A stretch of DNA of 43,514 nucleotides. Source: a virus. The position numbers and the translations under genes were made by a program. Of this stretch, positions 1-43,514 are shown piece by piece (position 1 is the first letter of the stretch; every line of letters begins with the position of its first letter). The stretch is from positions 1 through 43,514 of the IMG/VR virus record IMGVR_UViG_3300008267_000168, one strand, 5' to 3'. The notes under the pieces were generated by a model that did not search any database, was not told where the DNA came from, and saw only the letters and a program-made list of their open reading frames with translations.

Positions 1-4
1 TGGT

Positions 5-337
5 TCATTTGCCAGACCAGTCCGAAGGGTCACAAGTTTGGCTCCAATACACCACCGGCAACTTGCATGCCTCAAATGCCTCTACAACACTGGTCACAAT
101 CGTGTATTGCCCGCGCCAGGTATCGCGAAGCTTTATCTGTGAGTCTTTCAAGTCATCCCGTTTATTGGGCATCTTGACCTCTAACAAGAAGTTCCGGCGC
201 TCACCGTTGGGCATGACGCGGCCCACTACCAAGTCAAAAGTGTCTAACTGTTCGACCGTACAGCCAACTTCCTTGAGTGCGTCAATAATCTCGCGCTCAT
301 TGGCATCACGTTTGGCATCCCAGCGTTTGATGCTCAA
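5..337 (-). CDS. VRR-NUC / PD-(D/E)XK-type nuclease-like protein
   Basis: This 110-residue protein is last but one in the left early operon. It shows the layout of small phage PD-(D/E)XK proteins: an N-terminal helix (RDANEREIIDALKEVG), then an acidic residue in FDLVVG (about residue 34) and the LLEVKMP strand (about residues 51-57) supplying the E-x-K pair. A later RGQYTIVTSVVEA segment matches the C-terminal strand and helix of this group. Such proteins are thought to be structure-specific nucleases or resolvases, but most are untested. Its start overlaps the stop of the upstream HNH-like gene by 4 bp. Its own stop overlaps an ATG (bases 6-8) that continues at the right end of the window. 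Nuclease activity is inference from the motif. Confidence 0.7.
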   Translation of the reverse strand: MSIKRWDAKRDANEREIIDALKEVGCTVEQLDTFDLVVGRVMPNGERRNFLLEVKMPNKRDDLKDSQIKLRDTWRGQYTIVTSVVEAFEACKLPVVYWSQTCDPSDWSGK

Positions 338-777
338 AACACATTCTCCCTGCCTAGTGCGGCTTTTTTGTTTAGTACGATGGCACCCAAACCAATCAAT
401 TCAATGACTTCGTTGCAATAATTTTCATTAGATTCAAAGTCTTGCGTTTTTATATCGGTGGCACCCAAATCCAATACTTTTAGGACTCCAACTGCTATCG
501 CCCTACCAAGCACAGAAGCCACATGCGCCCACTGGCTCCCATGCTCAGCTTCCCAAGTCTCATGCCCTTGGTGAATGCAGCCAGCGCCTTCAGTGTGTTC
601 GAGCGGGTTAAGTGGCAGTGCCCAGAAGTCATGAACTTTCGTATTGCCACGATTTCCGTATCCGGTCATGTGGTGCGCATGGCTTGGCGATGTACCACGA
701 ACAACACAAGGCAACGTCCGCACCCACGCCAGATACTCGGGGCTTCTTAGCCACTTTGTTTTCTGCTTAGCAGCCAT
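334..777 (-). CDS. YbcO/DUF968-like HNH-fold nuclease-like protein
   Basis: The protein has 147 residues. The N-terminal YLAWVRTLPCVV segment, the AHHMTGYGNRG histidine pair and the HQGHETWEAEHG block are characteristic of the phage YbcO/DUF968/Ref-related HNH superfamily, which acts as a DNA nuclease or recombination-enhancing factor. In the family the first motif is usually P-C-x-x-C; here the second Cys is Arg (PCVVRG), so metal binding may differ. It sits beside NinB and a PD-(D/E)XK protein, which supports a recombination or junction-processing role. The start overlaps the preceding 42-residue gene by 11 bp. The C-terminal third (about residues 100-147) is not recognised. Confidence 0.7.
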   Translation of the reverse strand: MAAKQKTKWLRSPEYLAWVRTLPCVVRGTSPSHAHHMTGYGNRGNTKVHDFWALPLNPLEHTEGAGCIHQGHETWEAEHGSQWAHVASVLGRAIAVGVLKVLDLGATDIKTQDFESNENYCNEVIELIGLGAIVLNKKAALGRENVF

Positions 778-895
778 TTACCAGCTCCAAAAACTTCCAG
801 CGCCAGTGATTCCGTTTGTGCTTATGTGCCGACCAGTTGCCGCCCTGTATCTCGCACAGGCGGCGGGCGTAGTGTTCTAAATCGAAGAAGTTCAT
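767..895 (-). CDS. small basic hypothetical protein (42 aa)
   Basis: A 42-residue frame with ATG at 893-895 and TAA at 767-769. The ATG overlaps the TGA of the preceding gene (ATGA), the coupling used throughout this operon. The product starts MNFFDLEHYARRL and is rich in His, Lys, Arg and Trp in its second half (SAHKHKRNHWRWKF). No domain recognised. It is called from tight packing and coupling only. Confidence 0.5.
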   Translation of the reverse strand: MNFFDLEHYARRLCEIQGGNWSAHKHKRNHWRWKFLELVNGC

Positions 896-1065
896 GGCTT
901 GAAATTCTCCAAGGCTTCTTTCAGCTTTTCTTTATCGAACTTAATTGGGTTTTTGCTGTATTCGTAATGACGCTGCGCGCATTCGATGACCGTCTTTTCA
1001 GATACGCCCGTCCTAAATACGACAGCGCCAACCTTTGCAGGCGATGTGAGTTTCTTATAAGTCAT
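892..1065 (-). CDS. small hypothetical protein, possible helix-turn-helix (57 aa)
   Basis: A 57-residue protein beginning MTYKKLTSPAKVGAVVF. Its ATG (1063-1065) overlaps the NinB stop as ATGA. The segment VGAVVFRTGVSEKTVIECAQ could form a helix-turn-helix-like pair, but this is weak. The C-terminus is Lys-rich (KFDKEKLKEALENFKP). Role unknown; placed between two recombination genes. Confidence 0.55.
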   Translation of the reverse strand: MTYKKLTSPAKVGAVVFRTGVSEKTVIECAQRHYEYSKNPIKFDKEKLKEALENFKP

Positions 1066-1532
1066 GCCGCCTCCTTGCTTTTCGATTTCCAGTAATTTGG
1101 GTCAGGGTCAGGAATAACGATGCCCAGCCCTGCGCCCCACTTTTGAGCCTTTTCCCATAGCGCCACGAAGTCCTCCATTGGGCAGATATCGCGCTCGCCC
1201 TCATAGCCGGTAGTCGTGGTACGGTTCGGCACACTTGTCACGCCGTCTGGATTTGTAGGCGTTGGCAGGCACTTCACAGACTTCCAGCCCCAGTACTCGC
1301 CACAGTTGTATTCGTGCAGCTCCGTTTCATCGTGGCCCGTTGCTTCTTTCAGCATCCGATAAGGCACTGCCCACAGATAACGGTTCTGCTGAGCCGTCCT
1401 GTCAGGCTTGGCGATCTTCCATGACACCACGACAGGCTTGTTCGGATAGATGGCTTCCAGCACCCGCACAACTCCGGCAATGTCACGCTCGCGGTTTTTT
1501 GGTGGAAGAACGTGGAACGGATTGGGTTTCAT
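1062..1532 (-). CDS. ninB: NinB-like (lambda Orf family) recombination protein
   Basis: The protein has 156 residues. The central block KPDRTAQQNRYLWAVPY followed by a helix (ATGHDETELHEY) and WGWKSVKCLPT is the signature of the NinB/Orf family. In lambda, Orf binds single-stranded DNA and helps load RecA or annealase, acting as a recombination mediator. The C-terminal FVALWEKAQKWGAGLGIVIPDP is also usual for NinB. Its partners here are the RecT-type annealase and SSB of the opposite early operon. It is coupled to the next gene by ATGA. Confidence 0.8.
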   Translation of the reverse strand: MKPNPFHVLPPKNRERDIAGVVRVLEAIYPNKPVVVSWKIAKPDRTAQQNRYLWAVPYRMLKEATGHDETELHEYNCGEYWGWKSVKCLPTPTNPDGVTSVPNRTTTTGYEGERDICPMEDFVALWEKAQKWGAGLGIVIPDPDPNYWKSKSKEAA

Positions 1533-1533
1533 T

Positions 1534-1662
1534 TCAGACCTTGAAGTGATTAACGACTTTGGGGACTTGCTTCTTTAACGCGCCTTCGTTGTACGGGTTA
1601 AAACTATTTCCAAACTTACGAGCCGGACTCGCTTTCTTCTTCTTGGGTTTTGGGGTGGTCAT
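1534..1662 (-). CDS. small Lys-rich hypothetical protein (42 aa)
   Basis: A 42-residue frame, ATG at 1660-1662 overlapping the stop of the 59-residue membrane protein (ATGA) and TGA at 1534-1536, one base before the NinB start. The N-terminus is very basic (PKPKKKKASPARK), suggesting nucleic-acid contact. No family recognised. Confidence 0.55.
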   Translation of the reverse strand: MTTPKPKKKKASPARKFGNSFNPYNEGALKKQVPKVVNHFKV

Positions 1663-1838
1663 ATCCATCCCCAGATTTCAGAGATTTTCATACCGCCGAT
1701 GTATCCAAGACCGATGCCTAAAATTGCGGAAAGAAAGGACGCTGCCGCAACAGGGAATACTTGACCGGCAATTAGTGAGCCGATGCCCGTAATGCAAATT
1801 ACTGCTATCACAATAAAAACTGTCCATAGAATTTTCAT
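1659..1838 (-). CDS. small two-helix membrane protein (59 aa)
   Basis: A 59-residue protein with two predicted membrane helices: residues 4-24 (WTVFIVIAVICITGIG) and about 30-50 (AAASFLSAILGIGLGYIGG). The charge pattern suggests both ends on the same side. Its ATG (1836-1838) lies three bases before the stop of the upstream gene. Small membrane proteins in early operons can act in exclusion or host takeover, but nothing here proves that. Confidence 0.6.
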   Translation of the reverse strand: MKILWTVFIVIAVICITGIGSLIAGQVFPVAAASFLSAILGIGLGYIGGMKISEIWGWI

Positions 1839-1840
1839 AT

Positions 1841-2017
1841 CTACCTCTTTTGTGCTGTGGTTAGCGGGATATCCAAACTGCCGTCCAGGTATTCAAGACG
1901 GGCGCGTTCCATGAGTGTCAGTGCGGTTTCTTCTGCTATTCCCAGATACGTTGCAATCTCGCCTGCATCGCACTTCGCAAGAATCCACGTCCATACGTTT
2001 TGAAGGTCGGGGGTCAT
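1841..2017 (-). CDS. small HTH-like protein (58 aa)
   Basis: The start chosen is the ATG at 2015-2017, which overlaps the TGA of the preceding gene. A longer frame upstream would lie wholly inside that gene. The product (58 residues) contains EIATYLGIAEETALTLMERA, which looks like a helix-turn-helix (about residues 20-40). It may be a small DNA-binding accessory protein of the replication cluster. Identity uncertain. Confidence 0.6.
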   Translation of the reverse strand: MTPDLQNVWTWILAKCDAGEIATYLGIAEETALTLMERARLEYLDGSLDIPLTTAQKR

Positions 2018-2358
2018 GGCAGGGCCTGCTTTAGAAGTTCCTGCACTTCTTTCAAGTTTTCCATTTGCTGTTCGTTGGTTAGCGTTGTTTTCGGCAGTGC
2101 AATGTGATTCACGACTGCGGGCATTGCTTCGATCAATTTGCTTGGGCTGGGCCAATGGGCCGAGGTTGCAAGCAATGTCGAGAACGCCGAGCGAATACGC
2201 GGCAAGTCCTGTGATTCATCCCAAACGCGGTTATGAGTCAATGCTTCCATCCATGCCGCCGAAGTTCCCTCGATCAAATCCATCGCCGGAGCCCATGCCA
2301 ATCCGAGCAATATCAGCTTCGATAACCCTGTGTTGATTTCCGTTTTGAGCCAGTCCAT
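2014..2358 (-). CDS. replication-associated conserved phage protein (114 aa)
   Basis: A 114-residue protein with the pattern WLKTEINTGLSKLILLGLAW, AAWMEALTHN and IRSAFSTLLATSAHWPSPS. This recalls a conserved protein found directly downstream of replication initiators in betaproteobacterial and pseudomonad phages (W...GL..L..L.L..AP...I.....W...L...R......D..R....F..L.....WP.P). The match starts at the first Met, so the start at 2358 seems right even though it lies 128 bp inside the DUF1376 gene. A helicase-loading or host-helicase-binding role is possible but unproven. Confidence 0.65.
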   Translation of the reverse strand: MDWLKTEINTGLSKLILLGLAWAPAMDLIEGTSAAWMEALTHNRVWDESQDLPRIRSAFSTLLATSAHWPSPSKLIEAMPAVVNHIALPKTTLTNEQQMENLKEVQELLKQALP

Positions 2359-3118
2359 TTTTCATTCCTTGAAGTTTTTCGATTGCTTGCAATGCTTTGG
2401 ATTTCGATTCAGGCGGGGCGTTAGGTCGTGGTTTGATTTCATCCAGCCAGCGTTTTTCGTTTACGTAGGTCGAGCCGTGCGGTATGTACTGCCCGCCGTC
2501 TTTCACCCAATCCCAATCCAGAGACTTGCGGCGTTCAACGTCCGCGATGATTTGGTCAGCCAGAGAATCGAGCTTGTCGCGCTTCCAGAACTTCTCTGCT
2601 TGCGCTTTGCCCTTCTTGTTCGGATATCCAGACCAAAAATCTTCAAACCTAGCGACGCCAGTCGCGGAAGTCTTTTGATCTTCTTTGGTTATTGGATTAG
2701 TGGGTATTGGATTAGTGGATTGGTTCGTTTTGGTTGAACCATCGTTCAGCGGTGGTTCGTTTTGGTTAGCATTTGGTTCAACAGGCGTTTCTTTTCGTTC
2801 CTTTCTGGCTCTACCGCTTGCCTTACCATTGGCTGATTGCTTCGCTTGGAACGCGGCCCACTTTTCAAACTCTTGCTCTATCCTGTTCTGAACGTAGACG
2901 CCATCAACGCAAACAAAAAATTCATCCAGAATCGCATCCAGAGACGCTAATTCGTCGGCAGTCTTAGCCCTAGACCAGCGGACGGCTTCGGCCTTTGTAG
3001 GGCCGCGCTCGCGGTTGTAATAGGCATCAATAAGCAAGGTGTAGATTCCATGCTCAATGATGGAAAGATGGCCGGTTTTGGCTGCGTAGTCGCCTATATG
3101 CCGGTTGTAGTAATTCAC
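2231..3118 (-). CDS. DUF1376 (YdaU-type) phage replication protein
   Basis: The protein has 295 residues. Residues 1-95 (MNYYNRHIGDYAAKTGHLS, then YTLLIDAYYNRERGPT) are a clear DUF1376 winged-helix domain, found in phage O-like replication initiators. A low-complexity Asn/Pro/Thr/Lys linker spans about 105-150. It is followed by the usual C-terminal block FEDFWSGYPNKKGKAQAEKFW and PHGSTYVNEKRWLDEI (about 155-235). Such proteins bind the phage origin and recruit host helicase. The last 43 codons overlap the next gene in another frame, an unusually long overlap. The start overlaps the preceding stop by 4 bp. The origin may lie inside the linker-coding region, but no clear iterons were seen. Confidence 0.85.
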   Translation of the reverse strand: MNYYNRHIGDYAAKTGHLSIIEHGIYTLLIDAYYNRERGPTKAEAVRWSRAKTADELASLDAILDEFFVCVDGVYVQNRIEQEFEKWAAFQAKQSANGKASGRARKERKETPVEPNANQNEPPLNDGSTKTNQSTNPIPTNPITKEDQKTSATGVARFEDFWSGYPNKKGKAQAEKFWKRDKLDSLADQIIADVERRKSLDWDWVKDGGQYIPHGSTYVNEKRWLDEIKPRPNAPPESKSKALQAIEKLQGMKNGLAQNGNQHRVIEADIARIGMGSGDGFDRGNFGGMDGSIDS

Positions 3119-3324
3119 TTCCCCATCCTTGCCAACTGCTGCGGGCTGCGCTGCTTTTCTAATCGGGCCAATTCGCGGTCTAGTACGGCAATGCGTCCGA
3201 AGCCTTTGTAATCATCAGACGTGCACGCCTGGTTGCGCTCAATCCACACAATCTCATCCTGCACGGCCCTTATAGCGCCCTCATGGATGAAGTCGGCCCA
3301 ACGCTGGAGAAGGTAGGCGATCAT
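3115..3324 (-). CDS. hypothetical protein (69 aa)
   Basis: A 69-residue, mostly helical protein (MIAYLLQRWADFIHEGAIRA, and VLDRELARLEKQRS at the end). It overlaps both neighbours by 4 bp. No family recognised; probably a replication-operon accessory protein. Confidence 0.6.
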   Translation of the reverse strand: MIAYLLQRWADFIHEGAIRAVQDEIVWIERNQACTSDDYKGFGRIAVLDRELARLEKQRSPQQLARMGK

Positions 3325-3665
3325 GGGGTGGCCTCGCGTACAGGAATGCTTGCGCCTTTCGCACGTCGAACCATGTCAGCGGTGCCAACTCCCCCGGGGA
3401 ACGCAACGACTAAATCGGGCTTTAGTAGCAACATGGCCGCGTTACGTTTTGGCCCCGCGCTTTTTCCATAGCGCTGCCATTGGGCCTCTACTCTTGCCGA
3501 GTGGATTCCAGTACGTTCAGCCCAGAACTTCCCAAGCATGTCAGCACCGGGAGCGCCACCATAAATAACCATCTCAATTGGGCTGATAGCATTGATGCCA
3601 TCCAGAAAAGTGCTGGCAAATCCCATGTCGTTGAAATCGCGTCCGCCACATACAAGAATCTTCAT
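3321..3665 (-). CDS. DUF2493 / YspA-like SLOG-superfamily protein
   Basis: The start is the ATG at 3663-3665 (MKILVCGGRDF), which overlaps the previous stop; six more codons upstream are unlikely to be used. The 114-residue protein has the Rossmann-like SLOG features: the N-terminal ILVCGGRDFND, then VIYGGAPGADMLGKFWAERTGI (about 37-58), then LVVAFPGGVGTADMVRRAK (about 90-108). These are the nucleotide-contacting Gly-rich loops of YspA/cpYpsA-like proteins. SLOG domains bind or process nucleotide derivatives such as signals or NAD-related ligands. In a phage early operon it might sense or neutralise a host signal; that is inference. Confidence 0.85.
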   Translation of the reverse strand: MKILVCGGRDFNDMGFASTFLDGINAISPIEMVIYGGAPGADMLGKFWAERTGIHSARVEAQWQRYGKSAGPKRNAAMLLLKPDLVVAFPGGVGTADMVRRAKGASIPVREATP

Positions 3666-3955
3666 GCGGCCACCTTCCGGCACTCAAAATCCGGCAAGTC
3701 TTTCATCGCAAGGATTTCGTCTATTTGGAATTTGGGCGGTTGGATTGGGGCTATTGCCCAAGCTGGGTATGCAAACCAGCAATGATCGTTTTCACGGCCT
3801 ACCCCATCTATATCTACAAAATATTGTTGCCCTAGGTGCCGCTGAAACGAGACTGGGGAATAATCAAACTTCCATATAACCCCTTCCTTGCCTGTCATGC
3901 CGATATCGGAGTCTAAAATCCGCACCCGATCACCGATCTTGAATATGTGGCTCAT
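3662..3955 (-). CDS. small SH3/KOW-like protein (97 aa)
   Basis: The start is the ATG at 3953-3955, overlapping the preceding TGA. The product opens MSHIFKIGDRVRILDSDIG, a pattern typical of small beta-barrel (SH3/KOW-like) domains, with a Gly turn and KEGVIWKF strand following. The rest is unknown. The function could be protein or nucleic-acid binding; confidence in the fold is moderate. Confidence 0.6.
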   Translation of the reverse strand: MSHIFKIGDRVRILDSDIGMTGKEGVIWKFDYSPVSFQRHLGQQYFVDIDGVGRENDHCWFAYPAWAIAPIQPPKFQIDEILAMKDLPDFECRKVAA

Positions 3956-4254
3956 ACGCACGCCCACACACGCAATGGCCGCGAATGTGCTGATGCCCGT
4001 GTCGCCTGCGCATAGCCGATTTTCTTGATTTTCTTCTGACGTGCAGCGCCGAGAATGATGGCCCCGTAAGCGCCGCCGTTGTCGGGTTCTTCGAGTCCTA
4101 GCGGTTCAGCGTAGGCGCGGAAATGTTCGATAGTGAAAGACTGCGGCTTGCTCGCCAGAAAGTGCGACAGGTAGCCTTGTGCGCGTTCACGCCACAGTGG
4201 GCAGATGCGGTCTTGCTTGTCGATGGCGAGTTCGATTTGATGTTGATAGCTCAT
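3952..4254 (-). CDS. conserved phage protein, winged-helix-like (100 aa)
   Basis: A 100-residue protein whose middle, SFTIEHFRAYAEPLGLEEPDN, GAYGAIILGAARQKKIKKIGY and the ending HSRPLRVW, matches a common uncharacterised family in replication regions of proteobacterial phages. The arrangement looks like a winged helix-turn-helix. It overlaps both neighbours by 4 bp. Role unknown. Confidence 0.65.
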   Translation of the reverse strand: MSYQHQIELAIDKQDRICPLWRERAQGYLSHFLASKPQSFTIEHFRAYAEPLGLEEPDNGGAYGAIILGAARQKKIKKIGYAQATRASAHSRPLRVWACV

Positions 4255-4478
4255 ACGGTTCTCCCAATGGCTTCATAAATCCAGTCTTCTACAAACCGTT
4301 TTGCATCGTCGTTCCAGCCCGATACAATTAGTTTTTGAAATAACGCTTCGAGTTGAAAATCAGCATTTGAGCCAGTAAACAGGCCCCTATATTTGCAATA
4401 CTCGATAATGTCGGCTTCCTCGAAATCTTCGAGTTCGACATCCACGTCAACTTCTACATCCTTGGTTATGGTGGGCAT
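4251..4478 (-). CDS. small acidic hypothetical protein (75 aa)
   Basis: A 75-residue, strongly acidic protein with a repeated Val/Asp-Glu N-terminus (KDVEVDVDVELEDFEEADI) followed by helices. This strand-then-helix pattern is common among unnamed phage early proteins. Strong negative charge could mean DNA mimicry, but there is no direct sign of it. Confidence 0.55.
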   Translation of the reverse strand: MPTITKDVEVDVDVELEDFEEADIIEYCKYRGLFTGSNADFQLEALFQKLIVSGWNDDAKRFVEDWIYEAIGRTV

Positions 4479-4479
4479 A

Positions 4480-4722
4480 TCAGCTCCTTAAAATTGGAAT
4501 GCCGCGATAATTGATTTTTGCGTCTTTCCCGATATCGCCATGCGAATGCAGGTCAACAAAATCATTGCCTGATACGCGGATGGTGTCGGGTAGATGCTTC
4601 AGGTTTACTTCCATTGCCGTCACGTAGTCAGCAATTTTCTTGAGAATTTCACGCTGTTTTTTCTGTTTGTAGAAAAGCGATGAAATGTCTTTTGCAACAA
4701 ACAATTCTTGTGTATCGCTCAT
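4480..4722 (-). CDS. hypothetical protein (80 aa)
   Basis: An 80-residue protein with an N-terminal Lys-rich helix (SSLFYKQKKQREILKKIADYV) and a C-terminus containing DFVDLHSHGDIG. Its start overlaps the stop of the CII-like gene. No family recognised. Confidence 0.55.
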   Translation of the reverse strand: MSDTQELFVAKDISSLFYKQKKQREILKKIADYVTAMEVNLKHLPDTIRVSGNDFVDLHSHGDIGKDAKINYRGIPILRS

Positions 4723-5096
4723 GGCTCCACCTTTAGGCCAGCGGCCTGCATTTGTGCGAAAAGTTTGGTGACTTGCTGAGCAGCTTCGATTGCCTTGCGC
4801 TGCAATTCGGCCTGCTCAGATTCTTTGGTAAGCGGTGCGCCGGATTGGTAACCGGTTGCGTGATCTACAAAAATCTTGGCTTCGTGATGGCCCGAGTCAT
4901 GCGCCATGCGTAGTAACCAGATGACTTGCTCTGGGTCTAACTTTTCAGGGCGCGATGGATTCAAACAATCGAGTAACCAGCCCTGAGCTTGGTCAATCGT
5001 TTTCTCTGGACGCATTGCATGGCCGACAATCTTTGCGCCGCCCAGATGCTTTACTGTGTCTCGGAGTGCTTCGTAAATGTCGTCATACGTTGTCAT
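4719..5096 (-). CDS. CII-like phage regulatory protein (Phage_CP76 type)
   Basis: The start chosen is the ATG at 5094-5096 (MTTYDDIYEALRDTV); the longer frame upstream has no supporting pattern. The 125-residue protein shows VKHLGGAKIVGHAMRP, then QGWLLDCLNPSRPEKLDPEQ and VIWLLRMAHDSG. This resembles the CP76/CII regulatory family of betaproteobacterial phages, where the LNP..R.EKL block is typical. It is the second gene after the Cro-like gene, the usual position for CII. It probably acts on lysis/lysogeny promoters. The C-terminus (about 85-125) is a helical, Gln/Ala-rich segment. Confidence 0.65.
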   Translation of the reverse strand: MTTYDDIYEALRDTVKHLGGAKIVGHAMRPEKTIDQAQGWLLDCLNPSRPEKLDPEQVIWLLRMAHDSGHHEAKIFVDHATGYQSGAPLTKESEQAELQRKAIEAAQQVTKLFAQMQAAGLKVEP

Positions 5097-5178
5097 ATTG
5101 CGCTTCCGGATAATTCGGATGGATTCGGAACTACTTGTTACGGCCAAATAAAAGCCCGTCACAGAGGACAGGCTTGTG

Positions 5179-5403
5179 TTAACCCATCACTTCAGAGTCA
5201 AAAAACATCGCTTCTTTTCTGAACTTGCCAAGGCTGGCTTTTTCAGCCATCTGGGCAACTCGTTTGCTTACAGGGCGCTTGCCGGTAGCGATAAGGCTGA
5301 CCGTGGACTCGTCAACGCCAAGATGATTAGCGGCTTTCCTTTGATCGCCAGCCCACTCGATAAAGGAAAGGAAGGTTTGATTGGGTGCTTTGCTATATGT
5401 CAT
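5179..5403 (-). CDS. Cro-like / YdaS-type HTH regulator
   Basis: The protein has 74 residues. FLSFIEWAGDQRKAANHLGV and DESTVSLIATGKRPVSKRVA form the helix-turn-helix of the YdaS/Cro family; the recognition helix is around residues 27-36. The start is set at the ATG at 5401-5403. The ATG nine bases upstream (5410-5412) overlaps the -10 box of the promoter that must express it, so it cannot be used from that transcript. The predicted transcription start falls on or one base before the chosen ATG, suggesting a leaderless mRNA. One operator copy covers its first codons, pointing to autoregulation. It opens the left early operon, as Cro or its equivalent does. Confidence 0.8.
   Translation of the reverse strand: MTYSKAPNQTFLSFIEWAGDQRKAANHLGVDESTVSLIATGKRPVSKRVAQMAEKASLGKFRKEAMFFDSEVMG
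5388..5402 (-). promoter_or_regulatory. operator copy 1 (TGACATATAGCAAAG)
   Basis: This 15-base copy is identical to the one at 5423-5437, 35 bases apart in the same orientation. It lies over the start codon and first codons of the Cro-like gene, just downstream of its promoter. Repetition on both sides of the repressor gene is the evidence that it is a regulator-binding site. Confidence 0.65.
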
Positions 5404-5410
5404 GTCACGC

Positions 5411-5438
5411 ATTATGGGCTTACTTTGCTATATGTCAA
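5411..5438 (-). promoter_or_regulatory. sigma-70-type promoter for the left early operon
   Basis: Read on the minus strand: TTGACA (5438-5433), a 16-base spacer, then CATAAT (5416-5411). The -35 is a perfect match and the -10 matches 5 of 6. The expected transcription start is about 5404-5403, at the start codon of the Cro-like gene. An operator copy (5423-5437) covers the -35 and part of the spacer, so a bound repressor would block polymerase. Confidence 0.75.
5423..5437 (-). promoter_or_regulatory. operator copy 2 (TGACATATAGCAAAG)
   Basis: Identical to copy 1. It overlaps the -35 and spacer of the leftward promoter. On the plus strand a weak TATTTT (5443-5448) lies just past it, so the same site could also control the repressor gene; that second promoter is tentative because it has a poor -35. 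Confidence 0.7.
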
Positions 5439-5525
5439 GCAATATTTTCAGGCAGGCGAGGATAATGGCGGCATGAGTCGTAAACCTTCACGGCTTCTCA
5501 GTATTTGACACAGATAGGCTATAAG

Positions 5526-5840
5526 ATGCTTCACATCGGCAAAAACATTTCTCTCCTTTTAACCCGTTCTGGCAAAGATGCCCGTTGGTTATCGGGAGAG
5601 GTTGACGTTGATGAATCTACTGTAAGCCTATGGATTAGCGGGAAAAGGACTCCTACTGTGAAGAATCTGGAAAAGATTTGCGCTGCCTTAAATGCCGAAA
5701 TGCATGAGGTCTGGTATGGCCCACAAGCTATGCCAGCCACCGCTGAGGCCCAAGTCCTGCTGAACATAGCCAACGGGCTTGCTCCCGAACGCTTGCAGGC
5801 ACTTCTTGCCATAGCCAAGACCCTAGAAACCCAGTCTTAA
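5526..5840 (+). CDS. CI-like HTH repressor
   Basis: The start chosen is the ATG at 5526 (MLHIGKNISLLL); a TTG seven codons upstream would be an alternative with no ribosome site. The 104-residue protein has a lambda-repressor-type HTH: ARWLSGEVDVDESTVSLWIS, then GKRTPTVKNLEKICAAL (about 20-58). The C-terminus (about 70-104) is a short helical tail with no LexA-type S24 peptidase domain. Induction would therefore not work by RecA-stimulated self-cleavage. It lies between two divergent early operons whose promoters carry the same operator, as lambda cI does. Which regulator is the main repressor is inferred from this placement. Confidence 0.75.
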   Translation: MLHIGKNISLLLTRSGKDARWLSGEVDVDESTVSLWISGKRTPTVKNLEKICAALNAEMHEVWYGPQAMPATAEAQVLLNIANGLAPERLQALLAIAKTLETQS

Positions 5841-5862
5841 CTGAACGACAGTTAAACGTCCG

Positions 5863-5877
5863 TGACATATTGCAAAG
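5863..5877 (+). promoter_or_regulatory. operator copy 3 (TGACATATTGCAAAG)
   Basis: Differs from copies 1 and 2 by one base (T for A at position 9). It lies 22 bases before copy 4, upstream of the rightward early promoter, and forms the right-hand operator cluster beside the repressor gene. Confidence 0.65.
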
Positions 5878-5883
5878 TATTAC

Positions 5884-5910
5884 TTGACATATAGTCATGC
5901 TAGGTTCAAT
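5884..5910 (+). promoter_or_regulatory. rightward early promoter with operator half copy 4
   Basis: TTGACA at 5884-5889 is a perfect -35 and continues as TGACATATAG (5885-5894), the first ten bases of the operator. A usable -10 is TTCAAT (5905-5910, 15-base spacing, 4 of 6 matches), so the promoter may be weak or need help. It would drive the plus-strand operon starting at 5950. The leftward promoter shares the same TTGACATATAG core, so one protein could control both. Confidence 0.55.
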
Positions 5911-5949
5911 CTACCCCCATCGACAACACATCAGACGAGGGGCGGGAAG

Positions 5950-6162
5950 ATGAATCAGGCTAAGTGGGAAGTAGAAGAAATTTGCGGCGGCACAGTCAAT
6001 GTATTGCGGCAAGGCAATGTTTACGCACACTACCTGCGTTCTGATGGCGTGTATGCAATTTATCAATTCGCGAGACAATCCGTTGCCGACCGATTAAATG
6101 CTGCCGGTCATGTTGGCCAGACGGTTCCTGTGAGCCTTCTTTTCGCCAAGGCATCGCCATGA
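5950..6162 (+). CDS. hypothetical protein (70 aa), first gene of right early operon
   Basis: The start is the ATG at 5950, with GGGAAG just upstream; an upstream in-frame ATG at 5884 would overlap the promoter. The 70-residue product is MNQAKWEVEEICGGTVNVLR and onward, a compact alpha/beta protein. No family recognised. It overlaps the next gene by 4 bp. Confidence 0.6.
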   Translation: MNQAKWEVEEICGGTVNVLRQGNVYAHYLRSDGVYAIYQFARQSVADRLNAAGHVGQTVPVSLLFAKASP

Positions 6163-6500
6163 ACCGCGCAGAGTTCAAAGCAATCAGCCACGAATACCGC
6201 GAGCTGAACTTCAAGGCACGTAGCAGCAGCCATATATGCACGGCTCGTAATTGCTCATGCCGCGATTCGCATTTGTATCGCCATACCGGATGGCAGTGGC
6301 GCATTGCTCAGCAGCACGGCGAAGGCATGGCGACACGCATTGCAAGAATGTTCGATTGGCGCTATCGCAACCCTGCACCAACGATCAGCACAATCCTCTC
6401 CAATGCTTTGAACGATTTACGTATGCGCAAAGCAAGACGTGCGGCGGTGAAAGCTGCGTCCGCCCGTTGCGACGAACTGTTTAGGAGTGAAGCGGCATGA
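6159..6500 (+). CDS. hypothetical protein (113 aa), Arg-rich
   Basis: A 113-residue basic protein with a Cys/His cluster, CTARNCSCRDSHLYRHTG (about 27-44), which could bind metal. The C-terminal half is helical and Arg/Ala-rich (RMRKARRAAVKAASAR). DNA or RNA binding is possible. Coupled by ATGA to both neighbours. Confidence 0.6.
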   Translation: MNRAEFKAISHEYRELNFKARSSSHICTARNCSCRDSHLYRHTGWQWRIAQQHGEGMATRIARMFDWRYRNPAPTISTILSNALNDLRMRKARRAAVKAASARCDELFRSEAA

Positions 6501-6826
6501 GCAACTTCACGAAGGGGCCTTGGTTTTTCAAACCAAGTAAATATCAGTCTGGCACACACATTGTTCAGGCAGGAATGCCATCGAATCGTGTTTTAGCATC
6601 GTTCGGAGAGGATGGCGAGGTTGATGACGAGGATTACGCCAATGCCCACCTAATACACGCCGCGCCTGATCTTTATGAGGCTTTGGAGGCGATGCTGAAT
6701 TGGGCTGGCGAAATTGCTGGGGATAACTGTGACACCGAAGCGGCAAAGATTGAAATGTTTGCGGTAGAAAAAGCCCGCTCCGCACTCGCCAAGGCAAAGG
6801 GAGAGACGAATGACTCCCGAAAGTGA
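6497..6826 (+). CDS. conserved phage early protein (HLI.AAPDLYEAL family, 109 aa)
   Basis: The protein has 109 residues. It contains KGPWFFKP near the N-terminus and DYANAHLIHAAPDLYEALEA (about 45-64), the recognisable signature of a widespread phage protein family of unknown function. It overlaps the next short gene by 17 bp. Confidence 0.7.
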   Translation: MSNFTKGPWFFKPSKYQSGTHIVQAGMPSNRVLASFGEDGEVDDEDYANAHLIHAAPDLYEALEAMLNWAGEIAGDNCDTEAAKIEMFAVEKARSALAKAKGETNDSRK

Positions 6827-6950
6827 AATTGATCGAGTGTTCGTCATGTACGGCGTGAATATCACGCTAGACGAGGCCAAGAAACTGTATCCGGCCAAGC
6901 CAATCGACCCCACCAAACCCGCGCCAGTAGAGAAGGATGACGAGAAATGA
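6810..6950 (+). CDS. small hypothetical protein (46 aa)
   Basis: ATG at 6810, preceded by GGGAGA, and TGA at 6948. The product starts MTPESEIDRVFVMYGVNITL and ends in an acidic tail (APVEKDDEK). It overlaps both neighbours, matching operon style. Unknown role. Confidence 0.5.
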   Translation: MTPESEIDRVFVMYGVNITLDEAKKLYPAKPIDPTKPAPVEKDDEK

Positions 6951-7126
6951 ATCGCACAATGAAAATTGCAATGCTCGCTGGATTAGCGGCAGGTTTTGGC
7001 GATGTCGGCTACTTGATGCCTGCTGTTATGTCAGCGCCCCCGCGCACTAACCGCCCATCAGGTGCTGCACGCATTAAGCGTCAAGCAAAGCGCCTGCACA
7101 ACATTCGCAAGAGATTGCCGAAATGA
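6947..7126 (+). CDS. small basic hypothetical protein (59 aa)
   Basis: ATGA overlap with the previous gene. A hydrophobic N-terminus (MKIAMLAGLAAGFGDVG) is followed by a strongly basic tail (RIKRQAKRLHNIRKRLPK). The first part could be a membrane helix or signal and the tail could bind nucleic acid. No family recognised. Confidence 0.5.
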   Translation: MNRTMKIAMLAGLAAGFGDVGYLMPAVMSAPPRTNRPSGAARIKRQAKRLHNIRKRLPK

Positions 7127-7251
7127 CCGCCTTCAACTTCCTATTTCGCGACCCGCGTGATCCGTGGCAATCGCGAGTCCTGTACGCAATATCAATCGCC
7201 TATCTGTCATGGATAGCCCTAGGCGCGTTGGCTCAAATTGGAGGGGTGTGA
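7123..7251 (+). CDS. small single-helix membrane protein (42 aa)
   Basis: ATGA overlap at the start and TGATG at the end. Residues 19-39 (VLYAISIAYLSWIALGALAQ) make one membrane helix after a short polar N-terminus with RDPRDPW. Its coding end contains GGAGGGG, the ribosome site of the next gene. Confidence 0.5.
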   Translation: MTAFNFLFRDPRDPWQSRVLYAISIAYLSWIALGALAQIGGV

Positions 7252-7550
7252 TGGATGTGATTAATACGATGGCTATCGCTGGCCGCGCAATGATGCACGG
7301 CAACGCTACATTTGACGAAATTCATAACCTGGCATTGGCGCAGCTAGATGTGCATGAACTTGTGACCGCTGCTAAGGGAGTAATTGCGACTTCCGATTTA
7401 GGAAGTGTGCCTAAAAAATGGGCAGCAGAAGAACGTTTGAAAGACGCACTAAAACCCTTCGGCCCGCAGGAAGCACCCGCCGCCACCCCATCGGCGCACA
7501 CGGATGGTGTGCTGATGGCTCCTAATTCTTTTACGGGGGATGGGTCGTGA
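7251..7550 (+). CDS. hypothetical protein (99 aa)
   Basis: The start is the ATG at 7251, preceded by GGAGGGGTGTG; a longer in-frame extension upstream would overlap the previous gene entirely. The product is helical in its first 75 residues (MDVINTMAIAGRAMM), then Pro/Ala-rich. Its pattern is like unnamed early proteins of other phages. No function assigned. Confidence 0.6.
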   Translation: MDVINTMAIAGRAMMHGNATFDEIHNLALAQLDVHELVTAAKGVIATSDLGSVPKKWAAEERLKDALKPFGPQEAPAATPSAHTDGVLMAPNSFTGDGS

Positions 7551-7804
7551 GTGAATGGAAGCGCGATAACGGAAAGTATGTGCATTCCAATGACTTATTT
7601 ATCGGGAAGTGGAAAGCTTGCTCTGTTTATTACGATGGCGGAGTAAGCAAAGGGCAGGAAAATAAATATGCAGTTGGTTGCGGCCTTCCCGGTCTAAAAG
7701 ATAGGCACGGACATTTTATGACCGAGGTTGATGCAATGGTCAAGGCTGAATCCCTGCTTGCGTATTGGCTTAGAAATGCAAATTTAGAGGAAACGAAACA
7801 ATGA
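7547..7804 (+). CDS. hypothetical protein (85 aa), GTG start
   Basis: Starts with GTG at 7547, overlapping the preceding TGA (GTGA). The product begins MSEWKRDNGKYVHSNDLF and has GKWKACSVYYDGG, an antiparallel-strand pattern, then a C-terminal helix. Similar small proteins occur beside phage annealases. Function unknown. Confidence 0.6.
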   Translation: MSEWKRDNGKYVHSNDLFIGKWKACSVYYDGGVSKGQENKYAVGCGLPGLKDRHGHFMTEVDAMVKAESLLAYWLRNANLEETKQ

Positions 7805-7983
7805 ACTTTGACGCAATCGTAAACCCCATTGATGAGGGCGCATTCAAGCTGCTTAGCGACAATCGCGACTTCTACATTCAGCAATCAGCCAATACGCGTA
7901 ACGGCGTGATACCGGCGATTAACCAGTATGAAATTGATGAAACTTTGGACGGCAGATACGCAACAACGGAGAGTTACACATGA
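7801..7983 (+). CDS. hypothetical protein (60 aa) upstream of recT
   Basis: A 60-residue protein coupled by ATGA to the annealase gene. It starts [20 protein letters not shown]. No family recognised; perhaps a recombination accessory because of its position. Confidence 0.55.
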
Positions 7984-8840
7984 GTGCATTAACCACTATT
8001 ACCGAAATCAGCGAAGATCAAGTCGATCTGATTAAACGAACCATTGCCAAGGGTGCGACAAATGATGAATTGGCCATGTTTGTGCAGCAATGCAAGCGCA
8101 CAGGTCTTGACCCGTTCGCACGTCAAATCTATGCAGTTAAACGCTGGGATTCCAAAGAGCGCCGCGAGGTTATGGCAATCCAGGTGTCCATTGATGGCTT
8201 TCGATTGATTGCTGAGCGCAGCGGACACTATGCGGGTCAGCTTGGCCCATGGTGGACGGCAGACGGAAAGACATGGGTTGACGTATGGCTTGAAAAGACA
8301 CCGCCTGCTGCGGCTCGCATTGGCGTCATGCGTAACGACTTCAAAGAGCCTTTGTATGCCGTAGCGAAATTTGAAAGCTACAAGCAGACAAACAAGGAAG
8401 GCAGCTTGTCGAGTCTTTGGGCAAAGATGCCGGAATTGATGATTGCAAAAGTAGCAGAAGCTTTGGCACTTCGCCGCGCCTTCCCTGCTGAATTGTCTGG
8501 CCTCTATACCAGCGATGAAATGGCACAGGCGAGCGTTGCAAGTGATACGGAAGTCACCGTTACCGTTGTGGAGTCGGAGCCATTAAAGCAGCTAGGAAGG
8601 CCAACGGATGGGGCGTGGGAGGCAATGGACGCAGATCAGCAAATAGGGCTACAAAAGATAGCCTACAAGATAAAGGAATTTTTTGAAGCGGAAGACCCAA
8701 TTGGCGGTTTTGAGTATTACGTAAAACAGGAATTAGATAGCGATGAAAAGGCGGCCTTGTGGACTCGCCTTGAGTCAAAAATTCGCACCTCGCTAACCAA
8801 AGAACACAACAAGCGCAAAGCTACGGAGCAAGCAGCATGA
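7980..8840 (+). CDS. bet: RecT/Bet single-strand annealing protein
   Basis: A 286-residue member of the RecT/Bet annealase superfamily. The hallmarks are [19 protein letters not shown] (about 41-60), [18 protein letters not shown] (about 73-90) and the C-terminal [19 protein letters not shown] (about 155-173). It anneals complementary single strands during phage recombination and replication. No lambda-type exonuclease lies next to it, so it may use a host nuclease or one of the small nucleases in the opposite early operon. The acidic C-terminal region (about 180-286) may interact with SSB, which is the next gene (4 bp overlap). Confidence 0.9.
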
Positions 8841-9271
8841 ATGGCATTAACAAAGTGATTCTGGTCGGCACACTTGGCGCTGACCCAATTTTGAAATTCT
8901 CCCAATCTGGCACTGGCATGTGTTCTATCAGTGTCGCCACGTCTGAAAAGTGGAAAGACAAAACAAGCGGTGAGCAACAGGAGCGCACCGAATGGCATCG
9001 CGTCAAATTCTTTGGCCGCTTGGCTGAGATTGCAGGCGAGTATCTTAAGAAGGGTTCGCAGGTTTACATCGAAGGAAAATTGCGTACCGATAAATACACA
9101 GACAAGGCAGGCGTGGAGAAGTATTCGACAGACATTATTGCTGACGAAATGCAGATGCTAGGCGGTAAGGGTGAATCAGCGCCACGACAGGACAAGCCAC
9201 AAGGCGGCGGCGGTTCTACTCCACCAAGTCGGAATGATGACCCGTTCCCAGAAGATGACACTCCGTTCTAA
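8837..9271 (+). CDS. ssb: single-stranded DNA-binding protein
   Basis: A 144-residue SSB. The OB fold is intact: [13 protein letters not shown], then [20 protein letters not shown], and [18 protein letters not shown] Gly/Pro-rich linker leads to the acidic tip DDTPF, which in bacterial SSBs recruits repair proteins. It protects single strands during annealing and replication. Its 4 bp overlap with the annealase gene supports co-expression. Confidence 0.95.
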
Positions 9272-9279
9272 CCCACCCC

Positions 9280-9293
9280 GGCCAAGGATGGCC
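9280..9293 (+). other. short hairpin between ssb and the tRNA-like gene
   Basis: GGCCA-AGGA-TGGCC is a perfect 5-bp stem followed by ACTATTT. It could slow transcription, protect the ssb mRNA end or mark a processing site for the RNA that follows. It has no long T-run, so it is not a convincing terminator. Confidence 0.35.
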
Positions 9294-9303
9294 ACTATTT
9301 CAT

Positions 9304-9380
9304 GGTGCGGTGTAGTTCAGTCGGTAGAACACATCTAACCAGATGGTGTCGCAAGTTCGATTCTTGCCACCGCACCACCA
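9304..9380 (+). tRNA. tRNA-like gene with abnormal anticodon loop
   Basis: The parts are: acceptor GGTGCGGTG (9304-9312) pairing with CACCGCACC (9368-9376), which is 9 bp instead of 7; TA linker; D arm GTTC/GAAC with the loop AGTCGGTA; anticodon stem CATCT/AGATG (9332-9336, 9341-9345) with only AACC in the loop; variable loop GTGTC; T arm GCAAG/CTTGC with loop TTCGATT; discriminator A and encoded CCA (9378-9380). Total 77 nt. Everything is tRNA-like except the anticodon arm, 14 nt instead of 17, so no anticodon can be read reliably. It may be a defective tRNA, a three-base deletion, or a non-decoding tRNA mimic. Confidence 0.65.
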
Positions 9381-9402
9381 CAAAACAATACGAGGAATGT
9401 TT

Positions 9403-9678
9403 ATGAAAATCGGAAACTTTGAAATTACCGCCGATAAGTACAACTTCATTCTTACGGAGACGTACCAGGGAAAGGACAAGGCAGGCAATCCAAAAACTCA
9501 GGTTAGCGAGCAACGGTATTACGGACGGCTTGAGGATGCGCTGGATGCGATTGTTCAAAAGGGAGCTATGGAAGCCGTATTGGATGCCGATCAATTCTGT
9601 GAAGTCATGGCCACAGTTTCTGACACGATAACGGCAGCACTGCGCGAACAAAACATCCCAACACGCAAAGCAGCCTAA
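9403..9678 (+). CDS. hypothetical protein (91 aa)
   Basis: The start is the ATG at 9403, six bases after GAGGA; the frame extends upstream into the tRNA-like gene but that part is not coding. The product (MKIGNFEITADKYNFILTE) has paired strands and then QRYYGRLEDALDAIVQKG. This pattern resembles small phage proteins of unknown role that follow recombination genes. Confidence 0.65.
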   Translation: MKIGNFEITADKYNFILTETYQGKDKAGNPKTQVSEQRYYGRLEDALDAIVQKGAMEAVLDADQFCEVMATVSDTITAALREQNIPTRKAA

Positions 9679-9699
9679 CCGCACCCTATCGAGGTTTAT

Positions 9700-9921
9700 A
9701 TGAGTGATTCAATTAGACGTGAAGATGTTGTTTTAAAGGTTGGTGATGGCGTTGTCCTGCGTGATGGCGACAAAAAGGAAATTGTGACTTTTGACAATCA
9801 TCCTAGGTATCCATATTGGACAGAAACCGGATGCTACACAGAAACCGGAATTTATGAAAAAGACTGGCACCAATCGCCCTTCGACATCGTGGCCATCAAC
9901 GGCCAGCCAATCACCGACTAA
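9700..9921 (+). CDS. hypothetical protein (73 aa)
   Basis: A 73-residue protein beginning MSDSIRREDVVLKVGDGVVL, followed by a repeated TETGCYTETGIYEKD stretch. Likely all-beta. A GAGG ribosome site lies just upstream (9690s). No family recognised. Confidence 0.6.
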   Translation: MSDSIRREDVVLKVGDGVVLRDGDKKEIVTFDNHPRYPYWTETGCYTETGIYEKDWHQSPFDIVAINGQPITD

Positions 9922-9930
9922 GGACACCCC

Positions 9931-10440
9931 ATGAAAAAGCACGAGATAGTAGAGCTGCTTGAGCTTACGCAGGACAGGATAAAGGAGGTTATGCATTATG
10001 ACCCCGAAACCGGCGAATTTTCATGGCTAAAGTCATCCGGCACCATGAAAAAAGGAAGCCGTGCTGGAGCAGATCACCACGAAGGATATAGAAAAATAAA
10101 ACTCAATAGAATCACTTACCAAGCCCATCGACTTGCTTGGCTTTATGTTCATGGTTGCTGGCCAAGAGAGCATGTAGATCACATAAACGGAGATAAAGGC
10201 GATAACCGAATTTGCAATTTACGTGAAGCTACGATGGCACAGAATAAACAAAACAGTCACAGGCCAAACTCAAACAATAAAATCGGCCTTCTTGGAGTCA
10301 GTAAGTCAGGTGAAAGATTTCACGCGAAAATTACAAAGTTCGCCAAGTGTATCCACATAGGCTCTTTTGATACCGCCGAACAAGCGCATGAAGCATATCT
10401 CTCTGCAAAGCGGCAAATGCATCCTTTTGGAGTTTTGTAA
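9931..10440 (+). CDS. HNH homing-type endonuclease with AP2-like C-terminus
   Basis: The protein has 169 residues. The N-terminal FSWLKSSGTMKKGSRAG, then the HNH core YQAHRLAWLYVHGCWPREHV with DHINGDKGDNRICNLREAT (about 65-103) are typical of the HNH_3 homing endonuclease group. The C-terminal GLLGVSKSGERFHAKITK and IGSFDTAEQAHEAY is an AP2-like DNA-binding domain. Such genes are selfish elements that cut an allele lacking them. It is a free-standing ORF: the flanking genes are intact, so it probably inserted between genes. Its TAATG overlap with the next gene shows it has been integrated into the operon. Confidence 0.9.
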   Translation: MKKHEIVELLELTQDRIKEVMHYDPETGEFSWLKSSGTMKKGSRAGADHHEGYRKIKLNRITYQAHRLAWLYVHGCWPREHVDHINGDKGDNRICNLREATMAQNKQNSHRPNSNNKIGLLGVSKSGERFHAKITKFAKCIHIGSFDTAEQAHEAYLSAKRQMHPFGVL

Positions 10441-10790
10441 TGAATGCAATCAGTGAAGTAGCCAAGGAAATGCTGGAATTTGATGCTCTCGGTCTTGGGC
10501 CAGAATCAATTCACGCCAGATTGCAATCATGGGCGAACCGCCTGCAATCGGAGGCTTGGCAGTGGTTGCCGATGGCCGATGCTCCAAAAGACGAGGAAAT
10601 TTTAGTTTGTTACTGTGGTGAAAAAACATCATACGCAGCGCAATGGCGAGACGGGAAAGAAAACTATTGGGAACTTGAAGGGTTTTATTTCAGTTATGAC
10701 GACCCACTTACATCGAAACCAATTACCCCTGACGCATGGCGGCGTTTTCCCGCAGCCATCCCCACCCAACCAAGGAAGCGCGATGAATAA
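10440..10790 (+). CDS. DUF551-containing phage protein
   Basis: The protein has 116 residues. The block WQWLPMADAPKDEEILVCYC with later PDAWRRFPAAIP is the DUF551 signature found in many phage early regions. The N-terminal helix (about 1-38) is variable. Function unknown. It overlaps the homing endonuclease gene by one base. Confidence 0.75.
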   Translation: MNAISEVAKEMLEFDALGLGPESIHARLQSWANRLQSEAWQWLPMADAPKDEEILVCYCGEKTSYAAQWRDGKENYWELEGFYFSYDDPLTSKPITPDAWRRFPAAIPTQPRKRDE

Positions 10791-11169
10791 TAATAGAGCA
10801 ATAGAAATAATTCGTGAATTGTTAGGCAGCTATGAAAACTGTGCCGAGTACATGGGCGAGGGATGCTTGGGCACTGATGAGGGTTTGGTAAAAAGTGTTC
10901 ATCATGCAATTGAGTTTCTAAGCGGCAAGCATCAACCAATCTCCCTACTCTCTGGCAACGATGCGCCCGAGGGGTGGCAACTTGTGCCGATTGAGCCAAC
11001 GTGGGATATGCGCAACGAAGGACGCGAATTTCTGATTGACGGCATAGAAAAAGAGCCTGAAAAACTCGCCTACTTTCTTTGGAAAACAATGGTAGCGGCA
11101 TCGCCAAAAGAGTTGGAAAAACGAGACACCGAAATAGACCAAGCCATAGCCGCGAGGGATGGGACGTGA
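10783..11169 (+). CDS. hypothetical phage early protein (128 aa)
   Basis: The start is the ATG at 10783 (MNNNRAIEIIRELLG), after GGAAGCG; longer frames would sit inside the previous gene. It contains APEGWQLVPIEPTWDMRNEG (about 65-84), a short motif shared by many phage early proteins of no known role. The C-terminus is helical and charged. GTGA overlap with the next gene. Confidence 0.65.
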   Translation: MNNNRAIEIIRELLGSYENCAEYMGEGCLGTDEGLVKSVHHAIEFLSGKHQPISLLSGNDAPEGWQLVPIEPTWDMRNEGREFLIDGIEKEPEKLAYFLWKTMVAASPKELEKRDTEIDQAIAARDGT

Positions 11170-11351
11170 GCAATCAAGAACGTGACGCACTGCAAGCCAA
11201 AATGTACCGATGGCTTCGCAATCGTGCATGGGGCTGTGATATCCCGCACGGGTTCCCGCGTGTAGTTGAGGACGGAGTAATTCTTGCCGAATCCGCCCTA
11301 GATCAAGCAATGATTAAAGCCATGAAGTATCGTTTTAGGAAGAAAAAATGA
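11166..11351 (+). CDS. hypothetical protein (61 aa), GTG start
   Basis: GTG at 11166 overlaps the preceding TGA. The product (SNQERDALQAKMYRWLRNRA) is basic at both ends and finishes RFRKKK. It resembles small phage proteins with a W-L-R-N pattern. Function unknown. Confidence 0.55.
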   Translation: MSNQERDALQAKMYRWLRNRAWGCDIPHGFPRVVEDGVILAESALDQAMIKAMKYRFRKKK

Positions 11352-11581
11352 ACTACATGACGCAAAAAATTATTGCCCTTATTGACCGCGATAAATACCC
11401 AACGGATACGCATTGCATGGAATGCGGAAGTCGCGATGGTCATACAGAAGAGCTTTATACGGGCGCTACGGATACCGAGCTGCACTCTGGTTGGGAGGTT
11501 TGGTTTTGTTGCCATCCTTGCCGCGATGCCGACAAACCATGCGAAACGTTTTTTCCAATTTTGCTAAAGGAACCCACATGA
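11348..11581 (+). CDS. small zinc-ribbon-like protein (77 aa)
   Basis: A 77-residue protein with CMECGSRDGH (about 23-32) and FCCHPCRDADKPCE (about 53-66), two Cys pairs separated by about 30 residues. The spacing fits a treble-clef or zinc-ribbon site. It could bind nucleic acid. Coupled by ATGA to both neighbours. Confidence 0.6.
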   Translation: MNYMTQKIIALIDRDKYPTDTHCMECGSRDGHTEELYTGATDTELHSGWEVWFCCHPCRDADKPCETFFPILLKEPT

Positions 11582-12051
11582 CCGCACCTACCAGTGAATG
11601 CAGAGAGGCGTTTGAGAAGTGGTGGATTGACGAATCTAAATTTCCGGGAGGCATAGGCCAGTATGAAGATGGCGAATACGTTAATTACAATTCTCGTATT
11701 GCTTGGTCAGCATACCAAGCAGCCTGGAACCAGCGAGCTGCGGGGGCGGAGGGGGTGGCTGTGGCTTACAGGTATGAATACATGGAGGATTTTGATAGGC
11801 AGGTCGATTTTTCAGAAGGGCCGTATCTTGATTCATGGGTTTTAGCCAAGTCGGCCAAGGTTACGCGACTGTTCGACGCCCCGCCTGATGCTGTTGTGAC
11901 GGATGATTTTGGTGCGCTGTTACTTTCACGAGCGCACATGGAGGCAGCCATCGCACAACAAGTCGGGAAGTATGTGAAATTATCAGAAAAATCGGCGAAC
12001 GATATTCTAGCCACCATCAACGCCGCACTCAAGGAGAGTAAGCATGGATAA
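11578..12051 (+). CDS. conserved phage early protein (157 aa)
   Basis: The start is the ATG at 11578 (MTAPTSECREAFEKWW), overlapping the previous stop. It has AFEKWWIDESKFP and later WSAYQAAWNQRAAGAEG, the pattern of a widespread phage family (F..W........W..AW..R). Role unknown. The C-terminal region is a long helix ending in NDILATINAALKESKHG. Confidence 0.65.
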   Translation: MTAPTSECREAFEKWWIDESKFPGGIGQYEDGEYVNYNSRIAWSAYQAAWNQRAAGAEGVAVAYRYEYMEDFDRQVDFSEGPYLDSWVLAKSAKVTRLFDAPPDAVVTDDFGALLLSRAHMEAAIAQQVGKYVKLSEKSANDILATINAALKESKHG

Positions 12052-12460
12052 GTTCGAGTTGGAGACACAAATAAAGCGACACCAAGCTAACATCATGCAC
12101 GGGCAATCAATTGTTGACTCAAACAAGGGGCCGCTTGAATCATTAAAAGCACAGTTGGCAGAGCTTGAGGCAGAGAGCGCGAAGCCGAGGGAGTTTGAAG
12201 TTGCAATCGACAAATACGGCTCAATTCATGGCGTCATAAAGCCCAAGTCTGAACTGCTAACCATTGGCGATGGCACGTCACCGACATTCACCGTCCGCGA
12301 AGTGAAGCCGCTTGTGATTACGCGGGAGATGGCGGGGAAATATTCCGACAAAGTAAGCGCAACTCTTTGTGGCGGAGGGTATTACGCCAACCCTTTTGCC
12401 GTATGCGGATATTTAAAGATATTTGGCATCGACGCAATCCCAGAGCCGGAGAAGGCGTGA
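12044..12460 (+). CDS. hypothetical protein with coiled-coil start (138 aa)
   Basis: A helical N-terminus (MDKFELETQIKRHQANIM, to about residue 48) probably forms a coiled coil. A beta-rich part follows (EFEVAIDKYGSIHGVIKP, then FTVREVKPLVITREMAG). No family recognised. Overlaps the upstream gene by 8 bp. Confidence 0.6.
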   Translation: MDKFELETQIKRHQANIMHGQSIVDSNKGPLESLKAQLAELEAESAKPREFEVAIDKYGSIHGVIKPKSELLTIGDGTSPTFTVREVKPLVITREMAGKYSDKVSATLCGGGYYANPFAVCGYLKIFGIDAIPEPEKA

Positions 12461-12786
12461 TGCTTTACGCAATAATTGGGATTATCGCTACCTTGTCGTT
12501 TTTCTCATTCATCGCCTATTCGCTGGGGTATTCAGCGGGTAAATCAGATTCACAACTTAGCGATGGCATTACGAGATATTTGAGAAATAATGACGGAAAA
12601 GATTTAGCCAGACTGAGCCGCGAAAACACAACGCTTCGTTCAGTTAATTATGAGCTTCTTGGAAGATGGGTAGCGCCGAACATGCGCGAACAGGCTGAAA
12701 AGCAAATGAGGGATTATTACGACAAGAAAGAAATGAATTTGTATGGCGGCGAACACAAGCCAAAGGACGGCGGCAATGGCGGGTGA
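12460..12786 (+). CDS. membrane-anchored hypothetical protein (108 aa)
   Basis: The start is the ATG at 12460 (MLYAIIGIIATLSFFSF), one base overlapping the preceding TGA. Residues 1-25 form an N-terminal membrane helix, followed by a charged helical cytoplasmic-type tail (LARLSRENTTLRSVNYELLG). Unknown role; it might be an exclusion or lysis-timing accessory. Confidence 0.6.
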   Translation: MLYAIIGIIATLSFFSFIAYSLGYSAGKSDSQLSDGITRYLRNNDGKDLARLSRENTTLRSVNYELLGRWVAPNMREQAEKQMRDYYDKKEMNLYGGEHKPKDGGNGG

Positions 12787-12994
12787 TCGGTGGTTAAACG
12801 CCGACGAATGCGCCGATTATTTTGGCCTAAGGCGGACCAAGAAGGGCGAGCCCAACCGTCGCGGATTTCTTGAGCGCATTTCTTGTCGCCCAGACTTTCC
12901 GAAACCCCTCGTGATCGGCAATGAAAAAGTGTGGAAATTTTCCGAGGTGGAAGAGTGCGCGCTCGAATGGCGCCGTGTCAGCCAAGCCGCTTAG
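12776..12994 (+). CDS. excisionase-like HTH protein
   Basis: The start is the ATG at 12776 (MAGDRWLNADECADYFGLRR), within the end of the previous gene. The 72-residue protein has a MerR/AlpA-type winged HTH: LNADECADYFGL, then KPLVIGNEKVWKFSEVEECA. It is the last gene of the rightward operon and overlaps the convergent integrase by 17 bp. Family type, size and place fit a recombination directionality factor (Xis). A transcription role is also possible. Confidence 0.7.
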   Translation: MAGDRWLNADECADYFGLRRTKKGEPNRRGFLERISCRPDFPKPLVIGNEKVWKFSEVEECALEWRRVSQAA

Positions 12995-13949
12995 CCATGT
13001 CGGCAGCGGACTCGCGGTAATAGTGCATCAGGGATTTCAGGTCACGATGACCAATCACCTGGGCAAGTTGCAAAACGTCCAGCTTTTTCGATAGTCGCCA
13101 AATAGCTTCGCCACGCGAATCGTGAAACGTCAGGTTCTTTAAAGATGCTGGCCGATACTTGCGCCAGATCGCATCGCGAATCATATCGTTTAAATCGAAC
13201 ACAGAGCCGCCGCTACCGGCCAGCGCTCGCAATATATCGCACGCAACGGTAGACAGTGGCACCTCGCGCTTGTCGCCGTTCTTGGTGGCTTCCAGTGTCA
13301 CGTATCGGCTCGACAAGTGCACGTCACTCCATTGCAGCTTTACGATTTCGCTTGATCGCATGGCAGTTTCCAGGGCAAACAAGAATGCCAGGCCGACACG
13401 CTGCGTTATCGTCGCTGATTGATAGCCAGATCCAACACCAAACGCCAGCCTGATTTCTGCCACTTCGTCAGGCATGACACGACGCCGACGGGCAGGCGGG
13501 CTTGCCGGCCACTTCACTTCGGACATAGGGTTTTCACGAATCCAGCGGTATGGCGTCCTGCGAACATGCTCAAGCACAGATCGCATCAAATTCATTTCCC
13601 GGGCCGCAGTGCTTGGCTTGACGACTTTTACCCGGGCGTCACGCCACAGTGCAAAGTCATCGCATGAAAGGCCGGCAAGTTTTCGTTTTGCGATGGGTTC
13701 TTTTAAAAGCGAGGTAAGCCGGACCAGCTCCCATCGGACACCTTTGTGAGTGGGCGCGACTTCATTTTTGTACAAAATGACGGCATCAAGGAATGTTTTG
13801 TCCGGCAGCTTACGGCCAGACAGCTCGCCCTCGCGCTGCAATGCCCATTGCGATGCCTCTTGGCGCGTGGGGAGAACGGCGGAATCGCGCACGCCGTTAA
13901 TGTGTACCTGCACGCGCCATTTGTTTCCGTGTCTGTATATGCTCGCCAT
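12978..13949 (-). CDS. int: tyrosine integrase
   Basis: The protein has about 323 residues; the start is taken at the ATG at 13947-13949 (MASIYRHGNKWRVQVH), three codons inside a slightly longer frame. The N-terminal arm-binding region (about 1-60) precedes a core-binding domain (about 60-155). The catalytic domain shows TAMRSSEIVKLQW (first Arg), TKNGDKREVPLS (Lys strand), FHDSRGEAIWRL (His-x-x-Arg), VIGHRDLKS (second His) and MHYYRES (nucleophilic Tyr). All six active-site residues are visible. It recombines the attP region just upstream with a host attB. Expression opposes the early operon, so strong rightward transcription would give antisense RNA over its 3' end. Confidence 0.95.
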   Translation of the reverse strand: MASIYRHGNKWRVQVHINGVRDSAVLPTRQEASQWALQREGELSGRKLPDKTFLDAVILYKNEVAPTHKGVRWELVRLTSLLKEPIAKRKLAGLSCDDFALWRDARVKVVKPSTAAREMNLMRSVLEHVRRTPYRWIRENPMSEVKWPASPPARRRRVMPDEVAEIRLAFGVGSGYQSATITQRVGLAFLFALETAMRSSEIVKLQWSDVHLSSRYVTLEATKNGDKREVPLSTVACDILRALAGSGGSVFDLNDMIRDAIWRKYRPASLKNLTFHDSRGEAIWRLSKKLDVLQLAQVIGHRDLKSLMHYYRESAADMAKRLG

Positions 13950-13961
13950 AGCGGGCATTAT

Positions 13962-13978
13962 GTGGGGAATTTATGGGG
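13962..13978 (+). repeat. attP-region arm-type direct repeat, copy 1
   Basis: GTGGGGAATTTATGGGG itself contains two TGGGGAA units (the second completed just downstream). The other copy is at 14146-14161, 184 bases away. It lies just upstream of the integrase start. It may be an arm-type integrase-binding site. Confidence 0.5.
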
Positions 13979-13985
13979 AATGGTT

Positions 13986-14082
13986 ACGGGCAATCCGGGT
14001 CAAAACCGGGCAATTCGTGTTTATCCCGTGGCCGGAGACGTAGCAAAAACGGGCGTTTCGTGTCGAAACCGGGCAATCCGTA
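13986..14082 (+). repeat. four iterated ACCGGGCAATTCGTG-like repeats
   Basis: Copies in one orientation: ACGGGCAATCCGG (13986), ACCGGGCAATTCGTG (14005), ACGGGCGTTTCGTG (14049) and ACCGGGCAATCCGTA (14068). They are spaced 19, 44 and 19 bases apart, so two pairs. This arrangement is typical of integrase or excisionase binding sites in attP. The strand-exchange core cannot be named from sequence alone. A 12-base palindrome GGTGCCGGCACC lies just beyond (14093-14104). Confidence 0.55.
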
Positions 14083-14145
14083 AAACCCCCGTGGTGCCGG
14101 CACCCGGATTCTTATAGGCTATCGCACGGGCGTGTGCGGGTTATC

Positions 14146-14161
14146 GTGGGGAATTTGTGGG
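14146..14161 (+). repeat. attP-region arm-type direct repeat, copy 2
   Basis: GTGGGGAATTTGTGGG, one mismatch from copy 1 in its shared 16 bases. It lies at the far edge of the gene-free region, next to the end of the spanin gene. The two copies bracket the iterated repeats, as arm sites bracket an attachment core. Confidence 0.5.
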
Positions 14162-14166
14162 CAGAC

Positions 14167-14532
14167 TCAACGAATATCGCGAGCCTTGCGCTTGCAATCA
14201 AACTGCCAGAATGAACACTTATTTGCGCGCTCCTCGGCCATTGCTTCGAGTGATTTCAGGACAAAGATTCTCACTTGCTCCTTGTCGGAGTTTGCCACTT
14301 CCAGCGCATCCGATTGACGGCCCGATAGCTTCCAAAGGTCGCCATTGGTGACAGCCTGCGAACGCGTCTGGATATCGCCCTGTACCTTTGTCGGCACCGT
14401 GAGCGATTCGACACCCAGCCGGATAATCTTTAGATCGGTGCTACGGACTGCCGTCTGAGTTACGCACGCTGTCAGGGATAACAGTAGCGTCCCAAGTAGC
14501 AGCATCTGAATTGGCCTGAATAACTTGTGCAT
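14167..14532 (-). CDS. Rz1-like outer-membrane spanin lipoprotein
   Basis: The start is the ATG at 14530-14532 (MHKLFRPIQMLLL), eight bases after AGGA. A lipoprotein signal ends in the lipobox LSLTAC (Cys about 23). The mature part, about 98 residues, is longer than lambda Rz1 and less Pro-rich, with helices (KEQVRIFVLKSLEAMAEER). It begins inside the i-spanin gene in another frame, the classic overlapping Rz/Rz1 arrangement. The pair would link inner and outer membranes and fuse them at lysis. It is the last gene of the late operon. Confidence 0.75.
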   Translation of the reverse strand: MHKLFRPIQMLLLGTLLLSLTACVTQTAVRSTDLKIIRLGVESLTVPTKVQGDIQTRSQAVTNGDLWKLSGRQSDALEVANSDKEQVRIFVLKSLEAMAEERANKCSFWQFDCKRKARDIR

Positions 14533-14764
14533 AAGCTGCATCCTGTTTTGACCGGTTGTCTTCAATGGTAAAGTGAATATCTTGCTGGGCCTGCGTGGCC
14601 GTGCTTAGGGCGTCCGTGGCTTGACTGGTCACGGTGGACACCGATTCCAAAGCCTCAATCTTTGCCCCTCTGGCCTTGTAGTCTTTCCAGATATACCCGA
14701 GCGTCCCGAGTAGTCCGATAATCAGCAAAGCGCCGACTAGGTTTAGCCACATGCGCGGGGTCAT
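14441..14764 (-). CDS. Rz-like inner-membrane spanin
   Basis: The start is the ATG at 14762-14764 (MTPRMWLNLVGALLII), overlapping the holin-type gene stop. A 107-residue protein with an N-terminal membrane helix (about 5-26) and a long periplasmic helical part (KIEALESVSTVTSQATDALS and onward) suited to a coiled coil. Its 3' end overlaps the o-spanin gene by 92 bp. This matches the i-spanin design. Confidence 0.75.
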   Translation of the reverse strand: MTPRMWLNLVGALLIIGLLGTLGYIWKDYKARGAKIEALESVSTVTSQATDALSTATQAQQDIHFTIEDNRSKQDAAYAQVIQANSDAATWDATVIPDSVRNSDGSP

Positions 14765-14964
14765 TTTGCGGGCCGACCGATAAACCAAGCGGCGACAAGC
14801 TCAGCCAAAAGAACTGCGGCCATTGCCGCGATTCCGGTTCCCGATTGACTGAATGCTGAGCTAATACCAAGCCCTGCTGCAATACAAGATACGGCAAGCG
14901 TGACACGCGGCCACTTTGAAAACCCGTCCAGAATATTGACGGGGATGTCAGCGAACTTAATCAT
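14761..14964 (-). CDS. small two-helix membrane protein, possible holin or antiholin
   Basis: A 67-residue protein with two membrane helices (about 20-38 LAVSCIAAGLGISSAF and 43-63 TGIAAMAAVLLAELVAAWFI). Placed between a holin-type gene and the spanins, it could be the second holin or an antiholin. Coupled by ATGA on both sides. Confidence 0.65.
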   Translation of the reverse strand: MIKFADIPVNILDGFSKWPRVTLAVSCIAAGLGISSAFSQSGTGIAAMAAVLLAELVAAWFIGRPAK

Positions 14965-15200
14965 GCTTTGTCCTTTTCAAGCTTCGGCTGAGACACCACG
15001 CGGGATATACCAGCAAGCCCGGCAGTCAGCATCGAGCCGATGGCCAGCCCCTTTTTTACGTATGTGGGGATTTCAGGCAGCCAGTCAGAAGGCAGCAAGG
15101 CATAAGCCGCAATCACAGAAGTGAAAAACGCAGTAGCGATAATCCACCGCATAGACCACCAGCGATACCAGTTGTTAGCGTCATTAACGAGTTTCATCAT
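14961..15200 (-). CDS. holin-like protein
   Basis: A 79-residue protein (MKLVNDANNWYRWWSMRWII) resembling the DUF7940-type holins of betaproteobacterial phages. They begin with a W-R-W-W amphipathic segment, then one or two membrane helices (about 18-37 and 49-66) and a charged tail. Two tandem ATG codons are possible starts (15200 or 15197); GAAGG precedes them. It would open the inner membrane for the endolysin. Confidence 0.7.
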   Translation of the reverse strand: MMKLVNDANNWYRWWSMRWIIATAFFTSVIAAYALLPSDWLPEIPTYVKKGLAIGSMLTAGLAGISRVVSQPKLEKDKA

Positions 15201-15331
15201 TCAACCTTCTTAGGTGGTGGTGGTGGTGGCTCTTGTGGCGGAGGCACAGGCTGAGTCGGCGGCAGTGATGGCGGCGGGGTCAAGATGATGATGCTCTCAG
15301 TGCCGTTTTCTGGGGTTTCTTCGTCTATCAT
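15197..15331 (-). CDS. small polyproline protein (44 aa)
   Basis: ATG at 15329-15331 and TGA at 15197-15199, both overlapping their neighbours as in the rest of the operon. The product begins MIDEETPENGTESIIIL and ends in a Pro-rich tail with six prolines in a row (EPPPPPPKKVE). Translation of such runs depends on EF-P. Function unknown; possibly a linker or regulator in the lysis cassette. Confidence 0.55.
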   Translation of the reverse strand: MIDEETPENGTESIIILTPPPSLPPTQPVPPPQEPPPPPPKKVE

Positions 15332-15627
15332 TTCGTTTTCTCCGGTTGTTTTCCTGTTGCTATTCCATAGGCCGCTTGCGCGTATTCCTCGGCCCGGTCA
15401 ATCTTTCGTCCGTAGTCGGACACAATCAAAAGCGTGAATAAGCTGGCCATCAGGCATAGTGCGCAGAATGTGCAGCATATCCACACGCCTACTCCACCGG
15501 CATTGATGTTGATATTGCTTGCGCTGGTGTTTGTGCTTTGAAAGCTTTTGCGAAGCTCATCGGCACGGTCTAGCTGCTCCTTGAGCAAGTCATACTCCCG
15601 GTCAAAATCGCTAGAGTTTGAGTCCAC
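15328..15627 (-). CDS. membrane protein of lysis cassette (99 aa)
   Basis: A charged N-terminal helix (DFDREYDLLKEQLDRADELR) is followed by one membrane helix (about 47-70, VWICCTFCALCLMASLFTL, Cys-rich), then a short tail. It sits between the XhlA-like gene and the holin gene. It might tune holin timing. No family recognised. Confidence 0.6.
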   Translation of the reverse strand: MDSNSSDFDREYDLLKEQLDRADELRKSFQSTNTSASNININAGGVGVWICCTFCALCLMASLFTLLIVSDYGRKIDRAEEYAQAAYGIATGKQPEKTK

Positions 15628-15904
15628 CGAATGCCCCTATGATTAGTTTTATTGTGCTGAAAACGCCCAGCGTCATCAGTGTGATAGCCGCGCCAATTGT
15701 CCAAGCGCCGCCTTTAATCTGAGCCAAGGCAAGAGCTTTTGATAACTTCATATCACGCACTTCCTGTTCAATTAGCGACATGCGGTCATGGGTGGCTTCT
15801 GTATTGGCGGCAAGCGTGTTATTCAAGTGTGCAATCTCAAGCCGAACGCCGCGCATTTCGCCAATGAGCTCACCGATAAGGCGTGAGTTTTCGTGTTCCA
15901 TCAT
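15611..15904 (-). CDS. XhlA-like coiled-coil membrane protein
   Basis: The protein has 97 residues. An N-terminal coiled coil (about 5-60, GELIGEMRGVRLEIAHLNNT then DRMSLIEQEVRDMKL) leads to a C-terminal membrane helix (about 67-92). This resembles XhlA/haemolysin-type proteins found in phage lysis cassettes. It lies directly after the endolysin gene. Confidence 0.65.
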   Translation of the reverse strand: MMEHENSRLIGELIGEMRGVRLEIAHLNNTLAANTEATHDRMSLIEQEVRDMKLSKALALAQIKGGAWTIGAAITLMTLGVFSTIKLIIGAFGGLKL

Positions 15905-16464
15905 AGACCAAGCTCCTTAGCGAACTTGGCGTAAGCAGTCGCCATCTTGGAGTCATACTTGTTGGCAGCATAAGCAGGCCCGTTGTACACGCTCGCGAAC
16001 CCCGCCCAATCCCTACGCTCCAATTCATCAGCCAATTTCATCGACTTGATGAACCCGACAAACGCCTTTATCTGCCCTTCCTCAGACCGCATGGCAAACA
16101 TGAAATCCCGCACCTGAGCGAACCCGCACCGCTTGTAGTTGAAACCCATGATCTGAAACTTGCCCCATGACGCAGACTGGCAGGCAGTTTCAGCACTCAA
16201 GGCTATGGCGCGGTCAAGCCTGCGATACTCGGCTTCGTTGCCCTTGTATAGCTTCTTGTTCCATTTCCGCGATGAAATATCAGGATGCGTGCTGTCGTAC
16301 TTGTGTCCGGTCAGCCGTGAAAATATGTGCGCCTCAAACAGAATCTTGGCCCTGCCATCAGGCAAAAAGCCGGAACCGGCAGACTCCACCGATGCAACCG
16401 CACGAATGGCCGCTTCATTGCACCCAAGATCATCAGCAGCTTGCTTGTAAATATTCATCAGCAT
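15901..16464 (-). CDS. N-acetylmuramidase endolysin (DUF3380)
   Basis: The protein has 187 residues. The opening IRAVASVESAGSGFLPDGRA carries the catalytic Glu (about residue 27), followed by KILFEAHIFSRLTG, both typical of the DUF3380 N-acetylmuramidases. The later SASWGKFQIMGFNYKRCGF and VYNGPAYAANKYDSKMATAY complete the domain. No signal peptide or membrane helix is seen, so it needs the holin to leave the cytoplasm. ATG codons at 16464 and 16458 are both possible; the second overlaps the upstream stop as TGATG. Confidence 0.9.
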   Translation of the reverse strand: MLMNIYKQAADDLGCNEAAIRAVASVESAGSGFLPDGRAKILFEAHIFSRLTGHKYDSTHPDISSRKWNKKLYKGNEAEYRRLDRAIALSAETACQSASWGKFQIMGFNYKRCGFAQVRDFMFAMRSEEGQIKAFVGFIKSMKLADELERRDWAGFASVYNGPAYAANKYDSKMATAYAKFAKELGL

Positions 16465-16973
16465 TTAACCAGCAAGTTCTTAACAGTCAGCGCGCCTTTA
16501 AATGCAGCGCCGCCGTAAATATGGCGCGTGTCTTTTTTCAGCGTCGATTGGTAAATCGAGCTGGAGTGCGCGCCGATGTGATAAATGCCGTATTGACCAA
16601 GCGAGAACGCCGCCATACCCCACGGGCCAGCCGCACGGAATAGCTGATTAGATTCAACACAACCGCGATTGAGGCCGATATGCGAGGTAATCACGTCACC
16701 GGCTAAAGCAATGCCAAGCGTCTTTAAAGCCTTCGCCTCGCGCTCATCAACACCATTCGTCTTGAAGTTGTATTTGTACCACTCGTCAGGGTCAGTGCCT
16801 GCATAGGTGTATGGAATCACCCAGCCATCAGCTTGTTGTACTGCCAGCCCTTTGTCGTTTTCAAAGATGACTGACTCACCCGTGGCGTTCGGTTTCCAGG
16901 CTTTCGCGTTATGGGTGTCAAGCGTGGCGCAGGAAGTCAGCAGCAGCAAGCAAAGTGCAATCAAGAATTTCAT
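16458..16973 (-). CDS. lipoprotein of late operon (171 aa)
   Basis: The start is the ATG at 16971-16973 (MKFLIALCLLLLTSCAT), giving a perfect lipoprotein signal with lipobox LLTSC. The mature protein has about 157 residues with a central helix (AKALKTLGIALAGDVIT) and Gly-rich segments. Placed between the tail fibre accessory and endolysin genes, it could be an outer-membrane protein for exclusion of other phages or a lysis accessory. No family recognised. Confidence 0.7.
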   Translation of the reverse strand: MKFLIALCLLLLTSCATLDTHNAKAWKPNATGESVIFENDKGLAVQQADGWVIPYTYAGTDPDEWYKYNFKTNGVDEREAKALKTLGIALAGDVITSHIGLNRGCVESNQLFRAAGPWGMAAFSLGQYGIYHIGAHSSSIYQSTLKKDTRHIYGGAAFKGALTVKNLLVKC

Positions 16974-17356
16974 GGTTCTTCCTCGTCGGTTTTTGGCGTA
17001 TGGCCGTAATAGGTATGAAAATTGGGGTCGTACTGCGTCGGTCGCACCCACGCGTGCGCTTGTGGTTGCGTCATGTCTTTCACATCAGGTGCCACGTCAA
17101 GCCATGCGGCCACGTTTACCGGCACACCCTTGACGCGCTTGCCGTCACGATAAGCAGCAATCAGGATGGGGTCTTTGCCTGCGGTTGTAAGCTGGTCAAT
17201 CAACCATTCCAGATCATCACGCTGCCCAATAACATCAAGCAGAATTCGACCGTTGCGGGTGTTAAGCACCTGCCAATTAATGCCTCGGTTTTGAATAGCG
17301 TTGCGCTGCCCAGCCGTCAGATTTGTCGCGAGCATCGAAAGGATAATGGTAATCAT
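16970..17356 (-). CDS. hypothetical protein near tail fibre (128 aa)
   Basis: A 128-residue protein starting MITIILSMLATNLTAGQRNA. Its ATG overlaps the TGA that would end the fibre gene after read-through. It contains DDLEWLIDQLTTAG and ends with an acidic tail. Similar proteins occur next to tail fibres, and chaperone-like or structural roles are possible. Not assigned. Confidence 0.6.
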   Translation of the reverse strand: MITIILSMLATNLTAGQRNAIQNRGINWQVLNTRNGRILLDVIGQRDDLEWLIDQLTTAGKDPILIAAYRDGKRVKGVPVNVAAWLDVAPDVKDMTQPQAHAWVRPTQYDPNFHTYYGHTPKTDEEEP

Positions 17357-17448
17357 GGCGTGGCCAATGTGACGATTTCAGGGTTCGTCTTTTTAAGAAA
17401 GTAATAGCGCAAATTGAAAGCGCAGCCACGCAATTCCGACCCGCCTGC

Positions 17449-18543
17449 TCAGCTGTTGCCGGTCGCGTACTCGTTCATTCCTACAGGTGTTGCTCCCGAT
17501 ACGTCGGTTACCACTGCGGCACCGTTCAAGCTCACGGCAAAGTCGTTCAACTTCCAGCCATAGACACACTTGAATTTGACACCATTGATAATCGCGGCTG
17601 TCGTTGGCACGGCAGTTCTCACGCCACCAGAGAACGTATCGCACTCAATGGTCCGCGTGCCAGTGCGGGACATGGTAATCCGGTTGTTTGTCGTGTTGTC
17701 CGATGGATAAACCAGCGTGCAACTCGCGCCATCGCCGCAGTCGATATCGCCCTCAAAGTAAAACATGCCCTCTGTGCCAAAGGCATAGGCGGCATTAATC
17801 AACACGTCGGCAGCGCGTGACACTGATCCTGTCGTGGTAGGAATGTAGCTTGATGGGGTCCATGCACTTGTTCCGTTTGGCGTTTCAAACTGCGCGCCGT
17901 CAACGATAATTTCATCGCCGGAGGTGACAATCCGAATACCAAACACGCCATTGGTTAAGCCAGATTGCGCCGTAAAGTGGCGCCGGTAAAGGCCATCAAC
18001 AGTCCCCATAGTTATCCACGTCACGCCGTTATCGACTGTAACGTCAATGTTTCCGGTGCCGGTTTTTCTGGATATGTAAATCGAGCCGCACCGCGTACCG
18101 GAGGCATGGACAAACGATTGCAGGCAAGTAGCGTTCGCAGCGGTCGCCGTCAGGGTGCACGCGGTATTCACGTTGCCGTCCAGTCCGACCTCGTTTTTTG
18201 CCACCGTCATATTGGTTTTAACCCAAGCGGCGTTTGTCTGGTCGTTTGAATGCAGACAGAAATTGGTTGCCGAGGATTCAATCATCGAGCCGCGTTCAAA
18301 CGTGGTCACGTTGTTGTAGTAATTATCCCGAGCAACGTTTGTGCCGACCGAAACAAGCAGCAGCGACGAGTCGAACATTGTTGCGGAACCGGCGCGAGTG
18401 ATCGCAGTCGGTGATTGCAGCACGCCATCGAGAACAAAAGACACGTAATCGAGCGCAGGAGCGCCGCCGACAGACGCAGTGATGGGCGAGGAAACGCCAC
18501 GAACGAAGTCCTCGAATATCCCCTTTAGAAAACGGTCAGACAC
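17449..18543 (-). CDS. tail fibre-like / LamG-like receptor-binding protein
   Basis: The protein has 364 residues up to the first stop. The N-terminal part (MSDRFLKGIFEDFVRGVSSP) looks like a virion attachment segment. The remainder is beta-rich, with a carbohydrate-binding type region (SSATNFCLHSNDQTNAAWVK, then AWTPSSYIPTTTGSVSRAAD) and a C-terminal jelly-roll-like part (MFYFEGDIDCGDG). It probably contacts the host surface. After the TGA at 17449-17451 the same frame runs 31 more codons without a stop (GGSELRGCAFNLRYYFLK onward) to 17353. That end looks like the usual last strands of such proteins and overlaps the next gene by ATGA. The TGA is either a recent nonsense change or read-through. 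Confidence 0.75.
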   Translation of the reverse strand: MSDRFLKGIFEDFVRGVSSPITASVGGAPALDYVSFVLDGVLQSPTAITRAGSATMFDSSLLLVSVGTNVARDNYYNNVTTFERGSMIESSATNFCLHSNDQTNAAWVKTNMTVAKNEVGLDGNVNTACTLTATAANATCLQSFVHASGTRCGSIYISRKTGTGNIDVTVDNGVTWITMGTVDGLYRRHFTAQSGLTNGVFGIRIVTSGDEIIVDGAQFETPNGTSAWTPSSYIPTTTGSVSRAADVLINAAYAFGTEGMFYFEGDIDCGDGASCTLVYPSDNTTNNRITMSRTGTRTIECDTFSGGVRTAVPTTAAIINGVKFKCVYGWKLNDFAVSLNGAAVVTDVSGATPVGMNEYATGNS

Positions 18544-18545
18544 CG

Positions 18546-18827
18546 TTATTCCTTATCTAAGCCAGCACTAAATGAGCTTGCTAGTCGCCTGACGCGATAC
18601 ACGCCGGGGGCGGTTATTTGCTTGGGATGATTGCCAGCGTTAAGCCGGAACAAGATGGTGTAAGTCCCACCACTGGTTTTATGCTCAATCTCAAAATCGG
18701 TTCCGTTTGGTGCGGCAACGTCATCACCAGAAGCTTGTTTGACAAACAGGGTCTGAGGCGTTCCGGCGACTACGGTAAAGTCTGCGCCATTTGCTGCGGT
18801 GGTTCCGGCTGCTAAGTATTCCGCCAT
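18546..18827 (-). CDS. small beta-rich virion accessory protein (93 aa)
   Basis: A 93-residue protein (MAEYLAAGTTAANGADFTV) with alternating strands (EIEHKTSGGTYTILFRLNAG). A strong ribosome site AAGGAG lies 8 bases upstream. Placed just before the fibre gene, it may be a small head or tail decoration protein. Family not recognised. Confidence 0.6.
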   Translation of the reverse strand: MAEYLAAGTTAANGADFTVVAGTPQTLFVKQASGDDVAAPNGTDFEIEHKTSGGTYTILFRLNAGNHPKQITAPGVYRVRRLASSFSAGLDKE

Positions 18828-18909
18828 GACGATGGCTCCTTGATAAAGTTATCCAAGGATGGCCAATAGCCAGAACGCTTAAAGGGGAATTAAGTGGTAT
18901 GCTTCGCGC

Positions 18910-19068
18910 ATGGGATTTTTGAAAGGTTTAGCGGCCATAATTCTTGGGTGCGTCATCGCCACCCTGTTTGGCATTGCGGCAGGCTTTATCATTGGGGCCG
19001 CTTTAATTCTCGGCCCTATTCTGTGGCTGTTTTATCGTCCACTACGTCACGATTCCAAACCTGATTGA
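18910..19068 (+). CDS. small plus-strand membrane protein inside late operon (52 aa)
   Basis: ATG at 18910, TGA at 19066. The product is nearly all membrane helix (FLKGLAAIILGCVIATLFGI, then AAGFIIGAALILGPILWLF), followed by a short basic and polar tail. It runs against the surrounding late genes and its last 53 bases are antisense to the end of the giant gene. The gap of 188 bases between two minus-strand genes is unusual here, supporting a real gene. No good ribosome site lies next to the ATG (AAGGGGA is about 20 bases upstream). It may be a prophage-expressed exclusion gene. Confidence 0.45.
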   Translation: MGFLKGLAAIILGCVIATLFGIAAGFIIGAALILGPILWLFYRPLRHDSKPD

Positions 19069-22000
19069 ATTTGTACTGAGCGCCCCACGCTTGCACCTCA
19101 AGGCGGCGCAATTCCATATCACGCGCACGGGTCTTCTTGTCTGGGAAGACATCAGCCGGAACCTTTAAGTATTCTGTTTCCACGTTTTCACGAATGCTCG
19201 TCAGCAGCTTTTCCGTGGCCTTGTAGTGGCCATAAGGGGAGTCAATCTTGCCGACTTCCAGCTTATAATTTCCACCTGATAAAATGACACTTCCGGCAGG
19301 TTCGCCGCTCTTGCCTTTGTTCTTGCGAGTATCAAAGCGAGCGCCTTCCAGTTCTGGGGTTGCTTCCAGATACTTTTGAGCCGCCTCCAGTCCTTCGCTG
19401 TCGAAAACTTTCCGTAATCGCTTAGTGGCCTTGTCAATCGTGGCGCGGCGTTCGTAATACATGGAACGCTGAGCGGCTTGTTCGTCCACCTTAGTCACGT
19501 ATCGCTTAATGATCGGCACATTGTCCGGTCCAATTTGCACGTCTGGGTCAGCAAGGTTTCCACCCAGCGCAGCAGTGTCCATAGCGAACTTACCAAGCCC
19601 GCCAGTCAGTGCTCTTGAGACATACTCCAAATCTTCCGGCGCAAGGTCTAAGGCTGAAATAGCTGGCACGGTTTCATCATCACCGCCGCCTAAACGATTT
19701 AGCCCTTTGGAAGTAATCTTGAATATTTCCAGCGTGTCAGGCTTGCCCATAGATGACCGTGGCAAATCGCTTTTTGCATACGGGTCTTCTTGGCGAATCG
19801 GTCTGCCAAAGTCATCGCGGTTTGTCTGCACGTTCGCCGCAATGGTCAGCGGATACGGCAACATGCCGACCGGACCTTTGGCCACGGGAATAGGAAAGAA
19901 TGATTCCACCAATGCACTGACAGAGTTAGCCGCCAACATCGCAGCGGTTTCGGCCGGCTTGTCTTCCTTGTTCATCATGGCAGAGGTCATCTTGCCGGAA
20001 ATGTACGGCAATACATTGAAGCCGTAAGGTAGCGGAATCGTGACAAGCGTATGTTCGCCCTGTTCGCCTGGAACAATGAACCAGAGATTGCGGCGTTTTA
20101 CATGGTCTGGAATCTTGTTCGCTAGTGGCTCGTCATCGTCATCAGCCAAGCCCATCGCGAACATAGTAGCCGCGACTTGAGCAGCAGCCAGTGTGCCAAG
20201 ATAACCCCACGTCTTAGGCTTGCGCATAACCTTGCTGGAACGCACCGCGCCCTGTAAGGCAGCGTTATAGAACAGGAACCAGCTATTGAGCTTGGAGCCA
20301 TTAAAGCCCTTGCGATTAAAGTTCACCGTCAGGTTCTTGGCGTACTCAGCAGCGGCTTCTGGTGTGTCGCCATTTTTACGAAGCGTCACGTAAGCAGAAA
20401 GGCGCAAGGCATTTTCCACTGCGGTATTCATAACACCTACCAGATCAGCAATGACGCGGCCCACCTTGGCAATACCTGTTGGACTATAACCGCCAAGCTT
20501 TCCGGAGCCGAATGCAGTGGATATATCTTCGGCAGATGGCATATTGACGTAGCCAGTTTGGCCGCCTGCTTTGGCAAACTCATTGGCCCATGTATCCCAT
20601 TCGCTTGTGCCGCGTTTCCCGTAGGCATAACGAAGACTTGCAGTTATAGCTTGCGGATAACGCAGGGCCGATTTAAGCGCAGCAGCTTCACCCTTCTCAG
20701 CAGCCAGTGCCGTCAGGCCAAAGATAGCATCACGGGTTGCATTCACCGGAATGAAGGCGGGATTGTATTGCGTCAGCACGGCAGAGAAATAACGGTTCAT
20801 CTTGCCAGCCAAGCGCGTCAAGCTGCCCATGCGCTCTATGCCAACATGGTTTAATGCCTTGGCTAATTGCTCGTCTGCAATACTGACTTTGTAGAGTTTC
20901 CCTTTATGGCGAACCGCAATGATTCGCGGGTCTGACATATCGTTAATGATGGCTTCGTAAACCTCGCCATTCGCGTCCAGCTTGCGCTCAGTTTGTACCG
21001 GCTCTAGCTCCCATAGCGAAGGGTTTGGATTCGCCAAAACAGTGCGCATGACAGCACGACCCACTCTTGCCTTTTCAGACAGGATGACCGAACGCTGAGC
21101 ATCGCCAATAATTTCCGCCAGAATATTCTCGGCAAGGTTTCCTTCACCGCGCCCCATGGCTTGCTTCAATACTGAGCCGCGAGTATCTACACCACCACCG
21201 CCCACACCTTTTCGCATGTCTGCGTCAAAGTCATTGGCAGCCGTGCGCTTGCCACGTAACGGCACGTAGAATTGATACGCCGCTTTCATGGAGTCAAATT
21301 GTTCTTGAGTAATCAGCCCGTTGTCGAGTAGGCGCTTGCGTGTCTTGTTGGTAATCACATCGACCATGCGCGCCAGTGCTTTCATTTTCGGGTCAGCAGC
21401 GGCCAGAATCTTTTCAGCTTGTGCTGTCGTCATACCGGAGCCAGCATCAGGCATCTTCGGGTTAATTTCAGCTATGCGTTCGTTGCGTTCTTGAGCATGG
21501 CGAGCGTAGAGATATTCCTCCAATTGTTCAGGCTTCACCTTGGCCTGGCGCATGGCTTCGATTAGCGGCAGAATTTGCTCACGCTCTATGTCCGTCATCT
21601 GATCAGCTACGCGACCGTGCATCAGGGTTTCAAGGCGGTACACATTCTCAGCATCAGGGATGACTTTGTTCAAGTCCTCCTGCAAGTAGCGCCAGCTAAT
21701 CATCTTGTCCTGTAAGTCAGCCCGTGCCGCACGCAGCGCGCCCACACGGCCATCCCAGCGATTAGCCTTGTAGTTCCAGCCAGCGGTTCCACGGTCAGCA
21801 GGAAGCGATTCAGCGGCTTCATTGCGTTTGGATTCTGCGGCATTATAAGCAGGCGAATCCTCTTTAACGACTCTTGCTTTATCTCCTTTTTTGCCCCTTT
21901 CAAGAAATCGCGTGACATTGTTGCCGTTGACGACTTTCATGTTCGCCAACGACACAACCGTGCCGTCTGGGTTCACCATGAAAATATCAATTAGCATCCC

Positions 22001-25000
22001 GTGCAATGCCATCTTCTTTAGCGCTGGGCCGTGTGATTTGTAGATAGCCGGAGTCACTACCATTGCGTTCATTGCTGCGCCATTGCGCTTGGTCAGCATG
22101 GACATGGCTGCGGCAAAGCGATCAGTGGAAACAACGCTACGTGGGAACGTCATCGCGGCACGCACAGATGAATCAGCACCGACAGCAAAAACGGCAACCG
22201 AGTTTTCTGGCGTATTCGAGAATAGAGTTTTTGCTAATTGAGCCGCCGAATCTGGGCTTACGATTTTCGCATCAAGTGTCATACCTCTTACGGAAACCAA
22301 AGGGTCAGATTCCCCCTTGTTTGGAATGTTGAAGATATTCTTTCCAGCGTACAGCGTCCCGTTTGGCTTCAGGTATCCGTATGTCTTGTGGTTTAGTACA
22401 ACGTGGCCCATTAGCTGGATGCCTCTGATGCCTCTTTGAATGGCGGCAGTGGCCCTCATGTCAGCACTTGATGGCGTAGGGTTTCCGCTTGGATGGTTGT
22501 GCATCATCCAGAAGCCAGTAGCACCAAAAGTCTTGGCTTGTTCTTCGATCCACGCAGCGCCGTCCTCAATCTCTGTCGGGAAAATACTAGAGGAAGTTGG
22601 AAGACGTGCAGAAACGGCGGTTTCGCCAAGTACTTCGCCAGTATCTTTATTGATGAAGATATAGCGCAGTGTTTCAAATATTGGATTGCGATAAACGTCT
22701 GCAATTACCGCAAGGTCTGCTGCGCTCTCTACTTTCTGCCCAATTAAGAGCGAAGTTTCCGTTTCGCGGAAGTCTCTTGCGATGGTGTCAGCAAGTACGG
22801 AGCCGCCAAACCGCCGCACAAGCGATTCAATCGCGTATTTTCCGCGTCTAATGAGGTTTGGTGAAGCGTCAACTCTTGGTTGAACGCTTTCTGTGTCCAG
22901 CCTTTTGGTGCTTTGAGTTTTAGGATTGGCGTTTTCATTCTGTGCCTCACGGTCTCCACGTGTTGTCACGAACATATCACGGGTAGATTCTACCTTGCCA
23001 TCAAAACTGCCCTGCTCAGGAGCATTTCCAGCAAATAGTTCGCCATCGCCCGACAGCATATCGGTACGGCCTGAGCCGGTCCGACCATCGCGGTCAGCGT
23101 CACGCTTGCGGCGTTCAGCCTCTACGGTTTCTTGGGTGCTTGCTTGGGCAAAGAGTCCTTGCGCGGGAACGGGTTCTTCCCTGATTTGAGGTCTTTCAGG
23201 ACGGCCATCGCCATCCTCTTGCGTTGATTGGGTGTCATTGCCACGGCTGGCCTCCAGTGATTTAGCTAGGTCAATAAGCTGTCTTGCTTGAACAGACTCA
23301 GGCCCGTTAAAGGTAATGTCAAGTATCTGCTCAGGCTGCGCGCCAGCTTCATAAGCACGCTGGATCAAACCGCCAAGCGTCAATGCTTCTTGATAGTCAG
23401 ACTCGTTTAGCTCGTCAATGACTTTCATCGTGGCAGAATTCATGTCTGCCAAGCGGCTTACTTCTGCGTTTGCTTCGTTTTCAAAACGCGCCTCATTGGA
23501 ATACTCGGAAGCGGTGCGAATAGCGTAGTCAATAAACTCTTGCTCACGCGGACCTAGCTTTTGACCAGCCTTATATTTGCTGATGGCCGCACGGGCTTGC
23601 GCTTCATTGAGTGAAGCATTGGGACGGTTACGCCAAAAGCCTGACTCAGTACCATCAGCAGCCGGTTTTGCAATCCATTTGCTGCGGCCAATAACATCGC
23701 CGCCAACCGCATTGCCCATATCAGGCGAACGCTGAATTCGTCCACCAATTTCTGACCAGCCAATTTCTTGGTCGAGTGAATTAAAAAATGAATCTACTGA
23801 GTACGGGTCATTGGTGGGAGCGTTACGCTTACCTTGACCTTCTTGCGGTCGTCCGGCGACAGGTGCTTGGTCTGGTCGAGAATCCAATCCGCTGCGGTCT
23901 GCTCTGCGTTCGGTGCGGAGTCCTGCTGCGGCTCGGTTTTCTTTGTCAGTTCGTTGGGCATTTTCGGCCTCCGTAATGTCTTTTCCGCTGCCGTAAGAGA
24001 ACCCTATTCCGGTGCGTTCGATCACAGTACCATCAGGCAAGGTCACTTGCAATTTAGCCTTGGCGAGCCTGTCACGGGCGCGTGTCATCGCCGCATCAAT
24101 CACGGCAGGGTCATCGCCCTGAACAATGAACTCATCGCCGGACCGGTGGAATACGTTGCCTTCGCCAAGTTCATCGAACAACGCCTGCCCAATCTGAGCG
24201 ATAGCCTCATCGCCAGCGTCATGGTTCAGTTCATCATTAATGCGCTTAAAGTTGTCGGCATCCAGAAACGTCTGAACAGGTTTAAGCTGTCCGGCGTCTT
24301 TCGCTTGCGTGTAGGCCGTACTGTTCTTGATTCCAGGCATCACGCGACCGCCGACTTTACCGGCAGTCCTATCAGCCTTGAGCAGCTTTGCATATTCCAC
24401 AGACTCATCAGGGCTTAAATCCTGCGTGTCTGATTTGGCTTCCAGTTCAGCCAAACGATTTACGGGGTTGGGCCGCTGCCCGGGTTCCGTGATGGCTTCT
24501 GGATTGGCTGGCGTGGAATATTCGGCAATCGTACTTGCGGCTTCTGGATTGGTTGGCGCGGGATTCCCGGCATCCGCACTTTCGGTTGTGTTAAGTCGCC
24601 CAGTTTCATTTTCTTTTTCCTTTTGTAATGCTGTTAATGCAGCGTCAAGATCGTCAGTCGGCTCCACCTGTGAGAGAGCCGTTGCTTTTGAAACAGAAGT
24701 TTCTGCGGTTGCTTCCGTCACAGGTGGAGAGGTTGCCTTTTCAGGCGTGAATAATGGTTTTAGTTTTTCAACAAGATCGCCAAGCCTATCCGGCTTTGTG
24801 TCTGGGACTGCTTGCTTGCCAGCGGCAAGGTCAACAGCAAGGCCAGCGCCAGCCATCGGGCCAGACATGCCAGCACCGGCAGCGAGTGAGTCCACCAGTG
24901 TGTTTTGTAATTCGGTGGTATCAATGCCTTCGCCGCGTATCGCTTGGCCTGCAACGTACTGACTCGGGCCGGTCAAGCCTTCGGATAGTGTTTCGGTTCC

Positions 25001-26038
25001 GGCTACGCGCAAAGCTTTTGCAGCGGGATTTGTCGATGGCTTGAAAATAGCATCGAGTGGCAATTTTTCTGCAAGCGTTTCGATTATTGCTTGAACACCG
25101 GCATCTTGCAAAGACGTGCCAACATCCATGCCTTCCAATCTATCTTGTCCGTATGTTTCGATGCCGGTCGCACCACCGGCAACACCAGCAGCAGAAGCGG
25201 GATTGCCGGTCAGCATTCCGAGCATTGCAGGCAATGACCGCACGACTTGCGGACCGTACTGGCGGGCCACGCTTTCAGGATCGTTAATAACTTGATCAGT
25301 CATATCGCCCAGGCTTCCACGCAATGGCGTACTGCCTGCGGTTACGTCCTGCATACGTTGGTTTGCCGAAGTCAACAAAACATCAGCGCCTTCATTCAGC
25401 GGATCACCAAAATTCATTGGCGCAAGCTGTTCAATCAACTTGTTGTAAACAGGAAGTGAAGATTCTGGGTATCCTTCTTTTAACTGCCTGTAATTCGGGT
25501 CTGTCAACGCTGAACGCATTTCATCGCCTGCATTCAGAAAATCACCGCCCAGTCTTGCTGAGCCACCAAGCAGGGATTCAAGGCCAGATTGGAATGGTTC
25601 GGTAAACATTTCACCCAGAGAAGCCTTGCGCTCAATAATCTTGCCGTCAGGCGTTCTGAATACCGCCCCGTTAGGGGCAGCGTCATAAACGTCATCGAAG
25701 TTAAACGCGCTGCTAACAATAAACGGATCACCGGCTGAACCTGTGCCGCTTGAAATTCGGGTTTCGCGGGTCTTGCCAGTTCCCGGGTCTTTCAGGAAGT
25801 CACGAATAGGCTGCATCTTGTCATCAAGTGGCGCTGCATCTGGAAGCGCACTGGCGTTGACGAACTCAGACGGGGCAATAATGCCTTCTGGAATGTAGCC
25901 GCCATCAACTACCGACGGCTTTCGTGAAAGGTAGTTTGGCAAAGCCGATGACTTTGCTTTTTTCGCAGGCAGAAATTCAGCAAAAGGATTTTCTTGCTCT
26001 TTATCCAGAAACTCAGCAAACGGATTTTCTTCTGTCAT
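19016..26038 (-). CDS. giant polyvalent virion protein with GGDEF-like and RadC/JAB-like domains
   Basis: The protein has 2340 residues. The N-terminus repeats NPFAEFL at 5-11 and 17-23. Residues about 250-420 are Ala/Gly-rich helices. A GGDEF-like domain spans about 560-690: FLDADNFKRINDELNHDAGD, then RSGDEF at 632-637, SGDEF in place of GGDEF. A RadC/JAB domain has HNHPSG at 1180-1185 and Asp 1193, with a following RGIRGIQLMGHVVL. Long helical regions follow, then a large C-terminal domain (about 1740-2070) with YFSAVLTQYNPAFIPVNA, resembling LPD38 of polyvalent phage proteins. It is probably packaged and ejected with DNA, like T7 gp16 or DarB-type proteins, to act in the host early. Domain activities are inference. 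Confidence 0.85.
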   Translation of the reverse strand: MTEENPFAEFLDKEQENPFAEFLPAKKAKSSALPNYLSRKPSVVDGGYIPEGIIAPSEFVNASALPDAAPLDDKMQPIRDFLKDPGTGKTRETRISSGTGSAGDPFIVSSAFNFDDVYDAAPNGAVFRTPDGKIIERKASLGEMFTEPFQSGLESLLGGSARLGGDFLNAGDEMRSALTDPNYRQLKEGYPESSLPVYNKLIEQLAPMNFGDPLNEGADVLLTSANQRMQDVTAGSTPLRGSLGDMTDQVINDPESVARQYGPQVVRSLPAMLGMLTGNPASAAGVAGGATGIETYGQDRLEGMDVGTSLQDAGVQAIIETLAEKLPLDAIFKPSTNPAAKALRVAGTETLSEGLTGPSQYVAGQAIRGEGIDTTELQNTLVDSLAAGAGMSGPMAGAGLAVDLAAGKQAVPDTKPDRLGDLVEKLKPLFTPEKATSPPVTEATAETSVSKATALSQVEPTDDLDAALTALQKEKENETGRLNTTESADAGNPAPTNPEAASTIAEYSTPANPEAITEPGQRPNPVNRLAELEAKSDTQDLSPDESVEYAKLLKADRTAGKVGGRVMPGIKNSTAYTQAKDAGQLKPVQTFLDADNFKRINDELNHDAGDEAIAQIGQALFDELGEGNVFHRSGDEFIVQGDDPAVIDAAMTRARDRLAKAKLQVTLPDGTVIERTGIGFSYGSGKDITEAENAQRTDKENRAAAGLRTERRADRSGLDSRPDQAPVAGRPQEGQGKRNAPTNDPYSVDSFFNSLDQEIGWSEIGGRIQRSPDMGNAVGGDVIGRSKWIAKPAADGTESGFWRNRPNASLNEAQARAAISKYKAGQKLGPREQEFIDYAIRTASEYSNEARFENEANAEVSRLADMNSATMKVIDELNESDYQEALTLGGLIQRAYEAGAQPEQILDITFNGPESVQARQLIDLAKSLEASRGNDTQSTQEDGDGRPERPQIREEPVPAQGLFAQASTQETVEAERRKRDADRDGRTGSGRTDMLSGDGELFAGNAPEQGSFDGKVESTRDMFVTTRGDREAQNENANPKTQSTKRLDTESVQPRVDASPNLIRRGKYAIESLVRRFGGSVLADTIARDFRETETSLLIGQKVESAADLAVIADVYRNPIFETLRYIFINKDTGEVLGETAVSARLPTSSSIFPTEIEDGAAWIEEQAKTFGATGFWMMHNHPSGNPTPSSADMRATAAIQRGIRGIQLMGHVVLNHKTYGYLKPNGTLYAGKNIFNIPNKGESDPLVSVRGMTLDAKIVSPDSAAQLAKTLFSNTPENSVAVFAVGADSSVRAAMTFPRSVVSTDRFAAAMSMLTKRNGAAMNAMVVTPAIYKSHGPALKKMALHGMLIDIFMVNPDGTVVSLANMKVVNGNNVTRFLERGKKGDKARVVKEDSPAYNAAESKRNEAAESLPADRGTAGWNYKANRWDGRVGALRAARADLQDKMISWRYLQEDLNKVIPDAENVYRLETLMHGRVADQMTDIEREQILPLIEAMRQAKVKPEQLEEYLYARHAQERNERIAEINPKMPDAGSGMTTAQAEKILAAADPKMKALARMVDVITNKTRKRLLDNGLITQEQFDSMKAAYQFYVPLRGKRTAANDFDADMRKGVGGGGVDTRGSVLKQAMGRGEGNLAENILAEIIGDAQRSVILSEKARVGRAVMRTVLANPNPSLWELEPVQTERKLDANGEVYEAIINDMSDPRIIAVRHKGKLYKVSIADEQLAKALNHVGIERMGSLTRLAGKMNRYFSAVLTQYNPAFIPVNATRDAIFGLTALAAEKGEAAALKSALRYPQAITASLRYAYGKRGTSEWDTWANEFAKAGGQTGYVNMPSAEDISTAFGSGKLGGYSPTGIAKVGRVIADLVGVMNTAVENALRLSAYVTLRKNGDTPEAAAEYAKNLTVNFNRKGFNGSKLNSWFLFYNAALQGAVRSSKVMRKPKTWGYLGTLAAAQVAATMFAMGLADDDDEPLANKIPDHVKRRNLWFIVPGEQGEHTLVTIPLPYGFNVLPYISGKMTSAMMNKEDKPAETAAMLAANSVSALVESFFPIPVAKGPVGMLPYPLTIAANVQTNRDDFGRPIRQEDPYAKSDLPRSSMGKPDTLEIFKITSKGLNRLGGGDDETVPAISALDLAPEDLEYVSRALTGGLGKFAMDTAALGGNLADPDVQIGPDNVPIIKRYVTKVDEQAAQRSMYYERRATIDKATKRLRKVFDSEGLEAAQKYLEATPELEGARFDTRKNKGKSGEPAGSVILSGGNYKLEVGKIDSPYGHYKATEKLLTSIRENVETEYLKVPADVFPDKKTRARDMELRRLEVQAWGAQYKFNQVWNRDVVDDKTATE

Positions 26039-26943
26039 TTCAATTTTCTGCGAATAATTTCAGCTTTCAGTTTGGCAATGATTTTTGCTTTGGCGGCAGG
26101 GTTTGCCTCAATGGCTTGAGTCGCTTGTGCCTTGAGCTTGTCCATTTCACTACCGCTCCCGTCGAGTCTCGGCGTTTTGGTATTGGCGTCAGCAGAAGTC
26201 GGTCGATTGCCAAGCTCAGCAGGCTTGTCGGCATAACTAAACTCGCCCGTTTCAAGGAACTGATCCATCAGGTCAACGCGGTCAGCCACTGAAATGGGCT
26301 TGCCAGTAACGGTTTCAATTTCTTTTATCTTATTGTTTATCTCAGACAGGCGGCTCTTGCGGTCTGCGCGTGCAATACCGGCTTCAGTGGCGCGCTGGCG
26401 AGCTTGTCCAGTCTTCACTTGCTGTTCTTTCACTTCGAGCGTGGCATCGCCAAGCGGCGTTGTCGTGGTCTTGAGGGAGACGGGATCGAAGATTTCACCG
26501 CCCCTGCTTTGCGGCAATACCTTGTCTGTTTTTACTGCCGACAAAATACGGGCGCGTTTTAAGTCGCCTTTTTCCAAAGCCTCACGGATTTGCATATCCA
26601 TCGTAGCGTCGGCCACTTTTTCAGTTCCGCCCATATGGGTATTAAAGCTGGGCGTCGAATCAGACAGCGCAAATGCACCAGCAACACCAGCATCTTCGCT
26701 CAACATTCCATGCGCCTTGTACTGGGCATTAATCCTGTCCTGCAATGTACTGCGTGCATCGACCTGGCCCTGTGCAATCATCGCCTGCGCACGCTCTTTA
26801 CGCGCCTGCTCAAGGTTTCCGTAAGCAGTGTAATTTCGATTTAGCTGATCCACGTAAGCCTTTTCCTGCCCGGCTTTGTCACCGCCAGCAAGCATCGTGC
26901 CTAATTGGCCCCAGCCTTCATATCCGCTTGGCATATCAGCCAC
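26035..26943 (-). CDS. internal virion protein (302 aa), helical
   Basis: A 302-residue, mostly helical protein (QLNRNYTAYGNLEQARKERA, then TEAGIARADRKSRLSEINNK) without signal or membrane segments. It precedes and is coupled by ATGA to the giant gene. In T7-like phages the equivalent slot holds an ejected internal core protein. This assignment rests on position and composition. Confidence 0.6.
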   Translation of the reverse strand: MADMPSGYEGWGQLGTMLAGGDKAGQEKAYVDQLNRNYTAYGNLEQARKERAQAMIAQGQVDARSTLQDRINAQYKAHGMLSEDAGVAGAFALSDSTPSFNTHMGGTEKVADATMDMQIREALEKGDLKRARILSAVKTDKVLPQSRGGEIFDPVSLKTTTTPLGDATLEVKEQQVKTGQARQRATEAGIARADRKSRLSEINNKIKEIETVTGKPISVADRVDLMDQFLETGEFSYADKPAELGNRPTSADANTKTPRLDGSGSEMDKLKAQATQAIEANPAAKAKIIAKLKAEIIRRKLK

Positions 26944-27577
26944 CGATCCCGGCAGTTGCGCTGCCTATGCCGCCACCGATACTGCTACCTGTCGCGCTTG
27001 TCGGCGCGCCGCTAAAGTTGCCGCCATACGATGACATCGTTGCAGCAGCAGCATCCAGCCACGGATTGCGTTGAATCGAACGCAAACGCAGTTCATCAAG
27101 GAACGCTTGTCCGCGTGCTTCGCGTGCAATCATGTTGTTATCCGTAGCAAGACGACCGTAACCGAACGCTTCGCCACGTCGCTGCATACTCGGAGCGTCT
27201 ATGCGACTCATCAGGCCAGCAATGTTGCCAGCGTAATCAAGTGTTCCTTGTGCGCCTTTCGCTGCGTCCGCTTTGAAAGCATCCGATCCAATGCCCGGCG
27301 TGAGTCCTGCGGTAATATCTCCCGAACCCTTGCGAACTGTGTCGGTATAATTTGCCAGAGATTCAGCACGTTCATCTGCGGAATTGCTTTGCGAAAGCTC
27401 CTGCACTTCTTTGTTGATTCGAGCATCAATTTCTTGCTGCTTCTTGTCCTGGTTTCGGATCGAACCCGCTAAGGCTCGGTCTTGCTTCTTGGCAGTCTGA
27501 TTGGTGTTGTACGCACTCGTTCCTGCGGCAGCGGCAGCAGCGGCAAGTGCAACGATTGTTGAGGTAGCGAGCGCCAT
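26936..27577 (-). CDS. internal virion protein, gp14-like (213 aa)
   Basis: The start is the ATG at 27575-27577 (MALATSTIVALAAAAAAAG). The N-terminal hydrophobic Ala-rich segment (about 4-20) is followed by a charged helical part (QDKKQQEIDARINKEVQEL) and a Gly/Ser-rich C-terminus (about 180-213). This resembles gp14-type ejection proteins, which embed in the host outer membrane. It overlaps the next gene by 8 bp. Confidence 0.6.
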   Translation of the reverse strand: MALATSTIVALAAAAAAAGTSAYNTNQTAKKQDRALAGSIRNQDKKQQEIDARINKEVQELSQSNSADERAESLANYTDTVRKGSGDITAGLTPGIGSDAFKADAAKGAQGTLDYAGNIAGLMSRIDAPSMQRRGEAFGYGRLATDNNMIAREARGQAFLDELRLRSIQRNPWLDAAAATMSSYGGNFSGAPTSATGSSIGGGIGSATAGIGG

Positions 27578-27578
27578 A

Positions 27579-28031
27579 TCAGTGAACTCCGAAATGCTTG
27601 GTGTAATAGGTTTCTGTTTTCGCGTACCCCAAACGCGAATAAACACTGGATACTTGTTCTGGGCTGTTGGTTAAATGCGCCATTTGAGCGCCAACACAAT
27701 CGGATTCTTTTGCGCGTTTATCAGCAGCACGGATCAAGGCCAGTGCAGCAAAGCCGCCACGGGTTTCCGGACTCACCCAGAAAACAACCTCATGCGCCTT
27801 ACGTGCGGGATTGCAAAGTCCAGCGCCATAAACCATAGCCACCATGCCGACAATCTTTTCTTGTTGCTCAGCAACCAGAAGGAATCCGGAATGACGAATG
27901 CCGCCGATGTTTATCATCGTGTGAGCTTCATCAAAAGGCCCGTCTTTGTCATAACCGGACGCAGAATAAAAGTCTCGCGCCATTTTCAGCACTGATGGCA
28001 TATCGCTATCAGTAGCATCACGAACAATCAT
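27579..28031 (-). CDS. GNAT-family N-acetyltransferase
   Basis: The protein has 150 residues. The GNAT fold is visible: MIVRDATDSDMPSVLKMARD, GFLLVAEQQEKIVGMVAMV, then the acetyl-CoA loop VVFWVSPETRGGFAALALIR and the terminal VYSRLGYAKTETYY. The canonical Q/R-x-x-G-x-G/A loop is partly altered (RGGFAA). Within the internal virion gene cluster it could be a structural protein with an old enzyme fold or an ejected modifying enzyme. Confidence 0.8.
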   Translation of the reverse strand: MIVRDATDSDMPSVLKMARDFYSASGYDKDGPFDEAHTMINIGGIRHSGFLLVAEQQEKIVGMVAMVYGAGLCNPARKAHEVVFWVSPETRGGFAALALIRAADKRAKESDCVGAQMAHLTNSPEQVSSVYSRLGYAKTETYYTKHFGVH

Positions 28032-28657
28032 CCTCCAGGCCCCTTTCCGTAGTAGTAGCCAGTTGAAGGCGACGGCACGTAGTAATTGTTATAGGCGTTT
28101 TTGTCTGCGTCTCTGCGCACTTTGGACTCTTGCGATTTTTGATAGAAGTCTTTGAAGCCGCCAAACATGTCGCCTAGTCCCTGAACCATCGACGTGGATT
28201 TTCCAGCCTGTAAAGAAGTGCGCATGGCAGCAGAGGCTTGCTGCGCTGCCGTTGTCGCATCCAGTCCGGTTGTGGCAAGGGATATCAGGTTAGCCCGGGC
28301 ATCTTGGTCAGCCGCTTCCATTTCAGCGCCAGCGCCCTGTGCGCGGCGTTCTACGTCAAGCAAGCCTTTTGAATATTCCTCGCCAAAGCGCGTTTGCTGG
28401 TCCACTTGCGTACTGCTTCCAATCTGGCCATTGCGAGCAAGCGCAAACTTTAATTGCTGGTCGTTCGTCTTTTTCTGGCGCGTCAGGTCTTCGCCGTAAT
28501 ATTGGCGCATGGCCCCAACGTAATCAGCAATATCTGCTGCACGTTGCGGACTATCAAAGGCTGCGTTTACGGCACCTTGTGTTTGGCGAATAGCATCCTG
28601 ACGACGCTGCTCGGTTGCCGCCGCTTCGCGTGACGCGTTGTCGCTGCCGCCGCTCAT
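28028..28657 (-). CDS. internal virion / ejection protein (209 aa)
   Basis: A 209-residue, Gln/Ala-rich helical protein (AATEQRRQDAIRQTQGAVNA, then GAEMEAADQDARANLISLA) with a Tyr/Gly-rich end. No hydrophobic segment long enough for a membrane. Its position between two GNAT-like genes suggests a member of the ejected internal complex. Not recognised by family. Confidence 0.55.
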   Translation of the reverse strand: MSGGSDNASREAAATEQRRQDAIRQTQGAVNAAFDSPQRAADIADYVGAMRQYYGEDLTRQKKTNDQQLKFALARNGQIGSSTQVDQQTRFGEEYSKGLLDVERRAQGAGAEMEAADQDARANLISLATTGLDATTAAQQASAAMRTSLQAGKSTSMVQGLGDMFGGFKDFYQKSQESKVRRDADKNAYNNYYVPSPSTGYYYGKGPGG

Positions 28658-29163
28658 GTCGCTTTCCTTATGATAGCAAACATCACCGCGTCTTCCCCAT
28701 TGGCGCAGTAAGCTTTTTGAACCCCTTCGTTTTTCATGCCGAGCCGTTCATACCAGTGATGGCTTAAAAGGCGAGACGGCAATGCTGCGGTTTGAATGCG
28801 GTGCGCATCGCCATCAAGCATTTGTGCTATCAGGCGCTTTGAAATCTTAGTGAATGCTCGCCAGTATTTGTCCCACGCCTTATCAGTACCCATCAGCCAT
28901 GCCTCATAAACACCTTTACGAATAGGCTCAAAGCCACCGATCAGCACCGGATACCCAGCCCTATCGACATAGACATAGCTCGGGCCATGAATAGAAGCAG
29001 CAACACGAGCGCAAATATCGGACGTGTAATAAGGCAAGTCTGTCTTGGCTAAGAACTGGGCAATCTCGTCCGTTCGCATGTTCTTGGCGATGTGCGCAAA
29101 ATCCTCCAGAATTGGCGCACCAAGACGCAGCTCGGGAACGATATTGATAGACCCGTCAGCCAT
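28654..29163 (-). CDS. second GNAT-like virion-cluster protein (gp13/DUF2833-like)
   Basis: The protein has 169 residues. It shows YPVLIGGFEPIRKGVYEAWL, ISKRLIAQMLDGDAHRIQTA and the terminal HHWYERLGMKNEG, the layout of phage acetyltransferase-like proteins related to T7 gp13 (DUF2833). The first strand carries a short acid patch rather than a clear acetyl-CoA loop, so it may be structural. It is coupled to genes on both sides. Confidence 0.65.
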   Translation of the reverse strand: MADGSINIVPELRLGAPILEDFAHIAKNMRTDEIAQFLAKTDLPYYTSDICARVAASIHGPSYVYVDRAGYPVLIGGFEPIRKGVYEAWLMGTDKAWDKYWRAFTKISKRLIAQMLDGDAHRIQTAALPSRLLSHHWYERLGMKNEGVQKAYCANGEDAVMFAIIRKAT

Positions 29164-29654
29164 CAGGAGCCTGCCCGGTTATCGTGGACATACATGCTCA
29201 GCGCATACATGGTCATATTGCCGCTCGCCCAAGTGATCTTTGGAGCAATTGAAGGCGCAGATAGCGGCATAGGTATCATTGTTCCGGTCAAGCTATCGGC
29301 AGGAATTTCATAAGGGTCCGAAAATGTAGCGGGCGCAAGCTGGTCGTAACCAAAGCTAATCATTGGTAGCTGGTCAGAAGTCGCCACTATGTCAAAAGAT
29401 TCCAACATTTTCGTCACTCCCGGCAAACTCATATCCAGCCACGGCCACTGAATTTCGCCATCCACAAGCAATTCTGCTGCTTCAATAAAATCGCTTGTAT
29501 AGGTGGAATCCACGATGCTGACGTAATCGCCATGCCTCAGATACAGAGTGTCGCCAAGCAGAGAGAACGCTTCAATGTCAAAATCAAAAACATATTTAGA
29601 CCACGCGCCACGACCTGCTTGCAGCATTGAATACACCCAAACGTCAGTAGCCAT
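29163..29654 (-). CDS. C-terminal part of tail hub/stabilisation protein (split gene)
   Basis: The start is the ATG at 29652-29654 (MATDVWVYSMLQAGRGAWS), overlapping the previous stop as TAATG. WVYSMLQAGRGAWSKYVF, then LYLRHGDYVSIVD, WPWLDMSLPGVTKML and IPMPLSAPSIAPKITW match what is usually the last third of a single P22 gp10-like stabilisation protein in related phages. Here it is a separate 163-residue gene. The upstream gene ends with an Ig-like domain before this point. Split rather than truncated, since both parts remain open and coupled. Confidence 0.65.
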   Translation of the reverse strand: MATDVWVYSMLQAGRGAWSKYVFDFDIEAFSLLGDTLYLRHGDYVSIVDSTYTSDFIEAAELLVDGEIQWPWLDMSLPGVTKMLESFDIVATSDQLPMISFGYDQLAPATFSDPYEIPADSLTGTMIPMPLSAPSIAPKITWASGNMTMYALSMYVHDNRAGS

Positions 29655-31276
29655 TATGAGCCGTCCTGGAATCGAATATTGACGCGCTTGGTCCGGCCTG
29701 CTGCGTCTGTGATGGTGATGACAGAATTTACTGTGGCCAAGGAACCCGGGGTTCCTGTTATGTCTCCCGTGTCTGGGTCGATGGACGCCCAAGAAGGTAA
29801 TAGCCCAGTTGTGCCGGATGGCGACCAGACACCCTCGGAATAGGTATATGGACGAATGCCACGCGCCCCACGGAGTTCTTTTCTAATGGACGTTGCAGCA
29901 AAAACATCAATAACAAAACGAACTTCATCATACAAAACGTCATCAAGAAAGGCAGTCAGAAGTTTGTTTGTAAACATCATCCATAGCTGGCCCAACGCAG
30001 GAACATAAAGCCCTTCTGGCGTCTGCCCGGCAGTCAAGTGCGCTTGAATCAGGGAATCGACAGGCTTGCCAATATCGCCTGTCTGTAAATTATCCGAAGC
30101 TGCGGAAATTCCAACGCTTCGCACCCCTTGCGCGGCCATAAAAAATTGTTCTTCGCCAACGGGCTGAGCCGCAAGCGGATAAGTTGAGCCGATTCCCTCC
30201 ATCTGGTCGAGCAGTGCCATATTGGCGGGATCTGGGTCTATCTGCCACATTTGAAAAGTTGACGAAGACCAAACGCAGAGATTGCCGCGGTACACTCCTA
30301 AAACCAGCGCATCGTTATTGCCGTACTGGTGCAGGCCGGTCGGGAGATACCCAGCATCACCGGCGCTCGTCCAATCCAGCGCGTCAACAGTTGAGCAATA
30401 ACGCACCACATCACCGGCGACAGCAAATATTTTACTTGCCCCAACCGCAATAACTTTCGTTCTCGGACAGTTCGGGTCTTTGACTTCTTGCGTTACGCAC
30501 TCCCATTGAGTTGTGTTGTCAGCAACTAAAGCGCCTGGAATAGTTGGCCAAGTCGGTTCTGACGCACCTGAGCGCAGCAATGATACCGCCGTCCACACCA
30601 CGCGATTAGACTGAACCGCCGTCCATACAAGTGTTGACCCATCTGCCACCGTAGCGGCCACCGTAGTGGGCCACACAGGTTCCACGGCTGAGCTTGTGCC
30701 AGCGGTCGTGCATTGATAAAGAAGTCCGCCTATCGGCCCTGAATATGTTTGATCCCATGCAAGCGAATCAAAATGAATTTCAACGGTTGCCGTCGCATCG
30801 ACCTTGAGAATCGGGCGCGCAAAGGCAGCGGTTGCTGGTGCGGTAGCCACAACCAGAATCTGCTGCCATGCGTCCAAAGGGGAGCTTAATGCTTTGTCGC
30901 CGTAATCAGTTTTGATAAACACTGAGCCGGACGTGTACCACGAAATGCCAACAAACACTTGGGGCTGGGTGATAAAAGACCCAGCATCAAGACGCGTCCT
31001 TGCCTTTAGCGTAATTACTTGCCCCGGCAGAACGTCCGCCAAAACAGTGCTGGTGACAGTGCCTGTGCCAGAACCATTAAATCTAAGACTCTGAGCGCCC
31101 TCAAAAACGGGGGACGTATCAATCGACCATGAGCCTGCGATACCCGTCCAGCTTGCCGTACCTGTTTCAAAGCCAGCATTTGGGATTGCTGTTTGCACGG
31201 GCGCAGGCGTTGTACGTGGCTGGATAATCTCACCTAGCGCATACGGTTCACCGGGGGACCATATTTGAGCTGGCAT
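29654..31276 (-). CDS. middle part of tail hub/stabilisation protein with added CBM- and Ig-like domains
   Basis: The protein has 540 residues. Residues about 25-180 resemble a carbohydrate-binding module (IPNAGFETGTASWTGIAG, then SIDTSPVFEGAQSLRFNG). The region about 250-440 is the conserved body of the gp10-like hub: ADNTTQWECVTQEVKDPNCP, VRYCSTVDALDWTSAGDAGY and FQMWQIDPDPANMALLDQME. The C-terminal LPSWASIDPDTGDITGTPG and VITITDAAGRTKRVNI is an Ig-like domain of the He_PIG type (about 490-538). In related phages the N-terminal and C-terminal parts belong to the same protein. It probably forms part of the tail tube/hub and displays carbohydrate-binding domains. Confidence 0.65.
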   Translation of the reverse strand: MPAQIWSPGEPYALGEIIQPRTTPAPVQTAIPNAGFETGTASWTGIAGSWSIDTSPVFEGAQSLRFNGSGTGTVTSTVLADVLPGQVITLKARTRLDAGSFITQPQVFVGISWYTSGSVFIKTDYGDKALSSPLDAWQQILVVATAPATAAFARPILKVDATATVEIHFDSLAWDQTYSGPIGGLLYQCTTAGTSSAVEPVWPTTVAATVADGSTLVWTAVQSNRVVWTAVSLLRSGASEPTWPTIPGALVADNTTQWECVTQEVKDPNCPRTKVIAVGASKIFAVAGDVVRYCSTVDALDWTSAGDAGYLPTGLHQYGNNDALVLGVYRGNLCVWSSSTFQMWQIDPDPANMALLDQMEGIGSTYPLAAQPVGEEQFFMAAQGVRSVGISAASDNLQTGDIGKPVDSLIQAHLTAGQTPEGLYVPALGQLWMMFTNKLLTAFLDDVLYDEVRFVIDVFAATSIRKELRGARGIRPYTYSEGVWSPSGTTGLLPSWASIDPDTGDITGTPGSLATVNSVITITDAAGRTKRVNIRFQDGS

Positions 31277-32754
31277 TATTCGTAATATCCTATTGGCGTT
31301 ACTGAACCATGAAGCGAGCCGGTCGCTGCATTCAAGAACAGGGCCGCGATGACGTGGAAATAGCAGCCCGGAGGGACTACCAGCGGAGCCTGTGAAAAAT
31401 CATGCGTGAAGCCAGCCGCCGTAGTGCCGACCGCTGCCGTGATTGCGAAGGCTTGAGAGCCAATAATGATTCTGCGCGGCTGCAAAGTCGCCGCGCCGTC
31501 TGCGGTTGCAAGACTTGAAGCGGTAGCGCCTACGGCACAGCCCCATTGCACGATAGTGGCAGACGCACCTAAAACCGTGGTCACGAAGGTTTCACCGATA
31601 CGAATGCCAGTGATGTATAGCGTCTTGCCGGGTAAGGCATTTGTCCCGACAGGGTTTAAGTAAGCGAATATTGGGTAGTGAGTTTCAGCAATAGTCGCCA
31701 AACCACTGGAACCGGCTGGAAGCGGTACAGGGCTAATCCATTGGCCACCAAATGCGTTAGTAGCCGGTGCCGTGTTCGCTGTCCATGTAGGCGCTGCGAC
31801 AGCCGTAGGGCTATACAAGGCAGACTGACCAGAAGCTGCACCAGACTGGAGCTGATACGCGCCTTGACCCATGCCAGCCATGACGTGACCCCAAGGCTTG
31901 GGCATGGAAATATCAGCCGACGTTACGCCAAGATAGCCAATCTCAACACGGCGCCCAGCAGAAGCGATGCCGGAGTTATAGACGCGAGCAAAAGCAGGGA
32001 GCGACGTACTTTGGCACGGCCCACCTTGATTCGATGGCGTAGGGGTAGCCGCGACAAGAATATTATTAATCCAAAACAGCGTTTCATCGTTGTGCTGATA
32101 GATTAAATAATGCTGCGCTTCGGTTGCTGCAAATACGCCTGTGCCGTCACGGTTAGGGACGTTGGTGGTTGTAATATTTACGGAGTTTTCGACACCAGCA
32201 AAGTTAACGACGGCAGTTAATTGACCGCCTGCCAGGCGTCTGAAAAATACGCCATCCGTCGGGGCTGCGGTGCCTGTCGCATAACCAAGACCCCATTCTG
32301 ATACAGCGTTGGTAGCGGTATCGTTTCCTTCGCGAATCCACATCTCACAGTGCAAGCCAGCCGCCGTGCCTAGTGCAAACGTGCGGTATGTCCTGATGTT
32401 CGCTGCATTGCCCGAAGCCGTTGCGTTACCGGCGTTTAATTGCAGCCAGCCGCCCGACATGGGGCAGGTCATTGTTGTCAGGTTTAGCTGAATGTTCGCC
32501 TGGGGAATAATTGTCCCTTCAAACGACTGGTTAAAAATTGGGGTGTCTATCGCGATACGTGCGCGAAAGTCAGATGTAACCTCTAACGCTTTCAGTCTGC
32601 GATTAACTAAAACATCGCCAGCGTCCAGCTCGGAAAGCATGCAAGCAAAACCGGCCTCCTCTTGTGGAACGGGCAGATTTACCTTTGCGTTCCCGGTAGC
32701 GTCTGCGGTTAGCTCCGTTACACCAGAGCCGAAGCCTATTTTTGCACCTGACAT
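31276..32754 (-). CDS. adhesin/fibre-like virion protein inserted in hub locus (492 aa)
   Basis: A 492-residue beta-rich protein. The N-terminus (SGAKIGFGSGVTELTADATG) may attach to the virion. A LamG-like region (TFALGTAAGLHCEMWIREGN, then AQHYLIYQHNDETLFWINNI) lies at about 130-240. The C-terminal part (GKTLYITGIRIGETFVTTVL) is another jelly-roll-like unit. It sits between genes encoding the split hub protein, so it is probably a tail-attached surface-binding protein acquired at this place. Confidence 0.65.
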   Translation of the reverse strand: MSGAKIGFGSGVTELTADATGNAKVNLPVPQEEAGFACMLSELDAGDVLVNRRLKALEVTSDFRARIAIDTPIFNQSFEGTIIPQANIQLNLTTMTCPMSGGWLQLNAGNATASGNAANIRTYRTFALGTAAGLHCEMWIREGNDTATNAVSEWGLGYATGTAAPTDGVFFRRLAGGQLTAVVNFAGVENSVNITTTNVPNRDGTGVFAATEAQHYLIYQHNDETLFWINNILVAATPTPSNQGGPCQSTSLPAFARVYNSGIASAGRRVEIGYLGVTSADISMPKPWGHVMAGMGQGAYQLQSGAASGQSALYSPTAVAAPTWTANTAPATNAFGGQWISPVPLPAGSSGLATIAETHYPIFAYLNPVGTNALPGKTLYITGIRIGETFVTTVLGASATIVQWGCAVGATASSLATADGAATLQPRRIIIGSQAFAITAAVGTTAAGFTHDFSQAPLVVPPGCYFHVIAALFLNAATGSLHGSVTPIGYYE

Positions 32755-32757
32755 TTT

Positions 32758-33102
32758 TTAAACTCCTACACACATAAAGTCATAGCTGCCTTTTGCTTCT
32801 GGTTCGGAATACGCGGTGAGCGTAAAACCATCACCAGCAACTAGGTCAGACACGACAGGTTTGATATCAAGTAATCGAATTTCGTCCGGGTCAACGCCAG
32901 CAGGGGTGCGGATTGAAACGACAATCTCGCTATTAGCTGTTACCCATGTTTGGCCGGTAACTACCGTTTGCGCTTTGTCAGTGAATGACGCGCCAAAGTC
33001 ACAGGCCACAGTGACGCTATTGCCTGACCCTCCACTACCCGGAGGGTCATCATCTATCAAGACGGTACGGCCATTAACGTCTAAAAGTTTCCTGATTGCC
33101 AT
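32758..33102 (-). CDS. small virion protein in inserted cassette (114 aa)
   Basis: The start is the ATG at 33100-33102 (MAIRKLLDVNGRTVLID). The 114-residue protein has a Gly/Ser-rich linker (PPGSGGSGNS) and a beta-rich remainder (VVVSIRT-type strands and LVAGDGFTLTAYSEPEA). It may be a fibre-tip or decoration protein. Family not recognised. Confidence 0.55.
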   Translation of the reverse strand: MAIRKLLDVNGRTVLIDDDPPGSGGSGNSVTVACDFGASFTDKAQTVVTGQTWVTANSEIVVSIRTPAGVDPDEIRLLDIKPVVSDLVAGDGFTLTAYSEPEAKGSYDFMCVGV

Positions 33103-33106
33103 GGCA

Positions 33107-33634
33107 TCATGTAGCGTGGATTTGCAGCGCGGCGCTGATGTGTAAGTGCGAAGACGCCGCCACTGTTGCCGTACTAACAAAACCTAGTACGTAATAGCCA
33201 GCAGCAGGAACCGCAAAATCAACACCAGCTAGATTGTTTGCACTGTCAGCAGCCGGAGCCGAAACAGCCACGGTCGAACCCGCAACCGCTGCGCCGATTG
33301 TATAAATACACAAGCCAGCACCACCGGAAGAAGCTGGACGCGTCACTGGATGCAGTCCAAATGTAAAGTCCCCGGTTGGGGCCGTATCATTGACAGAAAG
33401 AGCCACCCTGACCCGAAGTTTTGGCGTCATGTTGCTGAATGACGGATAGTCAGCAGGATCAATGTAGATGATGTTCAATGGGTAGAGAGTGCCGGTTCCG
33501 TCAATGGCAGCAGGATCGCCCTGCCCAAGGCCGTAAGTGCCTGCAACTCTTGCCGCTATATGGGACCCGCTCGAATCCACAAGGGTTCGATAGGATGAGC
33601 TTGGTGTTACGAGTACTGCGTGTGCGTTTGTCAT
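33107..33634 (-). CDS. virion protein in inserted cassette (175 aa)
   Basis: A 175-residue protein, beta-rich and Ser/Ala/Val-heavy (MTNAHAVLVTPSSSYRTLVD, then YYVLGFVSTATVAASSHLHI). No signal. Likely structural. Its ATG overlaps the stop of the N-terminal hub gene. Confidence 0.55.
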   Translation of the reverse strand: MTNAHAVLVTPSSSYRTLVDSSGSHIAARVAGTYGLGQGDPAAIDGTGTLYPLNIIYIDPADYPSFSNMTPKLRVRVALSVNDTAPTGDFTFGLHPVTRPASSGGAGLCIYTIGAAVAGSTVAVSAPAADSANNLAGVDFAVPAAGYYVLGFVSTATVAASSHLHISAALQIHAT

Positions 33635-34416
33635 GGTTCTAGGTATCCTGGTATTGATGGGTCGCTTGGGTTGTATCCGCCCGAGCCGGGGCCGGTGCCT
33701 GGTTGTGGACCAATAACGCCCGGCGTACCGGTGCCGGGCGTTACCTGAACTTGTCCGTCTGAACTTTCAATGGTTGTTGCTCCAGTGCTGGAGTTCCATG
33801 TTGGCTCTGTCTGTCCGCTTGTTGGGTTCGTCCCAAACACAGCAGTAGCAGTGAAATAAAATCCGCTATAAACGGTTGGTTCAATATTGTCGTTTACGGC
33901 TCTTGCTGCGCCTGCGCTCCACAATGGGTAAGCAGACCCCAAGCGACGAGCGCGATATGCGTAGCCGTTTGGCGTCGTAGGAGTAACTAAATCCCCTTGC
34001 CTATAATCAGTGCTGGCTGTCCATGCGTCAGGGGATCGCAGGTAAAAATGATATATCTCGCCATCGTCAAACTCGGCAACTACGTACAAATGCCCAGTAA
34101 ATGGGACGGCTTTGTGTATGGCAATCAATGAGGCGGTAGGCGAAACCGGATGCTTTACGACATTGCAAACAAATCTGTCGTCCGTCATCACAACAACAGT
34201 GTCCGCGAATACATGCAGCTTCCCCTGAAATGCGGTCAGGCCAATCGTTCCAGCAGGCAACGTGTAAGTTGTGTACGTTCCGGGACGGCTTTGCACGGTA
34301 TTTTCATGCGTGACATACGCATTCTTGAGCGTGTAAAGAAGCTTCCCGCTTGCGCCGCCTTTCGTGCGCAGCCGATTTACGCCACCTGAAAAGTCATTGA
34401 GTAATATCTGTCTCAT
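33631..34416 (-). CDS. N-terminal part of tail hub/stabilisation protein (split gene)
   Basis: A 261-residue protein. MRQILLNDFSGGVNRLRTKG, NTVQSRPGTYTTYTL and then HLYVVAEFDDGEIYHFYL, TDYRQGDLVTPTTPNGYAYR are the conserved start of gp10-like stabilisation/hub proteins. It ends in a Gly/Pro-rich stretch (PQPGTGPGSGGYNPSDPS) instead of continuing into the propeller body. The missing continuation is found in the genes at 29654-31276 and 29163-29654. Coupled by ATGA to the upstream neck gene. Confidence 0.7.
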   Translation of the reverse strand: MRQILLNDFSGGVNRLRTKGGASGKLLYTLKNAYVTHENTVQSRPGTYTTYTLPAGTIGLTAFQGKLHVFADTVVVMTDDRFVCNVVKHPVSPTASLIAIHKAVPFTGHLYVVAEFDDGEIYHFYLRSPDAWTASTDYRQGDLVTPTTPNGYAYRARRLGSAYPLWSAGAARAVNDNIEPTVYSGFYFTATAVFGTNPTSGQTEPTWNSSTGATTIESSDGQVQVTPGTGTPGVIGPQPGTGPGSGGYNPSDPSIPGYLEP

Positions 34417-34931
34417 GTGAACGGAACCAGCGGCCTAGGCTCAACATAAACATTTCCGCTTGACGTGCTGCGACCCGGAATATAGCGAGCGCTGCCATGC
34501 GTACCGGCAACAAGAGTCCCCATGTGTGTCTCAAACTGCCCGGCATAATTACCAGCGTCCGGATGACGGTAATGAGCTTTCAGATTAGCGAGCGCCAGCA
34601 TAAACACTAGGTCGTCGTCCACCGTTGGTTTGTCGCCGTCTGCGGTAAAGGCTTCGGCTTTAAATCTAGCCTTGATTCGCAATGCACCAGAGGTAGCTTC
34701 TGGCGCGGGCCATATCTCGATACATTGCTTTAATTCGTAATTGGTGGGCCATCCGGTTTGATCGTAGCCAAGCGACATAGGGTTAATGCCGTATCGTAAT
34801 TCATACCAGCCGCTATCTTGATCGACCCCAACCCATGTAATCTGATATTGATTGATTGTCTTAGCGCATTCGATAGTCGTATTTGCCACCGGTAAAGCAC
34901 CGGCAGGCGTAACGCTCCTAGCTAGTGGCAC
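34413..34931 (-). CDS. C-terminal part of neck/tail adaptor protein (gp11-like, broken gene)
   Basis: Starts with GTG (34929-34931). The strong conservation begins around residue 22: CAKTINQYQITWVGVD, SGWYELRYGINP, then YELKQCIEIWPAPEATSGAL and LALANLKAHYRHPDAGNYAG. This is the second half of what is usually a single phage tail adaptor (T7 gp11-like). The first half is the next gene upstream. It overlaps that gene by 14 bp in another frame, so it may be reached by a frameshift or translated by coupling. Confidence 0.65.
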   Translation of the reverse strand: MPLARSVTPAGALPVANTTIECAKTINQYQITWVGVDQDSGWYELRYGINPMSLGYDQTGWPTNYELKQCIEIWPAPEATSGALRIKARFKAEAFTADGDKPTVDDDLVFMLALANLKAHYRHPDAGNYAGQFETHMGTLVAGTHGSARYIPGRSTSSGNVYVEPRPLVPFT

Positions 34932-35379
34932 CGGGAACTGCTGCCCATGTAACTGTTGCTGTTGAGGTCGTTCCGGAGGTCGTGGTCGTTACTGCGACAG
35001 ACGGTAAACTTTCACCGATCGCGTTTACCGAAGTAACGCGGTAAGACTGTACGCCAGCGGCAAGAGTGCCGCCAGTCGTAGAATTTGAAGCACTGATGAC
35101 GGGGAATGTAATCCCGTTTTCGTCATTGTTGGGGAAATCGTAAAAGCGTTCTCCAGCCTCAAGCGACCAAGTAAACCAACGCTCGGTTCGCAGTGATGGG
35201 AAGCGCTTGATAATTTGGCGTTGCGCTTTCTGCAAGTGAAGCGTGAGCAAGGAAGCCATGCCCGGAGGCGGCGAAGCGGCTTGCACGGCAAAGCCAAGCG
35301 CAATCATTAAATCTGTACGCAGTTGCGCCAGTGTTCGATAACCAGTGGTGTCCGTGCAATTGCAATTAACTGGCATCAT
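34918..35379 (-). CDS. N-terminal part of neck/tail adaptor protein (gp11-like, broken gene)
   Basis: A 153-residue protein. VNCNCTDTTGYRTLAQLRTD, ALGFAVQAASPPPGMASLLT and SLRTERWFTWSLEAGERFYD are the conserved start of the adaptor. From about residue 95 an inserted FN3/Ig-like segment follows (GTLAAGVQSYRVTSVNAIGE, then TATVTWAAVPGATS), and the frame ends in TAG. The expected continuation (CAK...QITWVGV) lies in the overlapping next frame. A ribosome site AAGGA lies a few bases before the start, right after the terminator. Confidence 0.65.
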   Translation of the reverse strand: MMPVNCNCTDTTGYRTLAQLRTDLMIALGFAVQAASPPPGMASLLTLHLQKAQRQIIKRFPSLRTERWFTWSLEAGERFYDFPNNDENGITFPVISASNSTTGGTLAAGVQSYRVTSVNAIGESLPSVAVTTTTSGTTSTATVTWAAVPGATS

Positions 35380-35387
35380 TGATCCTT

Positions 35388-35415
35388 AAAAAAGGGGCTG
35401 GTTTTATCCAGCCCC
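35388..35415 (-). terminator. rho-independent terminator after capsid genes
   Basis: On the minus strand GGGGCTGG (35415-35408), loop ATAAAA, CCAGCCCC (35401-35394), then TTTTTT (35393-35388). The 8-bp GC-rich stem is perfect. It stands between the capsid-associated genes and the neck/tail genes. It would lower tail-gene transcription relative to capsid and could also be partly read through. Confidence 0.9.
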
Positions 35416-35437
35416 ACACTGAAAGCAGCCCAGGGGA

Positions 35438-35806
35438 TTAAGCGGCTTTCGGCTTCTTTAACTCTGCTTTTGGTTTGTGGACCTTGTGTTGGAATTGCGG
35501 AGGTTGTTCTTCCGCAAGACCGTCATGCAGCACACCCAGCTTTGCAGCCAGTTCGTCAACGTCCTTGTACACACTACGGAAGGCTTTCATGCCGATATCG
35601 TTGATACCAAACCGGCGTTCCATTCGTCCGTATTCCCCTTGCACCGGGATATCCAGCTCAACGTCATCCAGCTTCTCAATCACATTGACGTTTTCAGTCA
35701 GGTGCAATCGCTTAAAGATGGGCAACTCATGCTCTGAACATTCCGTTGTGATCGTGTCAAGATCACGCTTGATCGTTATCAGTAACCGTTTAACTGTGAT
35801 GCTCAT
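35438..35806 (-). CDS. capsid-associated hypothetical protein (122 aa)
   Basis: The start is the ATG at 35804-35806 (MSITVKRLLITIKRDLDTI), with AAGGGGAA upstream. The 122-residue protein ends in a Lys/Pro-rich tail (HKPKAELKKPKAA). It lies between the minor structural gene and the terminator. It may be a head-completion or scaffold accessory; no family recognised. Confidence 0.6.
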   Translation of the reverse strand: MSITVKRLLITIKRDLDTITTECSEHELPIFKRLHLTENVNVIEKLDDVELDIPVQGEYGRMERRFGINDIGMKAFRSVYKDVDELAAKLGVLHDGLAEEQPPQFQHKVHKPKAELKKPKAA

Positions 35807-35825
35807 AAAGTTCCCCTTGATTTGT

Positions 35826-36080
35826 TTAGTCCGCCAACAACCAAACACTGGCTGCGGTCGAAACCTTGATGTAGTTAGGAATAGTCACTTCTGCCATTGC
35901 AGTCGTGGACGTTGACGCTCCCAAAGTGGCGAGCGTCGAGTACGAAGAACCATCTTCTGAGCCTTGAATGGTCAGAGAACCGGCAGTGAGATTGACCAAA
36001 ACCGCATTGAAGCCAGCCTTGTAAGGCGTGCCACGGGTTTGCATGTTTTTTGCAGTGTCATTGATGATTAAGGTTTTCAT
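35826..36080 (-). CDS. small virion protein, possible head decoration (84 aa)
   Basis: A beta-rich protein of 84 residues (MKTLIINDTAKNMQTRGTPY, then SLTIQGSEDGSSYSTLATLG). Its place just after the capsid gene and its Ser/Thr-rich strands suit a small decoration or head-tail protein. Not recognised by family. Confidence 0.6.
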   Translation of the reverse strand: MKTLIINDTAKNMQTRGTPYKAGFNAVLVNLTAGSLTIQGSEDGSSYSTLATLGASTSTTAMAEVTIPNYIKVSTAASVWLLAD

Positions 36081-36089
36081 GTTTCGTCC

Positions 36090-37142
36090 TTATGCCACGC
36101 TCAAAACGGCGTTGCTGTTGCGCTTGTTGGTCGTCATGCCGTATTTGCTGGTCATGCCCCAGTAGTGGAAATAACGGTCAGGCAAACGCTCGGGCTTGCG
36201 GTTGACCATCCATGCGCCGGTCATTGGGCGTAACTTCACGCTGCGGCTGTTCAAGAAATAGCAGCGTTTTGTCCATGGATAGGTGATGGCACCCAACAGT
36301 GCATCGAGGGTTTCAAAGGATGGGTCCCAAACGATTGGAACGCCTTTGAAGTACAGGCCAGAAACCGCACCGTCAACACCAATTCCGCCCTTTTCAGGCA
36401 CAACGATTTGACGCTGAATAACGCCAGTGGTCAGGCCGACGCAGGCTGCGCGGTATGCGTCAATGAACGCGGCACCGGCTGCGATGTAGTCCGGCATTTG
36501 ACCGCCGTACAGGATGCAAGCGCGCCATGATTCTTCCATTTCATCCAGAAGATTTGCAGTAGCGATTGCCAAGTTAGCGTTGTTCTGCCAGTAGCTGTTC
36601 GAGGCAAGAATATTGCCCACGGTGCCGGTGGATGGCGTGGTGGATACTAAATGGTCAATACCCTTGGCGGTCTTGGTGCTGGAGCTACCGTCTTGCAACA
36701 GTTCCAGATTCAAGCCTTCTTGGGTCGATTCTTTGAGCGCGTAGTACGAGCTTTTCAGCAGGTTGTTGATTTGAATCTTTTCAGCGCCGGAAGCCACGGC
36801 CTCTTTGTCGTCAGTGACAATAATGCCGTTTGCAGCCAATTGGTCTTCATCGAAGCCGAAGCCATCATGGAAGTTCGCATAAGAAAACTTGGCCAAGCGG
36901 TTAGGATCGCGGTCGTTGTAGGTAACGGCATCGGCACCAAAGTAGTTCTGATAGTTCGAGCCATTGGAAATATGGACCGATTCATTGTGATAGCCATTGC
37001 CGAACAATGAGCTTTCTTTGTTTTTCATCAGCCATTCAAGCGTTGGCCGGTTCTTGTTGATTAAGTCGATTGGATCTTTTTTCGAGTAGGCTTCCAACGA
37101 ATAGTTGGTGCCTGCTGCGATTTGAATAGTGGTAAACGGCAT
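36090..37142 (-). CDS. major capsid protein
   Basis: A 350-residue protein placed right after the scaffold gene. The sequence MPFTTIQIAAGTNYSLEAYS, then DRDPNRLAKFSYANFHDGFG and VNRKPERLPDRYFHYWGMTS fits capsid proteins of short-tailed phages with an HK97-type fold. It is in the expected order (terminase, portal, scaffold, capsid). There is no protease gene in the cluster and no obvious cleavage site, so maturation is probably non-proteolytic, as in P22 or T7. The fold is inference from place and pattern. Confidence 0.85.
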   Translation of the reverse strand: MPFTTIQIAAGTNYSLEAYSKKDPIDLINKNRPTLEWLMKNKESSLFGNGYHNESVHISNGSNYQNYFGADAVTYNDRDPNRLAKFSYANFHDGFGFDEDQLAANGIIVTDDKEAVASGAEKIQINNLLKSSYYALKESTQEGLNLELLQDGSSSTKTAKGIDHLVSTTPSTGTVGNILASNSYWQNNANLAIATANLLDEMEESWRACILYGGQMPDYIAAGAAFIDAYRAACVGLTTGVIQRQIVVPEKGGIGVDGAVSGLYFKGVPIVWDPSFETLDALLGAITYPWTKRCYFLNSRSVKLRPMTGAWMVNRKPERLPDRYFHYWGMTSKYGMTTNKRNSNAVLSVA

Positions 37143-37309
37143 CGTCGTGTCCTCAGAATAGAAAGTGGGTTGTCCACGTTCGAGGGCGCGACACTCTGCG
37201 TTCTGCGCTACCGGTTAGCGACTCCGGCAATTACAGCTATGGCGTGGTGCGTTTGTCAGACGCACACGCACAATCACATATTCATAAATAGCTTCAAGGG
37301 GAATTTCCC
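37143..37309 (-). promoter_or_regulatory. 167-base leader before the capsid gene, with hairpins
   Basis: The longest gene-free stretch in the late operon. It contains CGCTACCGGTTAGCG (stem CGCTA/TAGCG), GTGCGT-7-ACGCAC, and near the scaffold end AAGGG-6-CCCTT. No long T-run follows any stem, so these are not clear terminators. They may be an mRNA-processing or stability region that raises capsid expression over scaffold. No sure promoter was seen. Confidence 0.45.
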
Positions 37310-38344
37310 TTACATGACAGATAGCAGACCCAAGTCGAACGCCTCAATAGGATCATCGAGAACAGGAGTTAACCCGGGTGCCAATCCAGCCGGGCGAATA
37401 GGCGCAGGTGTTGGTGCTGGCCTTGCTGCCGCTACTGGATCAGGGATTTGCAGATAAGCATCACGCGAACGCTTGGCCCACTCGCTTGGATGGCAGGTTT
37501 CGCGAATGGTTTTCACGATAGGCAGGAAGTATTGAAGCTTTGCATCATAGTGCGGATCAGCCTTGGTCAGCACATCACCCAGTTCATTCAATGAGCGCGT
37601 ACCGGAATCGAACTGTGTCTGACTTTCCTGCACGTTGCGGGTTTGCTCGTCGCGCTGATTAGCCATATTTCCGACAGTTCGGGATGCTGCAATCTGCAAG
37701 GCGTATTGGCGGCTAATTTCGCCATTATCCAGTGCTTCTTTCAGGTCTGCGTGGCCCTCAATCGGATCGACAACGCCAGACACTTCCTTGCCCAGCATCT
37801 TGGCCCATGTCTGCATTTCCTCGGTCATGTAGGCGTAGCATTTTTCTGCTGCCTTCAAGTCGCCGGACAATGCCTGATTGGCAAAGCGCAGATAATCGAA
37901 CGCCATGCCGACTTGCTCAGGTGTCGAATTGGTGCTAACTACTGCGTCCTCCCATTCGTCGGCTACCTTTGCACGCTCCAGCATGCGCGGCAGTTCCGCA
38001 ATGTCAGTGACTCCAGCTTTTTCAAGTGCTTCTTTGATGGGCGCATACGTCTTAATTTCACTGGCCATATGCTGGAAACGCTCAGCACTGCGGCCTTTTA
38101 AACCCAGCGTGGCAATCTCTTTGTCAGCCTCAGTAGGCTCCACTTTCGCAGGCTCGACGGCTTCGGCTTTGACGGGTTCCGTTGGTTCCGTAACTGCTGC
38201 CGGTTCCTCGGCTGCAATTACCGGCTCGTCTGCAACAACAGCATCAGGATTTGACGGGTATTCTTCAATGGCCTTGTCGAAAGCGGCACTGACTTCTTGC
38301 TCAATATCAACAGGTTCGTTTTTTTCTTCTGGTTCGATAATCAT
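37310..38344 (-). CDS. scaffolding protein
   Basis: A 344-residue protein between portal and capsid. It starts with a strongly acidic and Ala/Pro/Val-rich segment (about 1-75, EPEEKNEPVDIEQEVSAAFD), then becomes helical (KGRSAERFQHMASEIKTYAP) and ends in a Pro-rich tail (AAARPAPTPAPIRPAG). Composition and place match phage head scaffolds. AGGGGA ribosome site upstream. Confidence 0.85.
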   Translation of the reverse strand: MIIEPEEKNEPVDIEQEVSAAFDKAIEEYPSNPDAVVADEPVIAAEEPAAVTEPTEPVKAEAVEPAKVEPTEADKEIATLGLKGRSAERFQHMASEIKTYAPIKEALEKAGVTDIAELPRMLERAKVADEWEDAVVSTNSTPEQVGMAFDYLRFANQALSGDLKAAEKCYAYMTEEMQTWAKMLGKEVSGVVDPIEGHADLKEALDNGEISRQYALQIAASRTVGNMANQRDEQTRNVQESQTQFDSGTRSLNELGDVLTKADPHYDAKLQYFLPIVKTIRETCHPSEWAKRSRDAYLQIPDPVAAARPAPTPAPIRPAGLAPGLTPVLDDPIEAFDLGLLSVM

Positions 38345-38353
38345 AAAATCCCC

Positions 38354-40513
38354 TTACATTGGTTGTGGTATTTCGGGTGCAACAGGTGGTGCGCCAGCAG
38401 GCGCAGGAGGTTGTCCAGGCATCGGAGCGCCGGGCATTGCCGTGGGCATTGCTTGGCCATTGGCGCGTGGAATGAGTTGATCGAGGTTGATGTAATCGCC
38501 TGAACGCTCCACCGTGATCCGCATGAGTTCTTCCAGAGAATCAGCGATAACGTCAGGTGTGGCACCGCGTAGTTGTGCAATCTGCTGCACGCCAGTGGTG
38601 AGCTGCGGCAACAACACAGACCACGCTTGACGCTCGGCAGTGGTGTTGGGTTTGCCAGAGCTGCCAGCACGAATATCCACTTCCACCAGTGAGCGTAGTT
38701 CTTCCGGGCTTGTGATTTGCTGCCACATAGCATCAGGGCCAACTAGCTTGCGCACGTCATCGCCGGTCATGTTGGTTAGCGCCACTTCTGCCGTGTACAT
38801 GGCTAGATCGGTCAATGCTTCTTCCATCCAGTCACGCTCTGAACCGGTACGCGCTTGAAAACCTGTTTGCTGAATCTGTGCCTCAGTCGCAGTCTTGCCC
38901 GTGCTGACTTGGCTCAATGCTTCTTGAATGCCCCAGATACGCTCCAGTTCGCCAATGATTCGGGAACGGTCATATAGCGCAGGGTCAAGGCCAGCATAGA
39001 CAACAGGTTTAAACATTGTGCCAACATCAGTACCGGGCCGGATAGGTTCGACACCCACCATTTCCTGCTCGGTGCCATTAGCAATAGCACTAACATCAGT
39101 GGGCGAAAGGCCGGTCCTGTCGAACACAGTCTTGGGGACGATTCGCGAACGATGGCGTTTTTCAGCCGTGCCTATACGGTTGTACTCATCGACCAGCTTT
39201 GCACTGCGTGAAACCTTGCTTTGCGGGTGTCTCTGGCCGTCAATAGCGCCAGAGGCAAACAAGAAGAACGGATAAAACCGGCTTGTCGGCTTAGGCGAAT
39301 ACTCAGGACGCGCCCAGCAATCCAAGCCCTGTAAAGCTGTCATCACGCAGTTAGCGTTGCGGTTCCAAATCTCCACGCACATCACAAAATCGCCCGCCGT
39401 TTCGCCGTTCATCTTGTCGGTGTTCGACACGTATTCGTCAGCGTCCTTGGCATCCAACGACTCAATGCCAACAAGGTTCATCGACTCGGCCTTAGTCATT
39501 TCAGGCTTGCGTTGCTGATAGCACTTAAGCTTCCTGGCCTGCTCTTGCGATAGCTTGAAGTCAGCAACAGCGTCCTGTTTTGCCATCGGTATGTAGTGGG
39601 CAATCCAGTCAGCGTCCAGATAGTTCTCAATCGTCACGCCGGGTGCGACTTGAATGTACTCGGCCTGTCCGTTATCAATCACAAATCCCTTGGCAACGAT
39701 TCGCTCTACCTTGCTTTCCAGTGCCTTGAGTTGACGGCGATATTCAGCGAGCAATGCGTCTTGCTGAGCGCCTGCGGCTTCATCCATTTCCGCACGCAAG
39801 GCTGCGGCCTTGTTGATGTTGTCTTGCAAATCGTTGATCTTCTGACGCGTCACAGGGTCTTCACCCATGCGTTCCTGCCAGCTCGCCTTTAACCAGCCGA
39901 CAGAGACGGTCAGGTTTGAACGCACCCATGGACGCGCACGCATCTTGAGTTTCGCGTCTTTCCACAAGCGTTCAATGACCAGCTCAAGGGTTTCCGCAAA
40001 GGCTTTGGCTTCACGTTGCTTGCGATTGAACGCATCTTTCATCGCCTGGTATTGTTTCTGCACAGCAACATCGACAGCGGCGTTCTTTGCCAGTGTCAGC
40101 ATTTCCATATCGCCGGGGAATTGTGCAGCGGCCAATGCAACAGCCTGCTCAACCTCTGGCGACTTCTGAGCTTCTTCCTCTGCGATTTCCTTAATCAGCT
40201 CAATGTCAGGCACTTCGGCACACTTAGCCGGTGACACATCGCAGGCAGGGTCTTGCGCGTATAGAAACGACACCAGAATGTCGATGAATGTCCCGATGAT
40301 ATTGGCGTCAACGTCAAACGATGAGTCGCCACGGGCATATCGGCGGTCATAGGCGTACTGCCTGCGTGCATCTTCGTCAAACTTGCGAGCCTTCTTGATG
40401 CGCTCAAGCCATGAGTGAACGTCTGCACGCTCCTTGGCCTTGGCCGGCACCTTCATAGGATCGTCAGCCGCATCCATGCCAGCCTCGAAAGCCGTGTTGA
40501 TATCATCGCTCAC
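38354..40513 (-). CDS. portal protein
   Basis: A 719-residue protein, the usual size for short-tailed phages (P22 gp1, T7 gp8-like). N-terminal VHSWLERIKKARKFDEDARR and YARGDSSFDVDANIIGTFID lead into the wing and stem domains. The long helix about 170-270 (FNRKQREAKAFAETLELVIE, then KLKMRARPWVRSNLTVSVGW) is characteristic. The C-terminus is Pro/Met/Ala-rich (PTAMPGAPMPGQPPAP), probably disordered. It forms the dodecameric DNA channel at one capsid vertex. Confidence 0.9.
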   Translation of the reverse strand: MSDDINTAFEAGMDAADDPMKVPAKAKERADVHSWLERIKKARKFDEDARRQYAYDRRYARGDSSFDVDANIIGTFIDILVSFLYAQDPACDVSPAKCAEVPDIELIKEIAEEEAQKSPEVEQAVALAAAQFPGDMEMLTLAKNAAVDVAVQKQYQAMKDAFNRKQREAKAFAETLELVIERLWKDAKLKMRARPWVRSNLTVSVGWLKASWQERMGEDPVTRQKINDLQDNINKAAALRAEMDEAAGAQQDALLAEYRRQLKALESKVERIVAKGFVIDNGQAEYIQVAPGVTIENYLDADWIAHYIPMAKQDAVADFKLSQEQARKLKCYQQRKPEMTKAESMNLVGIESLDAKDADEYVSNTDKMNGETAGDFVMCVEIWNRNANCVMTALQGLDCWARPEYSPKPTSRFYPFFLFASGAIDGQRHPQSKVSRSAKLVDEYNRIGTAEKRHRSRIVPKTVFDRTGLSPTDVSAIANGTEQEMVGVEPIRPGTDVGTMFKPVVYAGLDPALYDRSRIIGELERIWGIQEALSQVSTGKTATEAQIQQTGFQARTGSERDWMEEALTDLAMYTAEVALTNMTGDDVRKLVGPDAMWQQITSPEELRSLVEVDIRAGSSGKPNTTAERQAWSVLLPQLTTGVQQIAQLRGATPDVIADSLEELMRITVERSGDYINLDQLIPRANGQAMPTAMPGAPMPGQPPAPAGAPPVAPEIPQPM

Positions 40514-41868
40514 AGAAAATTCCTTTTACGTTCGGTTTGTTGGCGAGATAAATCGCGGTCTTTCTTGGCGAACCAGTCCTCAGTGAACGGTTCGGCTTGC
40601 TTTGGTTTGCCTTCGGGTTCCGGCAGTGCGTTGTGCATGTTGTCAACGCCGCGACCGAATAGACTGCACACGTCCACCATGTCATCGGTCTTACCGTCTT
40701 GGCCGGTGAATGCGCAAAGTTGGTTAATCAGCCTGTCGCCCCATTCGCACTCAGGAACCCAAATGTCGTTGGTGCTGGCGTAGGCCGCAAAACCTAGCGC
40801 ACGGTCAGCTTTGGACGATGCAGATGCTAGTGCGTGCCGATAAACCGGAAGCCGTAGTCGCTGGATTTCACGCGTGATTGTGCCGTCTATGGTGCGAAGC
40901 ACTGTCCCCTTTTCCTCGAACACGGCAAGCGGTTTGTAACTTCTCGCCAGTTGCGTCCAAGCAGGGAGCCAGTCAGCCGCATCCTCTTGTCCTGAGTACC
41001 AGTCCAAAAACCAAATAGCGCCGGATGAGTCCACGCCGCCAACACCAAACTCATTCCAGTCTGGATCACGTTCTGGCGCGTCCGGGTCCGGTGCCCCCGC
41101 ATAGTCAGTGGACATATAGTTACGCAGCGTTTTCGGATGCTCGCCTAGCTTGTAACGCTTGAACCATCTGCGTTTGAATAGCAGACCAGCGGCTGATCGG
41201 CACTTTCCTTCCCAGACATGATCGTAAAGGTCGTCATTGAGAGCCTTGAGCTTTAATCGCTCGGAATCCATCGCCTCATTGAACCAAGGGTTATCTCGCC
41301 AATTGATCTGGCATACCCAAGCGTCTGGGTCACTACCTTTTACCCAGCGGCTATAAACGTAATCCGATTCCTGATCGGCATTGAAGGTCGCGATTATCTC
41401 GGCCCCTTCTTTCCGCACAATTGTCGGAATCAGGATGTTCCAGGAGTTGGCAGATATCTTGCTGGCTTCTTCAGCCCAAACTATATCAACACCCTCAAAT
41501 GACTTAATCGTGTCAGCGGTATGGTCTTGTAGCCCGATAAAGGCGAACGTGGAGCCAGTTGTCCTGCACTTAATCTCAGTCTTAAGGACTTCAAAGTAGG
41601 CTGCCATGCCTAGGCGCTTAATGTAATCCTTGATGACCTGCATCGAGGATTGAGCAATGGATTTTTGAATCTCGCGAACGCACAAGATGCGCAAGTTCTT
41701 CATGCTCGAAAGCATCACAAGCACCTGGGCAACCGTGTGAGACTTCCCGCCACCGCGTCCACCGTGCATGATCTTGAAGCGTTTAGGCTCCAGAATCGGC
41801 ATCAGCTTGACCGGTATCTGCAATTGCACAGGCTTGTGCATTGCCACCGGCTTCATCATGGCGTTCAT
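40510..41868 (-). CDS. terL: terminase large subunit
   Basis: The protein has 452 residues. The Walker A motif is HGGRGGGKS at about 35-43, Walker B is VDIVWAEEA at about 127-135, and the coupling region follows. The nuclease half shows NYMSTDYAGAPDPD and GGVDSSGAIWFLDW with the acidic residues needed for metal binding. It packages DNA into the head together with the small subunit, which overlaps its start by 4 bp. The type (PBSX/Terminase_3-like) is consistent with headful packaging, though that is not proven. Confidence 0.95.
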   Translation of the reverse strand: MNAMMKPVAMHKPVQLQIPVKLMPILEPKRFKIMHGGRGGGKSHTVAQVLVMLSSMKNLRILCVREIQKSIAQSSMQVIKDYIKRLGMAAYFEVLKTEIKCRTTGSTFAFIGLQDHTADTIKSFEGVDIVWAEEASKISANSWNILIPTIVRKEGAEIIATFNADQESDYVYSRWVKGSDPDAWVCQINWRDNPWFNEAMDSERLKLKALNDDLYDHVWEGKCRSAAGLLFKRRWFKRYKLGEHPKTLRNYMSTDYAGAPDPDAPERDPDWNEFGVGGVDSSGAIWFLDWYSGQEDAADWLPAWTQLARSYKPLAVFEEKGTVLRTIDGTITREIQRLRLPVYRHALASASSKADRALGFAAYASTNDIWVPECEWGDRLINQLCAFTGQDGKTDDMVDVCSLFGRGVDNMHNALPEPEGKPKQAEPFTEDWFAKKDRDLSRQQTERKRNFL

Positions 41869-42314
41869 TCGGATTTAGCTGCCACGGGCTGGATGATGAA
41901 CTGAGGTGCAGGCAAGTTATTACCGTCTGAATCGGCAAGCATCATCTTGTCGCCGTACTTCTTGGGCTTGAGTTTGGAAGCGACCCATTTACGGGCGTCG
42001 ATCCTTAGTCGATTACGGGCAACGGCTGTTGCATCAAAGGCAACAAGGACTTCTTCACCTTCTTCATTTACCAGTGAGCGAGTGCCAACTTCATCAGCAA
42101 TAGACGTGATTTCATCGGCCAAAGCCTCTGCTTGTTCCTCGCGTGCGCGTGCGTATTGCTCTGAGAATGCTGGAAAGTCGTTAAGCCACTTGAAAACTGT
42201 GGCCATCGAAGGCTGATCTTCATCCTTACAAATAGACCGTAGAGATTCGCCTTCTGCCAGTCTGTTACAGATGGCATCGCCAATCTTCTGTGTGTATGTG
42301 CTTACACCAGCCAT
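41865..42314 (-). CDS. terS: terminase small subunit
   Basis: The protein has 149 residues. N-terminal IGDAICNRLAEGESLRSICK and QPSMATVFKWLNDFPAFSEQ make an HTH of the type found in small terminases, followed by a helical oligomerisation part (ARAREEQAEALADEITSI). It recognises the packaging start site. A folded sequence that could be such a site lies upstream (42572-42632). Confidence 0.85.
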   Translation of the reverse strand: MAGVSTYTQKIGDAICNRLAEGESLRSICKDEDQPSMATVFKWLNDFPAFSEQYARAREEQAEALADEITSIADEVGTRSLVNEEGEEVLVAFDATAVARNRLRIDARKWVASKLKPKKYGDKMMLADSDGNNLPAPQFIIQPVAAKSE

Positions 42315-42557
42315 TTACACGGCCTCAGCAATAGCTGCTAACCGGTTACGGCCTGTCTCGGTAATGGCGTAACGCCCGTTTACCCTGTCGCGCTTGGCGA
42401 AGCCTTTGGATACCAGCCCATCGAGCAACATTGCATTGCTTGGGTTGTCTTGCTCGAACTCGAATGCCTCGCAGCTAAACTCAGCCGCAAGGTATCTCAA
42501 TCCCTCTGTGATTCGTTCTTGGTCGCTCATTTGCATGAGCATGACGACTGGCGTCAT
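42315..42557 (-). CDS. small winged-helix-like protein (80 aa)
   Basis: An 80-residue protein with LLDGLVSKGFAKRDRVNGRY then AITETGRNRLAAI, a typical end of a winged helix (strand-turn-strand and final helix). The start may be 42557 or a later ATG at 42536/42530; no strong ribosome site chooses between them. It may regulate late genes. Confidence 0.6.
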   Translation of the reverse strand: MTPVVMLMQMSDQERITEGLRYLAAEFSCEAFEFEQDNPSNAMLLDGLVSKGFAKRDRVNGRYAITETGRNRLAAIAEAV

Positions 42558-42571
42558 CGCTTCAAGGGAAA

Positions 42572-42632
42572 AACCCCAGCCCTAGTTCGAGTAGGTAAAA
42601 GCCTCCGCAACGCGGATTAACTATGCTGGGTT
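42572..42632. other. three-way-junction-like folded element upstream of small terminase
   Basis: Outer stem AACCCCAGC (42572-42580) with GCTGGGTT (42625-42632, one bulged C); inner stems CCTA/TAGG around GTTCGAG (42581-42595) and TCCGC-AAC-GCGGA (42604-42616). All three can form together. On the minus strand the second hairpin is followed by GGCTTTT, so it may act as a weak terminator. It could also be a packaging signal or a leader RNA. Confidence 0.4.
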
Positions 42633-42639
42633 GCCAGTG

Positions 42640-42837
42640 TTATTCGACACTTGCTGGCTTGTCGCTCCTCATGGTGACTATTTCATCAAGCTCGGCTTGA
42701 ATCTGTTTCTTTTTGTCATTGAATTGCTTGTGAAAAGCTTCAATCTCAGCTTTCTTTTGATATTTGGTTGAAAAATACACCCCAATCCAACAAGAGACGG
42801 CGCACAGAACGGCAATTACTAATAATTCAATGCCCAT
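42640..42837 (-). CDS. small membrane-anchored coiled-coil protein (65 aa)
   Basis: The start is the ATG at 42835-42837, seven bases after GGGAG; a TTG two codons upstream is less likely. One N-terminal membrane helix (MGIELLVIAVLCAVSCWIG) is followed by a charged coiled coil (KKAEIEAFHKQFNDKKKQIQ). Unknown role near the terminase genes. Confidence 0.55.
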   Translation of the reverse strand: MGIELLVIAVLCAVSCWIGVYFSTKYQKKAEIEAFHKQFNDKKKQIQAELDEIVTMRSDKPASVE

Positions 42838-43219
42838 TCCCAAGCTCCCTCAAATGATCCTGAATATCCTCCGCCAATCCCCCGAATGTCGGCTTAAGGA
42901 TTGGCAGGTTGTGACGTTTGACGTAGGTGTAAAACCCTACAAGTTCCGCGAAGTGGCCGGTGATCCATGCCTTGATGCACGTCCGTGACTCTGAAATGGC
43001 GAATGCGTCCAGGTTCCTGTCGATGAATAGATACGTTCCCCCTACCTCCTTGAGCCGTATTAGTTTGATTCTGGCGTGGATGACCCTTACCGCTTCCCCG
43101 ATGTTCTCGGGGTCAACTCTGCAAATTGGAGATGGTGCGTGCGACTGGTGAAAAGCCTCGTGGCTCTTACGTACCTTGCCAGTCTTGTCACTCGCTCCAA
43201 GGGTTTTTACGGCTTCCAT
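42827..43219 (-). CDS. hypothetical protein (130 aa)
   Basis: A 130-residue protein with a basic N-terminus (ASDKTGKVRKSHEAFHQS) and an alpha/beta remainder (VGGTYLFIDRNLDAFAISES). AGAGG lies just upstream of the ATG. No family recognised. Ends 11 bp inside the next gene. Confidence 0.6.
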   Translation of the reverse strand: MEAVKTLGASDKTGKVRKSHEAFHQSHAPSPICRVDPENIGEAVRVIHARIKLIRLKEVGGTYLFIDRNLDAFAISESRTCIKAWITGHFAELVGFYTYVKRHNLPILKPTFGGLAEDIQDHLRELGNGH

Positions 43220-43231
43220 GTCCGGCCTCTT

Positions 43232-43363
43232 TTAGTAGGGTTTTGGGTACTGTGGTTTTGGTACGGCGTAGCATGTTCGGTATTTGTAAATGTCAGCCCA
43301 AGTGCAAGAGGGCTTTTCAATCGGTGGGTTGAATAACAGCATCAGATATAAGTAAAAGCTCAT
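43232..43363 (-). CDS. small hypothetical protein (43 aa)
   Basis: ATG at 43361-43363 overlapping the preceding TGA, TAA at 43232-43234. The product (MSFYLYLMLLFNPPIEKPSC) has a short hydrophobic start and a Tyr/Pro-rich end. Called from coupling and spacing only. Confidence 0.5.
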   Translation of the reverse strand: MSFYLYLMLLFNPPIEKPSCTWADIYKYRTCYAVPKPQYPKPY

Positions 43364-43514
43364 TGTGTTTTTCCTTTTGTTGGTTGTGCCGCCCTAGCCC
43401 TGCGTTGTTTCTCTTTGCGTACCCTGTGATGCAATGTCTGAGCCGCCCGAATCTCTTTGTCCAGCAACGTGTCGAGCCGGTCTAGTTCCTTCTGGGGCAT
43501 GGAGCCGAGGTGGT
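43360..43514 (-). CDS. small basic helical protein, cut by the window edge
   Basis: The frame is open to the right edge. An internal ATG (43498-43500) would give 46 residues, MPQKELDRLDTLLDKEIRAA and onward, with a basic tail (HHRVRKEKQRRARAAQPTKG). If bases 1-4 are the same as 43511-43514, the gene continues to an ATG at 6-8, adding six residues (MNHLGS) for 52 in all. That ATG overlaps the TGA of the nuclease gene at 5-7 as ATGA, exactly the operon style. A DNA-binding or head-tail role is possible but unknown. Confidence 0.6.
   Translation of the reverse strand, partial: HLGSMPQKELDRLDTLLDKEIRAAQTLHHRVRKEKQRRARAAQPTKGKTQ

Follow-up and report, generated by a model that had tools for sequence, protein, structure and literature searches.

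A giant polyvalent phage protein combining GGDEF, RadC-like JAB and LPD38 domains

Can a phage carry a second-messenger synthase in its own virion? The question is raised by one gene in the window, i.e., the whole stretch of DNA analysed here, which is one IMG/VR virus record, 43,514 bases long. The gene, P0001 (19016..26038), starts with ATG and encodes an uninterrupted giant protein of 2340 aa; it lies on the minus strand, as do all other parts of the late operon described below. Phage polyvalent proteins, some of them with a GGDEF domain (e.g., a protein of an Acetonema longum prophage), were described by Iyer et al. (2017; PMC5512222). They are typically encoded close to late genes, and their packaging has been inferred. 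Both the class and the presence of GGDEF domains within it have been known since 2017. Compared with the open-licence PubMed Central literature, the present analysis adds a phage-specific SGDEF clade with a conserved active site, a repeated pairing of GGDEF with RadC, and the occurrence of RadC in phage-type proteins.

Genomic setting and domain organization

The phage of the window is temperate and tailed. It encodes an integrase (12978-13958), RecT, SSB, a terminase, a portal and a major head protein, and its late operon runs on the minus strand. P0001 is located near the end of a conserved run of virion genes. It overlaps the upstream ORF (26035-26943) by 4 nt, which suggests co-translation within the late operon. 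The upstream run of late genes (26035..31276), including a GNAT acetyltransferase (27579-28031) and a tail-fibre-like protein (29654-31276), shows synteny for most of its genes in the nearest relatives (L015-L018). The virion module starts with the head, portal and both terminase subunits, large and small (36090..42314); the major head protein is encoded at 36090-37142 and the portal at 38354-40513. Among 50,697 phage records, the portal has only three weak relatives (in a Microcystis phage, a Rhizobium phage and one unnamed phage), so that the head module of this phage seems itself to be rare. A tRNA-like gene, to which ARAGORN assigned no identity, is found at 9306-9376.

Pfam matches were judged against the curated cut-offs, and three domains exceed them: GGDEF at residues 590-684 (E 1.4e-9, 38.4 bits, cut-off 23.8), RadC/JAB at residues 1167-1220 (E 4.1e-9, 36.9 bits, cut-off 22.1) and LPD38 at residues 1974-2176 (19511..20119; E 2.3e-23, 83.7 bits, cut-off 27). 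The motifs are FLDADNFKRINDELNHDAGD at 591-610, RSGDEF at 632-637 and HNHPSG at 1180-1185 with Asp1193. The sequence-only reading, which had placed the three domains in one late-operon ORF with motifs at these residues and had assigned the protein to the polyvalent class, was therefore accurate. With at least two unrelated effector domains (GGDEF and RadC) and LPD38 in one intact ORF among late virion genes, the P0001 product is a phage polyvalent protein.

Other parts of the protein are less familiar. An unnamed module at residues ~740-1015 (22994..23821; EIGW...FWRNRP...FIDYA) has no Pfam match; it is common to the giant proteins of L016, L017 and L019 and is present with or without GGDEF. 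The conserved C-terminal half (residues 1442-2242; 19313..21715) shares ~30% identity with giant proteins found in named phages and gives long PHROGs matches to giant families, one of them named DarB-like antirestriction. At the other end, residues 4-23 (25970..26029) form a significant self-repeat, the tandem motif EENPFAEFL / QENPFAEFL, and the motif recurs in no other ORF of the window that is at least 80 aa long. The N-termini of giant ORFs often start with a short motif repeated two to four times, e.g., NIFDQFD, GGFFDEF or WWEDPSKY in other phages. These repeats are near-identical within one protein and differ between phages (examples in L162, L054, L231, L232, L118 and L185). By shuffling they are significant in 29 of 101 N-termini and in 2 of 101 internal stretches, and in the 20 phages checked they are essentially limited to the giant ORF. 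The repeats of giant proteins, including the one in P0001, are possibly a tag for docking in the virion or for packaging.

The RadC-like JAB domain covers residues ~1100-1225 (22364..22741). Its JAMM motif, E...HxH-x7-S-x2-D, is intact (E1122, H1180, H1182, S1190 and D1193). In 18 polyvalent RadC sequences both histidines and the aspartate are invariant, and the glutamate nearly so (17-18/18). The glutamate of GETAVS was also considered for the JAMM motif and was ruled out by the alignment in favour of E1122. Among solved structures, RadC 2QLC was the sole sequence-profile match with E < 0.01 (E 4e-20), and the fold of the JAB part (model pLDDT 72) likewise matches it best. The domain is probably followed by a degenerate JAB-like repeat without HxH, at residues ~1262-1370 (21929..22255), as judged from the model and from sequence comparison: in this second region, helices and strands follow one another as in the first JAB, and hhalign aligns the two with P 3e-4 at a probability of just 40%.

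A GGDEF clade of giant phage proteins

The GGDEF domain extends beyond its motif. The AlphaFold model (mean pLDDT 89) shows a complete domain at residues ~553-712 (23903..24382), and every match listed by Foldseek in the PDB is the structure of a GGDEF domain or a diguanylate cyclase, with E down to 1e-8 and modest TM-scores of ~0.5-0.65. Both folds expected from the sequence-only reading were thus recovered, above the Pfam cut-offs as well as in the structural models.

Conservation was assessed in an alignment of 56 sequences from phage contigs (mean column identity 32%), which are ~16-38% identical to the window domain. D593, N601, G634 and E636 are each present in 56/56 sequences, as is an acidic residue (D or E) at 635, and K699 is found in 55/56. 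At position 610, 46 sequences have Asp, nine have Asn and one has Thr. D593, D635, N601, D610 and K699 are the equivalents of PleD D327, E370, N335, D344 and K442; on this numbering, we take D593 and D635 to be the metal acids, D593 being the first metal Asp, and N601 to contact guanine. The RxxD inhibition site (I-site) is missing from the window domain. Catalysis by GGDEF domains requires dimer formation.

The first glycine of the motif is replaced by serine in the window (SGDEF, residues 633-637). Serine is found at this position, S633, in 37/56 sequences. Within the clade, SGDEF is thus the usual form, and its reading as a mark of decay was rejected. Together with the invariant or nearly invariant active-site residues, this makes decay unlikely. 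Studies of other proteins have given both outcomes for this motif: the natural SGDEF enzyme ECA3270 was reported to be active (PMC3974145), and an AGDEF to SGDEF change in VCA0965 abolished activity. A search of the open-licence PubMed Central literature found neither an experiment on the P0001 product nor an activity assay of a member of the GGDEF clade. The proposal that the domain makes cyclic dinucleotides is a plausible prediction, given the residues conserved in the 56 sequences and the precedent of ECA3270. Loss of the metal- or nucleotide-binding residues, which would have spoken against the sequence-only reading, was seen in neither domain.

When viral contigs were scanned with the whole protein, no close relative came up; profile-guided scans recovered ~60 GGDEF loci. 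Most of these have the domain within an ORF of ~800-4,400 aa; the exceptions are stand-alone proteins of the YuA type and a few cellular-like GGDEFs. The phage clade comprises the YuA-type proteins and, in uncultivated phages, ~45 giant ORFs; it is almost wholly contained in giant ORFs. Only one of 369 bacterial genomes, of the class of G067, has a phage-type GGDEF match, in an ORF of 4954 aa. Among the full-length matches in the 50,697 phage records, none was a GGDEF of the P0001 type inside a giant ORF of a named phage, all being YuA-type stand-alone proteins. The tree keeps 7 rows of cellular-like sequences and 8 rows of the YuA type apart from each other and from the main clade of giant proteins. 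The window domain falls in this main clade with support 88/83; its branch is long (1.3) and its exact placement unsure. The tree speaks against a recent capture of a diguanylate cyclase from a host, as the window domain groups with phage sequences and stands apart from the seven cellular-like ones.

A second polyvalent GGDEF lineage of eight sequences (L016, L020 and L231-L236) has DxxNLGGLN instead of DxDxFKxxND. In L016, the nearest relative having a GGDEF (residues 618-796), the equivalent of K332 is lost, as is much of the DxDxFK motif. From these motifs, activity in this lineage is possibly altered or lost, which suggests that the GGDEF slot may not always need catalysis.

At least eight other viral contigs also unite GGDEF and RadC, each above the Pfam cut-off, in a single ORF (L184, L189, L193, L195, L196, L211, L212 and L217). 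In L211 and L217 the order of the two domains is reversed, which makes two or more origins of the pairing probable. LPD38 also exceeds its cut-off in L193 and L211, and about ten further ORFs have a RadC together with an LPD38-type C-terminal half but no GGDEF. In the 2017 survey, RadC was restricted to polyvalent proteins of conjugative elements and LPD38 to those of phages (Iyer et al. 2017, PMC5512222). The presence of RadC in phage polyvalent proteins corrects this stated division of effectors.

An inorganic pyrophosphatase (InPase) domain is another frequent neighbour, often within ~200 residues of the GGDEF when both are present (L178, L175, L179, L196, L183, L180, L220, L195 and L181). 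Pyrophosphate is released by cyclase reactions, so such a pair could be functional. Coupling was not retained as a claim, since 11/53 giant ORFs with GGDEF and 21/145 without it contain the domain, a difference too small to support one.

Delivery, catalysis and alternative roles

The P0001 product is probably packaged in the virion and delivered to the host. For the phage of the window, this part of the sequence-only reading is extrapolated from the late operon, from synteny and from JC1 gp69, a homologue that differs in its N-terminal half and was found with 51 unique peptides in CsCl-purified virions (PMC9144972). The homology with JC1 gp69 covers ~1/3 of the window protein, at the C-terminal end.

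The computed evidence covers the identity and fold of the domains, the conservation of their active sites, their recurrence and the operon position; on this basis we infer a course of infection, from packaging and delivery to catalysis, product and host effect. The polyvalent protein would be packaged in the virion and ejected together with the DNA. In the newly infected cell, the GGDEF domain would then produce a cyclic dinucleotide from GTP, most probably c-di-GMP, free of control by product inhibition as the I-site is missing. The outcome would be an early shift of host signalling, or a supply of cyclic dinucleotide that disturbs nucleotide-based responses. RadC/JAB would act as a separate zinc-hydrolase effector, with a nucleic acid or nucleotide as a likelier substrate than ubiquitin-like proteins. 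For this protein, we regard a virion-delivered, GTP-dependent synthase acting early in infection, with RadC/JAB as second effector, as evenly poised between right and wrong. More tentatively, the clade as a whole may consist of phage-own, catalytically intact SGDEF synthases of cyclic dinucleotides, carried in giant virion proteins and repeatedly joined to RadC/JAB, so that many phages would inject a synthase at the start of infection; docking might involve the fast-changing tandem motifs at the N-terminus.

Several other roles were weighed. The GGDEF domain might be a non-catalytic module that binds nucleotides or c-di-GMP, or a structural spacer, a reading favoured by the departure of SGDEF from the canonical motif and by the altered DxxNLGGLN motif of the second lineage (L016, L020 and others). 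We consider it unlikely, since the metal and phosphate residues are strictly conserved in sequences only ~16-38% identical to the window domain, and the missing I-site speaks against c-di-GMP binding. If the domain is catalytic, its product, or a mimic, could be directed specifically against defence (CBASS, Panoptes or alarmone systems), e.g., by silencing a nucleotide-restrained effector or by diverting GTP. Other phages are known to deplete defence signals, Panoptes punishes such depletion via decoy cyclic nucleotides (PMC12657218), and interference with host nucleotide signalling was already proposed in 2017 for polyvalent GGDEFs (PMC5512222). However, the conserved N601 and D610, as guanine contacts, point to a GTP-derived product, whereas the reported Panoptes signals contain A and have another linkage (PMC12657218). 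Moreover, general annotation of the window brought to light no linked defence gene or sponge. A dedicated counter-defence role is likewise improbable in our judgement.

The domain could also work without being injected, in the cell that produces the phage or in the lysogen, as has been suggested for YuA-type stand-alone proteins (host conversion, biofilm). YuA gp44 carries the annotation putative host conversion, lysogens of Bordetella phage LK3, which carries a GGDEF gene, form more biofilm (a correlation; PMC8471281), and the phage of the window has an integrase. The window GGDEF nonetheless lies inside a protein of the late virion operon, unlike YuA gp44, which is encoded outside the virion genes, and we give this role little credence. 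Least probable of all is that the JAB domain strips ubiquitin-like modifiers used by defence systems, as the sequence-only reading had suggested. The complete JAMM motif and a weak fold similarity to deubiquitinases (E ~1e-3 to 1e-2) agree with it, but every strong match is a RadC, and the RadC clade is reported to be unlikely to hold a groove for the ubiquitin tail (PMC5512222), which makes ubiquitin cleavage the weakest part of that interpretation.

If the preferred reading of an active, virion-delivered GGDEF is right, phages deliver a second-messenger synthase and do not only destroy such messengers. Host motility, biofilm formation or lysogeny could be set, or nucleotide-based immunity disturbed, before any phage gene is expressed. 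With its 156 aa, YuA gp44 offers a compact model of the clade.

Comparison with known systems

Among characterized enzymes, the canonical diguanylate cyclases PleD and DosC share with the window domain the fold, the two metal acids and the equivalents of N335, D344 and K442. They differ in having GGDEF instead of SGDEF, an RxxD I-site, and an N-terminal LTGLxNRR segment in place of which the window has AGKVGGRVMPGIKN. The closest GGDEF of named phages, at ~30-37% identity, is that of YuA, MP1412 and the Vojvodinavirus group. It lies on the same phage side of the tree and has the same tail signature, with SGDEF or AGDEF, but YuA gp44 is a small stand-alone protein. RadC 2QLC of Chlorobium tepidum has the same JAB fold and JAMM motif, whereas the window RadC is embedded in a giant protein and is probably followed by the repeat without HxH.

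At the level of the whole protein, the polyvalent proteins of Iyer et al. (2017) are similar in being giant late proteins with unrelated effectors and an LPD domain in a virion-gene setting; the combination of RadC and LPD38 in one protein departs from the division made in that survey. The DarB-like giant proteins of Lessievirus (BcepIL02 gp70 and JC1 gp69) are homologous to the window protein in the C-terminal half, at ~30% identity, and are encoded at the end of the virion module. In JC1, a GNAT acetyltransferase gene lies upstream in the same run, as in the window. In contrast, the Lessievirus proteins have another N-terminal part and a length of ~4,500-4,700 aa.

Follow-up and report, generated by a model that had tools for sequence, protein, structure and literature searches.

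The window analyzed here, the whole stretch of 43,514 nucleotides, is a metagenomic contig of an uncultured virus and contains at least one indel, located in the adaptor gene. The genes and features that concern us are the following:

40510-41868: terminase
38354-40513: portal-sized gene
36090-37142: capsid
34413-35379, minus strand: adaptor (gp4/gp11-like) with an inserted FN3-like domain, directly preceding A in gene order (PF24175 SU10_adaptor, E 1e-4, below the curated cut-off)
33631-34416, minus strand: A, an ORF for the N-terminal hub part
33742-34029, minus strand: CBM5/12-like surface modules in tandem, C-terminal in A (phrog_20658 match, 131-217)
33107-33634, minus strand: F1, an ORF of 175 aa, beta-rich-looking
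32758-33102, minus strand: F2, an ORF of about 114 aa, its start re-assigned to the ATG at 33102
31276-32754, minus strand: F3, an ORF of 492 aa
29654-31276, minus strand: B, an ORF for the middle hub part
29963-30490, minus strand: putative propeller core of B (about residues 263-438, conserved in alignment A1; strands 500-661 of the unsplit relative L113)
29684-29839, minus strand: C-terminal Ig-like module of B, He_PIG (PF05345, E 8e-7, residues 480-531)
29163-29654, minus strand: C, an ORF for the C-terminal hub part

The six ORFs from A to C, named in the original prediction, are all present at these coordinates on the minus strand. The start of F2 is probably the ATG at 33102 and not an upstream TTG. 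The tight coupling noted at the junctions was borne out: start and stop codons overlap at A/F1 (ATGA), F3/B and B/C (both TAATG) and C/D (TGATG). The hub lies where a nozzle gene is expected, with portal, capsid and adaptor in that order and then A. It is followed by an acetyltransferase-like gene and more genes that are conserved in relatives. Since the genome also encodes an integrase, a RecT and a muramidase, the phage is probably temperate. At 19016-26038 the window further encodes a 2340-aa protein with GGDEF, RadC/JAB and LPD38 domains, i.e., a large polyvalent protein, which probably enters the host with the injected DNA.

The adaptor is broken into two ORFs inside its FN3-like domain, which was recognized by eye and had no Pfam match. 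The break coincides with a 74-bp deletion relative to contig L005, which is identical to the window over the preceding 8,596 bases and then has 74 extra bases that keep the domain in frame; it reflects either a deletion or an assembly error. The adaptor is an insertion site elsewhere in the lineage as well, with extra N-terminal domains in L015 and L017 and with extra genes or splits in L007 and L014.

In short-tailed phages, the nozzle is the gate that retains the packaged DNA. The original prediction held that A, B and C are the start, body and end of one such gp10-like protein. When A and B were each run by tblastn against cultured phages, they reached the same two phage proteins, and B also matched phiM6 weakly. 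On the 465-aa "packaged DNA stabilization protein" of Microcystis phage Mae-Yong1326-1, BLASTP aligned A 1-157 to residues 1-146 (E 1e-11), B 271-433 to residues 135-307 (E 7e-16) and C 5-89 to residues 313-393 (E 1e-4). BLASTP showed the same order of A, B and C on QIG74317 of Rhizobium phage RHph_N65, with A on residues 1-125 and B on residues 210-477. Both phages carry homologues of the next two downstream genes too, and the whole block is therefore syntenic. Profiles made from close relatives of A, B and C likewise matched single ORFs in order; in Stenotrophomonas-type prophages these ORFs are about 826 aa long. B is 36-43% identical to its relatives, and C is 39-47% identical to the C parts of relatives, fused or free. 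The matches of C to distant single-chain proteins are weak alone (E 1e-4 and 0.005), the strong link being that through closer relatives. Thus A, B and C share ancestry with single-chain nozzles; single proteins cover all three in order, as predicted, and homologues that span at least two of the parts clearly exist.

The hub was not recognized by Pfam, NCBIfam or PDB sequence searches, with no significant match to a PDB chain, and it was relatives and the fold that led to the family. Scans of IMG/VR with the plain sequences of B, F3 and the Mae-Yong1326-1 protein returned no relative; relatives came from alignment-based scans. Such hubs can escape annotation: relatives are named "6-phosphogluconate dehydrogenase" or fall in an "amidase"-labelled family. 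The proteins at L003:7389-9026 and L001:3251-5014 are likely misannotated nozzle proteins of this kind (phrog_5107, "amidase"; RHph_N65 QIG74317, "6-phosphogluconate dehydrogenase"). The full-length match of phrog_5107 in phiM6 also weakly matches phrog_578, head closure Hc3.

About 185 loci were collected by scans with the capsid protein, an alignment of B and an alignment of A. Every ORF in them was searched with the profiles of A, B and C, and after duplicates were removed by A sequence, 120 loci including the window remained. Of these 120, 107 encode A and B separately and 10 in one gene, while 3 could not be assigned. Among the 107, A and B overlap by 1 or 4 bases in 86. For B and C, 97 loci were scored, of which 51 have them split and 46 have them fused. 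The prophages in isolates are from Stenotrophomonas, Luteibacter, Rhodanobacter and [Pseudomonas] boreopolis; in the one of Luteibacter sp. SG786 (L098), each of A, B and C is its own gene. Unsplit loci, which the original prediction proposed to look for, were found in prophages of Stenotrophomonas and [Pseudomonas] boreopolis (L107, L110, L112, L113). Further single-chain forms occur in L030, L034, L095, Mae-Yong1326-1 and RHph_N65, and L114, from a Mariprofundus MAG, has a compact one of 463 aa. Close pairs differ in state at the B|C border. L081, with B and C fused around a 318-aa insert, and L078, split with a 395-aa tail, have identical A and 93% identical B (A 100%). L080, which is fused, and L064, in which two fibre genes stand between B and C, are 98%, 88% and 97% identical in A, B and C, respectively. 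A hub in several chains had been considered unusual. The split itself is not, and the prediction had missed that the A|B break is common to about 100 relatives, as well as the CBM-like module that ends A. What did hold up as unusual is the presence of whole genes between A and B, found in the window alone among the 107 split loci; that site usually has modules only. Relatives with inserted whole genes have them between B and C, not between A and B.

A tree of B was built with distant fused forms as the outgroup. On this tree, the A-B state changes three times, against at least 17 changes of the B-C state. The fused A-B forms make up two separate, well-supported clades nested within split ones, and forcing all fused A-B rows into one clade was rejected (p-AU 0.0035). 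One old A|B split, then two re-fusions, with frequent gain and loss at B|C, is the most economical history, although change counts give no proof of direction and the long branch of the window is of unsure placement. In eight pairs of relatives, dN/dS was 0.03-0.25 in A, B and C alike, i.e., all three parts are under purifying selection in the relatives tested, in which selection was measured; the window has no close hub relative.

We modelled the unsplit L113 protein (826 aa) with AlphaFold2 on alignment A4, which includes the window's parts. In the first joint alignment (A3) the A rows were placed wrongly because A and B share modules, and A was then cut to its hub core to give A4. The model had a pLDDT of 86.4, and its best solved matches were all tail nozzles, with Z about 17-27 over about 370-450 residues: the Pa223 tail (Z 27.1), the SU10 nozzle (25.8), P22 gp10 (24.5), the crAss001 muzzle (24.1) and T7 gp12 (about 19-20). 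The predicted fold of L113 is thus a seven-bladed propeller with a platform built from both chain ends, agreeing with the gp10-like identity claimed for the locus. As the window encodes these parts in three ORFs and not in one polypeptide, its hub was classed among the nozzles as a split variant and kept apart from the ordinary members.

In the L113 model, residues 1-130 form the platform start and six further strands, counted as blades 1-2; residues 131-490 form surface modules, and residues 491-826 the remaining blades and the platform. By this count, the core of A (about residues 1-129) would supply the platform start and blades 1-2, the core of B blades 3 to mid-6, and C the second half of blade 6, blade 7, the closure strand and the C-terminal platform; these blade numbers come from strand counting in one model, without superposition. 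In this model, the A|B break maps to about residue 238 of L113, within a linker of low confidence that separates modules. The B|C break is predicted at residues 661-664, in the turn of a beta-hairpin between adjacent strands, which by the same count would belong to blade 6.

Both breaks, hereafter site 1 (A|B) and site 2 (B|C), carry putative surface-binding modules. At site 1, the C-terminal modules of A and the start of B have the pattern W..Y..GD.V.P in common. A homologue of A in L011 matched PF02839 (CBM_5_12) weakly, at E 0.018, below the cut-off. The CBM-like module proposed at the start of B is supported by a match to phrog_12940 "tail fiber" (1e-7) and by a family-16 CBM (2zew) among the matches of the L113 model; the Ig-like domain proposed at the end of B is the He_PIG match. 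Modules are exchanged at site 2 across relatives, which have He_PIG Ig, Laminin_G_3 lectin, SPRY or Sortilin/BNR-like propeller modules there, or entire tail-fibre genes from the families phrog_4176 and phrog_4950.

Several loci that seemed to have genes between A and B as well were rejected. In L116, L117 and L151, the gap proved to lie inside B: a module of BNR/sialidase-like repeats, about 330 aa long, interrupts the CBM-like module there, which makes a third insertion place in the protein. In L006, A has a long tail instead. A of L011 and L012 ends in an extension of 147-149 aa (L011:13330-13779, L012:13336-13776) in which a Cys lies close to the start and HHN close to the end; a Hint/intein-like identity of these tails was noted by eye only, supported by no search, and was dropped. 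At L064:7330-7989, immediately ahead of the fibre genes, B closes with a repeat tail (units such as AVESGTLR). A similar tail lies at L018:7294-7707, and a similar repeat is found in a small gene before the adaptor (L007:6697-7194). Such repeats are possibly a fibre-docking element.

The fibre cassette predicted between A and B is real. F1 had no significant match in Pfam, PHROGs, phages or the fetched loci. F3 has 104 viral relatives on other contigs. In about 15-19 viral loci elsewhere, a homologue of F2, with at most 60% identity over 87 aa, immediately precedes one of F3. Because the pair recurs at loci that lack A, B and C (except the locus from contig L119), F2-F3 is a mobile cassette that is also present in unrelated phages. 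In L192, one such pair follows a 1356-aa gene, which was taken for a nozzle from its position and the start of its sequence. In contig L119/L191 (L191:130-2928), the homologue of F3 comes after a collagen-like fibre gene and ahead of the portal, at a distance from the hub genes; likeness of F2 to this collagen-like fibre was not significant. The AlphaFold2 model of F3 (pLDDT 81) predicts a concanavalin-A/GH16-like two-sheet jelly-roll at residues 65-282 (Z up to 20.2 to GH16/lectin folds) and a C-terminal beta domain, and its top Foldseek match was the receptor-binding domain of phage TM4 gp23. No GH16 catalytic motif, ExDxxE, was seen on reading the F3 sequence, and for this reason a binding role seems preferable to that of a hydrolase.

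Taken as a whole, A, B and C are very probably three chains of one tail nozzle of the P22 gp10/T7 gp12 type, a propeller on a platform. The coupled genes would allow the chains to be made together and to fold into one seven-bladed propeller, presumably with six copies of each chain per tail. The strands of B and C would meet at the hairpin turn of blade 6, where the chain is left open. Both breaks would lie at places where the nozzle tolerates insertions: site 1 would be a module excursion leaving the propeller after blade 2, and site 2 the blade-6 hairpin. Each would display putative surface-binding modules at the tail tip, and with a stop and start at the site, whole fibre genes could be added with no ORF broken. 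In the window, site 1 would have gained F1 and the mobile, lectin-like F2-F3 fibre pair, whose products may attach to the hub and bind a receptor, and site 2 would have gained an Ig module. Whether splitting is itself an adaptation is a more doubtful matter. A propeller assembled in trans might keep its breakpoints as standing slots in which receptor-binding modules and fibre genes are swapped by recombination while the hub ORF is undisturbed, possibly with an adhesin on some of the six subunits only; we offer this tentatively, as a possibility that has the balance of probability somewhat against it.

Alternatively, the hub may still be one chain, with -1 frameshifting at the overlapping stop and start rejoining A to B or B to C. 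B is mostly in the -1 frame of A, as overlaps of 1 and 4 bases impose, and the B/C overlap of the window holds one CCCGGGT heptamer; however, an X XXY YYZ heptamer is absent in 92 of the 99 A/B overlaps and in 23 of the 25 B/C overlaps. Frameshifting also cannot join A and B across the three whole genes of the window, or B and C across the fibre genes of many relatives. Programmed frameshifting was rejected on these two grounds and is very improbable. It would be just as surprising if the split genes were decaying or an assembly artefact, in a phage that is defective or has another hub. This reading could draw on the metagenomic origin of the contig and on the 74-bp deletion in its adaptor, but the same A|B break recurs in the 107 non-redundant loci, which include prophages of Luteibacter, Stenotrophomonas and Rhodanobacter isolates; the start codons and overlaps are tight, and the dN/dS values, far below 1 for all parts in relatives, argue against decay.

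A different possibility is that A and C are now independent tail proteins, e.g., fibre anchors or decoration, and that the ring consists of B only. Most of the lineage encodes A in a gene of its own, which could have taken on another role, and the modules of A could function alone. Yet A (in its N-terminal 129 aa) and C (160 aa) retain the hub-core sequence of fused relatives, and the fused state is nested twice within split ones on the tree, so the parts are still joinable. B alone would, by the model, be short of about three of the seven blades and of the platform. We regard this possibility as unlikely and favor the nozzle of three chains.

In the solved examples retrieved, the nozzle is a single chain. 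P22 gp10 and Sf6 gp8 have the same fold as the A core, B core and C of the unsplit L113 (Z 24.5, 396 residues, rmsd 3.7, 8u10) and their genes likewise come after the adaptor, and the distant homologue in Mae-Yong1326-1 is named accordingly; P22 gp10 differs in being one 472-aa chain with no added modules and about 10% identity. T7 gp12 is a seven-bladed propeller with a platform and a nozzle tip domain at the bottom opening of the propeller (PMC6702177). It is thus alike in propeller, platform and inserted domain, but is one chain, and the fibres dock elsewhere. The nozzle domains of SU10 and IG1 of crAss001 sit between blades 2 and 3 (PMC9509320, PMC10172136). This is the place to which site 1 would correspond, and both SU10 (gp17) and crAss001 (gp44) have Ig domains there; their nozzle of about 1005 residues and muzzle of about 1371 residues are single long chains, neither reported to be split. 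In PhiM5, some internal virion and tail fibre genes are reported to be interspersed with tubeA and tubeB (PMC10386132). The hubs of PhiGT1 and PhiM5 also have an unusual gene arrangement, but the variation described is a doubled adaptor (tubeA) and not a split nozzle (tubeB). No published nozzle encoded in two or three pieces was found in the literature searched, which covered few subscription papers. Inserted domains that enlarge the nozzle were known already from SU10, T7 and crAss001, as was the closeness of fibre genes to hub genes in PhiM5, whereas a nozzle split into two or three chains, across a whole lineage, is new within the literature searched. It is of wider interest that single-, two- and three-chain hubs coexist in close relatives: the lineage is a natural series for the assembly of a propeller from pieces, its tolerance of insertions and the exchange of receptor-binding parts at tail tips.
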